64,000 nt of DNA from Isoetes taiwanensis. Lineage: Eukaryota > Streptophyta > Lycopodiopsida > Isoetales > Isoetaceae. The stretch is taken from positions 5,646,775 to 5,710,774 of the forward strand of contig JAJEKV010000013.1 of the NCBI GenBank assembly GCA_021234155.1, read 5' to 3'. Below, piece by piece: positions 1-64,000 of this stretch (position 1 is the first letter of the stretch; every line of letters begins with the position of its first letter). The notes under the pieces were generated by a model. The model did no database searches. It had not been told where the DNA came from and saw nothing but the letters and a program-made list of their open reading frames with translations. Position numbers and translations under genes: made by a program.

Positions 1-2900
<2,900 letters not shown>

Positions 2901-3233
2901 TTTTGCAAGTTTCTTACCAAGATTCACAGTTCTTAATAGATTTATGCAATGCCCCTGTTTGATCAACTGGAAACATTCCTGAATTTTAAATTCAAACTTG
3001 AACCAAGCTTCAAGGCTCGTTTGGTTGTCAGATCTCTATGTGTTGGTAATGTTCTTTGTCCTGCTCAACTTCTATCAATGAAGTTCCATTTTCTGATTCT
3101 CTGTTCTCTTCAGCTTTTACATGCTTCGTTGCGGTACTGTACAATTTTTTGGAGACCTGCAAGGATTCTTTGGAGGTTTTGCTTAGTATGTTCCTTCAAC
3201 TTAATGCTCATAATCTTATTTGTTGTTTGCAGG

Positions 3234-3660
3234 ATATAGGCACAATGGGGGAAACACGTGGACAGAGTCTGCTATACAATACACACAACTCATCATTTCG
3301 CATTTCCAGTTGCTGCAGTTGGTTCTTCCTACCTGTTTGCAGTCCTCCTCTTGCTTGCAGTCTATGACAGGCTTTTTGTGCCATTTGCATGTGCATGCAT
3401 CACAATTTTGTAGAGAATTGGACATGGACTTCTCCTATCATGCTTCTACATGGTAATGGCAGCATTTATAGAATGAATGAATGAATGAATAGGATTTTGT
3501 AGAGAAAAAGGATCAGAATGGCCAGAAGCCATCATGTGCTAAATAATTCCATAGCAATTTTTCCAATGAATGCATGTTCTGGATTGGTTTGCAATATTCC
3601 TGCTTTGGACTTGCAGATCTCTTCATATTTGCAGGGCTGCTAGATTTCTAGTATGGCGAA
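3234..3660 (+). other. Possible terminal exon or transcript 3' end
   Basis: A T-rich tract ends in a good-looking splice acceptor (TTGTTGTTTGCAG, to about 3,233), followed by less T-rich sequence and a short (GAAT)n run at about 3,468-3,490. It could be the last exon of a plus-strand non-coding transcript. No protein family is recognised, and the call rests only on composition and the acceptor. Confidence 0.2.
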
Positions 3661-5480
3661 TCTCCTGAGAGCCTACGCAACATGCCCACTTCTGTGATGT
3701 TTGTGTCTAATTCTCTAGGCTATTTTTAAGCAGAGCCATTATTTCCATTGTCAATGGAATAACCAAGCATGATTCTAATCCGGGATGGTTGCCTAGGTTT
3801 AAAATAACCAAAGAAAATTAAGCAACTTCTACTGGCTCCTTGCAGTCATTGGTCTATACTTTTATTGCGAAGTGGTAAAGGAGGAGATTATACAATTGAT
3901 TATTCTGCCTCCAAGCATCACAAGAAAACTCTCCAAGCTTCTATGTAGATACCACCTCCAGCTCTTATTAATGTAAGTTCAAAAATCATTTTCTTTTTGT
4001 TTTTTAAGGTCTGCCAAGTAGTCGGAGCTATTAAATCATATGGAAGGGGGCCATTAAATGAAGGCATTACATTCTTTGTCTCTTTTATGCCCGGAAGTGT
4101 TTCTTTTGGCTGAAAACCTTTATGTTAGGAAGTTGGTTATATGTTCTAAGAGGATATCCTTAACGACGTTTTCAATGGATGTCTACTAAAAACTCTATAT
4201 CTAAGGGACAACTTACAACTTACAACTTACAACTTGCCTAATAGAACTTGAAAGAAATTCAAGATAATAACTTGAAGCACGCTCTGACAATATGCATGCA
4301 TATGTGCAGATGAATATACAAGATCCCTTTGAACGTGGATTATAGAGATGGCCAAGTTCAACTAATATGACTTTAGCATTGGCAACCAAAAAACTTGTGA
4401 AGCTTGTAACATTTGTAGCTTGGATGTAAATGTAAGGTAGAGGGTAGGCTACATGAATAAATATTGGACGTAAAAATAAGTTTAAGGGTAGGGTAAATTG
4501 TGCTTAGACTCGGTGTAAAAGTATGGAATCGGGTATTCTGCTTCGACAACACAAGACTGTATACATAGGGGTTTCTATGGAGGGCGAGCCATATACATAG
4601 GGGTTTCTTCCGACCTGATGCACGCACATGCCATATGCCCCTAACATAGAGATGAACCCCCTGGGGCATGAAGCTGCTCGTGGCTGCTCCCTTGGCCACT
4701 GCTTTTCCGCCGGAGGTAGCATCATCAGTTGCCTTGTCAGTCAGCCCAGGTGTTACACTCCTTCGGCATCGGCGACCGCCACAGCCTCCTACCCCAAAGC
4801 ACGACTCATTTTGGTCCATGTACAATTCATAAACAAAAGAAAAGAAAACAAAACTTCTACTTTCCCCTCTTCCAATAAATGAGACTCAATGATTATGACA
4901 CCTATTCCAAATGGCAATTTTAGGAGGATTTTTAGCATCCTTTTGAAGCTCCAAGTCTACTATATTGGACATGTCACCTTTTCCAGCGTGTGCATGAAAG
5001 CCTGGGGTACAGTTCTCTCAATTTGGCACCAAGGTGCTCCCCATATCGTCTTCGAGGCAACAAAGGCAATCTTTTATCAAGGTCATAATTTGAAGGTAGT
5101 ACAGACAGGAAGTGGGGTTCATTGCTACCACATTCTGGGATACTTATATTTGACAATGGGTGATGGCAGGGTGGAAGGCTTTATATGCAATGCAAAATAA
5201 TTGTCACAGGGTGGAGCTTTAAGACTGGTCCCACCAGTCACACTTGTTCAGGGTCTTAGTAAAACTAGTTATTCTATATGGAGTAGAAGTATGGGGACTG
5301 GTTATATCCCTGGGCCATCTGGGATGATTTGCAGGTGTAGTGTTATTTGCTGCTTTGGCTGTCTAATGATGATGAAATTCCCCTTTGTTTAACACTTTAA
5401 TTACACCAAGAGTTTGAGCAGAGGTATTTGATACTTGACTTCCAGAGTGTACTGATGTTCCTTTTAGAACAAAATTCTGC
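3661..5480. other. AT-rich stretch, nothing identified
   Basis: No recognisable gene. The only local structure noted is a short run of a nine-base ACAACTTAC-like repeat at about 4,208-4,240. Open frames here are short and show no family resemblance. Confidence 0.5.
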
Positions 5481-5495
5481 CTCTGCTCCCTTTTT

Positions 5496-5846
5496 TTACT
5501 GAATTCTTCTCTTGCTGCCATTAATTTTAGCCCATCTTGGTCCTTGAGATTGAGCTATCCTTGAATCCTCCAGAGTCAATCCATGGTCCTGATCATAGGT
5601 GCAGATATTTCTATTTACATTCCCATTGATCTCTTTATTGGATATGTTTAGATAACCTTCTCCAATTGATATACCATTCACTGTCTTATCATTCACATTA
5701 TATTGGCAAATCTTTGAGGAGAAGTGTCTGGAATTGCAATCTTGACAGATAGTAGGTAAACCAACCCATTTCAGCTGAAGACTAATTTGCTTGCCAAAGA
5801 AATCAAGAAAGGGAATGGAAGTAGGCACAAATTTCGAGATGTCCAA
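5496..5846 (-). pseudogene. DUF4283 / CCHC-like LINE ORF1 (gag-like) fragment
   Basis: A minus-strand open frame of 116 residues. Its N-terminal part (DISKFVPTSIPF) leads into KWVGLPTICQDCNSRHF and a further Cys, the layout found after the DUF4283 domain in plant LINE ORF1 and related gag-like proteins: a basic strand, a 'Y/W..LP..C..C' turn and a CCHC-like knuckle. Here the spacing is C-x2-C-x3-H-x5-C, slightly off the canonical knuckle. There is no RT nearby and no poly(A) end, so this is probably an isolated remnant. The family is recognised by pattern only. Confidence 0.45.
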
Positions 5847-5988
5847 CTGAATAAAACATTTTGGAGGTATTCCGTAGAAATGTAGGTCCCAATAGAGTTA
5901 AAGATGGCCGAAATAAATAAGGTTGTGGAGTACAATAAATAACATATTTATCTATTTAAAAGGAAAAGAAAAGAAGGTGGGATCATTT

Positions 5989-6366
<378 letters not shown>

Positions 6367-6540
6367 AATCCTTGAAATAAATCTTGATATTGCATCATAA
6401 TGTATCATAACTCATTTAACTCATTTGTAGTTGCATTGCGAGAAAGAGATATAAATATCTATCGTAGGGATGAGATTGGTAAAAGCAACCAAACAATAAA
6501 TTTTAATGTTAGGTTGCCTTACAATTTTAGAATTATTTCT

Positions 6541-6592
6541 ACAAGAAATTTATCGCGGCGGCCAAGGCCGCCGCGAACATTTCTCTTTGTCA
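6541..6592. repeat. Short palindrome with CACTA-like flanks
   Basis: A perfect palindrome with 11-bp arms (TCGCGGCGGCC, two bases, GGCCGCCGCGA) lies at 6,553-6,576. It is flanked by CTACAAGAAAT on the left and ATTTCTCTTTGT on the right, which are themselves roughly complementary. The left flank resembles the common plant CACTA end CACTACAAGAAA, so this may be a minimal or eroded transposon derivative. Confidence 0.4.
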
Positions 6593-6599
6593 AATTTGT

Positions 6600-8060
6600 G
6601 CGAGTTCAAAATAATGTGAACGTCAAGCTTGGTCTCAATTCAAGTCTTCTAAAACTTGAACTCAGTATCAACTATAAATATGAAGGATTTTCCAAAAAAT
6701 TTAGAAGCTTGGTGGCAAAGGGAACTAGTGTCTGGCTTTACCCAGTGCATTGACCATCAGTGTGAAGGCTCACAATCAAAAGAGCCTCAATCCTTTATTA
6801 CATATGCACAGAAGCACCTATAAATAGGCCATTTGACTGGATAGGTCAACAGTGTTGAAGGTCATAAATGAGTAAAAAATGTAAGGTTATTAATGTTAAG
6901 ATACTATGTAAGGATTAACAAAAAAAAAATAAAAATCATAGGGAACAAAGCAAACGCATGTGGAGTGTAAACATCCAGGTGGATTTGAAAGTTCACGGTA
7001 AGTGCAAAAATAACATTGGCCAAAAAATGTCCAAACCAAGATATACGTGCTCTTTTATAGTTGGCATGGATAAGTGAGCATGAATAATTGAAGTGGCAAG
7101 GGATTCGAAGATGCACCCCACACGTGAGAAATAAAAATATTAATATTCCATGGCCTCTTAAAAAAAGAAAATAGTAACACATCAATTGAAGACCAATGTG
7201 CAAGAAACTTGCTGGCCTGTTTTTGTTGGCTCTCTTAGTCATGCTTCAATTTGTTAGATATTAATTTTTGTTTGACATTCTATTTTTCAATGGTAGTTCT
7301 TTTTTCTAAGATTTGTATTTGTTGCAATGCTCGGCATGCTTTATATTTTCAGGGAGAGACAAATAAGAACATGACTTTAACATTTAAGTGGACAAAGGTA
7401 ACATTTCATTACAATACAAAAAAGAACCCATTGAATCTCAACAGGTCGGGAGGACAAACCTGTACCTTGTACCTGTCACTGCGGAGTTGGCTCTTCCAGT
7501 TCTGGTGGAGCCTGTTTCTTGAGCCAGGATTTTGTAAATTCTTCTTTGCATGGAGCATCAGATTTGTCCTGGATTTTTCCTTCTCCTTTTCGCAGGTTTG
7601 TCACCCACTTTCTTTCGCAAGTTTATCAATATTAGTCCCGCATATACATCCTGTAATTCGATGCGGTCGATTCGAAATCCAGGTAAGGTATTCCAAAAAT
7701 ATGCATCTACTATCATTGTAGATCCTTTTGTTACCTTTCCAAGAGATCTTCCTATAAATAGAAAGCCTTGAAGAGGCATCTCAGAATACCGCTCTATAGT
7801 AGCGATTAAATGATGGTGCAGTTGATGCTTCACAAGATTCCACGCATTCCTTCACAACATTCAAAACATAGCAAGATGTGAACCAAGGAAAAAGACGTGC
7901 ATTTCTGCCTACCGCATATACTTTGCATCCAGACAAAGTTCAAATGTTGCTACTTGCTCTTAGAGGAAACCAAGAAGCAAATGGAAAGTACTAAATAAAC
8001 CTTATCTCAATGTTGTAGTTAGTTTGGTGGGAAGAAGAATTTTCTATCAATATACTTCCC
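6600..8060. other. AT-rich stretch, nothing identified
   Basis: I see no recognisable coding sequence, RNA gene or clear repeat boundary. A minus-strand frame at 7,558-7,833 is open but matches no family I know. Confidence 0.4.
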
Positions 8061-8149
8061 ATGTCAGAAGCTCATTTCAATCCATTGTGCTCCAATTGCA
8101 AACCTGCATGTCCTCTACAGGTTGAAAAGGTTGAAAAGCTCTGCTCTCT

Positions 8150-9245
8150 AGCTTCTCATTATGCCATGTTTTTAAGCCATGCTAAGCATTTGGAAAATGT
8201 ATACCTAGCGCCATTTTGTACACCCTCTAATGATCTTTCTGATATATGTTCTTGCACAGAGAATAGAGCTTTATTCTAGGAATTATGGCCATATTTCTAC
8301 TCTTCTACTTGACTGTAAAACTGTGGCAGCAAAGACAATCCCTGATCATATTTCTACTCTTCTACTTGACTGTAAAATTGTGGCAGCAAAGGCAATCCCT
8401 GATTTGGCAATGTTTTTGACACATTTATGCTAGGAATTCGAAGAATGGATGCCTAGCATCAATTGTAGACCTTCCAGCGACCTTTCTGACAGATGTTCTT
8501 GCGCAGAAAACAAAGCTTTGTTTTGGAAGTTATGGCCATGTTTCTAGATGACTATAAAATTCTGGCTGCAAACATATTACTTGATGGGACTTACTTTTGG
8601 GACTTGACGGATGATAATATGAACATGTAAACTAGAATATGTTTCAACTTATATCCACTTATGATTTGCACGGCACTAAATGCCAGATGGCCTACCTTAA
8701 TAGCAGCTCCATAGATGCTTCGCTTTTAAAGTTTCTCATTATGCTTCTAAATGCCATGTTTTGGCCCATTTATGCTAAGCATTTGGAAAATATTCACCTA
8801 GCATCATTTCTGGACCTTCCAATGATCTTTCCGATACCTGTTCTTGCACAGAGAATAGAACTTTCTTTTAGGAGGTATGGCAATATTTCTACCCGTGCGG
8901 CAACAAAGAAGATGTCCGATTTGGCACTGTTTTGGCCCATTTATGCTAGGAATTTGGGAAATGGACGCCTAGCATCAATTATAGAACTTCCAATGATCTT
9001 TCCAATGGACGTTCTTGCACAAAAAACAGAGGTTAGTTCTAAGAGTTATGGCAATATTTCTACTCGCCTGTAAAACTGTGGCAGCAAGGACATTCCCTGA
9101 TTTAGCAATGTTTTTGCACATTTGTGCTAGGAATTAAGAGAATGGACGCCTAGCATCAATTGTAGATCTTCCAGCGACCTTTTCAACGGATGTTCTTGCC
9201 CAGGAAACAAAGCTTTGTTTTAGGAGTTATGGCCATGTTTCTAGA
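8150..9245 (+). repeat. Decayed tandem repeat, about five units
   Basis: A unit containing ATGTTTTTG..CATTT.TGCTA, then GCCTAGCATCAAT, CTTCCA..GA.CTTTC and GTTCTTGC.CAG recurs at about 8,161, 8,405, 8,751, 8,925 and 9,105. Spacing is irregular (about 175-345 bp) and the copies are diverged. The open frames inside follow the repeat and are not convincing genes. Confidence 0.7.
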
Positions 9246-9899
9246 TGACTATAAAATTGTGGCAGCAAGCATATTACTTGATGGGGTGTAAACCAAGTGC
9301 TGGATGGTCTACGAAAAAATTGGAACTTATCACTTTTAGTGCAGTAAAGCAAGAACTCCAAGACAAAAGCTTCAATTCAAGCTCAAGTCTTCCGCAGAGT
9401 CAATATATGCACATAGATAATTGGTCAATAACTAATTCATCCAACTCAAGTCCAGGTCAAATAGATGAAAATGGCTTACCTTTTACAGTCACATGAACCT
9501 TGGCTGCATCCAGATTTCATCCATTCACCCAGATTTCATCCATTCACGCTAATTCAGCATTAAGGACAATTGCCCATTAACGGCAAGCAAACCCACAAGC
9601 TTCTCCTGGGCCATGAAATTTTTTCTGAATTTGTGCTCACTTATGGTTCCAAATTAGATAGACACGGCATGCACTAAGAACCTTATGGTAATCCACACGA
9701 GGATAATTTTAGAATTTTTCTCACCATGAGATGTAAAGAAACATTAGCAGCAAATCATCTAGCCACTAGCAGAATAAGAATGCCAATAAATCATCACCAT
9801 CAGAGCTTCAATCTAGGAGATACGTTCTGTGCTAATTTATCAAGAATATGATAGCAAACTAGTGTAATATCTGGCATTCTCATCATCCAAATTTAGATG

Positions 9900-10450
9900 G
9901 TCTGGAGGTTCTTCACTAGTATCTTTCACCTGATACGTGCAACAAGACATACATACATGGCCATTCTAACATGAGGGAAGGATATATAGGCCTTAAATTA
10001 GCGGGACTGTCTAAAACTAGTTCAGGAAGTAATTTGAGTTCATACCAATGTTCCTGTTCAGATGTAGCAGATGACAAAGAACACCTGCAAAAGACTGCCG
10101 GATTTGCCATCGCCATAGCCAAGAGAGCTTCCCATGGAAAAACATGCACGCCAAGGCCGATCATGGCAAATCGAAGGCAGAGTATGAGCATTGCCATGAG
10201 AAAACCTGAGCGCCAAGGCATAACTGGGCCGGTCTGCCACCAACACCGAGCTCTGTAAATCGAGCCTTAGTTGCTGAATTCGGCCTTGCCTCCAGATTCG
10301 GACCAAGCCATGCTACCTGCTGTTCCCAAAGATAGGCTTGTTCTAGCCTGGAGCCAAAGATCCAAAACCCCAATGTCAATCCGACCTCTGGAGTAATCGA
10401 TTCGTGTAATTCAAAACCTTGCTCTCCAAAGTCCGGCACCTATCTTTAGA
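9900..10450 (-). other. Possible 5' exon of an unknown minus-strand gene
   Basis: This segment is richer in G+C than its surroundings. Read on the minus strand it contains a hydrophobic stretch (SGFLMAMLILCLRFAMIGLG) and a possible splice donor after CTTTTGCAG near 10,084. It looks like a leader or first exon, but no family is recognised and no downstream exon was found. The flanking stretches 9,246-9,900 and 10,450-10,990 show nothing identifiable. Confidence 0.2.
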
Positions 10451-10989
10451 GGGCAAATCGAAGAGCCGGATTGCTTGCAGAGCAAGAGAAAGGGGCGTCA
10501 CTTTCCATTCCTTTTCTTTTTTCATTTATTCTATTTTTAAAGATACGTGTCGCCCCCAATTTTTTTGCTGGGGAAAAAATATTAGCATCAAACAGAAATG
10601 GCATCTGCATTATATATGTTAAGAAAAATCACGGACACCATATGGCAAGAGAAAAGTGTGAATAGGTCATTGCATGAAGGACTCCTTTGCAATAAAGGTA
10701 CAAGGACAAGTTTGAATAATAAACACACGCATTTGAAAGGTATCCTATGCTTGAGGCCATGACTCATCTTCGAACAAGAGACAAAATTCGGGGGTACACA
10801 ATACATGCAAAGTTCAACAATGCAATGTATGAATAGCATGCTGCTCAAAACTTGTGCAAAATAGCCTTCCAAAATTTGGTGGTTTTGAGCCCAAAGATGG
10901 GGTCTAGCCACCAATAAACTGACTAATGGAAACATGGCATAAGGTAAAAACATGTATTTTAGTCTTGTGAGGTGAGAAGTATGCATCTT

Positions 10990-12450
10990 GACGACATCTC
11001 ATTCTTTCATGCCATAGTTCATTCTGGGAAAGGACTCGCAAGAGACACAAAACCGGCCGATGGCGACAACTTCTCATCGGGATAAAAAACCCCGCCCTCT
11101 CGGGTTTTCGAGGAAAACCCTAATGAGAAATGGTCGCCAATAGCCTTGAATGTGTTGCCTGGAGAACGGGAGGAGATGGGTTGATGGAGAACGCAAATCG
11201 AGCAGGACCCCAGAAGACGGCGAAAACCTCAAATGTGTCGCATGGGGAAGTGAAGGAAATGGGCTCATGGCGAGCAGAAATAGAACAGGACCCCTAAAGA
11301 CGGCGGAATCCTGCAAGCCACACAAAAGAACCCCGAAAAAACACCCGTGAATGGTTAGAGAAACGCAACATGCACGGCACGGAGGAAACACACTGCACCA
11401 AAAAATTCCAAAATATGAGCGACGAAACAGATGAAAAAGAACATAACAGAAAAGAAATAGCGTCACCCATAAGGTGGAAAAGCATCACCCAACGGGTGGA
11501 AAACCATTATGTGGAAATATGCCTCACCCTCGAGGTGGAAATAAACAGCATCACCCGCAGGTGGAAAATAATGTGGCATGATGCCGATGAAAAGAAAACA
11601 TGATAATAGCAACACCCAAAGGTGGAGAACAACAAAGAGTGCATGAACAAAAAAATATAGATGAAAAAGACGCATACCCCCACATAACAGGGCGGGAAGG
11701 GAGGGAAGCAACGGCAATAGAAAGAAGAGCTGCTGTGAGAAGACGCCGATAACCGAGCCGAAAGAGGAAAGGGCCTTATATAGGAGCTCGTCCCTTCCCA
11801 GAATGGCGATCCGATGGCTCGGATCGATGCTATTCTGGGAAGGGACTCGCAAGAGACACAAAACCGAACTTCCTTAACTATAAGCCCAGTCGCCACGAAA
11901 CCTCCAAGGGTATGAGTTGGGTCGCGAAGCACGTAGCGAGAATGAGAAGAAGAGGAGCGCCACCGATCGCGGAGCACGCCAGCAGCTAAAGATGTGGAAC
12001 CCCTCGCCGCAAAAACCGCCGAGGCCCGCCCGCCCAGCACGAAGCGAAAGTGTGTATCATATGGAGATGGATCCAGCCGATAGCGAAAGGCAATTCCTCC
12101 ACCACACACCCGCAATCTGGATAGGATAAGGGACGAAAAAGGAAGGAGACGAACGTAAAAAGGGTCACGGACGGGAGGATCGAGGAGATGATAAGAACCG
12201 GGTGGAAATTAGGGCTACGGAGGATAGACGAAAACTGAAGCGGAGAAGCCGGGCGGAGAAAGGGAACCGTGGTCTAAAGAATCCAGCCTCAAGCGAGGAA
12301 AGCTTCGCTGACGGGAGAACCAAAGAACGCGAGCGAGCCGGGGGAGAAAGCGAAACCGAGGGAGAAGAGCCGAAGTGCTCGCCATAGACGGCGATCACCG
12401 CTGACCTAAAAAGGAAGTACGGTAGAGAACAAAAACAATGGAAAGAAAAG
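10990..12450 (-). repeat. Copy of the palindrome repeat family, right-arm orientation
   Basis: This block matches the right arm of the large palindrome in the same orientation. Examples are GAAAACCCTAATGAGAAATG (about 11,113 and 17,954), the GGCTCGGATCGATGCTATTC region (about 11,815 and 18,260), and the segment with GAGAAGAAGAGGAGCGCC (about 11,945 and 19,610). Differences are mainly small indels in G/C-rich runs. It holds short hairpin motifs at 11,460-11,585. No gene is recognised. Confidence 0.75.
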
Positions 12451-14400
12451 CACGCCACCGGCGAGATCTAAGAAAAAGGTCGCCCCACAACAACAAAAAA
12501 CAGCCCCTCCATGATGACGAAGTCGAAGAAGACGCCCAAAGATGCCAACGAGAAGGACAACAACGAGAAGAAAAGAAAACCATGTTAATGCAGACAACGT
12601 ATAAATGCAGCCGGCAGCTATACAATGCTCCAAGGAGGAATAAGACGAAGAAGAAAACTCAACCTAGGGAAGTATGTAAGCTGCATACACCGGGCATAGG
12701 ACGGACAAAAATTGCTCATAGACAATAACAGAAAAAATGAAACCCCCAGGAATGTCCTCCTGGATGCATAAAACAGGGAAACAACACGAGAAGAAAAACA
12801 AGCGAGGAAATGCAGATAGTGAATAAAATGAGGCCCACGTGCATGCAATCCCACTAGCGATCAAAAACACGGAATAATGATAAATAACCAATGCAATAAG
12901 ATGAAGAGGAAAAAACTACGCATCGTAATGTGTAAAATGCATAGATGTAAAAACAGACAAAGTGTAACTTGGCATATAGTCATCAATAAACCGTAAAGCG
13001 ACATAGGTGGCAGCATCAAAAAACACGATATAAGTAATAAAAAGAAACGAAACCATGGTAATGCAGTGTATAACACATGATAACAACGGCAACCCCAAGG
13101 AAAGTACAACGTAGGCCAAAAGATGAAATCAAAACACGGGCCAGAACATAAACCCATGCTCAATGTCACAGAAGTAAGATACGAAATATGGATGCAATAA
13201 TGACCAAAACAAACCAATGTCGCCTCAACTTCCACAGAAAAAATATAGAAAATCCGCTAGACTTGGGCAAAAAAGACAATATATAAAAAGATGTGGTCTA
13301 GAAACAAATTTGATATATAATCCATGATTACGGACCTAGAGAAATATGTAACAAAAACATGTGAACAATATCAGGCCCTTATCTGCGAATAACGAAAGTC
13401 CAAAAAGATAGTGAGCTGTAAGGGGAAGGAGAAAGAGAAGGAGGTGCTATATCAAGGAAAATTTACGTGGAAAGCAAAGGCAATATTGACCGAAGTTATG
13501 GTTAAGGGTAGGATATAATTCGAACGAAACAATATGCTAACGTTAACAGAAGGGTTGGAAGATCGCTAAAGACAACTCAACCTTAAAAACGATCGCTCCA
13601 TGAAGGACGAAACGCCTAGCAAAATAGGGTACATGAAGGAACATCGCCAAAATATAAAATGCCAATAAGAAACTAGATACCCGGTGTGAATAAATGCATA
13701 GATAAGAGACCCAACAATATCCTAAATGCAATTTTCACAAAGGAAAAACAATTCCAATGTAACCTTTAATGCCATTTGCAAGATGCATAAGATACCGACT
13801 AAAAAATGTGCCCTAGACCAGAGAATAAAAACAAAGTATACCAATGTTGGAAGTCCAGCAGTCGAATGGCAAGAGGCAAGCACTAGACAAGGGGACAGAA
13901 GGGAAAACAAGCAACTCGAGACGAAGAAAAAGGTCGCCCCCCACAACAACAAAACAGGCCCTCCATGATGACGAGTCGAAGAAGACGCCCCAGCATGCCA
14001 ACGAGAAGGACAACAACGAGAAGAAAAGAAAACCATGTTAATGCAGACAACGTATAAATGTAGCCGGCAGCTATACAACGCTCCAAGGAGGAAAAAGACG
14101 AAGAAGAAATTGCAACCTAGGGAAGTGAGTAAGCTGCATACACCGGGCATAGGACGGACAGAAACTTCTCAGAGACAATAACAGAAAAAATGAAAACCCC
14201 CGGGAATGTCCTGGATGCATAAAACAGGGAAACAACACGAGAAGAAAAACAAGCAAGGAAATGCAGATAGTGAATGAAATGAGGCCCACGTGCATGCAAT
14301 CCCACTAGCGATCAAAAAGACGGAATAACGAGAAAGAATGATAAATAACCAAGGCAATAAGATGAAGAATAGACAAACAGACAAACAGACAAAGTGTAAC
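12450..14400 (-). repeat. Direct duplication of a ~450-bp A-rich segment
   Basis: The segment at about 12,468-12,893 recurs at about 13,923-14,365, including AAGGTCGCCCC, GCCGGCAGCTATACAA and CCCACGTGCATGCAATCCC. Between them is unassigned A-rich DNA. Read on the minus strand the block is pyrimidine-rich, like the T-rich blocks elsewhere, so it is an inverted member of the same composition class. No coding sequence is recognised. Confidence 0.75.
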
Positions 14401-14429
14401 TTGGCATATAGTCATCACGGTTGTCTAGG

Positions 14430-15640
<1,211 letters not shown>

Positions 15641-15792
15641 GAGACGTTGCTTTATTAGACATGGTTGACTTTTCATGTTCTTTTAGCCCCTAGTTTTTAT
15701 CATTCTTTCCCGTTTCCTCCGTTTTTTGCTCAATATGCAGGGTCCACATGTTGAGGTTCGTACTCACGGTTGCTGGCGGTCCTCGTCCTCTC

Positions 15793-18700
15793 GCGCTCGC
15801 TACGTGGTGTGCGACTCTACTCAATATCTCCATGTTTCTCGTTCGATCTTTATGTCTATGCATTTTTGCATTCCTATGCGTTCGGAAGGGATAATAGCCA
15901 CATTCTTGGACTTCGGTCCGCGACCCTATTCACGGACTTGATCCGGCATTTTGTATTCAAATCGATCAACTATGCGGGCCCTTCCTTGATTCATCATCGT
16001 GGCGGCCTCCTTTTCTTTTCATTGTTTTGTTCTCTAATGTTCCTCCTTTTTCGGTCATTGGTGATCACGATCCATAGCGGTGTTTGGCTCTTCTTCTTCA
16101 ATTTCGCTTTTTCTCTCCACGGCTTCGCTTCGCCCAGCTGCTGGTTCGTCGTCGTCAGCGCGAAGCTTCCACCGGCGCTTGAACCCGGACTCTTTGGACC
16201 TTGGTTCCCTTTCTCCCCCTGCCACTCAAAAGCGAGACCCACTTGCCCGCTCATATGGTTTCTTTAGTTAAACGCTTGCCTTAGTTAAATGCACGGCCCG
16301 TCACTATCGCCCGGCGCTCCGGCAGCCCTCATCCTATCCGATTGCTTGGGTGGTGGTGGTGGCTCCTTTTTTTCTCCTCCCGCTATGTGCTGCGACCCAA
16401 TTCCACACCTGGCGGTTCTAAATTTGTCTATTGAGGGTTTTGCACTTGTGGCGGATCTTTTTTTCTATTTGGTATGCTCATTACATATCTTTGGCATATT
16501 TGCTATTTGGCTTTATCTAGATAGGATGCATATTAGTTTAGCCTTGCATTGAGATTTTCGACATGGGTTTATATTGGATTATCTTTCATTTTTATGCTTC
16601 TCTTTATTTAGATATGGGGTGTCCTTGTTGTTGTCCAAAGGTATTGTATTGGGCACATTCTAATTTGTGCATGGTGTTGCTATTTAACTTTATCTGGATA
16701 TGATGCATATTGCGTTTGGCACCACATTGAGATTTTGCGACATGGGTTTCTATTGGATCATTTTTTCCTTTTTTTGCTTCTCTTTATCTAGACATGGCGT
16801 GTCTTACGTTGTTATGTACAAAATTTGTTATATTGGGCACATTTAATGGCCACTTTTAGTTTGTTTCGTGCTTGATGTTCTTTTTTATGGTTTTACATTG
16901 ATGCTTATCTTTCTCTAGATGTCGCGTTTTTTTATGGACCGTTTTTTTTGTTGGGTGGTGCTGTTTTTTTCCACCGTGATAGTGACATTCATCATCTTTA
17001 GTGATGTTGTAGATAACATTGTCTAGCATTATTTTGCAATGCATATTTCTTTTTACATGATTATTATCCACGGATTGGGTGGCGCTTTTTCCACCATGGT
17101 GGTGATGCTATTTCCACTGCGGGTGATCTTTGTTTATTTCTACCTCGGGGTGGCGCATATTTCTTTTTCGTAATTGTTTTCCACCCGTTGGGTGATGCAT
17201 AATTGTTTTCCACCCGTTGGGTGATGCTATCTCCACTGGGGTGATCTTTGTTTATTTCCACCTCGGGGTGGCATATTTCTTTCTACATAATTGTTTTCCA
17301 CCCGTTGGAGTGCTTCATTCTCCACCCTATTGGGGTGATGCTCTCTTTTCGCTTCATGTTGAATTTTCTCTAACTATTCTGGGTGTTTTGAGTTCTTTGT
17401 GTTGTTTTGCGGGTTTCGCCCTCGGCTTATAGTTAAGGAAGTTCTTTGGTAGTCGGCCGATTTTGTGTCTCTTGCGAGTCCTTTCCCGAATAGCATCGAT
17501 CGAGCCATCGGATCGCCATTCCTGGAAAGGGCGACTCTCTAAAGTTTACTCTTTAGGTTATGGCGTCTTCTCCGCGGCTTTTCTTCTATTCTCGTTGCTT
17601 CCCTCCCTTCCCTACCTTCTTTAGCGTGAGGGCATGAGTTTGCTTTCTCTAACCATTCCGCGGGTATTTTTAGGGGTTTTGTGTTGCTTGCGGGCTTCGC
17701 CCTCTTACGGGGTCTGCTATATTTAGTGGTCGCCATCAACTCATCTCTTCCGGTTTTCCGGGCCGATGAATGAGATTGATAGGCCATTTCATCATTACAA
17801 AGAAAACAAAGATACAACGCTTGAAGAATTTTAGATGGTTATGCACCATAGGAACAATATCGACTACCCCATTTCTTTTTGTGCACAGTAATATTGTTCC
17901 TATGATGGCTACCCCTCTCATCGGGATTCAAACATTGTATCTTCTTTTTCGATGAAAACCCTAATGAGAAATGGTCATCAACAACCTTGAATGTGTTGCC
18001 CGAAAACCGAAGGAGATGAGTCGATGTCGAACACAAAATATAGCAGGGTATAAGAGGGCTAAGCCCGCAAGCAAACACAAAACCCCTAAAATACCCGCGG
18101 AATGGTTAGAGAAAAGAAACTCATGCCCCCACGCCAACCAGAAAAGGGAGGGAAGCAACGAGAATAGAAGAAGAGTCGGCGGAGAAGACCCCGATAACCA
18201 ACCAAAAAAGGAAATAGCTTTTATAGTAGAAGCCGCCCTTTCCTTAATGGCGATCCGATGGCTCGGATCGATGCTATTCTCGGGAAAGGACTCGCAAGAG
18301 ACACAAACCGCCGACTACCAAAGAACTTCCTTAACTATAAGCCGATGGCGAAAACCCGCAAAGCAAATACAAAGAACTCGAAAAAACACCCGTGAATGGT
18401 TAGAGACAATTCAACATGTAGCGTAAAAGAGAGCATCACCCCAATAGGGTGGAGAATGCGATCACCCAACCCGGTGGAAAACAATCACGAGAAAGAAATA
18501 TGCGGCCACCCTCGAGGTGGAAATAAAACAAAGATCACCCGCAGTGGAGAGAGCATCACCCAACGGGTGGAAAACAATGATGCATCACCCAACGGGTGGA
18601 AAACAATTACGAAAAAGAAATATGCGCCACCCCGAGGTGGAAATAGACAAAGATCACCCGCAGTGGAAATAGCATCACCACCATGGTGGAAAAAGCCGCA

Positions 18701-20513
18701 CCCAACCCGTGGATAAATAATCATGTAAAATGAAATATGCATTGCAAAATAATGCTAGACAATGGTATTTACAACATCACTAAAGATAATAAATAGACAT
18801 GAATGTCACCATCACCATGGAAATAAAACAAAGACCACCCAACAAAAAAACGGTCCATAAAAAAAACGCCGACATCTAGAGAAGGATAAGCATCAATGTA
18901 AAACCATAAAAAGAACATCAAGAACACCTAAACAAACTAAAAATGGCCATTAGAATGTGCCCAATATAACAGCTTGTGTATAACTACGTGAATACACGCC
19001 ATGTCTAGATAAAGAGAAGCATAAAAGGAAAAAATGATCCAATAGAAACCCATGTCGCAAAAATCTCAATGTGGTGCCAAACACAATATGTATCATATCC
19101 GTGATAAAGTTAAATAGCAACACCATGCACAAATTAGAATGTGCCCAAGATAATACCTTGTGGACAACAACGAGGGACACCCCATATCTAAATAAAGAGA
19201 GGCATAAAAAATGAAAGATAATCCAATATAAACCCATGTCGGAAAAATCTCAATGCAAAGGCCAAACGCAATATGCATCCTATCTAGATAAAGCCAAATA
19301 GCAAATATGCCAAAGATATGTAATGAGCATACCAAATAGAAAAAGATCCGCTTACAAGTGAAAAACCCTCAATAGACAGCCTAGAACCGCCAGTGTGGAG
19401 TTGGGTCGCAGCAATATAGCGGGAGGAGAAGAAGAGGAGCCAAATAATCGCGGAGCCGCAAGCAAAGATCATGTGGGAACTCCCCGAGGGCAAATCATGA
19501 GGCCCGCCGCCGACGAAGCGTAATGAGTACCGATTGGGACGGATGAAAAACCCTCAATAGACAAATAGAACCGCCCAGGTGTGGAGTTGGGTCGCAGCAA
19601 TATAGCGGAGGAGAAGAAGAGGAGCGCCAAAGGCCGACCGTGAGCTGCCAAGCAAAGATCATGTGGAACCCCCGAAAGTGGCAAATCAACCGCTGAGGCC
19701 CGGCCGCTGACGAAAGCGTAATGAGTACCGTGATCGGGGCGGATTTAAGCCAAAAGCAAGAAGATACTCCCGCCACCACCCCCAAGCAATCGGATAGGAT
19801 AAAGGACGTAGAGAGGAAGGAGAGGAGCGAAAAAGAGGGCCGCCGGAGGCGCTGAAGGATAGTGACGGGCCAGACATGCGAACGAAGGCAAGCGAGCTAA
19901 AGAAATCATATGAGCACGGGCAAGTGGGTCTCGTTTGGAGTGGCAGGGGGAGAAAGGGAACCGTGGTCCCAAGAGTCCGTTCAAGCGCCAGCGGAAGCTT
20001 CGTTGGACGACGAAACCAGCCAGCCGAGGAAGCAGCCGTGGAGAAAAAAAAGCCGGTGGAAGAAGAAGAGCCGAAGGGGCCTGCTATAGACGGCATCAGC
20101 TCAATGACCTGAAAAAGGGAGGAACATTAGAGAACAAAAACAATGAAAAGAAAAGGACGCCGCCACGATGATGAATCGAAGGAAGGACCCGGCATAGTTG
20201 ACTGATTTGAATACAGATTCCGGACCGAAGTCCGTGATTGTGGCTACGGACCGAAGTCCAAGAATGTGGCTATTATGCCTTCCGAACCTGTGGCCAATAT
20301 CTAGAGGGAGATAAGTCAACAAAGGAACCCTTCATCATGGACCCCCCAAAAGAAAAAACAATAACGATAAATAAGAAGGAAGAATAACAAGTAACCGAGA
20401 TAATAAGGCAAAGAGGAAAAACTTACGCATAGGAATGTAAAAACGCATAGACATAAAGATCGAACGAGAAACATGGAGATGTTGAGTAGAGTCGCATACC
20501 ACGTAGCGAGCGC
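15793..20513. repeat. Large near-spacerless palindrome (fold-back structure)
   Basis: The outer ends match: GCGCTCGCTACGTGG at 15,793 pairs with its complement ending at 20,513. Complementarity can be followed inward through the GGATCGCCATTCC region (about 17,510 and 18,238), the TCTCTAACCATTCCGCGGG region (about 17,657 and 18,095) and a central pair ATAGGAACAATAT / ATATTGTTCCTAT at 17,848-17,902. The centre is near 17,875. The right arm is longer (about 2.6 kb against 2.1 kb), partly through an internal duplication at 19,380-19,700. No gene is recognised in either arm. Confidence 0.8.
17080..17345. repeat. Array of short CCACC...GGTGG hairpin motifs
   Basis: Small imperfect palindromes follow one another every 35-55 bp, for example TTCCACCATGGTGGTGATGC, TTCCACCCGTTGGGTGATGC, CCACCTCGGGGTGG and CCACCCTATTGGGGTGATGC. 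The same array appears inverted at 18,435-18,715 and 11,460-11,585, with a short version at 14,715-14,760. Confidence 0.75.
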
Positions 20514-20514
20514 T

Positions 20515-21125
20515 TGTAACCTAATAGCTTCGAAATATATGAAGCACAACCAAGAGGTTGGCTATAATAGCTAACACCTTTGGTATGAAAAGAACAAGCA
20601 CCAGCTTATCTTCATGTTTATGGCCAAAAACCCAATCCAGGTGTTTGTCATTTTGTTTAAGCCCAGTAGCCTACAACTGCACATGGAAAGTAGCACAATG
20701 CAATTACTGTGTAGGCTAGAAGAACCCCACGCCACATGGCTATTTTTGAAGGTCTGTCTTTAGTGGATGGAATGGTTGCCGAAATCTCCAAAGCTACATT
20801 GTGGTCTGCAGTAGCAAATGCCATCTGGCCCATTGCATCAAAAATACCAAACACAGCCATGGACTCTTGTGGAAAGTCATAACTAACTGCTGGAGATTTT
20901 CCTCTATGGAGTGTTGCAGACCAAGCAATGGTGGAATATCTCTGTCGTGATAGTAATATGATGTCAGGAACTTAAATTGAAGTATTATCTGCGCAGCACA
21001 TTATAATAGAAGAAGAAAAACATTTACTACATGCTTACCCAATAGATGTAAGGGCAGCTATGACAGAAACCCATGTGATGCTATAAGTTGCTGAAACTGG
21101 CTTAGGAATAACTGTATAAATCCAA
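20515..21125 (-). pseudogene. LHT-type amino acid transporter, truncated and broken
   Basis: Read on the minus strand, about 20,938-20,657 encodes an exon closely resembling plant lysine/histidine transporters (AAAP family, plasma-membrane amino acid import). It starts YSTIAW, continues with DHNVALEISATIPST, where LHTs have a GHNVVLEIQATIPST-type stretch, and ends ALCYFPCAVVGYWA. A preceding exon fragment (VSVIAALTSIG then GTAAGC) lies near 21,045. After GYWA the frame breaks; a recognisable ANLLVVLHIF block follows near 20,545 in another frame and hits a stop. The gene then ends abruptly at the right edge of the palindrome, so it was probably cut by that repeat. It cannot encode a full transporter of about 440 residues. 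Confidence 0.8.
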
Positions 21126-21159
21126 AAAGCAAAACCCAATGTTTCACCTTCGCATTTGA

Positions 21160-22330
21160 ATAAATGTTATGTTGCTAATCTTTCTCATGGATTTTGCAGC
21201 AGTTAACATATGCACTGTATCCACTCCACGCAACTCAGCTTTCCTAAAAGGGAATCATGTATGGGTGGAACAACATAGTCTGAGTAGATATGACTCTCCA
21301 TTCTTACAAATGTCCTCCCGGGAAAAGATAACTAGTAATCCGACCTGTTATATTTATTTATATACACGACATAAAGATACATCAAGAGGTGTTAACATTC
21401 TACTAAGCATAGCAATAAATATACAAACAGACCAGGACCACGAAGAACAACATCCTCCTAGGGCATTTCAGAATAACACAGGATGGAATCTATGGAATGG
21501 ATCCTTGGAGTTTATTCGGCATTCTTTTGCATGACCACGGAGAACAATATCTTCTAAACACATTTTAGTATAACAGCAAGCAGGAGGTCCCTTCTGTATA
21601 TATAACATCTGTATAAGAAAATACCAGAAATGAAGAGTCATGTGGCCATGCCACGAAAAACACAGCAACCAAATGTCGTTCTTCAATCCAAATGCAAATA
21701 GACCACACTTTTTTCCTGTGTTATTAAAGCACAGAAAAGCTGGTGATTTCGTCTGAAGGAAAAACCTACATTAATAAAAAATAAAAAAATCGACCCTCTG
21801 AAGACAGAATAGATCGCTAGGATCTTTGATGTTACCCCCTTTGAATCCAAAACTGGAATGGAAGTGCTCCTCCTGAAGATGGAATGAGCAAAAACAATAT
21901 GAGTAAGACCCTGAAAAATAGTAAAGACCCTTAAACGTATATCCGGCAAGAATCTTTGGATTCCCAAAATTCAAACGTATTCTAACGCCTTAGCAAATCC
22001 AAGGAAATCCTCAGGAACCAGTAAAAAAACTTACATCTTGAAACCAAAACGTAGGGAGGTACCTTAAGTATATGTACTTCAAAATTCCAAAATTCTCCGT
22101 CCTTCATTACATGTATTCTACTTTAATACATGTGTGAACCCCCTTGCTTCATGCTCATCCAAGCAAAGAATATCCTATCCTGTGGCAACAAGAGCGAGAT
22201 CACAGTGTACCAATACTAGGGTAACTGTGCGGTTTCTTATGGCCCGCCAAGGTGGATAGAGCACGCAAGACCCACCAGGATGCTTCTGCCTCAAGCCCAA
22301 GGTCCTTGGCAAAGAAGAGGACCTGGCCTT
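21160..22330. other. Stretch with nothing identified
   Basis: AT-rich sequence upstream of the LHT fragment on its strand. I could not recognise further LHT exons, other genes or repeat ends here. Confidence 0.4.
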
Positions 22331-22361
22331 ACCGAAAGGCAGAAAGGAAGAATCTTGTGAG

Positions 22362-23289
22362 CTAATTCGCTTTTTCTAAATTCATAGTGACCTCGTCCTC
22401 CTTGGCTTCCTCCACCTCCTCTTTTAGATGCTCCCTTCCCTTCTTATCAGTTTCCATAGGAATGGTGACATTATCAATATTATGGACATGGGGTTCCATG
22501 GCGGCAAAGGCAGCGTCAAATGGTTGGAATGGAGCATCTTGCAGCATAAGTTGGCGCAGACTTAGAAGAGTTTCAACAGGCTCCACATCCCCCTGATGAA
22601 AACCTAACAAAATTTTGAACTTGGGGTGGATACTCAACAGGGGAGAAGTCGAGGAAGTCGTCCTGGCAATACTCGACCAACTTCAGAAAGAACTTGTGCC
22701 TTGGCCTTGGGCGAAGTTGGCTATCACATGGTATGCCCACATGATGTCATCGAGTAGGAGGTAATCTTGATTATTGACACGAATAATCGGAGACCATCCA
22801 ATCCGCAAAGTTTATGCCCCGCTCCGATGCGCACGGCATCTCAAAGACTAACTACTTCCATCGTTCAAAGTCGGCATGGCTAACCTGCTCATCTTCATTA
22901 GGAGTCGAAGGAATGGGTACTTTTCCTGTTTCTGAAGGTGGGGCCTCATCATCAACATAGCGATCCATAAGGATAGCTAAGGCAAACCGAGCTCAAAATA
23001 AGCATGCCTGCCGAACTGGAGGATAGGGGCATTTTTTGCCCATCGCTGGATGCCACGAAGGATATCCTCTACATGCCGATCATGTAGATATCATCTGATA
23101 CAAGGTGTCTCTTCCAAGTATAGGCAGGAAGGATCCCCCGTGTGGGATGCACCTTAGAACAATTTCTTGAGTGTAAAACTCAAGAAACTGAGCATCCTCT
23201 GGATGTGCTTCCATATTCAGAATGAGATCCACCTCTTGTAACAAATAGAATAGAATAGAATGGGACTTGGGAATCCCAATGCTCGCCAT
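22362..23289 (-). pseudogene. Unrecognised broken protein-coding remnant
   Basis: On the minus strand several frames carry protein-like sequence. At 23,289-23,080 a segment begins MASIGIPKSHSILFYLLQEV, and at 22,637-22,362 another contains FKILLGFHQGDVEPVETLL and an acidic C-terminus. They are linked by out-of-frame segments with stops, so this looks like one decayed intronless gene or a retroelement gag-like ORF. I do not recognise the family. Confidence 0.35.
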
Positions 23290-23594
23290 TTCAAACGTAC
23301 AGAGTAGTCTATGCTAGGGTAGAAGAGAAAGAAGGAATACAAGCAATTGAAGGCGCAAGAGAAGTATGAACACAAAGTACGATTGTCTCTCACTCTCTCC
23401 CTTTTCGTTTGAAAAGTAAAGTTGTTGACGTCACGTCAGTAATTAATAATTAATTTCCCCTTTTCTTTTTAAATGTTAATAAAACACATGATGTATACAA
23501 AATAAATGAAGTCAACGGATGAATACCATATATTCATACCAATAAACAGCACAAATTTTTTATATATGAATAATTATTACAAAACTTTCAGAAT

Positions 23595-23999
23595 TTACAT
23601 TGGATCTCCACGGATCCATGGAGCCAATGCCAAATCCTTAGGCATAATGGTGACTCTCTTGGCGTGAATAGCGCAAAGGTTTGCCTTACCCAGAAGAGCA
23701 ACCAAATAATCCTCGGCGGCCTCCTGTAGAGCAAGGATGCATGTGTCTAGAAGCGCCTTCGATCTTGAATTCTTAGGCGATCTCCCCGCACCAAGCACCG
23801 GAATGGCAATTTGCATATTAGGGCGCCCGGGATTTCTGGTATTTCGGATCTCCCTCAATGCAACAAATACCAACCCTTGAAATGGTAAGTCTTCTTTTGA
23901 CGCTTTTAGGCGGGGCAAAGGAAGTGTCTTGCCGCCAATGGTCGGATAATTAGCCCTTTGGACTAGGGCTTCATGGCACTCTGCACTCTTGGCTTTCAC
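23595..23999 (-). pseudogene. Histone H3 pseudogene
   Basis: The minus-strand frame contains FVALREIRN, where H3 has TVALREIR, and a C-terminal half reading [16 protein letters not shown] then [16 protein letters not shown] and IRGDP. This is the H3 histone fold ending in the canonical [16 protein letters not shown]...IRG pattern. The part between (H3 alpha-1/loop, normally LPFQRLVREIAQDFK) is present only in shifted frames, with a stop where Gln is expected, and the N-terminal tail is scrambled. EDY in place of EAY recalls centromeric H3, but the C-terminus is of the canonical type. No introns are visible. It is a dead copy of a nucleosomal histone. Confidence 0.8.
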
Positions 24000-25100
24000 C
24001 TTGCCCCTCCCGGCCGCTTATAAATCTTCTTGTACTGCCCTCCCAACCGCTGAGGGGTCTTCTTTGCCGCTTCTGTGGATAGTGCGGCCTTGGACTAGTC
24101 CTAAACTTGTGTCCGGGCATCTACTTCCCTTCTACGCCGGCTATACTCACGCTCTACTCCAGATCCCAAATGGACTTCGATCCATCTATGTATCTTTGCA
24201 AGGTAGCATTCGGCATAGCTGCCATCTCTAGTCCGATACTAGCTGAAGTAGGGGGTGAAGTACTCGGGAGGTCATTCCGATAAAGGTTTGATCCTCTCTT
24301 CATAATAATAAGATGGCGGGATAAGGGGGTTGCCATCATCAATAAACTTCGCCATTCTCAAGATAAATGAACTCCACTCCCCTAGCTTGTGTGTCTCCCT
24401 CACTATTTCTGCATCCGCTTCCAAAGCCATATCCATTACTCTTAGGGCCTCGACCCGAAAGCAGCCCGTTATCATCTCCCATCCGAAGATTTTGGCGGAA
24501 GAACTTGGTGATTATCAAAATTTGATCGGGCTGCTCTACCAATGTGTACATCTCCCCAAAGGATTAAGCTTCAAAAAGGAAGCGGTTAAGTGAAATATGG
24601 GAAAGGGATTCTCCCTTCCGATTTAAAGCACAAAACTAACTCGATCCAAAAGGAATTCTATCCTCTTAGGGCCCTCGGTAAGAAATCTCCCAAGAACGGC
24701 GAAGATTTGGATGATGTTAAGGGTGTCATAGGTTTGATCCATACGTTATACGAGCCAATCTCATTAAAAAGACATAGGGTTTAGGGTAGAAGCACAATGA
24801 GGATTAGTGGCTAGGTAGGGTGGGTAGCAAGTTAGGTGGCCAAGGTCAGCTATGGATGTCGAGCTTAGTCCCATGACTATATGGCGTCCAAGGGCGATGA
24901 GAAGACAAAAAGGCGAATACAAAAATAAAAAGAAACTTCCAACAAAAATGCACCATTTTTGGTCCATCGTCGACAACTCTAGTGTTAAGCTTCATAAAAG
25001 GGGCTAAAGGTCGTTCTAATCGTTGAAGGGTTTTAGACTTGTACAAGATCTATGGACAAGCACAAGAAGTACAATTCAAGGTTAACTCTCGCTCTTGCAT
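24000..25100 (-). pseudogene. Unrecognised broken coding remnant
   Basis: Short minus-strand frames look protein-like: 24,475-24,272 with ALEADAEIVRETHKLGEWSS and 24,342-24,154. They are interrupted by shifts and stops and lie just upstream of the H3 remnant on the same strand. They may belong with the remnant at 22,362-23,289, but I cannot name a family. Confidence 0.25.
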
Positions 25101-25466
25101 TCGGTTGGGGCTTAATGAAATATTGCGGGAAAGAATGGTGATACATGGGGCTTCTGAATCTACGACTAAGGCCGAGCGTAGAAAGATTCACTAAATCATA
25201 TAATGATTTAAATTTTGTTCACAAAATTGTAGAATGATTTCGTATTTTTTGATCTGTCACTTTCTCACATTTAGGTCCCAAGCATCTCAATAAATTGGCT
25301 GATAAGAGATCTATCAAAGTTTTAGGTTTGTGCAGGAGTTAGTACACGGTGAGTAAAGTTGCTCACCGATTCAATTCAAGACTCTGGGATTGTAGTTTTT
25401 GAAGTATGTTTCTCCCGCGGGGATCAAACCCGTGCTACATAGATCTGTGGATGTTGTTAACAGGAC

Positions 25467-25735
25467 ATTGCAAAGTCCACGATTAAAATTGGCTTTATAG
25501 TGATATCCAAGGACAAAGGCAGTATGCTTGCTTGCAGAAACAAACAAGTGGGAGTGACAATGGGATTAAAATCAGCTTTACATGATATCCAAGGACAAAG
25601 GCAATATGTTTTGTTTGCGTAAATAAACAAGGGGAGTGTAGCGGTGATTAAAAATTGGCTTTTACTGATGATATTCAAGAACAAAAAGCGTTATGCTTGC
25701 TTGCAAAAACAAACAAGGGGAGTGGCAAACAATGT
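25467..25735. repeat. Three diverged ~90-bp direct repeats
   Basis: Units starting near 25,467, 25,564 and 25,649 share ATTAAAAT..GCTTT, TGATATCCAAGGACAAAGGC and AACAAACAAG.GGGAGTG. Each ends in a purine-rich AAGGGGAGTG-type motif that resembles the polypurine tract and TG start of an LTR element, but no LTR retrotransposon is seen around it. Confidence 0.6.
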
Positions 25736-25896
25736 TGTCCGTCTCATGACGCTGCATCGCATCAGACGCGTTTGACGTATTTTTGAAAAAAAAAAAATAC
25801 GTATTTTATATAATACGTACTTAAAGTGCTTAAAATACGTTTTTAAAAAAAAATTAAAAAAAAAGCTTAAATATAACAAATTATACAATACACAAA

Positions 25897-25980
25897 CAGA
25901 CTGTTGGAAAGTTGGTTAGCATGTTTGTTTGCTATCTGGGAGGCCCAGGTTCGAATCCTAGTGGGTGCAAATTGAGTCTG
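25897..25980 (+). repeat. tRNA-like (SINE-type) sequence
   Basis: The sequence has a perfect RNA polymerase III B-box, GGTTCGAATCC at 25,948-25,958, and a weak A-box-like GTTGGTTAGCATG about 37 bases upstream. Outer hexamers CAGACT and AGTCTG are complementary. A proper 7-bp acceptor stem directly after the T arm is missing and no anticodon arm is convincing, so it is a tRNA-derived remnant and probably not a functional tRNA. Flanking A/T-rich tracts with TACGTATTTT motifs surround it. Confidence 0.45.
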
Positions 25981-26119
25981 TTTTGAGAAAAATGTGTCTG
26001 TTTTTTTGAAAAAAAGCATTGCCGCATTTTTTTAAAAATACGCGTACGCGTTATGGTACGGATGCAGATGCGGTATGGATTTTAAAAAATACGCGTATTT
26101 GTACAACACGGGGCAGCTG

Positions 26120-26990
26120 GAAAAATCTAAAATCCAGAATGATGGAAAAAGGATCAGATAATAATGATCATAATAATATTGTGCATTAGTGAGCCCATTG
26201 CTATTAACGTTCTTGCTCGGAAACCCTTCGGGGAGAGGTTTTTTAATCCTGACAGTAATTGGCTTCATTAATGTGGTCCAGGTCAGTGCGACTTTTTTGC
26301 CGTTGGACAACACTGTTGGACACTAAGACTATGTTCAACAATAGTAGAAATTGTGGCTTCAAGATCTTTTCAATCGCAATTTGAAGAGTCAGCAAGTCTT
26401 ATTGGCAATAGACTCAAGTTCCTGGGACAATCTAGCAAAGAGAGCATTTCACTTGGCTTCTGCGTAGATTATTTGGTCAATTTGGAAAAGGAGGAATCGT
26501 TTCATTTTCTAGGGTAATAGATGCTCTGATACTCAAGTCCTCATTGAAGCTAAGTAATGCTTTGTCAAAGCATATATATCATCATCAATAGATTGAAGCG
26601 AAAAGTTGTATTTCGGAGAACTATCTTCAGATTCATATTTATGCTTAATTCACGTTTAGATATTGTGTGCTGCAAGGAGGCAGGTTGTTCTACTCTAGTG
26701 GAAATTTTCTCCATTAAGTTTTCAGCCGCCCATCTATGTGTACAATTTCTTTAAGTTTTGCGTCTTGCCAATAAAAGAAAACTAGAAGTAAAGCAGGCTG
26801 AGAGTGTCCTAAGTTATATCTTGGGGTGGAGCATTACCAAAAAAAAAAAGTCTGAAGTTATGTTCTAAGCCTAAAGATTTCATTTAACTTACTAACCTGG
26901 TTGGAACAATAATTTGATTCCTTAAATTTTCATCCATGCAATACCTAAGAGAAATGCAGGATGCTTAAGTTTAAAAACTAGAAGCTCGAT
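26120..26990. other. AT-rich stretch, nothing identified
   Basis: I see no gene, RNA or clear repeat boundary in this interval. Confidence 0.4.
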
Positions 26991-27127
26991 CATTGAAATG
27001 ATTAGGAAAAGGGAATTGTACCTGACTTTAATATTCCTTATAATATGTTGGTGGCCTTGAAATGTCCGTTAGTCTTAAATGCATGTAGTAGTAGTCTTGA
27101 TGTGCCTCGTGTGAAATATTCTATGCC
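26991..27127 (+). repeat. 137-bp direct repeat, copy 1
   Basis: Almost identical to 28,323-28,461. The visible difference is a TA insertion in the second copy (TTAATATTCC against TTAATATATTCC). The two copies are 1,332 bp apart and enclose a different sequence that includes a MITE-like element. Confidence 0.92.
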
Positions 27128-27249
27128 AAAATGTCTCGCCAAAATAAGGCCAACCCAATGATCCAGGAGGCAAGGGGAGGCCCTTGAACTTTGAAGAATA
27201 ACGGACTAATCTCAAAGCAGTCCATCAGAACTCAAAAATCGTCTGAAGA

Positions 27250-28030
27250 TTTGGATCATGGTAAAAAACAATTCAAAGACCATACCACGGTGCATGGGTG
27301 ATGGTCAAATCGAAGAGGCAGAGAAGAAGCGGTTATTTGGACAGAAACAGAGAAGCAGAAAAACGCCGATGGAGAACCAACAAAGGCCAGTGAACCCCGA
27401 TCAATCCGATGGAGCCAGGGATGGGAATGGCTGGCAAAAACGATCTAGGGCATGATGGACAAAAGAAACCCCAATCAATCAAAGGGAAGCAAGATGCGAC
27501 ACGGAAGAAAGGAGGGGCAAGCAACCTTGATAAGGAACTGAAGCACGACAATCATGACAATCAGAAAAAATTTGATCAACGCTATCTGCAGCATACCAGG
27601 CAATGAGCAAAGAAACAAGCCATCAGAGAAAATGAGCAAGAACTTGACAAACCAATCAAGCAGATCACAGGAAATAAAAACGCACCTAGAGCAATGGAAT
27701 CAGTCCTAAAATGCAGATCAATGGAGCAAAACGCTTTCTAGGACCCCTCGACGCACGTCCTCTTATCCCCGGCTGCAGATCTGATTCCCCCACTCGATTA
27801 GCTTACCGCCTTCATTCTGTCCATTTGGGGGACAAAGGGGTGTTGTCTCCCAGCCGCCCAACCCTACTACATGCAAAACCCCATTTTTGGCCGGATCTCA
27901 CTAAACCAAGCAAAAATTTAATCGATCTTTAAGACCACAAAACCGTCCCGCGGCTGTTCAATCGCCATCGCCATCGCCGGAGCAAGCCGCCATAGCCTGC
28001 ACTAGCTAAAAAAGCTCTCAAAAACAGGAC
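27250..28030 (-). other. Possible 5' leader region of a minus-strand transcript
   Basis: Read on the minus strand, this region is less AT-rich than its surroundings and has a leader-like stretch with GCGATGGCGATGGCGATTG near 27,972. Nothing in it matches a protein family. It may be an isolated promoter or leader carried between the flanking direct repeats. Confidence 0.15.
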
Positions 28031-28048
28031 GTAGAAAATTTAAATTTT

Positions 28049-28308
28049 TACCTGAAATGGTGATTCCATCCCGTGGAATAAAAGGGCGGTGATTCCGTCC
28101 GTGGCCATCTTCCAAATGTGATTCCACCGGAAGGTATAAAATGTAGGCGGCCGGGATGGACCCTACTGATGACGGATGGTCGGGATTCATCGAAGGTACA
28201 CCCGACGTCAGTACGAATAATGGAGCCTCCTGAACGGATCCCGCTTCTGGATGGTCTGTGATTCCGCGGGAGAGTATTCACCGCGATGGAATCACCAAAA
28301 CCAGGGTA
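28049..28308. mobile_element. MITE-like element with GGTGATTCCATC inverted ends
   Basis: The left end reads TACCTGAAATGGTGATTCCA. The right end, on the other strand, reads TACCCTGGTTTTGGTGATTC followed by CATC, giving imperfect inverted termini of about 25 bp. The element is about 260 bp and non-coding. The ends resemble PIF/Harbinger-type MITEs, and TTA on the left against TAA on the right would be an imperfect 3-bp target duplication. The superfamily is an inference. Confidence 0.5.
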
Positions 28309-28322
28309 AGGATATTTTCACC

Positions 28323-28461
28323 CATTGAAATGATTAGGAAAAGGGAATTGTACCTGACTTTAATATATTCCTTATAATATGTTGGTGGCCTTGAAATGTC
28401 CGTTAGTCTTAAATGCATGTAGTAGTAGTCTTGATGTGCCTCGTGTGAAATATTCTATGCC
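28323..28461 (+). repeat. 139-bp direct repeat, copy 2
   Basis: Second copy of 26,991-27,127, starting just after the MITE-like element. The interval from here to the LINE end (28,462-28,856) contains C and A homopolymers at about 28,481-28,503 and nothing else I can identify. Confidence 0.92.
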
Positions 28462-29329
28462 TTGAAATTGTTGTGAAAGCCCCCCCCCAAAAAAAAAAAA
28501 AAACATTTTGAGCAAAAATGTTTTTACACTGGACATTCAAAAAGTCCATTCGTGGTAAAAATCATGTTCTAGAAAGCCCACTCACGTTAGAGGTTATATC
28601 GCATCACCATAGCTCTTGTAAGGCCAACGACCCTTAGGAATAAAGTTCTTCACATTTTTTAAGTTCATGTTGCTCCTGTGAGAACAATGTAAAATATTTC
28701 ATCTATTTCTTTTTTAATATGATATGGCAATTCCAAGATGATCTTGTGATCTATACGACAAATTTGAGAAGGATTAATAACATTAATGCTACATTATAAA
28801 GCGACGCTAATTATGTTAGAGAACAAGGAATTCAACATTACATTTACCCTTAGTTAGAAGATAATTCCTTTTTTTTTTTTTTTTGAGGGATAAAAAAGAT
28901 TTTATTTACTTAGAGAGAATGATACAAAGCCACATGGCAGAGGTGCACCCATCCACGAATATGAGATGGGGGTAGCTACGTAGCTCCAGCTTGTACTATT
29001 CTCTTTCCCGATCTAGACCAGATTAAAATAGGTGCTTCATATTTCTTCCTTTACCTCTTCTTCACATTTAAAAACTAGCCTAAATTTTTTAAGTCTTTCA
29101 AGTACCAGGTGAAGTAGCTGAGTTGATGATATGAATACCTCCTAATTCTCAGCAAAGACTCGGGCATTCCTCCTTTTCCATATTGACCAGATCGTCCAGG
29201 CCCTGGCTATGTGAAAAGAAATCTTCTTCTTGGGACACCATTCTGGAGGGAGAATTCCTAGCAAAGAATTCTTTGGTTCCTAAGGGGTATTGAACCTATC
29301 CGATTCCAGGCCCATACTTCATGCAAAGA

Positions 29330-32300
29330 TCCCACATTCCACCGGACAATGTTCTATGGATTCCTCTTCCTCTTCACACATAGGGCAAAGTGGGCTCAAT
29401 GCTATTGTCCCATTTGGAGACTAGATGACTGACCCTTGGGACCCCCCATGGATCACTTGCCAAAGAAAGGCGTTGATTCGCGGAGGGAGGAATTTCAATA
29501 AGCGTTTCTCGGATGTTTTTAAGGATGTCCTCCGGGTGATCACTAGCTCCCACTTGGGAGATAATTGGAAGAAATCCCTTAGTCTTCAAACTCCATTTGT
29601 AGCATGACTTCACAAACTTGTTTGGTCAGATCGAAGGATGTACGACCCATGGACTTTGATCTCCTCTATTTATTGTGTTTGGGAGTACGGAAGCCACGCA
29701 TTCCCAAATTATCTTGTCTGCCTCCTTTAAACCAAAACAAGGGCTTGAAATGCTTCCCAACCGCCGTGTGCTCTCCCATATACCACCGAAAGCACAAGAA
29801 TGTATACCACCATGCTTTTCCATCTCTTCACAATCCTCGCGTCGGCCACTATACCTAATGGGCCTTGTTTATTGTGCAATTCCACTGGTACCCACCATGG
29901 AGGGGAGGTCCCTGCTTTAAATTTGCTGATATCAAGCGTGAATAGTTTCTTTATGGCATTCCAAGCGAAATAAGACCCTTCCAGTGAAGGGGGGCTTCTT
30001 TACATGGCTTGAGATAAAAAAAAAGAGAGACCATGGAAGCGAGACCTTGACGGAGGGCTTACTATGCTTACAAGAATATAATAGAGCTTGGTTGATGAGG
30101 TGCAAACCTAGAGACTTCACCTTTTCCTGAAGAATCATCCATATGAATTTGGCTATTAATACTTTGCTCTGTAAGACTATGTCAAACATACCAATTCCCC
30201 CTTCTGTTTTGTCCCTCTTGCACTTCCACCAAGCAATTTTGATCGTTGCACCTTCTTCATTACCTCCCCATTTACGGTTTCGAATCAGCCCTTCTAACTC
30301 CTGCACCTTCTCCCTCGGAGCAAGTAGAATTGATGATATGTATACATAAGTATTACTTAGCACATGTTTTGCCACAGTAATCCTCCCTACAAGGGATAAC
30401 TTTGCTACCTTCCACCAATTTAGGTGTTTATGTAGGCCTAGTAGCATTTCATCCCATATTCGGTGCACTAGTGATGTTAATGCCCACCGGGATTCCTAAC
30501 AAGCCGGAGTGTTCACCCTCGGGGGATAATTTTCCATGGTAAGCTTTCCAAACATATGGGATGCCTGTTCTCCAAAGGCCAATTACCTTTGAGCATTTTT
30601 TCCAATTTATGAGGCAACCCGAAGCTATTGAGAAGGTGGCGGTGGAGGTTGTCCTGCACATGACATATTATTTTCCTCTGCCTCGATAAACAGAAATGAG
30701 TCATCTGCATACTGGTTACAGATTTGTTGAGAACCGTCCCACATTTCTAGTCCCCGAATGAGACCGTCTCTGCGGATGCTTGCGGGGAATAATCGTGAGA
30801 GAGCCTCACCGCTATATTGAAGAGAAAAGGAGCCGGGGACAACCTTGCCTCGATGCCCCTCTTAATCTCAAATATAGGAGATGATTTACCTTGAAATAAG
30901 ACTCGAGGCTCGAGCTGATCTTAATAGTTTCATTACCCCTTCAGTAAAAATATCCCCACAACCCGGCTTGAGCATCATTTTATCTGTAAAACTCCATCTA
31001 ATCTTTGTCATATGCCTTGGTGAAATCTAGCTTTAGATAGGCTACTTTTTGTCCCGCTTTTTTTTCGGCCCAAAGGTGCAACCCTTCAAAAGTCTGATGC
31101 CACATTGCTCGTAATACTCCTACCCTAGAAAGAAGCCGATTGGGCTGTGAGATACCTTCCGCTAAAATTGGTTTGACCTTCTCTGCCATAGCCTTGGCTA
31201 TGATTTTGTAAAATGCAGATAGGAGTGTGATAGGCCTCCAATCGTTAATTGTGCTTGGCTCCTTACACTTGGGTACCAAGGCTATGCAGCCTGTATTCAA
31301 TCTTGGATTTAAATTTTCAGCTTGCAAGAAGTCTGTGTATGCAGAAAAGATATCATTTTTAATCCATTCCCAATTGCATTGGTAGAATTCGATGGGAATT
31401 CCATCCATATCCGGACATTTATTCTTAGCCAATAAGAGGGTGGCTTTTTCAAGATCCTCCATAGAGAGAGAGCGACTTAGAATATCTTTTTGGCTAGAGC
31501 TCATTATAGGTGAAACTTTTGAGATCACTAGCTCTTCATATGTATCTTGGAATGGTAAGTTATGTTCCCCAAAAAACCTTGGAAATGATTATGTAAGTAC
31601 CTTTTTAGATCCCCTGGGGATTTGAGAGTCGAGCCGTCGCCTAGTGCAATGGTTGATAGAGTAGACGACCTCTTCTTTTCTTTAGCTGACTTAAAGAAGA
31701 ACTTGGTGCATTTATCACCTTCATTTAGCCAAGTCAATCCTGCTTTGCATCTGTTCTCAATTATCTTGACTTCCTCTAGTGCCTTTATCCTCTCTCCTCT
31801 ATCAAGATAATTCTCAATCTGTTCTCAATCTCTTCTATTATTCCCTTCTCCTCTATCCCATCATTCGGGCCCAATGCTCTAAATGAGTGGAGCTGATTGT
31901 AAAGGCTATCCAACTCTCCCCTCTCCCTTTGCGTTTTAGCTCTACCCCAACTTTTGGCATAATTTTTTATATTACCTAGGGCCGTTATCATGGTTTCCAT
32001 CTCTGAGCCCGTTCTGAAAGTGGATTGCCATATGCTTTTACAAGCCTCCACAAATTCTGGATCTTTCAGATATCTAGTGTTGAGTTTGAATACTGTTTCA
32101 GAAGTTCTAATCTGGCAAATCTGGGTAGATATGACCTGTGGATTGTGATCCGAGATAGCATTTTGTAGAAGGTTGGATCTATGCACGTTTGGAAGGATGG
32201 TAAGTGCCTCATCGTTGATGTAGCATCTATCATGTCTTGCATAAGTCCTACCCATGCCTCCGTTACACCATGTATAGCCCTTATCTCCGTCTACTTCCAT

Positions 32301-32875
32301 GAAGCCTATATCTTCTAACAGTTTGCACCACTGTACTTTCTCAAACCCATGCACAATTGCAGATGATACCCCTTGTCTATCCTCAGCTGCCTCCACCATA
32401 TTGAAATCTCCTACCATTAGCCAAACTACCTTGTTCCCGAAACCTTTTAATTTGTGCCTAAGAGTGGCCCATAGGGTTCCTCTGCCTCTGGGGTTGTTAT
32501 GGGCGTATTCACCAAGCCCCATACTTTACCTTCATGTTTCCATAAGATTAAAGACCATCTCCCAAATCTGTCTACCTGTGACTCACATACTTTTACTTCT
32601 TTTTTCCACGCGATGAGGATCCCTGCACTAGAAGTTTCCTTTACTGCAGCAATACCCACGTATTCATTGCCTATTACTTTGAACAGCTCCTGTATTTCTT
32701 CCTTTTTACACTTATGTTCTTGTAAGCATATCACATCCGGGTTAATCCCCTTTATGGCGCTTGCTAGCCTACTCTTCTTGTATTCGGAGGATTTTACTCC
32801 CCTAATATTCCAACTGAGAATTTTATGATTCACTTTGTTATACAGTATAGCAAATTTTGTACTTGCATACCCCAC
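29330..32875 (-). pseudogene. LINE ORF2: APE-type endonuclease plus reverse transcriptase, broken
   Basis: In life this protein nicks target DNA and copies LINE RNA. The N-terminal endonuclease (32,875-31,785) shows ILSWNIRGV, LQEHK, GDFN and SDHNP, the metal- and phosphate-binding motifs of the APE/EEP fold, with a frame change near 32,480. The RT follows: NDWRPITLL near 31,250, KLDFTKAYDKD near 31,015 (motif A) and YADDSFLFIEA near 30,710 (motif C). The thumb/connection region at 30,468-29,932 contains KLSLVGRITVAKHVL. A C-terminal zinc-binding motif (LCPMCEEEEESIEHC) lies near 29,390-29,345. Several frameshifts and stops separate these blocks, so it is inactive. Confidence 0.9.
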
Positions 32876-32935
32876 AAACGAGGAACTTTACGTACGGTGT
32901 AGATTAAGGAATAAGGGGTGAATATGCCTATCCAA

Positions 32936-34327
32936 CAGCTCTTGTTGCCCGGAGTCACCCCCCGTGTGAATATGCACCCAAACCAAAGGGGGTTTAAGGG
33001 GGATTTTAATTTAAATGTGTTAGACCCAATGGTTGTGTTAATTAATGTCAATGGTAGTTATGTGTTGGTTGTTAATGTCAATGGTTGTTATGTGTTGGAG
33101 GATTTAATTTTTATATGTTGGATGTTAATGGTTTGTGTTGCAAAAAAAATTTTTTGGCCCCTTCGGGGCCTTAGGGACGTCACCCCCCCCCCCAAAGTGT
33201 GACAAAAATTTTAGAATTCAAACCAGGAAAAAACTAGAATTCATTTGAGGCTTTCATCACCTGTAGCTTTTGAAGTTCATCACAATAAAACAAGTAGAAC
33301 ATAAGTAAAACTTACCATAAAGATAGAGCAGATTGATCCCATTATTCTGAAAGTCATAAAGTTTGCAACACCCATACACAAACATTTTTCAACCGAATTT
33401 AACAGCTGAAATTTTGGCCTCCACCTAATTCTTATGGTGAGAAACCAAAGTGGGAAACTTTTCTGCTTGTTAGCACAAGGATCTAAAAGCCTTGGAATTT
33501 GCTTAATAACTACCTCAAAATCTAAAAATATATGGTAATTTTTTGCAAGCTTCATTCGGAATGAGCCATAAAACAATATCCAATAGCGCAATCCTGTATT
33601 AATCAGCTGGTAGGATGTGAAAGCCTACCAAATCCGGCCGAAAAATTGCTGTTTTAACATAGATAATTTAATCAAACATATCCATATCATACACTATCAA
33701 AAAGATCTCGGAGAGAACTTTCCAACGCAATAAAAATCATCTGAAACAGAGCTCTGTATCAAAAGTTATGATAAGAAATGTGTTGCTTGGAAAACGCACT
33801 ACATGCGCCCTTCAAGCCCTTCATGTGCCCAACCCGGCCGAAAAATTGCTGTTTTAGCATAGATAACTTAACCAAACATATCCATATCATACACTATCAA
33901 AAAGATCTCGGAGAGAGCTTTCCAACGCAATAAAAATCATCTGAAACAGAGCTCTGGATCAAAAGTTATGATAAGAAATGTGTTGCCGGCGGGAAACTGC
34001 ACTACATGCACTACATGCGCCCTTCAAGCCCTTCATGCGCCCTTCAAGCTCTTCATGTGCCCATTATGCACCACACACATAAAAAGAGGGCTTTTGTTGT
34101 GAGCCATTGGTTGTTGACCATTATGCACCACACGCACAAAAAAAGGGCTTTTGTTGTGAGCCATTGATTGTTGACCATTGAAAAAAAAAAGGCTAAAATC
34201 AATGGCTCAGAAATGGTGCACTCTAAATGTACGCATTAGTACATCCATTTGAATACATCACGAAATCATAGAAAAACCTTAGTGAAAAGCGTACAAAAAC
34301 ACAAAGAAAATCCCCTGTTATTATGCT
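32936..34327 (+). mobile_element. Non-autonomous element 2 inside LINE ORF1
   Basis: It shares both ends with the element at 35,046-37,424 but in the opposite orientation. One end (A) reads GCTCTTGTTGCCC...GTCACCCCCC and includes ATGCACCCAAACCAAAGGGG plus an internal GGCCCCTTCGGGGCC palindrome. The other (B) ends CCCCTGTTATTATGCTA. The interior differs between the two and here holds a ~200-bp direct repeat (33,631 and 33,831) and a ~70-bp duplication (about 34,057-34,190). No transposase is seen. The ends are not clear inverted repeats of each other, so the class (Helitron-like or TIR element) is unresolved. Confidence 0.6.
33631..34005. repeat. Two ~200-bp direct repeats
   Basis: The segment starting CCGGCCGAAAAATTGCTGTT recurs with a 200-bp period at 33,633 and 33,833, about 160 bp of each being nearly identical. 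It is non-coding as far as I can see. Confidence 0.9.
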
Positions 34328-34391
34328 ACATATTCATAAAGAGATGTTTCCCGACCCTTTATCCTTTTCGTGCTATCCGACCCTTCTTCTT

Positions 34392-35045
34392 CTAGACTTG
34401 TGCTTGTTTCCTTTTTGTTTTTTTCCCTGTTAGAGTAGGGGGATCTTCATCCACCGTATCCTCCTCTTCCATTAGATCCGCCCACTTATTTTTGTTTGGG
34501 AGAATGACTCTCTCTATATCATCCAATTCCCCATATACCACTATATCTATCCCAATCCCTCCTTCCGCTTCAGAAAGCATTCCCTTCTCTGTGTTTGTTG
34601 TTTCCAGAATGTACTGAGAGAAAGGATTTTTTGCTCCTAGAGCAATACTTGGAGATGCCTGGGGAAGAGGTTTTGACCAGAGTGCTCCGCTCCTCCGAGC
34701 AATGTTTCTAGTCCTCCCTTTTTGTTTGGAACCTACCACTTCCCATGACTGACCGTCTGCTTTTGGTAAACTTATGAGATTACTGGGCTGTATTGTCGAT
34801 TCATTAGCTAGCTTTCCCACGATGTTGGAGCAGTGATTCTCACCTCCCTGGCTAGGGGCGCATGGGGTGATACTTACTTGTTTGATGGGATGGCTAACTG
34901 GTGCACCATTGGATGTGGGAGGATCATTAAGGCCAGTCGGAGCTTGTTGTTGAGGAGTCCCAGCTTTTCTAGACCTGACTTGGGGGTTCTCTTCTAGTCC
35001 TTCAATCTTTATGGCCGGAAACATTCTGTATATTTCCCATATCTA
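34392..35045 (-). pseudogene. LINE ORF1 C-terminal part
   Basis: An open frame of 210 residues starting at 35,024, readable upstream to the insertion boundary. It is hydrophilic, rich in Pro, Ser, Lys and Glu, and ends with KKTKRKQAQV. This matches the variable C-terminal tail of plant LINE ORF1 and lies, on the same strand, between the DUF4283 part (37,795-37,425) and ORF2 (from 32,875). Insertions flank it on both sides. Confidence 0.55.
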
Positions 35046-37424
35046 GCATTATAACAGGGGGCTTTTTTTGTGATTTTATACGCTTTTTGGCATGGTTTTC
35101 ATATGATTTCATGAGCGTATTGCACGAGGCATACTAATCAGTATATCTAGAGTGCACCAAGTTTTTGCATGCAATTTGTGCAATTTTTGTTTCATGCTCT
35201 TCAATGGTTAAGATCGAGGGGGGCTACAAAGAAAGCCCTCTTTTAATCCAAAAAAGATCCAAGGGCTTATAATGGAAGCCCTTTTCTCATGAAATTCACA
35301 AAATGAGGGCACGGTTAGGGTTTGTGGAATCCATGATGCCACCGCTTACTTGGAGACATGCGGCTATGGAAAGGGAAAGAAATGGAAACATGTTTGGACT
35401 TGGATCAAGAAAGAAAGGTCGCATCGTTTCTTCCAACACGTGAATCCCTCCCTCCGTAAAGATATGTGGAGGGTTCTTGTCTGCAAAGGCGGTCGGACGC
35501 ATTTTTTGTAGTTGTCAAATTTGGCGATATCGCCGCAACATGTGGAGCCGTGGTCGCCGAGCTGCTCTGGGCTGCTGCAAGGCGGTTGCAAGCATTACGT
35601 AGTTGGTGCATGACCGCCGAAGATTGGGCAGATGCTTTGAAACCAAAGATACTTGTCATAGCCAATACCAAAATCAAATCCGCTCTGCTGCCGCCATTTC
35701 CTTTTGGGGTTTGCGGCAATGCTTTTCGCTTTTTTCCTTATATCCTCCTTGCTCATCTTTTTGGGCATTTAAGACCCGGCCTTTTGGTACCTTGTTGTGT
35801 CCTCGTCATGCCATCGCCATCTCCTCGCCTACTCCACATATCTTTGTTACGGATCTAATTTTTCTTTTCTTGTTAGCATGGGCAACCTCTCGAATATGTG
35901 TTCCTCCCAAAATTATATAATTCTTTCGCATATCAAGATTGGTAATGCCAATTGCGTAAATGGTTGTAATTGAGTGCCTTTCATCCCGTACATATGTTAT
36001 TAGTTCTTCCTTTTTTTATTCTTCTATGATATCGCCATACAAAGGGTAAGTCTATCCTCAAGCTCGCTTGGACGAGACTTTTTCCAGTTCATATTGCTTA
36101 ATGAATCTTATACATACAAGCTGGGATTCTTGCTATGGAGAAAAGGATGAATTGACTCAAATTTTGCAGGGAGCTGGAGCATATATTGCCCATGTTGTTC
36201 GAGGGGCTATAGTGCCACAATTTTTGCTTATGGTGCCACCGAAGTGGCAAAAACGCACACAATGCGATGGGAACACGGACTTATGTAAAACTCTAAATTT
36301 ATTCTTGCAAGAAAGATGCAAATATCTCCCCGCTTATGCCGATATCGATTTTTCAGGGCCAGGATGGGAACCGGACTTATGACCTTGGCCCTTAAAGCCA
36401 TTCTTGCCATAGCTCAAAATACACGTAGCGTAATAGAGGTTTCATATTATGAATTATACATGGACCGTTGGATTCCAAATCAAATGATATTCCTGCTTTT
36501 TAGAAGATGGGCTTGGATGCATTCAACGAGGCTTGACTCATGTTAGTATTTACCAAGAGAAGATGTCTCGATTAAGGGAGATGTTTTTCTAAAATTATGT
36601 GTTGACACGCTTAGAAGTGAAGAGCATCCATCAATTTCATGAGTTATTTGCTAAGGCATGTGCTAGAGAAAAATTGGCCAAACCGCCTAAATGACGCTTC
36701 CAGCCAGGTCATGGAGCTCGATGATTACAATTCTCGGGAATAACTCTGGTATAGTGACAAAAGATAAGGACAAAGTTCTATTATTATTTTATGTATGAGA
36801 ATTTATGTTTGTGAATCTTCCTTCATGCATCATCTAGCATTAAGATGATGTGGTGTATTGACCAAAAAGGGTTGCAGGCTTTGGTAAATGCATTGCTGGT
36901 CATATTTCAAATATGGAATACTAGTATCTTCGCAAGCTAAATATCAATTCACATGGTATTTCCTATTGCAAGAACATATGTTGGCAAAGATATGACTGCA
37001 ATGATTTCAATGATATGATTGGGTTTGAGTCCCACCCATGCCATAAGTATGCAATTGTTCTACTATTACATGCATAAAATGCATCTTTTAGCATTCTAGT
37101 TTAGAGGATTTAGAATTCCATTCTCATAGATCATCGTAGTACTTGCTTTTATTTCTAATTTTTTCTTCTAATGGAATCATTAAAAATCCCAATGGTTCTC
37201 CATCCATTATCATACGCCATGTGTTATCGATATCATTGTTTTAATGTTGTGAATCCTTTTTGGCCCCGAAGGGGCCCGAAATTTTTTTAATATAACACGA
37301 CCATATAACAATACATAACACTAAACCATTATGTCCAACACTTAAAAATTAAATCCCCCTTCAAACCCCCTTTGGTTTGGGTGCATATTCACAGGGGGGT
37401 GACGTAGGGCAGCGAGAGCCCCTA
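35046..37424 (-). mobile_element. Non-autonomous element 1 with captured kinesin fragments
   Basis: It occupies the gap in LINE ORF1 between the DUF4283 domain and the C-terminal part. On the minus strand it starts with the A end (GGGGCTCTCGCTGCCC, then GTCACCCCCCTG and GTGAATATGCACCC) and finishes with the B end CCCCCTGTTATAATGCTAG. Both ends are shared with the element at 32,936-34,327. The interior carries host-gene-like fragments, which is typical of gene-capturing non-autonomous transposons. CTAG at the B end would fit a Helitron 3' end, but no hairpin before it is evident. Confidence 0.6.
36060..36730 (+). pseudogene. Captured kinesin motor-domain fragment
   Basis: Kinesins are microtubule motors with an ATP-binding P-loop and switch motifs. 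In plus-strand frames here, near 36,070, DETFSSSYCL resembles the FDE.F strand. At about 36,207-36,260, YSATIFAYGATEVAKTHTM matches the P-loop region (AYGxTGxGKTxTM), with GSG-type residues replaced by EVA. About 36,366-36,470 reads GTGLMTLALKAIL and EVSYYELYMDR, as in the motor core. Near 36,687, LNDASS is followed by QVM where switch I has SSRSH. Frame shifts and stops separate the blocks. It is a decayed genomic or transcript fragment carried by the element. Confidence 0.75.
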
Positions 37425-38893
37425 AAATTATGTTTCGCATGTAAAAATCAACACCATGTAGTATATTACCACAAATCTTATAGTATTTTGCAATGGAATG
37501 TGAGATATATGCTCCTACTGTGTTAGCAATGACCTTTAAGAATTCAGGTATCAACATGTCTGGAGGTAAGTGTTCGATCTCTAACCAACACGGAATTTTG
37601 ATGGCCGAGATTTGATGGGGAGAGAAGCCAGGTGAGTAATATTGATATAAAATGTACTCTCCCATGAATGAATCTACTGCGCGGGACACCATCTTATCTA
37701 CCACTACTTCGCTATCAAAAAGAATGAGAAAGAAGTTACTTCCCAGTGCCTTTAGCGATTCGTGTTGAGGTAGGCCTAATTTCTTCAGGTGTGCTGAGAG
37801 TCAGTATTCCAGTTTTCAGAGGTCCAGAAAGCCTCCTGTAAAGAAGCCTATGACTGAGCGTGTCACCAAATTCTCAACAAATTTTACATGCATGTCGTGA
37901 TCTATTTCTGCAACTGGGAAGTTGGACTCCTCGTCAACTTCCATACTTCCATCTTCTTCCGGACACAGTTGGCCTTTATTTAGTTTGTTTAAATCTTGAG
38001 CAAATCCTGCTTCCACTATTTTTAGAGCTGCGTCAACTCTCAAACTTCTGACTGTTTCTGTTGGTAACTTGTTCTTTATCCATTCTGAAAACCTCGGTTT
38101 GTTCACTCTTGCTACAGTGTCATTATTCTTCCACGCATCCCTTGTATTATTTCTTGTACAACCTACACCTCTGACCTTCTCTTGATTGTACTCTCTATCC
38201 CCTGAGTCAATCTGTGGGCCTTTATTTTGTATCCCTACACCGCTTGACTGGTTCTCAGATGTAACTATCTTTGGGCCCTTACTTTTCATCCCTATTCCAT
38301 TTTGCTTATCGATAACACATGGTGCAGCCTTAGTACCAAGAGAGTTATGTGATGGTAATGCTATCTGTGTTCCTGTGCTTTGGTTATAGGGGAGCCCTTC
38401 TGCTACCGAAGCTGCATCATTCCGTTTCCTTTCCTCCATTGCTACTATAGATGCTGCAAACTTGTGCCTGAGTTCTGCTAGTTTATCACTTGCTTGTCTT
38501 TCCTTTCCATTGCCTTCTATCTCTAAGTCTTCCATTAATGCATCTGCCATAGTAGGCTCTGAGGAAATTTTTTGTGTGGGAGTATCCTCCCCCTCCTTGC
38601 TACTACTGCTTTCAGTTTTTGGATTGCCCCGTGTGCATTCACAAATATTTTTTGGGGCCTTTTCTTTAAAACCTATCTCTATCCCTAAATCATTGGATTT
38701 AGCCCTCTCTAAGAGGGCCTGATCTGTGGCAGAAGCTTCGAATAATGTGGCTGAATTTAAAATTGAAGAGTGGAGATCATAATTTACCTCGTGAGGAGCT
38801 AAAGCCCAAGAGTTGCGTATGATTATTGATGCTTGAGGAAATACCGCGTAACCCTAGGATCCTCGACAAGAGGAAGATTGGCGGATCGGCCTC
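37425..38893 (-). pseudogene. LINE ORF1 N-terminal and DUF4283 part
   Basis: The frame 38,550-37,816 (244 residues, and readable further upstream as LLERAKSNDLGIEIGF) is a hydrophilic N-terminal region. After a frame change near 37,800 comes a DUF4283-type domain: LKALGSNFFLILFDS, then EYILYQYYSPGFSPHQ, then IPCWLEIEHLPPDM and FLKVIANTVG. This is the RNA-binding-like core of plant LINE ORF1. It is interrupted after HGVDFYMRN by element 1. Its 5' continuation lies beyond the CACTA element at 61,159-61,436. Confidence 0.75.
38891..38893. repeat. CACTA target-site duplication, left (CTC)
   Basis: CTC directly precedes CACTAC at 38,894 and directly follows GTAGTG at 61,155. A 3-bp duplication is the hallmark of CACTA insertion. 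Confidence 0.8.
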
Positions 38894-39299
38894 CACTACA
38901 AAAAATTAAAGCCCCGGTTATTTATCGCCTATTACGACGCCCGTGACGCCGCTTAGACGCCGATGATCGACGCCAAAAAACGCCGACATAAACGACGCCT
39001 ATTTCGACGCTTCTGAAAGGCCGATAAAACCACCTTTATGCGCCGCTATACGCGGCCGCTAAACCGCTGGCGCCTTAAAGTTTACGACACCGGACGCCGT
39101 TCAACGACGCCACGCATTATCGCGGAGCCGCCACGCCGCCGCGCGGCCAAAGATGGCGCCGCATGAAGCGTAAGCCACGACGTGGGCGTGACGCGGTTTG
39201 ACGCCGCAACGACGCCACGCACACGCGGGCGTACCACGCTGACGGGCGCCGCGCCGGGCGCTAAAGCCAGTTGTCGACGCAGAAAGACTTAAACAACGC

Positions 39300-40441
39300 C
39301 GCTTTAACGACGTTGCTACGTGTATTTAAAAAAAAATTATTTTATTTTTTTATTTTTTTTTTAAATTGAAAAAAATAATAATAATACATTTATTATTAAT
39401 GAAGTTAATACATTTAATTTAAAGCCTATAAAATGAATTTAACCAATAAAGAAATATAAGATTTTAACGTCATTAAATGATGTCGCTTAAATATATTAAA
39501 AAAATACAAAAATAAATGAAGCCCCAATTTTTTTAGCTAAATACATTAATCAATAAATTAAGCTAAATACATTAATCAATACATTAAGCATATTGAAAAT
39601 TAAATGCTTACCTGGTACAAGGTGGCAAAGTTGTTTTGCACAAACAACGCATTTGCTAGGAGTGTACATGCAAAACAATAAATTCAATGATTAGTAAAAT
39701 ATTAGTATAAATAAACAACTTAAAGGAAAAAAAATATGGAAAATCAATGGGGGAGGGGTGGTTTCAATGACGTCCCCTTCTTGGATAACAATTTAACCTA
39801 AATAAAGCATTAGTATTTTATTAGCGTATTGAAAAAACTAAATCCTTACCTGGAAGAGGTGCCAACTTGTTTTGCAAGAACAACACATTTTGCTAGGAGT
39901 GTACATGCAAAACAAAAAATTCAATGATTAGAAAGAAATAGTATAAAACAACTAATAAGGAAAAATTTTGGAAAGAAGAAGGGTCTCGTCTTTTAACGAC
40001 GTCTTCTTAGATGGGAAAAAAATTAGAAGAAGAATGGAAGAATTCCGAAGAAGAAAAGGCTAAGAAGAAGAGGAGGAACCCGAAAATGGGGAGGAAGAAT
40101 ACGAAGAAGATGGAGCGCAAGAGGAGGATTAAGAGTAAGAATTTGAATAAGAGGAGGAAGTAGTGGTATAAGAGGAGGAAGAATCGAAGAAGAAGATGAC
40201 AAAGGGAATGGAAGAATATGTTATGGAAGATATGGAAGAAGGATGCAAGAATGGAAGAAGAAGAATGAAGGTTGAAGGAAGAACAAACAACAAATACAAA
40301 AAGCCCTAAATCTACCCAAAAACAAGTTTAGATTCAAAAAACGAGTTGGTTGATCCGTGCACATACCTTATGAAGCTTGTCTTACACTTAGAATAGACCC
40401 CAAAGTAGATCCGCGCCGAAAATCGCCTCAAAAAATGCTCC
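39300..40441 (-). other. Possible small spliced transcript unit inside the CACTA element
   Basis: On the minus strand an ATG near 40,441 begins MEEHFLRRFSARIYFGVYSK and is followed by a splice-donor-like CATAAG|GTATGTGC near 40,366. Two similar exon-like blocks of ~145 bp at 39,846-39,990 and 39,606-39,750 each end in CCAG|GTAAG. The region 40,020-40,300 is purine-rich on the plus strand. It could be the relic of a CACTA-encoded gene; no family is recognised. Confidence 0.3.
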
Positions 40442-40629
40442 TCCATAAGCTTTGCTTGCTCGAAAATAAGCGGCGGGATTGCCGCCTGTTTTCGATTTAA
40501 ATCACAGGTCGTCGTTTAACGACGTCGTGACGTCGTTGAACGACGACAAAAAACGTCGTTGAACGACGTTTGTAACGACGTTTTTTTTTGACGACCAAAA
40601 AAAAAAAAAAATTTTTTTTTTTTTTTTAA

Positions 40630-41030
40630 ATAGTATAGAATGCATGTACACTTGATACATGGGTTTATTTAACTGGATAGGGGTTTATTTGACTTGCTAC
40701 ACCCGTTAAAGTTATGAAATATACCACCATAAAAATGTTCAATGTTTTGTGGTACATCCGTTGAGCTATGAGGTATATAATACGATGATGATAACTAGTA
40801 ATACCTTACCTGCTACGATAACTAATACCTTACCAACATGCAAAGATGTAGTTTATCTTAAAATTTTATTTTGTTAGATTTAAAAAGGTTAGGTTTCCAC
40901 CAATAGTATATGTAGCTACGTGTTCGCTTGTTACGACGACATATATATATATATATATATATTTATTTTTTTAATTTTGTCCCCTGCTATGAGAACTTAT
41001 ACCCTACCAACATGCGAAGATGTAGTTTAT
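40630..41030. other. AT-rich segment before the satellite array
   Basis: Contains a duplicated ~40-bp block (CCAACATGC.AAGATGTAGTTTATC at about 40,830 and 40,998) and a TA run near 40,943. Nothing coding is seen. Confidence 0.5.
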
Positions 41031-44000
41031 CTCAACAAGCTAGCTGACTTAGGAAGCTAGCTGACAAAAAATCAGAATTTAAGTCCGGTACTATGCATTA
41101 ATTACAATTTCACGAATGTCTTGCTACTTTGCGGCGGGCCTTGACTTCTAACCGCCACAACGGAGGAGTACAAAACTCCATTCCGCCGGTTCCGCTTGCT
41201 TCGCGTTCTCAATCGCATGTGATTGGCCACGCCCCAAAGCGCCAAAAGACCAAAACTTCGGCACCCAAAACGCAAACCCCTCGCTAGAACCCGGCAACTC
41301 ATAGGGTTTACGTTTGAGGCTCTATGCTTGTCGATTTGACTAGGACCTTTTGGGCGTGTCTTGGCGTAGGGGGTGTTGACGCCGAAAGCACGGACCCTAA
41401 AACCACCCACGAAGCGGCTTTGCCCCCAAAAGTCCTCTCCTGAAGGCCCCGGGCGACCGGACGCGCAACTTCCCCTCTCCCGAACCGTGATCCGCCTCTC
41501 GCCAATGGACTCCCGAACGTCAACATTGCCCTAGGGACCAAGTTTTGTGGCCGTAAGCCCACCCTTCTCGAAGAAGCGCCAAACTATCTCATGTGCAACG
41601 ACTCGTGAGTCAATTGGCCTAGGAGGTGGGCTGGCCAATCTTTAAATGTAGGGCGTAGTGTTTCTTTCTTTTTGCAAAACCGACCGTGTAACTTGGTCCA
41701 TAGGATAATTTTGGCATTCCCGGACGATGTGGCAAAGTCGGATCGGCATTTGAAGCCTCGCAATGTCCCAACGACAAAACACTTTGGTTTCTACAATGTC
41801 GCCGCGGGGCGCTTGCGGTTTGATATGTTCTCCTGGACGGATGTTGGATTTTTGACCTTCTCGACCAGGTTCCCGGAACAAAGGATTCAACGGTGGGGAT
41901 ACGGGAACCGAGATCCGGAGTGTGGTCTTTAGCGTCGCCCGGCGGGGCCATGAGCCGCCGAGAAAGGCTGCCTCGAAGCTTTTGGGGCTCGCCTCACGGG
42001 TTCGGACTCTCCCCTCTAATGAAGAGGCCTTGCAAGGTCCCTGGCCTTGTTTGACTTGGGCAAGTGTGCCCATTTCGGTACTCCAACAACAAAGCCGCCC
42101 GGACCGTTCTAGTGCAAACTATTTGATCTAAACCATATCAAAATTTTTGAAAGTTGGCTGTATGTTGGCGATGACTTAGGAAGCTAGGCGACAAAAAATC
42201 AGAATTTAAGTCCGTTACTATGCATTAATTACGAATTCTGAATGTCTTGCTAACGCAAAAGCGGCCCTTGACTTCTAACCGCCACAACGGGAGGAGTACA
42301 GTCCAAACTCCATTCCGTCGGTTCCTTGCTTTGGCGTTCTTCAACTGCATGTGATCGCCCACGTCCCAAGTGCAAAAGACCAAAACTTCGTCACCCAAAA
42401 ACGCAAACCCTGCTGGAACACGGCAACTCATAGGGTTTCGTTTGAGGCTCTATCCTTGTCGGTTTGACTAGGATCTTGCCGCCGTGTCTTGAGGTAGAGG
42501 GGGGTGTTGACGCGCAGCACGGACCCTAAAACCACCCGGAAGCGGCTTGCCCCAAAATTCCTCTCCCGAAGGCCACAGCGACGGACGGGCAACTTCCCCT
42601 CAGGAATACCGATGTCTGCTCCCAATGGACTCCAACGTCGACATTGCCCTAGGGGACCAAGTTTTGTGGCGGGAAGCCCACTCCTTCTCGAAGAAGCGCC
42701 AAACTATCTCATGTGCAACACACTCGTAGTCAATTGGCCTAGGAGGTGGGCAATTTGAATCTTGCAATGTAGGGCGTAAGTGTTTCTTTCTTTTTGCAAA
42801 ACGGCCGTGGTAACTTGGTCCCTAGGGTAATTTTGGCATTCCGACGATGTATGAAGTCGGATCGGCATTTCGAAGCCTCCCGCAATGTCCCAACGACAAA
42901 ACACTTTGGTTTCTACTTTAATCGCCCCGCAGACGCCTTCGGTTTGATATGTTCTCCCGGACGGATGTTGGATTTTTTGGACCTTCTCGACCGTGTTCCC
43001 GGAACAAAGGATTCAACGGTCGGATCTGATACGGAACAAGCAGGGGTCTTTAGCGTCGCGCCGCGGGCCGCCGCCAGAAAGGCTGCCTCGGGAAGCTTTT
43101 TTGGGCTCGCCTCCCGGGTTGGACTCTCCCTCTAATGAAGAGGCCTTGCAAGGTCCCGCCTTGTTTGACTTGGGCAAGTGTGTGCCTATTTCTACCCAAC
43201 AACAGTCTGCCTCTGACCGTTCTAGTGCAAACTATTTGATCTAAACCATATCCAAAATTTTTTGAAAGTTGGCGTATGTTGGCGATGACTTAGGAAGCTA
43301 GGCGACAAAAATCAGAATTTAAGTCCGTACTATGCATTAATTACGAATTTACGAATGTCTTGCTACTCTGCAAAAGCGGCCCTTGACTTCTAACCGCCAC
43401 AACGGGAGGAGTGCAGTCCAAACTCCATTCCGCTCCGCCTCTTGCTTCGCGTTCTCAACTGCATGTGATCGGCCACGCCCCAAGTGCAAAGACCAAAACT
43501 TCGTCACCCAAAACGCAAACCCCGCTAGAACCCGGCAACTCATAGGGTTTACGTTTGGAGGCTCTATCCTTGTCGGTTGGACTAGGATCTTGCGCCGTCT
43601 TGAGGTAGAGGGGGTGTTGACGCCATGGCACGGACCCTAAAACCACCCGGAAGCTTTGCCCCAAAATTCCTCTCCGGCTGCCCCGCGACGGACGGGCAAC
43701 TTCCCCTCTCCCGGCGTGATGATGCGATCCGCCAATGGACTCAGAACGTCGACATTGCCCTAGGGACCAAGTTTTGTGGCGAAGCCCACCCCTTCTCGAA
43801 GAAGCGCCAAACTATCTCATGTGCAACACACTCGTGAGTCAACTGGCCTAGGAGGTGGTCTGCTGAATCTTTAAATGTAGGGCGTAAGTGTTTCTTTCTT
43901 TTGCAAACCGACCGTAACTTGGTCCCTAGGGTAATTTTGGCATTCCCACGATGTGGCGAAGTCGGATCGGCATTTGAACCTCGCAATGTCCGAACGACAA

Positions 44001-47000
44001 AACACTTTGGTTTCTACAATCGCCGCCGCGGACGCCAGCGTTTGATATGTTCTCCGGACGGATGTTGGATTTTTTGGACCTTCTCGGACCAGGTTCCTGG
44101 AACAAAGGATTCAACTGGCCGGATACGAACCGAGATCCGGGAGTGTGGTCTTTAGCGCGTCGCCCCCGTGCGGCGCCGAGAAAAAGGCTGCCTCGGGAAG
44201 CTTTTGGGGCTCGCCTCACGGGGTTCGGACTCTCCCCTCTAATGAGGAGGCCTTTGCACGGTCCTGGCCTTGTTTGACTTGGGCAAGTGTGCCCGGCTTC
44301 TTTGCCCAACAACGGCTGCCTTGGACCGTTCTAGTGCAAACTATTTGATCTAAACCATATCCAAAATTTTTGAAAGTTGGCTATGTTGGCGATGACTTAG
44401 GAAGCTAGGCGACAAAAATCAGAATTTAAGTCCGTACTATGCATTAATTACGAATTTACGAGAATGTCTTGCTACTGCGCAAAAGCGGCCCTTGACTTCT
44501 AAGCGCCACAACGGGAGGAGTACAGGTCCAAACTCCATTCCGCCCGATTCCGCTTGCCCGGCGTTCTCAACTGCATGTGATGGCCACGCCCCAAGTGCAA
44601 AAGACCAAAACTTCGGCACCCAAAACGCCAAACCCCCGCTAGAACACGGCAACTCATAGGGTTTACGTTTGAGGCTCTCTCTTGTCGGTTTGACTAGGAC
44701 CTTTGCGCCGTGTCTTGAGGTAGAGGGGGTGTTGGCCGGGCACGGACCCTAAAACCACCCGAAGCAGCTTGCCCCAAAATTCCTCTCCGGCGGCCCGGGG
44801 CGACGACGGGCAACTTCCCTCTCCCGGGCAAGTGATCTGTCTCTGCCAATGGACCTAACGTCGACATTGCCCTAGGGACCAAGTTTTGTGGCCGAAGCCC
44901 ACCCCTTCTCGAGAAGAAGCCAAACTATCTCATGTGCAACACACTCGTAGTCAATTGGCCTAGGAGGTGGCTGCTGAATCTTTGCAATGTAGGGCGTAAG
45001 TGTTTCTTTCTTTGCAAAACCGACCGTGTAACTTGGTCCCTAGGGTAATTTTGGCATTCCGGACGATGTGGCGGTCGGATCGGCATTTGAGCCTCGCAAT
45101 GTCCGAACGACAAAACACTTTGGTTTCTACACTGTCGCCGCGACGCCAAGGTTTGATATGTTCTCCTGGACCGAATGTTGGATTTTTGGACCTTCTCGGA
45201 CCAGGTTCCCGGAACAAAGGATTCAACGGCCGGATACGGAACCGAGATCCGGGAGTGTGGTCTTTAGCGTCGCCCCCCGGCGGAGCGCTGCCGAGTAAAA
45301 GGCTGCCTCGAAAGCTTTTGGGGCTCGCCTCACGGGTTCGGACTCTCCCCTCTAATGAGGAGGCCTTGCACGTCCTCGGCCTTGTTTGACTTGGGCAAGT
45401 GTGTGCGGCTTCGGCTGCCCAACAACAGTTTGCCTTTGACCGCTCTAGTGCAAACTATTTGATCTAAAACCATATCCAAAATTTTTGAAAGTTGGCCTGT
45501 ATGTTGGCGATGACTTAGGAAGCTAGGACAAAAAATCAGAATTTAAGTCCGCATTACATGCATTAATTACTTAATTTACGAATGTCTTGCTACCGCAAAA
45601 GCGGCCCTTGACTTCTAACCGCCACAACGGAGGAGTACAGGTCCAAACTCCATTCCGCCGTTACGCTTGCTTCGCGTTCTCAATCTGCATGTGATCGGCC
45701 ACGTCCCAAGTGCAAAAAGACCAAAACTTCGGCACCCAAAACGCAAAACCCCGCTAGAACCCGCAACTCATAGGGTTTACGTTTGAGGCTCTATCCTTGT
45801 CGATTTGACTAGGACCTTGCCAGCCGTCTTGAGGTAGAGGGGGGTGTTGACGCCGCAGCACGGACCCTAAAACCACCCGAAGCGGCTTGCCCCAAAATTC
45901 CTCTCCCGGCGGCCACGGCGACGGACGGGCAACTTCCCTCTCGGAACAGTGATGCGTCTCCGCCAATGGACTCAGAGCGTCGACATTGCCCTAGGGACCA
46001 AGTTTTTGTGGCCGAGCCCACCCTTCTCGGAAAGCGCAAACTATCTCATGTGCAACACACTCGTAGTCAATTGGCCTAGGAGGTGGGCTGGCGAATCGCA
46101 ATGTAGGGCGTAAGTGTTTCTTTCTTTTGCAAACCGGCCGGTGTAACTTGGTCCCTAGGATAATTTTGGCATTCCGTGACGATGTGGCGGTCGGATCGGC
46201 ATTTCGAACCTCCTCCGCAATGTCCGAACGACAAAACACTTTGGTTTCTACACTCGCCGCCGCAGGCGCTTCAAGGGTTTGATATGTTCTCCTGACGGAT
46301 GTTGGATTTTTTGGACCTTCTCGACCAGGTTCCTGGAACAAAGGATTCAACGGTCGGATACGGAACCGGATCCTGGAAGTGTGGTCTTTAGCGTACACCC
46401 CGGGCGGGCGCTGCCGAAAAAGGCCTCGGGGAAGCTTTTTGGGGCTCGCCTCTGGGGTTGGACTCTCCCTCTAATGAGGAGGCCTTGCAAGGTCCCGGCA
46501 TTGTTTGACTTGGGCAAGTGTGCCATTCGGTACCCAACAACAGCTGCCCTGACCGTTCTAGTGCAAACTATTTGATCTAAACCTTATCCAAAATTTTTGA
46601 AAGTTGGCCCTGTATGTTGGCGATGACTTAGGAAGCTAGCCGACAAAAAATCAGAATTTAAGTCCGTACTATGCATTAATTAGGAATTTACGAATGTCTT
46701 ACTCTTGCAAAAGCGGCCCTTGACTTCTAACCGCCTGGCGGGGGAGTATGCGTCCAAACTCCATTCCGTCCGGTTCCCCTTGCTTCAAGCGTTCTCAACT
46801 GCATGTGATCGGCCACGTCCCAAGTGCAAAAGACCAAAACTTCGACACCCAAAACGCAAAACCCTGCTAGAACCCGGCAACTCATAGGGTTTACGTTTGG
46901 GAGGCTCTATCCTTGTCGATTTGACTAGGACCCTTGCCGTGTCTTGAGGTAGAGGGGGTGTTGGCGCTTGAGCACGGACCCTAAAACCACCCGAAGCGGC

Positions 47001-47305
47001 TTGCCCCAAAATTCCTCTCCGAAGGCCACAGCGACGGACGCAACTTCCCTCTCTCCTAACCGTGATCTATCTCTGCCAATGGACTCAGAACGTCAACATT
47101 GCCCTAGGGACCAAGTTTTGTGGCCAGAAGCCCACCCCTTCTCGAAGAAGCGCCAAACTATCTCATGTGCAACACACTCGTAGTCAATTGGTCTAGGAGG
47201 TGGCTGCTGAATACTGCAATGTAGGGCGTAAGTGTGTCGTTTTTTTGTAAAACTGACCGTGTAACTTAGTCCATAGGGTAATTTTGGCATTCCAAACGAT
47301 AAGCG
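41030..47305. repeat. Satellite array, monomer ~1.11 kb, about 5.6 copies
   Basis: The landmark GACTTAGGAAGCTAG recurs at 41,045, 42,173, 43,287, 44,394, 45,512 and 46,625, giving periods of 1,128, 1,114, 1,107, 1,118 and 1,113 bp. The last copy is cut off near 47,305. Each monomer contains CCTAGGGACCAAGTTTTGTG, ACAAAACACTTTGGTTTCTA and TTGTTTGACTTGGGCAAGTG. The many open frames, on both strands, are not shared intact between monomers, so no protein is supported. Monomers differ mostly by small indels in CpG-rich spots. Confidence 0.95.
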
Positions 47306-47312
47306 ACGTCAG

Positions 47313-47318
<6 letters not shown>

Positions 47319-47350
<32 letters not shown>

Positions 47351-47372
47351 AAAAAAAAAAAAAAAAAAAAAA
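47319..47372. repeat. T29-ACC-A22 homopolymer junction
   Basis: A run of 29 T, then ACC, then 22 A separates the satellite array from the RT-unit array. At the corresponding place in the later units there are only seven or eight A before CCCCC. It may be a retrotransposition scar, a recombination junction or an assembly join. Confidence 0.85.
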
Positions 47373-47376
47373 CCCC

Positions 47377-48947
47377 AGTCTGAAATAAACAAGTCCAAGA
47401 CTAGCTATCCAGACTCTTAAGACTAGTCATCCCATTTGGAAAGAAAAGTCTATACACGAGCAACCCTAGATAGATCATGGTGCAAAACCCATCTAGGCCT
47501 TGAGAAGGGTATAAGAAGAATGTAGTATTAGACATAAACGATAAAGACAGGAACAAAGTACCATAAAACCAACCTAGGCAAAACATAGTACAAGAGAAAT
47601 GAAGAAGAATTTCAAAAGGAAAATAGAAAGGTAAAAAGAGAGACAATAGATAAAAAATGTATCAAGCCTAAGACAAAATAAAAGAGAGAAAGGTAAGGAC
47701 GAAAGTAGGCCAGAAATGAAAAGTAAAAAATAAGGAAACAAAGGAGATAGAACACAGAATAAGCAAGAAAAAAAAAAAAAAAAAATTAATAAATGTAGAT
47801 AATAAAGGGAAAGAAACATAATAGAAGATAGAGAAAAGAGAAACATAAACCTCAAAAAATAAAGTACAATAAAAACAACCAAGGTAAAAACATATTACAA
47901 GAAAGAAGAAGAAGAATTTCAAAAGGAAAACAGAAAGGTAACAAGAGAATAAAAGAAACAAGACTAAGATAAAAATAAAAAAGAGAAAGGAAAGGACGAA
48001 AGTAGGCCAGAAATGAAAGGTAAAAAAATAAAGAAACAAAGGAAATAGAACATAGAATAAGCAAGAAAAGAAAAATGTAGAGAATAAAGGGAAAGGAACA
48101 TAATAAAAGATAAAGAAAAGAGAAACATAAACCTCACATAACAGGAAATGAAGGTAGAAATATTTTTTATAGAAAGTATAATGCCAAGATGAAATAACAG
48201 AGTATAATTCAAGACAGAAATATAAAGAGAAGTATATCTTAACATATGAATTTCACCACAAAAAGAGAACTATGAAAATAAGTCTTCTTAAACCCGAGTA
48301 TGTAGAATATCACCAATAGAGTTTCAGCAAAAACATTCTAGCAACACCATATATAGTTGAATCCAGCAGAAAACAGCACCAACAGTGCCCGAAACATACC
48401 AAGCCAAAGCATGGAGGGTTTAGTCCGGTTACCTGCACCACAAGACATTAAACAAGCATTAGAATGGTTGTTAATATCTGGGTAGCAGGTAAGCAATGGA
48501 CTAAAGCCGGCTTATCGCCCTTCACCATAAGAACTTAGTACATATGTAATAGGTCAGAGAAATACAGCAGCAGTTAACAAGGAAATTACACAAAACATGA
48601 AAAAGTGGAACCGGAAAAATTACAAGAGTATGAGTTCAAAAGAGATAGCAAAGAAGGAATAAGAAGACAAGAACTGAAATCAGAAATCAGAAGGAATAAG
48701 AAATCAGAACTGAAAAGAGAAGACAAGGATCAAGAAAACAAAAATTGATAAAGGAAAAACCAGGAAACAAAGATACTTTAAGCAATCAGAAGAATGAAAA
48801 TCAACTGAGCTTACAAAAGGAACAAGTCAAAAAAAGTTAAGAAATTAGAGAAGTCAATACAGCAAGAAATTTAGAGTTCAGAATGTTAAATGGCCAGATT
48901 AAAGAGGTCAGGGCAAAAGATATGAAGATAAACATTACTACAATCAA
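47377..48947 (-). other. Intron-1-like region of unit A with internal ~306-bp duplication
   Basis: It follows the exon 1 splice donor at 48,949 and is pyrimidine-rich on the minus strand. It contains a tandem duplication of ~306 bp (starts about 47,558 and 47,864; shared landmark GGACGAAAGTAGGCC). In unit A it is cut off at the homopolymer junction, so this exon 1 has no downstream exon. The equivalent regions in units B and C run on into exon 2. Confidence 0.6.
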
Positions 48948-48949
48948 AC

Positions 48950-49273
48950 CTGAGATGGATCGACAGCAGGGACACTTGATCTAAGTTGAGCAACCTCAGG
49001 GATAGAAGGAACAGCAGAATCCAGCAAAACCTCAGGAGCAACCGCCATTTGCGCACCAACAACAGGATCTATCAGTTTATGTATAGAGAGATGTGCAGCC
49101 ACCCCAGAGCTGGCTTCACCTTCAGGTTCAGGAAATAGATTGGTAGCAGGGGCATTCCTGGCCTTAGCAGGTTTGTGAAAAACAAAAGCACTCTTCCTTT
49201 TCTCTGCCATCCTTCTTTCTTCCTGTAACTTAAGAATGGTGGCCTTGTTCAAGCTACCTTTCCTTCTTCCCAT
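48950..49273 (-). CDS. RT-unit exon 1 (unit A), AT-hook-like N-terminus
   Basis: The ATG at 49,273 starts MGRRKGSLNKATILKLQEER, a GRRKGS AT-hook-like basic motif followed by a charged helix (EERRMAEKRK), then a Pro/Ala-rich stretch ending DPSQ. The frame is also open upstream to 49,603, but that part is hydrophobic and Trp-rich, looks non-coding, and has no basic motif. A phase-0 splice donor CAG|GTTTGA follows DPSQ at 48,950, and stop TGA comes two codons later if unspliced. The matching phase-0 acceptor is the one before exon 2 in the other units. The product would be the N-terminus of the RT-unit protein, perhaps a DNA-binding part. No downstream exon exists for this copy. Confidence 0.5.
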
Positions 49274-49800
49274 AAACCAAAACACACCAGGAGCAAAGGG
49301 AAAACCAGCGCCAACAGACAGGTAGGAGGACTTCCAACAAAGAAAAATGGGGCTTAAATACTCACAGTAGCAGAACCATGTGCTTTGGTAGATGAAGATC
49401 CAGCCATTCAGCTCATAACCATAAATCTGCCAGCAATCGACAGCCCAAGGGCTTAACCAGACGTCACCGTCCATCCTGAGTCGTAAGGCAATGGCGCACA
49501 CCCAAAATAACCTAACTGGTTCGGGAGTGGAAAGATAGAAAGGAAATCGAAAAAAATAATAACAAGGGATAAATGGCTTAAAAAGGTAAAAAACCTTAAT
49601 CATACAATAAGTAAATAAGGGTAAAGCTAGGGAAAGACCAACGTTTCTAAAAACTAGGTCCAGACACTAAAAAGACATGGATTAAACATAAAAGATGGAG
49701 ACGAAACAAGGGAAATTAAAGTACTAAAGAGAAGAACATAAAAAAACCTTCCTCCTACCACAGCTTGGGAGGTCCCTAAACGTCAAACAGACAAAGAATA

Positions 49801-49831
49801 TTGCAACAGGGAGGGCAGGGCCCTGTTGCAA
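49801..49831 (-). promoter_or_regulatory. Perfect 11-bp hairpin just 3' of the RT frame
   Basis: TTGCAACAGGG and CCCTGTTGCAA flank a nine-base loop, 70-100 bases after the RT stop on the minus strand. The same hairpin is present in unit B at 56,360-56,390. It could be an RNA structure recognised by the RT, a processing signal or a terminator-like element; its role is an inference. Confidence 0.45.
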
Positions 49832-49899
49832 CACAGGGACCCTACCCAACCCGTATCTAATATAAAAAGAACAAACCGGGACAAAGCTATAAAAAGGAC

Positions 49900-51947
49900 T
49901 TACAGCATATTTCTGAGAATACGAGACATATCATCAATGTCGAAAGGTAATCCTGGAAAGTTGTTAAACTTGAGAGTTTTCAGGACAATTCTGATGATAT
50001 CTTTCTTCAGAAACCCATTGTTGCAAAAAGCACAAATGAGGTCAAAAATGTCTTCAGCTGCGGCTAGGGAACAGGAATGTGCATAAACAAAGGGTAAAAT
50101 CTGAGAAATAATGACCTTAGAAGCCTGGCCATAAGGTCTACATCCAGCGGCCTTGATGAATCTATTAACTTTGAAGTTTAACTTCCTCCTTTTGTCATAT
50201 CTGGAGTACTGGAACAGGCCATTGTTTGGGTCCAGCACATGGATGGAAACATTAAGAAAATTAATAGTGGAACCCAATCTGCAATCCTTTCTGTACACAG
50301 TTTCATCTTTTATCCCCAAAAGGTTCATATTGTAGATAGTACACTCTGAATCAAGAGAAAAGAAGGGACGGAGATCACCACCATTAATTATAGAAAGATC
50401 ATCAATGTACCTTGAAGAGTGCTGGAACCTAGCAATATCTTTGAATCTGTTTAGCTTTGCAAGCCTAGAAATGAACCTAAGTTCAAACAGGCTAGATACA
50501 AGTTGCACCAGGCAGGACTGCTCGAAAAGCCCATGGGGATACCCTTCTTTTGTCTCCAAATCTGAGAGCCCATTTGGAGAAAGCAATGTGAAAGTAGCCA
50601 ACTGTTAATTTTGCAGAACTCCTGTTTTGAAACCACCCAGCCAGCTGATGATCCCTCAATAAATTTTCTCCATTTGACCTTATAAGAACCAGCAAAGCTA
50701 GTCACAACCAATTTAGTCAGGGGAGCCTTATGGGACATATAATCCCATACAAGAAAAGCCACATCATTTATAATTTCAATAATACCCTCATGTCCCTCAA
50801 GAGGAATATTTTCGTAGCATTTAGTAATATCGATGGAGAACACATCAAAAATCTTGGAGGGCAGATTAAGGACAAAGTCAAATGAAGAATTGATAAGCCA
50901 GCAGGGATTAACCTTATTTCCCATCCAAAGTCTAATTTCAGCTGTGTTCCAATGACAAACAGTAGGCCACAGTTCCACAAAATTATTCAAAATAGCAGTG
51001 GTCAAATCCGAAATTTCCGTATAAATGGTTCCATGGGCATTAGTCAGCCATCTATATTCACCCTTGTGGGCTTTAAAGATTCCCATGAGATAAGGTAATC
51101 TATTGCTATGAGGTAACTGAAGACCACAGAAGCTAGAAATATCAAAGGCACATTTTGCTTTAATATCAGAAGGACAAGTTGAAATGATCTCAAAGTCAGG
51201 ACTAGAAAGTCTGGTGAAAGCCATTTCCCTAATGTGGAACTGGCATATAAAGGAGGGATTGTTGCCAGCCTTGTCAACCTCAGAAATGTATAAGTTTTTT
51301 AACAACCATAACAAATTTTTCCTCACATTACCATCATCCCATAAGAACCTTTTATGATCCAGGCTTTTCTTGAAAACAGAAATTCTGACTTTAGCAAGGT
51401 TAAACAATTTGTCTTTAATGGACAAAACCTCCAGCTCAGAGAGATGTAAAAGGCTGTACTGATGTAAGGAAAAGAACTGCTCAATAGTGGCTCTGAAGTC
51501 AAGTAAGAACTTATCAACAGAAAGATCCCCATCCGGTATATGATTCAGCCCAAAAGATAAAGCAATCCTAAGCTTAGGACAATGTATAATCTCCAAATCC
51601 ATGGTACGGATATGGCCAATGGCTGGGTCCACAAAACGAGCCAAACTTGGGTTTTTGCAAGGACATTTTTTTGGAAAACCATCAGCAAACACTTCAAAAG
51701 GCTTGTACAATTTATCCCTTAGCTGATCCATGTACCTCCATCCAAAAAGAGTACTATCTAAGAGATCATTGGCAATAAGAGGAAGAGAATCCGACAAGAC
51801 TTCTTTAAAGATGTCCCTGATTTTAAACCTTTCCAAAGACTTGGAAAAGAAAGTGGAGTGTACCACTTTACACTTGGCCGAATTTCTGGTAGAGATCAAA
51901 TGTCTTTTACCATTGCAGTCCTTCAATATAGATCTTGAGATGTGATC
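49900..51947 (-). pseudogene. Reverse transcriptase, Penelope-like or related family (unit A exon 3)
   Basis: The frame 51,926-50,451 carries GHIRTMDLEIIH (residues 104-115), VDKAGNNPSFICQF (217-230), LMGIFKAHKGEYRWLTNAHG (280-299), motif A FSIDITKCYENIPL (363-376) and motif B KGIPMGFSSSPAWCNLYL (461-478). The frame 50,601-49,900 continues with FELRFISRL, motif C SRYIDDLSIING, INFLNVSIHV, RYDKRRKLNF and IISQILPFVYAHS, ending ILRNML. The catalytic Asp residues (motif A D, motif C DD) are all present. A one-base shift near 50,487 separates motifs B and C. This layout is that of Penelope-like or related invertebrate RTs, as I recall them, not L1, Gypsy or Copia. No GIY-YIG or other endonuclease is seen. 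Confidence 0.8.
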
Positions 51948-52273
51948 CTAAAAAAAAAGGTTTAGATGGACTTCAGAAATATGAAAAAAGGTAAAAGTGG
52001 ACTTCAGATAACGAGAAAGGTGAAAAACTAAAAAGCATAAACACAGAGGAGCCATAAGTGTCCAAAAGCCAATTAAGGCAAATAAAGGATAAGTAAGTAA
52101 ACCAAAGGAATAAAAGTTTTTTTGGAAATATAAATCACTCCAAGGGAAAACTCTTTGCATAAAAACCCTTGGAGGATTTAGGAAAGTGGAGCGAGTATAT
52201 GTTAGAAGATATGACACACAAGTACATAGTAGTAAGAAGACAGAATAAAAAGACATAACAAATATAGACTAAC

Positions 52274-53820
52274 CTTGTGATATCCGTATAGTTCAATTTG
52301 GTAGCATCCATCTCATCCAAGTTAATCACCTTGTTGCCTCCTTTAGTAACAGAGTATTCGTCACTGGAAAGAAGATTGTCAACCTGTTTTGGTTGCTTAA
52401 TTACAGCCACATTGCTGCCAGCAGAAAGTCTAGGATCCAAAGTAACTCTGGGAGGTCGTTTAGGTGAAAAAAAGGTTGACGAGATATTACTGTTGGAGCT
52501 TTCCCTCCTTTGAAGAGTTGCTTTCTTTTTAGCCATTTGTTCCTCACGAAAAGCCACAGGCCTAAGAGTCTTCTCAGCAATATCAGCCAATTTTGTATTG
52601 CCAAAAGCAGCTTTGAGATCACTGTTAGGAGCTTCTGCATAAAATAGGGTCATATTGATGAAGACTTTTCTGACCTCCAGGTAAGAGAGGTATGCAAGAA
52701 TTGCTGGCTTGAGAACAATATGCAGCATTTTAGTAAGTCCAACCATCTTAGCTAAAGGGGAAGCACCAGGAAAAACCAAATCCAAGTGGTTGAGAATATA
52801 CCAGACCGCCTGATCAATCCAAACAATGCCACTCCTGCATTCAGACTTATCATTTTTCTTAGCATCCTTCTCACAAGCACATGTCAGGAAAGGACAATGT
52901 GTCCTCCAGAGTTTTTTTAAGAAGAAAGCATCCCTTTTGTCATTGGAATAGGCCATATTGCCTTTTTGACTAACATGAAGAGCAGTATTGAAGAGGCAAG
53001 GTTGGCCAAAGAAGTCTGACTTGAAAGGTAACGAAACCTCTGTTTTGGTAAAATACTTGTCAAGTTTAGAAGCTTTTGCAGTGGCAGACCTGATTTCATC
53101 ATCTGTAATACCTGTCAAAGCCTTCCAAGTATCAACATTAATGGGTGCCAAAGCACCAAAGTTCTGGCTTTTCCAAATTGCATGGTCCCATGCAACTGCA
53201 AAACACTCAACATTCTGTTCAGGGAGAATGGGAAATTTTGAGGAGTTTTGAAGAGTCAGGGTAGGTACCTCATCAGTGTCATCTGCATCATCCTTATCCG
53301 TGTCATTATTACCATCAAAGACCTCATCAACTAGGTCATCATCAGAAAAAAGGCAGTTTTTAACCCCACTATCCATGTAACCATCCGAAGTGGAATCAGG
53401 TAAAACATCCTTCTGTAGAGATGACTTCAGATCATGCACACTCTCCAAATGAGTAAGACCTATCAAAAACTTTTTTCCTAACTCATCTTCCGAGCAAGTC
53501 CTAGCAAAAAGCAGAGCTTCCATGTCTCCATAGATTTTAGAAATCAAAGTTTTACAGACCTCCAGCTTGTAGTTTGCAGTTTTCATCCTCTGGAAAGCTG
53601 AAAACCAGCCATTAAAGCCCAGGTAACTCACAGGAGATTTATTCTTATCAACCAGACTGCTTTCCTTAAAGATAATGAATTCATGCACATCCTTGTTCTT
53701 GATACACGCTATCAAAGTTTGTACAGCAAAGTTTGGACTCGAGATACCACATTGGTCATAGTTCAAGGCAATCAACTCCTTAATCCATGAATTGTTCATA
53801 TCAAGGTCATTAATATCAGC
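52274..53820 (-). CDS. RT-unit exon 2 (unit A), unknown ~515-residue region
   Basis: A long open frame that begins straight after a strong splice acceptor (TTTGTTCAG|GCTGAT at 53,821) and reads ADINDLDMNNSWIKEL. It ends near a donor CACAAG|GTTAGT at 52,274 (phase 2); if unspliced the frame stays open to 52,135. Features seen: an acidic low-complexity block (DDDLVDEVFDGNNDTDKDDA), a Cys-rich motif CPFLTCACEKDAKKNDKSEC, and a basic segment EEQMAKKKATLQRR. I recognise no family. It probably precedes the RT in one spliced product. An acceptor at 51,886 (CTACCAG|AAATTC) would keep the RT frame, whereas the better pyrimidine-rich acceptor at 51,948 would not. Confidence 0.55.
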
Positions 53821-55511
53821 CTGAACAAACAGCACAGAAAATCACATTATCAAAAAGAAAACAAGGAGCACCATAACCCCAAACAAGGTTTCAGGTTAAA
53901 CCTGAAAGTTGGAATAACATAAAAAAACCCCCAGTCTGAAATAAACAAGTCCAAGACTAGCTATCCAGACTCTTAAGACTAGTCATCCCATTTGGAAAGA
54001 AAAGTCTATACACGAGCAACCCTAGATAGATCATGGTGCAAAACCCATCTAGGCCTTGAGAAGGGTATAAGAAGAATGTAGTATTAGACATAAACGATAA
54101 AGACAGGAACAAAGTACCATAAAACCAACCTAGGCAAAACATAGTACAAGAGAAATGAAGAAGAATTTCAAAAGGAAAATAGAAAGGTAAAAAGAGAGAC
54201 AATAGATAAAAAATGTATCAAGCCTAAGACAAAATAAAAGAGAGAAAGGTAAGGACGAAAGTAGGCCAGAAATGAAAAGTAAAAAATAAGGAAACAAAGG
54301 AGATAGAACACAGAATAAGCAAGAAAAAAAAAAAAAAATTAATAAATGTAGATAATAAAGGGAAAGAAACATAATAGAAGATAGAGAAAAAGAGAAACAT
54401 AAACCTCAAAAATAAAAAATACAATAAAAAAAACCAAGGTAAAACATATTACAAGAAAGAAGAAGAAGAATTTCAAAAGGAAAACAGAAAGGTAACAAGA
54501 GAATAAAAGAAACAAGACTAAGATAAAAAAAAAAAAGAAAAGGAAAGGACGAAAGTAGGCCGTAAAATGAAAGGTAAAAAATAAAAGAAACAAAGGAAAT
54601 AGAACATAGAATAAGCAAGAAAAGAAAAATGTAGAGAATAAAGGAAAGGAACATAATAAAAGATAAAGAAAAGAGAAACATAAACCTCACATAACAGAAA
54701 TGAAGGTAGAAATATTTTTTATAGAAAGTATAATGCCAAGATGAAATAACAGTATAATTCAAGACGTAAATATAAAGAGAAGTATATCTTAACATATGAA
54801 TTTCACCACAAAAAGAGAACTATGAAAATAAGTCTTCTTAAACCCGAGTATGTAGAATATCACCAATAGAGTTTCAAAGAAAACATTCTAGCAACACCAT
54901 ATATAGTTGAATCCAGTGACGGCAGACCAACAAGGCCCTCAAACATACCAAGCCAAAGCATGGAGGGTTTAGTCCGGTTACCTGCACCACAAGACATTAA
55001 ACAAGCATTAGAATGGTTGTTAATACCTGGGTAGCAGGTAAGCAATGGACTAAAGCCGGCTTATCGCCCTTCACCATAAGAACTTAGTACATAAGTAATA
55101 GGTCAGAGAAATACAGCAGCATTTAACAAGGAAATTACACAAAACATGAAAAAAGTGGAACCGGAAAAATTACAAGAGTATGAGTTCAAAAGAGATAGCA
55201 AAGAAGGAATAAGAAGACAAGAAATAAAATCGAAAATCGAAAAGAAATAAAAAAGGAATAAGAAATCAGAACTGAAAAGAGAAGACAAGGATCAAGAAAA
55301 CAAAAATTGATAAAGGAAAAACCAGGAAACAAAGATACTTTAAGCAATCAGAAGAATGAAAATCAACTGAGCTTACAAAAGGAACAAGTCAAAAAAAGTT
55401 AAGAAATTAGAGAAGTCAATACAGCAAGAAATTTAGAGTTCAGAATGTTAAATGGCCAGATTAAAGAGGTCAGGGCAAAAGATATGAAGATAAACATTAC
55501 TACAATCAAAC

Positions 55512-55832
55512 CTGAGATGGATCGACAGCAGGGACACTTGATCTAAGTTGAGCAACCTCAGGGATAGAAGGAACAGCAGAATCCAGCAAAACCTCAGGAG
55601 CAACCGCCATTTGCGCACCAACAAATGATCTATCGGTTTATGTATAGAGATGTGCAGCCACCCCTGTAGCTTCTTCACCTTCAGGTTCAGGAAATAGATT
55701 GGTAGCAGGGGCATTCCTGGCCTTAGCAGGTTTGTGAAAAACAAAAGCACTCTTCCTTTTCTCTGCCATCCTTCTTTCTTCCTGTAACTTAAGAATGGTG
55801 GCCTTGTTCAAGCTACCTTTCCTTCTTCCCAT
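55512..55832 (-). pseudogene. RT-unit exon 1 (unit B), frameshifted
   Basis: Same as the exon at 48,950-49,273, starting MGRRKGSLNK, but a small indel cluster near 55,625-55,670 changes the frame after EPEGE and stops it. The donor CAG|GT is retained at 55,512. This exon lies 1.69 kb upstream, on the minus strand, of the exon 2 acceptor of unit A (53,821), so it would be its natural 5' partner. Confidence 0.6.
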
Positions 55833-56458
55833 AAACCAAAACACACCAGGAGCAAAGGGAAAACCAGCGCCAACAGACAGGTAGGAGGACTTCCAACAAA
55901 GAAAAATGGGGCTTAAATACTCACAGTAGCAGAACCATGTGCTTTGGTAGATGAAGATCCAGCCATTCAGCTCATAACCATAAATCTGCCAGCAATCGAC
56001 AGCCCAAGGGCTTAACCAGACGTCACCGTCCATCCTGAGTCGTAAGGCAATGGCGCACACCCAAAATAACCTAACTGGTTCGGGAGTGGAAAGATAGAAA
56101 GGAAATCGAAAAAAATAATAACAAGGGATAAATGGCTTAAAAAGGTAAAAAACCTTAATCATACAATAAGTAAATAAGGGTAAAGCTAGGGAAAGACCAA
56201 CGTTTCTAAAAACTAGGTCCAGACACTAAAAAGACATGGATTAAACATAAAAGATGGAGACGAAACAAGGGAAATTAAAGTACTAAAGAGAAGAACATAA
56301 AAAAACCTTCCTCCTACCACAGCTTGGGAGGTCCCTAAACGTCAAACAGACAAAGAATATTGCAACAGGGAGGGCAGGGCCCTGTTGCAACACAGGGACC
56401 CTACCCAACCCGTATCTAATATAAAAAGAACAAACCGGGACAAAGCTATAAAAAGGAC

Positions 56459-58116
56459 TTACAGCATATTTCTGAGAATACGAGACATATCATCAATGTC
56501 GAAAGGTAATCCTGGAAAGTTGTTAAACTTGAGAGTTTTCAGGACAATTCTGATGATATCTTTCTTCAGAAACCCATTGTTGCAAAAAGCACAAATGAGG
56601 TCAAAAATGTCTTCAGCTGCGGCTAGGGAACAGGAATGTGCATAAACAAAGGGTAAAATCTGAGAAATAATGACCTTAGAAGCCTGGCCATAAGGTCTAC
56701 ATCCAGCGGCCTTGATGAATCTATTAACTTTGAAGTTTAACTCTGGGAGGTCGTTTAGGTGAAAAAAAGGTTGACGAGATATTACTGTTGGAGCTTTCCC
56801 TCCTTTGAAGAGTTGCTTTCTTTTTAGCCATTTGTTCCTCACGAAAAGCCACAGGCCTAAGAGTCTTCTCAGCAATATCAGCCAATTTTGTATTGCCAAA
56901 AGCAGCTTTGAGATCACTGTTAGGAGCTTCTGCATAAAATAGGGTCATATTGATGAAGACTTTTCTGACCTCCAGGTAAGAGAGGTATGCAAGAATTGCT
57001 GGCTTGAGAACAATATGCAGCATTTTAGTAAGTCCAACCATCTTAGCTAAAGGGGAAGCACCAGGAAAAACCAAATCCAAGTGGTTGAGAATATACCAGA
57101 CCGCCTGATCAATCCAAACAATGCCACTCCTGCATTCAGACTTATCATTTTTCTTAGCATCCTTCTCACAAGCACATGTCAGGAAAGGACAATGTGTCCT
57201 CCAGAGTTTTTTTAAGAAGAAAGCATCCCTTTTGTCATTGGAATAGGCCATATTGCCTTTTTGACTAACATGAAGAGCAGTATTGAAGAGGCAAGGTTGG
57301 CCAAAGAAGTCTGACTTGAAAGGTAACGAAACCTCTGTTTTGGTAAAATACTTGTCAAGTTTAGAAGCTTTTGCAGTGGCAGACCTGATTTCATCATCTG
57401 TAATACCTGTCAAAGCCTTCCAAGTATCAACATTAATGGGTGCCAAAGCACCAAAGTTCTGGCTTTTCCAAATTGCATGGTCCCATGCAACTGCAAAACA
57501 CTCAACATTCTGTTCAGGGAGAATGGGAAATTTTGAGGAGTTTTGAAGAGTCAGGGTAGGTACCTCATCGATCATCATCTGCATCATCCTTATCCGTGTC
57601 ATTATTACCATCAAAGACCTCATCAACTAGGTCATCATCAGAAAAAAGGCAGTTTTTAACCCCACTATCCATGTAACCATCCGAAGTGGAATCAGGTAAA
57701 ACATCCTTCTGTAGAGATGACTTCAGATCATGCACACTCTCCAAATGAGTAAGACCTATCAAAAACTTTTTTCCTAACTCATCTTCCGAGCAAGTCCTAG
57801 CAAAAAGCAGAGCTTCCATGTCTCCATAGATTTTAGAAATCAAAGTTTTACAGACCTCCAGCTTGTAGTTTGCAGTTTTCATCCTCTGGAAAGCTGAAAA
57901 CCAGCCATTAAAGCCCAGGTAACTCACAGGAGATTTATTCTTATCAACCAGACTGCTTTCCTTAAAGATAATGAATTCATGCACATCCTTGTTCTTGATA
58001 CACGCTATCAAAGTTTGTACAGCAAAGTTTGGACTCGAGATACCACATTGGTCATAGTTCAAGGCAATCAACTCCTTAATCCATGAATTGTTCATATCAA
58101 GGTCATTAATATCAGC
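56459..58116 (-). pseudogene. RT-unit exon 2 fused to RT tail (unit B)
   Basis: Starts after the same acceptor (exon from 58,116) and matches unit A exon 2 until about 56,745. A deletion of about 2.26 kb then joins it to the last part of the RT (LNFKVNRFIKAAGCRPYGQA ... ILRNML). The breakpoint lies at a shared TAACT. RT motifs A to C are lost, but one frame (56,935-56,459) reads through the fusion. A second lesion near 57,570 shifts the frame in the acidic block. Confidence 0.85.
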
Positions 58117-59805
58117 CTGAACAAACCAGCACAGAAAATCACATTATCAAAAAGAAAACAAGGAGCACCATAACCCCAAACAAGGTTTCAGGTTAAACCT
58201 GAAAGTTGGAATAACATAAAAAAACCCCCAGTCTGAAATAAACAAGTCCAAGACTAGCTATCCAGACTCTTAAGACTAGTCATCCCATTTGGAAAGAAAA
58301 GTCTATACACGAGCAACCCTAGATAGATCATGGTGCAAAACCCATCTAGGCCTTGAGAAGGGTATAAGAAGAATGTAGTATTAGACATAAACGATAAAGA
58401 TAGGAACAAAGTACCATAAAACCAACCTAGGCAAAACATAGTACAAGAGAAATGAAGAAGAATTTCAAAAGGAAAATAGAAAGGTAAAAAGAGAGACAAT
58501 AGATAAAAAATGTATCAAGCCTAAGACAAAATAAAAGAGAGAAAGGTAAGGACGAAAGTAGGCCAGAAATGAAAAGTAAAAAATAAGGAAACAAAGGAGA
58601 TAGAACACAGAATAAGCAAGAAAAAAAAAAAAAAAAAAATTAATAAATGTAGATAATAAAGGGAAAGAAACATAATAGAAGATAGAGAAAAGAGAAACAT
58701 AAACCTCAAAAAATAAAGTACAATAAAAACAACCAAGGTAAAAACATATTACAAGAAAGAAGAAGAAGAATTTCAAAAGGAAAACAGAAAGGTAACAAGA
58801 GAATAAAAGAAACAAGACTAAGATAAAAATAAAAAAGAGAAAGGAAAGGACGAAAGTAGGCCAGAAATGAAAGGTAAAAAAATAAAGAAACAAAGGAAAT
58901 AGAACATAGAATAAGCAAGAAAAGAAAAATGTAGAGAATAAAGGGAAAGGAACATAATAAAAGATAAAGAAAAGAGAAACATAAACCTCACATAACAGGA
59001 AATGAAGGTAGAAATATTTTTTATAGAAAGTATAATGCCAAGATGAAATAACAGAGTATAATTCAAGACAGAAATATAAAGAGAAGTATATCTTAACATA
59101 TGAATTTCACCACAAAAAGAGAACTATGAAAATAAGTCTTCTTAAACCCGAGTATGTAGAATATCACCAATAGAGTTTCAGCAAAAACATTCTAGCAACA
59201 CCATATATAGTTGAATCCAGCAGAAAACAGCACCAACAGTGCCCCCGAAACATACCAAGCCAAAGCATGGAGGGTTTAGTCCGGTTACCTGCACCACAAG
59301 ACATTAAACAAGCATTAGAATGGTTGTTAATACCTGGGTAGCAGGTAAGCAATGGACTAAAGCCAGCTTATCGCCCTTCACCATAAGAACTTAGTACATA
59401 TGTAATAGGTCAGAGAAATACAGCAGCAGTTAACAAGGAAATTACACAAAACATGAAAAAGTGGAACCGGAAAAATTACAAGAGTATGAGTTCAAAAGAG
59501 ATAGCAAAGAAGGAATAAGAAGACAAGAACTGAAATCAGAAATCAGAAGGAATAAGAAATCAGAACTGAAAAGAGAAGACAAGGATCAAGAAAACAAAAA
59601 TTGATAAAGGAAAAACCAGGAAACAAAGATACTTTAAGCAATCAGAAGAATGAAAATCAACTGAGCTTACAAAAGGAACAAGTCAAAAAAAGTTAAGAAA
59701 TTAGAGAAGTCAATACAGCAAGAAATTTAGAGTTCAGAATGTTAAATGGCCAGATTAAAGAGGTCAGGGCAAAAGATATGAAGATAAACATTACTACAAT
59801 CAAAC

Positions 59806-60132
59806 CTGAGATGGATCGACAGCAGGGACACTTGATCTAAGTTGAGCAACCTCGTGGATAGAAGGAACAATGAGAATCCAAAGAAAACCTCAGAGCAACC
59901 GCCATTTGGCGCACCAACAACAGGATCTATCAGTTTATGTATAGAGAGATGTGCAGCCACCCCAGAGCTGGCTTCACCTTCAGGTTCAGGAAATAGATTG
60001 GTAGCAGGGGCATTCCTGGCCTTAGCAGGTTTGTGAAAAACAAAAGCACTCTTCCTTTTCTCTGCCATCCTTCTTTCTTCCCCGTAACTTAAGAATGGTG
60101 GCCTTGTTCAAGCTACCTTTCCTTCTTCCCAT
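59806..60132 (-). pseudogene. RT-unit exon 1 (unit C), frameshifted
   Basis: Starts MGRRKGSLNKATILKL, but an extra base near 60,080 shifts it to RGRKKDG. Further small changes occur near 59,850-59,900. The donor position at 59,806 is conserved. Upstream, on the minus strand, the unit is cut at about 60,606 by an A18 run. Confidence 0.6.
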
Positions 60133-60624
60133 AAACCAAAACACACCAGGAGCAAAGGGAAAACCAGCGCCAACAGACAGGTAGGAGGACTTCCAACAAA
60201 GAAAAATGGGGCTTAAATACTCACAGTAGCAGAACCATGTGCTTTGGTAGATGAAGATCCAGCCATTCAGCTCATAACCATAAATCACAAGAATCGATCA
60301 AAATTTCCCAAAGGGCTTAACCGGGCGTCCACCGTCCATCCCGAGTCGTATAGGCAATGGCGACACCCAAAAATAACCTAACCGGTTCGGGAGTGGAAAG
60401 ATAGAAAGGAAATCGAAAAAAATAATAACAAGGGATAAATGGCTTAAAAAGGTAAAAAACCTTAATCATACAATAAGTAAATAAGGGTAAAGCTAGGGAA
60501 AGACCAACGTTTCTAAAAACTAGGTCCAGACACTAAAAAAGACATGGATTAAACATAAAAGATGGAGACGAAACAAGGGAAATTAAAGTACTAAAGAGAA
60601 GAACATAAAAAAAAAAAAAAAAAA

Positions 60625-61155
60625 GACGTCGTTAAACGACGTTGCTTACGCGGGCTTCTGGCGACAATAGCGTGGCCGGACGATGCCGCCCACGCCGGCA
60701 AAACCGCCGCCACGCCGATATTCTGGCGCCGTTTAACGGCGCCACGCCGACGCGGTGACACTTTGGCGTGCCGCATGTCGGCAAACCCACGAAATTGACC
60801 GGTCACGCCGTCATTTTTTAGTCGTCGCTCAACGGCGTCATGTCGACGCGGGCGAGAACATGGTGGCGTGCCGGCCCGCATGTCGGCAAACCACGGCCCC
60901 GGATGTGCCACGTCGGATCCATCAGGCGGCGGCGTTAAACGACGTTTTGTGCACGTGGCACGACACGCACGCTTGCCAGCTTGGCAGCAGTACCATGCCA
61001 CGCAGGCCAATCCGACACGTCAGCCCTGAGAAACGTCGTTGAACGACGTCGAAACGACGTTGTCGTCGTTGAACGACGATGTCGTCGATATTCGACGACG
61101 ACCCGTCGTTCTTCGACGTCGCGACGTCGTTGGACGTCGACTATCCCTTGTAGTG
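60625..61155. repeat. Right subterminal array of the CACTA element
   Basis: Dense GACGTC, ACGACG and CGTCGTTGAACGACG motifs, many of them self-complementary, ending in the terminal GTAGTG. Such arrays bind the CACTA DNA-binding protein in known elements. The same motif family at 40,500-40,600 lies on the far side of the 20-kb interior. Confidence 0.75.
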
Positions 61156-61158
61156 CTC

Positions 61159-61436
61159 AGAGGCCTTGCCACTTGCTAATATGCTCCTTATAGATGCCGA
61201 TTGGGGCTCAGAACCCCCGTTCTTGAAGACTGGCTGGACATCACTGTCTTCCCCTAACCCTGGAACTGCCCCTAACAGGGACGATTTCCTTGCATTACTC
61301 GGTTTGCCCAGAAAGGGGCCTGGGGCCCCCCGGTCCTCGTTGAAGACACACAGGTCGAACCAGGGCTTGGCTGCCAGATGGCCGCCGAACCCGTATATTG
61401 CCGCCTGCCGCCGCCTTCGCCATCAAGTGGCAACTG
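61159..61436 (-). pseudogene. LINE 5' end / ORF1 start region
   Basis: This stretch lies between the CACTA right end and the LINE target-site duplication. On the minus strand it is GC-rich and readable as a protein-like frame (AAKPWFDLCVFNEDRGAPGP, then KNGGSEPQSASIRS) after a likely frame change. It joins the ORF1 part at 38,893 once the CACTA element is removed. Whether it is 5' UTR or the start of ORF1 is not settled. Confidence 0.5.
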
Positions 61437-61447
61437 GAAGATAATTC
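61437..61447. repeat. LINE target-site duplication, right copy
   Basis: GAAGATAATTC, identical to 28,857-28,867 next to the LINE poly(A) tail. Confidence 0.8.
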
Positions 61448-61577
61448 TTTATGATATGGATGGGCTTTATCTTTTATTGAGTTCAAACCTAAGCCCCTTG
61501 TAACATTGATAATGCCCATGCAGTGATCTACTTTAGGTATAACATAAAAAAAAGATACTTATATGCCATCCATTTCT

Positions 61578-61826
61578 GGGTGTAAATTCACTAATGGTAC
61601 CCCAAGAAGTGCAAAAGCACTTGTCCGATCATAAAACACGAGCATTAACACTAGTTGATTTCATTCTTACCCTATTTATAGCATCCGACCAAATAATCTT
61701 GCATGAAAGGCTATCTCTTAGTGTCTTCTGATATCATTGTCAGCCTTGTTATTCATGGATTTCAAGAAGCACTTAAAGCACTTGTCCGGACAGTGCTTTT
61801 GGGGTACCATTAAAGAATTTATACCC
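61578..61826. mobile_element. Small MITE-like inverted-repeat element
   Basis: The left end GGGTGTAAATTCACTAATGG, continuing TACCCCAA, is matched on the other strand at the right end by GGGTATAAATTCTTTAATGG, continuing TACCCCAA. The element is 249 bp, non-coding, and flanked by TTCT on both sides. The superfamily is not determined. Confidence 0.55.
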
Positions 61827-61849
61827 TTCTTTCGTTGGGATTTAAATTA

Positions 61850-64000
61850 TACCTAAGATGCTTGTCAGCTGTAATACTTGTTTGTTTGTGCATCCAAGAT
61901 TGAAATGATGTTCTTGAAATTGGAGATTCAGTGTTCTATGCAAAATTATCACCTTGTGTTAAAAGAGACAATGATGCTCATATGATATAAACACTACTAA
62001 TTGCATATGATCTCTACTTCAAGAAGAGGTCATCTCTTGTGGTAAGTCATAGATATAAATAAGACAAAGCTCAGTTTCTACAGTAATTATAAGATTGCCT
62101 CTTTCACTTTCACATCCTTCTATTGGCTAAGCTTTATGCTCTTTATATCAATTTCAGTTGTGGCATGTCGGAGCCATCTGAGTAAGTTTTGTAATGGCAA
62201 GTGATGAAGGTATGTTACCGTCAATGCCAAACCAATCGTTATAGTATTGCAGTCAACAATCAAACACTAATATTATGCACAAACACCATAAATGACCAGC
62301 ATAATATGCTGCCATAACTATCACTGCAAACTCCATATCACAATGGTGCATATTTGGTAGGAATTTCACAATGGTGCATCCATACTTGTAGGAGCATTGC
62401 TCCTTTATCTTTATCTTTATCTTTATCTTGCCACCGTAAAAAATTTGTGGATTTACATTGCACTAATCAAGCTTCTAGCTTGCCTTAGCATATATGGTTT
62501 AAAAGTCATTCATGGTCAATTCAAAATTACTTTGACTGCAAAAGCACACATCAACATGACAATATTAATCTGTAAAAATCGTGCAGTATTAATTGTCAAT
62601 ATTGTTTATAGAAACAAATAAGATTTTTTTATTTTTTAAAGTAGGAAGTAAAGAACTGTACTTTAATACAATTATACAAGCCTCCGTCACAAGTTTATAT
62701 GGATACTTGGACGCTTCATCACAACAATGCCTCGAATGTATTGTCTTGCTCACATCCTTCTCATGATGGCATTTTCAATAAAAGTTAACTACACATTCAT
62801 GATACAACATTGAATACAAGATGTGTATTTACCAGAATAACCCTAGATGCACCTCCATTCTATAGCCATTATTGGCATGTTTGGCAATAAGTAACATAGA
62901 ACCAAGTTTGAGTACCTCCTTAGACGAATATGAGCAGAACATGCAATTAAAAAATTGTATCAAATATTACTTGTAGATTGAGTTGATGTTCCAAACAAAC
63001 TGTCTGACTAGATGAAGAACTTGCATGATGATCATATATCATTCTAAAACTGATCAAACATTCCATAACCTGTTCAAAAATCACAATGTTTGATGAGCGT
63101 TAACATCGTGCAGTGCCCCAAAATGGTCAAGCAAACTTGCTAGAGGATATATGAGGAAAGAATAAGATAAATAGAGAACCTGTTTGCAAATCTGTTTGCA
63201 ACATCTGCAGATTTATTCTTGTTAACTCTATCAGAAAGTTATGCTTGTTAGAAAATCATTGTTCCACCGCGAACAAATTTTCAATCTCTTTGTTTTTTGC
63301 ACATCTACCCTCTTTGGAGCTGTGTTCAAAAAGCACAAAATAGACATTCCAAAAATTGAAAAGGCTGAGAAGCAAGGCAATTAGACTTCAACTTCTTCAT
63401 CCTTGCCACATATGGATACGACTTGCTGATATTTAAGAGATTGTAATTCCCATTTTCCCATACAAGAAAACATGACAAAACAAGCCTAACACTTACTATC
63501 ATGGCTAAAATTATCAAACTTTGCTACCAATTTAAAAGCAAAAAATATTATTGCCATCCATCCAACTACTTTCAACATTTCTCCAAGCCAACTGAAAGGC
63601 TGCCTTCATTAGGTCATAATAGCGGACACTGCGCGACCTATGTACAATGGAAGTTTTAGCCCATAATTCATAGGTATAATTGCTCTGCATGTTGTGAATT
63701 TTAGGCCCACTAAAGCACACAGACATCTCAATCCACCAAATACACCGAGGTGTGCGGATTTTACTCTTACTAAATCACAATAGGGCTTTATATGAGTCAC
63801 TAGTACATCCTCAAACAATCTGTTGTGCCATAATCTAATGACTTGGGAGAACTAGCATAACCATGACTACTTTCCCACCAGTGATTTCAATATACAACCA
63901 GGACAATATAATGTAGAAAGCCAGAGACTACTGCTGGAGAAAATTTAAGAACACTTACCTCCTACAAGAGATAAGACTTCTACAATATAGAGCATAGATT
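61850..64000. other. AT-rich stretch, nothing identified
   Basis: Contains a short TTTATC repeat at 62,404-62,428. Open frames are short and show no family resemblance; I see no RNA gene or repeat boundary. Confidence 0.4.

Follow-up and report, generated by a model that had tools for sequence, protein, structure and literature searches.

A common ancestry is generally assumed for telomerase and Penelope-like elements (PLEs). Many PLE clades carry a hammerhead ribozyme in their pseudo-LTRs (pLTRs), and a CxC motif defines the PLE clade with an N-terminal endonuclease (Naiad/Chlamys). The PLEs that lack an endonuclease (EN- PLEs) reportedly go back to Gladyshev and Arkhipova in 2007. EN- PLEs are already known from Selaginella and conifers: a review lists them for Selaginella, pine, and spruce (PMC9033089), and a further paper does likewise (PMC12477314). 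For quillworts, the genome papers of Isoetes taiwanensis and Isoetes sinensis do not use the word "Penelope" in their main text, and a literature search joining "Penelope" and "Isoetes" returned nothing on the subject, as judged from titles and the beginnings of abstracts. Here we describe a reverse transcriptase (RT) array in a 64,000-nucleotide stretch of the I. taiwanensis genome (the window; contig JAJEKV010000013.1, positions 5,646,775 to 5,710,774). A matK-like fragment has a lycophyte-like appearance, in keeping with this host. As the best explanation, the array probably belongs to a multi-copy family of Penelope-like elements that lack an endonuclease, carry LTR-like repeats, and insert into A/T-tracts.

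The array lies on the minus strand at 47373-60606 and has the structure R-Odel-R-O-R, with three direct repeats of ~2.37 kb (R) and two coding blocks (O). Read 5' to 3', it consists of R copy a (58225-60606, 2382 bp), a coding block with an internal deletion (56306-58217, open reading frames at 56459-56935 and 57565-58095), R copy b (53928-56298, 2371 bp), a full-length coding block (49747-53920), and R copy c (47373-49739, 2367 bp). The deleted block is ~2.26 kb shorter, as is evident from the spacing of the R units (4297 versus 6556), and its RT core is gone. Sequence comparison within the window showed that the three R copies are arranged head to tail and are 97 to 98% identical. The original prediction of three head-to-tail RT units was therefore right about the repeats and about the end points 47373 and 60606, but the three R copies separate two coding blocks, one of which keeps an RT, and that RT is frameshifted. 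At the inner junctions, R passes into O through GGGG and 6 to 10 T residues, and O into R through AAGG(C) and 6 to 7 T residues. Two hairpins on the same strand at the 3' end of O (49751-49847, copy at 56310-56406) are seen in other copies of the family too.

The protein of the element is distributed over three exons, all on the minus strand. Exon 1 (48950-49273 in R copy c, 108 amino acids) starts with MGRRKGSLNKATILK and contains the AT-hook-like motif MGRRKGSLNK, so that the AT-hook-like N-terminus that had been predicted was borne out as an exon inside R. It is present in every R of the window, open in copy c and interrupted in copies b (from 55832) and a (from 60132), and also in 15 aligned R copies, in several of which the frame is broken. 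Exon 2 (52274-53820) encodes a 515-amino-acid domain whose fold is not assigned, and exon 3 (49900-51933) encodes the RT, in which the motifs DKA, KAHK, DITKCY, GIPMG..SP, YIDD, YDKR, and SQ were found as foreseen, with the frameshift between GIPMG and YIDD. Intron 2 (51934-52273, 340 bp) separates the two exons, and one GT-AG pair joins them in phase in 8/8 copies tested, other pairs being frame-keeping as well. The introns are retained in the element copies, and their splicing is predicted. A profile of exon 2 matched regions N-terminal to the RT in one protein each from Chara (E = 2.8e-17) and Selaginella (E = 4.5e-5), the two that matched among 120 proteins, most of which were too short for the domain. 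These matches and the in-phase intron indicate that the 515-residue region, correctly predicted as present, forms the N-terminal portion of the RT protein rather than a separate neighbor of the RT.

Between open copies, the dN/dS of the RT was 0.07 to 0.16, with 10 of 15 pairs computable, and that of exon 2 was 0.06 to 0.23, with 9 of 15 pairs computable; many dS values were saturated. These low ratios indicate that both exons have been under purifying selection. In agreement with the earlier statement that no endonuclease is visible, Pfam scans confined to the exon 1, 2, and 3 sequences gave no GIY-YIG match at an E value of ≤1. The one match worth naming in the three exons was a weak RVT_1, and exon 2 had none. 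A protein search under a length limit that excludes the 949- to 1129-amino-acid Selaginella and Chara proteins returned no homologue of exon 2, and a sequence search of the PDB gave nothing convincing.

Judged by the model of a relative, the RT belongs to the Penelope/telomerase type. In the AlphaFold2 model (pLDDT 90) of P0001, a relative that is 34% identical to the window RT, telomerases occupied ranks 1 to 16 of the structural matches after Foldseek's top 1000 chains were re-ranked, and the likeness spans model residues 54 to 700, the thumb and the segment ahead of the RT being covered as well. The comparison indicates a relationship to telomerase, as in Penelope-like elements, and speaks against a place inside a LINE or LTR clade. 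The RT also matched, over 597 profile columns, an animal RT family, very likely the N-terminal-endonuclease PLEs termed "Naiad" (Craig et al. 2021); this family was included in our RT tree, which was built without canonical PLE or TERT sequences. Relatives of the RT were found in Selaginella and Chara. The expectation of a Penelope-like or related RT is consistent with the telomerase-like fold, but its description as known mainly from invertebrates was too narrow. Cysteines 97 and 99, which form a CxC before the RT, are nearly invariant in a 40-row alignment, and the motif occurs in the animal family too. Despite this motif, we would not place the quillwort family in the Naiad/Chlamys clade, because no N-terminal GIY-YIG domain was found.

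The array is one member of a larger family. Of 583 candidates for the RT piece in its own assembly, 40 were scored, and these gave at least 43 match rows, which excludes the array as a chance occurrence and disposes of the concern, named as a refuter of the original prediction, that it might be single-copy contaminating DNA. Contamination was also rejected on the grounds that the family is multi-copy across many contigs of the same assembly. When the 10-kb segments around 20 RT matches were compared, open RT frames of 680 to 684 amino acids were found in L009, L018, L020, L021, and L028 and a longer one in L011; in the remaining segments, the RT frame is broken or not whole in view. Copies are clustered on contig C1018, and tandem (R-O)n-R arrays exist in the family. 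Both the pLTRs and the tandem arrangement of Penelope-like elements are therefore present in the quillwort family.

In the window, the array lies within a presumed outer element of ~22 kb with CACTA ends (38894-61155), recognized by its end sequences. At the left end, CTC is followed by CACTACAA at 38894, and at the right end, TTGTAGTG is followed by CTC at 61155. The prediction of CACTA termini sharing a 3-bp duplication holds as far as CTC at both outer sides is concerned; the two ends, which have just ~8 bp in common, probably delimit a single element. Tandem repeats of ~1.11 kb make up the left part of this presumed element, and its right end represents a repeat family (707 candidates, 40 scored). 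One reading of this arrangement, raised by the original prediction, is that the RT array is cargo of the CACTA element and the two move as one unit. The shared CTC would fit such a unit, as would the presence of RT elements at the same CACTA tract position in the window and in L024 (contig C1079). However, when other CACTA-end copies among the 40 scored were read through the junction, 10/12 proved to be uninterrupted across the same T-tract, showing the T-tract followed by at least one G and an A-rich tract, beyond which comes the sequence of the window's other CACTA flank. As for the other two, L037 is without part of the tract and L038 passes from the A-tract into different sequence. The CACTA flanks of the window and L024 are 82 to 95% alike, whereas their coding blocks are ~74% alike, and the window R is at most 57% like the R of any other element on the R tree. 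By eye, four (L018, L019, L022, and L027) of the six elements that could be seen from end to end have no such CACTA flank and end in T-runs instead, and the window's own was the sole CACTA row at an RT place (40 scored in each list). With the empty sites read, we rejected the cargo reading, which is now highly improbable. Because the tract is empty in other copies and the window and L024 elements differ more than their CACTA flanks do, we conclude that the array is a nested insertion in the CACTA T-tract. The empty tracts place the T-runs bounding the array within it: 18 T residues at the outer 5' end (60607-60624) and, at the outer 3' end (47319-47372), 22 T residues that run into the GGTAAAA section of the tract. 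The second possibility raised earlier, tandem colonization of a CACTA element by a PLE-type retroelement, is supported by the telomerase-like fold, the R-O-R and tandem structure, and the empty target tract elsewhere. The array shows that a nested retroelement can look like transposon cargo.

R is 2.4 to 2.9 kb long in the family. In 10 of the 20 segments, coding blocks are flanked or separated by direct repeats that measure 2.3 kb or more and are 95.4 to 99.2% identical. Shorter repeats were seen in L017 (1.4 kb, 93%) and L009 (1.7 kb, 83.5%), the L009 pair not being fresh-looking, and 8/20 segments have no repeat that reaches 1 kb. A tree was built from 24 R copies belonging to 12 elements, and in all 11 elements represented by two or more copies, these copies are sisters. 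L009 and L017, with their less similar repeats, were left off this tree, and our confidence in the best explanation is slightly lowered because of this. By percent identity, the same-element R is closest in 10/11 elements, the exception being L020, whose pair is 94.4% identical, versus 96.7% between L020 and L027. The sisterhood of same-element copies indicates that R is renewed within each insertion or converted afterwards, and gene conversion could also keep the pairs alike.

The sister pairs in 11/11 elements also fit an LTR-type cycle, in which R would be a true LTR produced by strand transfer and the purine-rich GGTAGGAGGAAGG, immediately upstream of the 3' R, would prime the second strand. 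That stretch, however, resembles the 3' arm of a hairpin, and R has T-runs at its ends in place of TG..CA and occurs in tandem (R-O)n-R arrays. RNase H, integrase, and protease were not found by Pfam in the three exons, and we regard this cycle as quite improbable. Alternatively, the arrays and paired R copies could stem mainly from unequal recombination and gene conversion after insertion rather than from reverse transcription. The clustering on C1018, the deletion in one coding block of the window, the intermixed identities of the L020 and L027 R copies, and the 83.5% likeness of the L009 repeats point in this direction. This account is nonetheless unlikely in our view, as the R-O-R structure with sister R copies holds throughout the loci of the tree, and the T-runs at inner junctions vary little in length.

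The ends of the element carry the information about its target. A T-free motif located 19 R starts, of which 8 are outer ends, each beside a T-run of 9 to 28, and 11 are inner junctions, where the T-runs are 6 to 10 long. Outer 3' ends lie at T-runs of 11 to 31 in 6/6 cases, the search pattern itself having required T. A target-site duplication, if any, is masked by the T-runs. The best reading of these ends is that the quillwort family inserts into A/T-tracts. By eye, the 3' flanks of L018, L022, and L027, in which the T-run is followed by GAAG, resemble antisense LINE poly(A) tails.

We propose a mechanism in which R is a pseudo-LTR with exon 1 and a conserved RNA hairpin and O holds exons 2 and 3. 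The unspliced transcript would end in a U-tract after GGGG; this tract would pair with a nicked genomic A-tract, and the 3' end of the A-tract would serve as the primer from which R, O, and R are copied. The resulting cDNA, which would end in A residues, could then jump back to the U-tract at the end of O, which would add an O-R unit and lead to arrays, or be closed against the target's T-strand. As no GIY-YIG nuclease was found, target binding or nicking may instead be contributed by the exon 2 domain and the AT-hook. A serious rival is an antisense template, an RNA with poly(A) at the R start that is primed by the target T-strand in a LINE-like manner; a study of rotifer Penelope proposes an antisense template on account of introns (PMC3846280). 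It would account for the intron retention seen here, and 8/8 outer 5' ends begin with a T-run, as expected of a copy of the would-be poly(A) tail. Against it, the sequences inspected by eye showed no AATAAA near the R-start end, and the opposite end has a T-run too. We consider the antisense template possible, though rather unlikely.

R contains a strongly conserved block (48416-48508 on the minus strand, copies at 54965-55057 and 59272-59364), for which a search gave 229 candidates, 40 scored. From the loci in hand, 45 different copies with 38 distinct cores were collected. Alignment and folding showed a 95-nt irregular hairpin in which 92% of cells are paired over the 38 distinct cores, the structure having been derived from one of the compared sequences, a bias in its favor. 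Of the 38 pairs, 9 show both-sided changes; at seven of these, the changes rest on a single sequence, mostly the divergent L011, and at two they come from several sequences. Each of four inner pairs forms in at most 75% of the sequences. L011 folded alone takes the same shape with a different inner sequence, and folding z-scores were -2.2 to -4.9 in 4/4 copies folded. The hairpin also holds CAG/GTAA, a potential splice site within the long first intron. No Rfam family matched the hairpin in the window stretch and six loci, nor was a hammerhead ribozyme found at an E value of ≤10 in the window stretch and 6 of the 20 fetched 10-kb loci; a hammerhead or other known RNA family was rejected for want of a convincing match. 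That the hairpin is an RT binding site is a guess. A more far-reaching reading would join three parts: a PLE/telomerase-type retroelement in which each insertion regenerates LTR-like repeats of >2 kb through template jumping between T-tracts, an N-terminal domain not described before that takes the place of any known endonuclease for A/T-tract entry, and a new class of conserved structured RNA, perhaps an RT docking site like telomerase RNA. We hold this combination to be speculative and on balance doubtful, the more so because most both-sided pair changes in the hairpin rest on one sequence.

Through its telomerase-like RT, the lack of a recognized endonuclease, homopolymer targets, long LTR-like repeats, and conserved hairpin, this lycophyte family links target-primed elements, LTR-like architecture, and telomerase, and the open RT frames in several copies make template choice, RNA binding, and A/T-tract priming directly testable. 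Telomerase reverse transcriptase has the same fold as the relative's model, in the thumb and in the part N-terminal to the RT as well, at ~10% identity in structural alignments, but the quillwort RT resides in a multi-copy mobile element. With the animal RT family, the quillwort RT has in common the full-length profile match, CxC, DKA.NN, KxHK, the A-B motif stretch, YDKR, and SQ. By eye, two of four animal-type proteins have upstream residues resembling the end of a GIY-YIG domain, whereas the quillwort element has a 515-amino-acid domain, no GIY-YIG found, and repeats of 2.4 to 2.9 kb. EN- PLEs are alike in the lycophyte host, the telomerase-like RT, and the lack of a detected endonuclease; they are reported to be telomere associated, whereas the quillwort copies surveyed lie at internal A/T-tracts. 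Rotifer Penelope, as described (PMC3846280), is similar in its pLTRs, partial tandems, retained introns, and microhomology joins, but its pLTRs are ~0.2 kb long and it has an endonuclease, while the quillwort R exceeds 2.3 kb and has exon 1 inside. Relative to the literature consulted, the new features are the long LTR-like repeats that contain exon 1, the conserved hairpin, the exon 2 domain that stands where an endonuclease might be expected, and the insertion into A/T-tracts in a quillwort.

A GC-richer unit of approximately 1.11 kb, repeated in tandem at least five times, makes up the left part of the presumed CACTA element (positions 41000-47300 of the window). At another copy of the CACTA right end (L038, C1030:9548489-9548889), sequence beginning CCCCCTTAGTCCG... 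comes directly after the A-tract, and perhaps a different element has inserted there into the same CACTA tract in the opposite orientation.

Elsewhere in the window, positions 16360-19442 form an imperfect palindrome of approximately 3.1 kb, which matches its reverse complement at 86% identity, and more inverted copies lie at 15.8-16.3 and 19.8-20.5 kb. The window also contains three long microsatellites with few or no interruptions: CT x55 (2394-2503), AGAT x26 (6071-6174), and CT x71 (15085-15225). Large contigs of the assembly carry matK-like fragments at three loci (L029, L030, and L031); at L029, the one locus that we read, the fragment probably represents a plastid-to-nucleus transfer, because the surrounding sequence looks non-plastid.

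Among the matches listed in a genome search with a piece of the RT, copies cluster at C1018:4469964-4599460, several of them at a spacing of approximately 6.7 kb, and members of the RT family probably form a longer tandem array there. At L019, another locus of the family, an inverted copy, approximately 120 bp long (9526-9647 of the 10-kb stretch examined), of the 3' end of the coding block O lies upstream of the 5' long direct repeat R. This inverted piece of O resembles the inverted partial copies that have been reported for Penelope.
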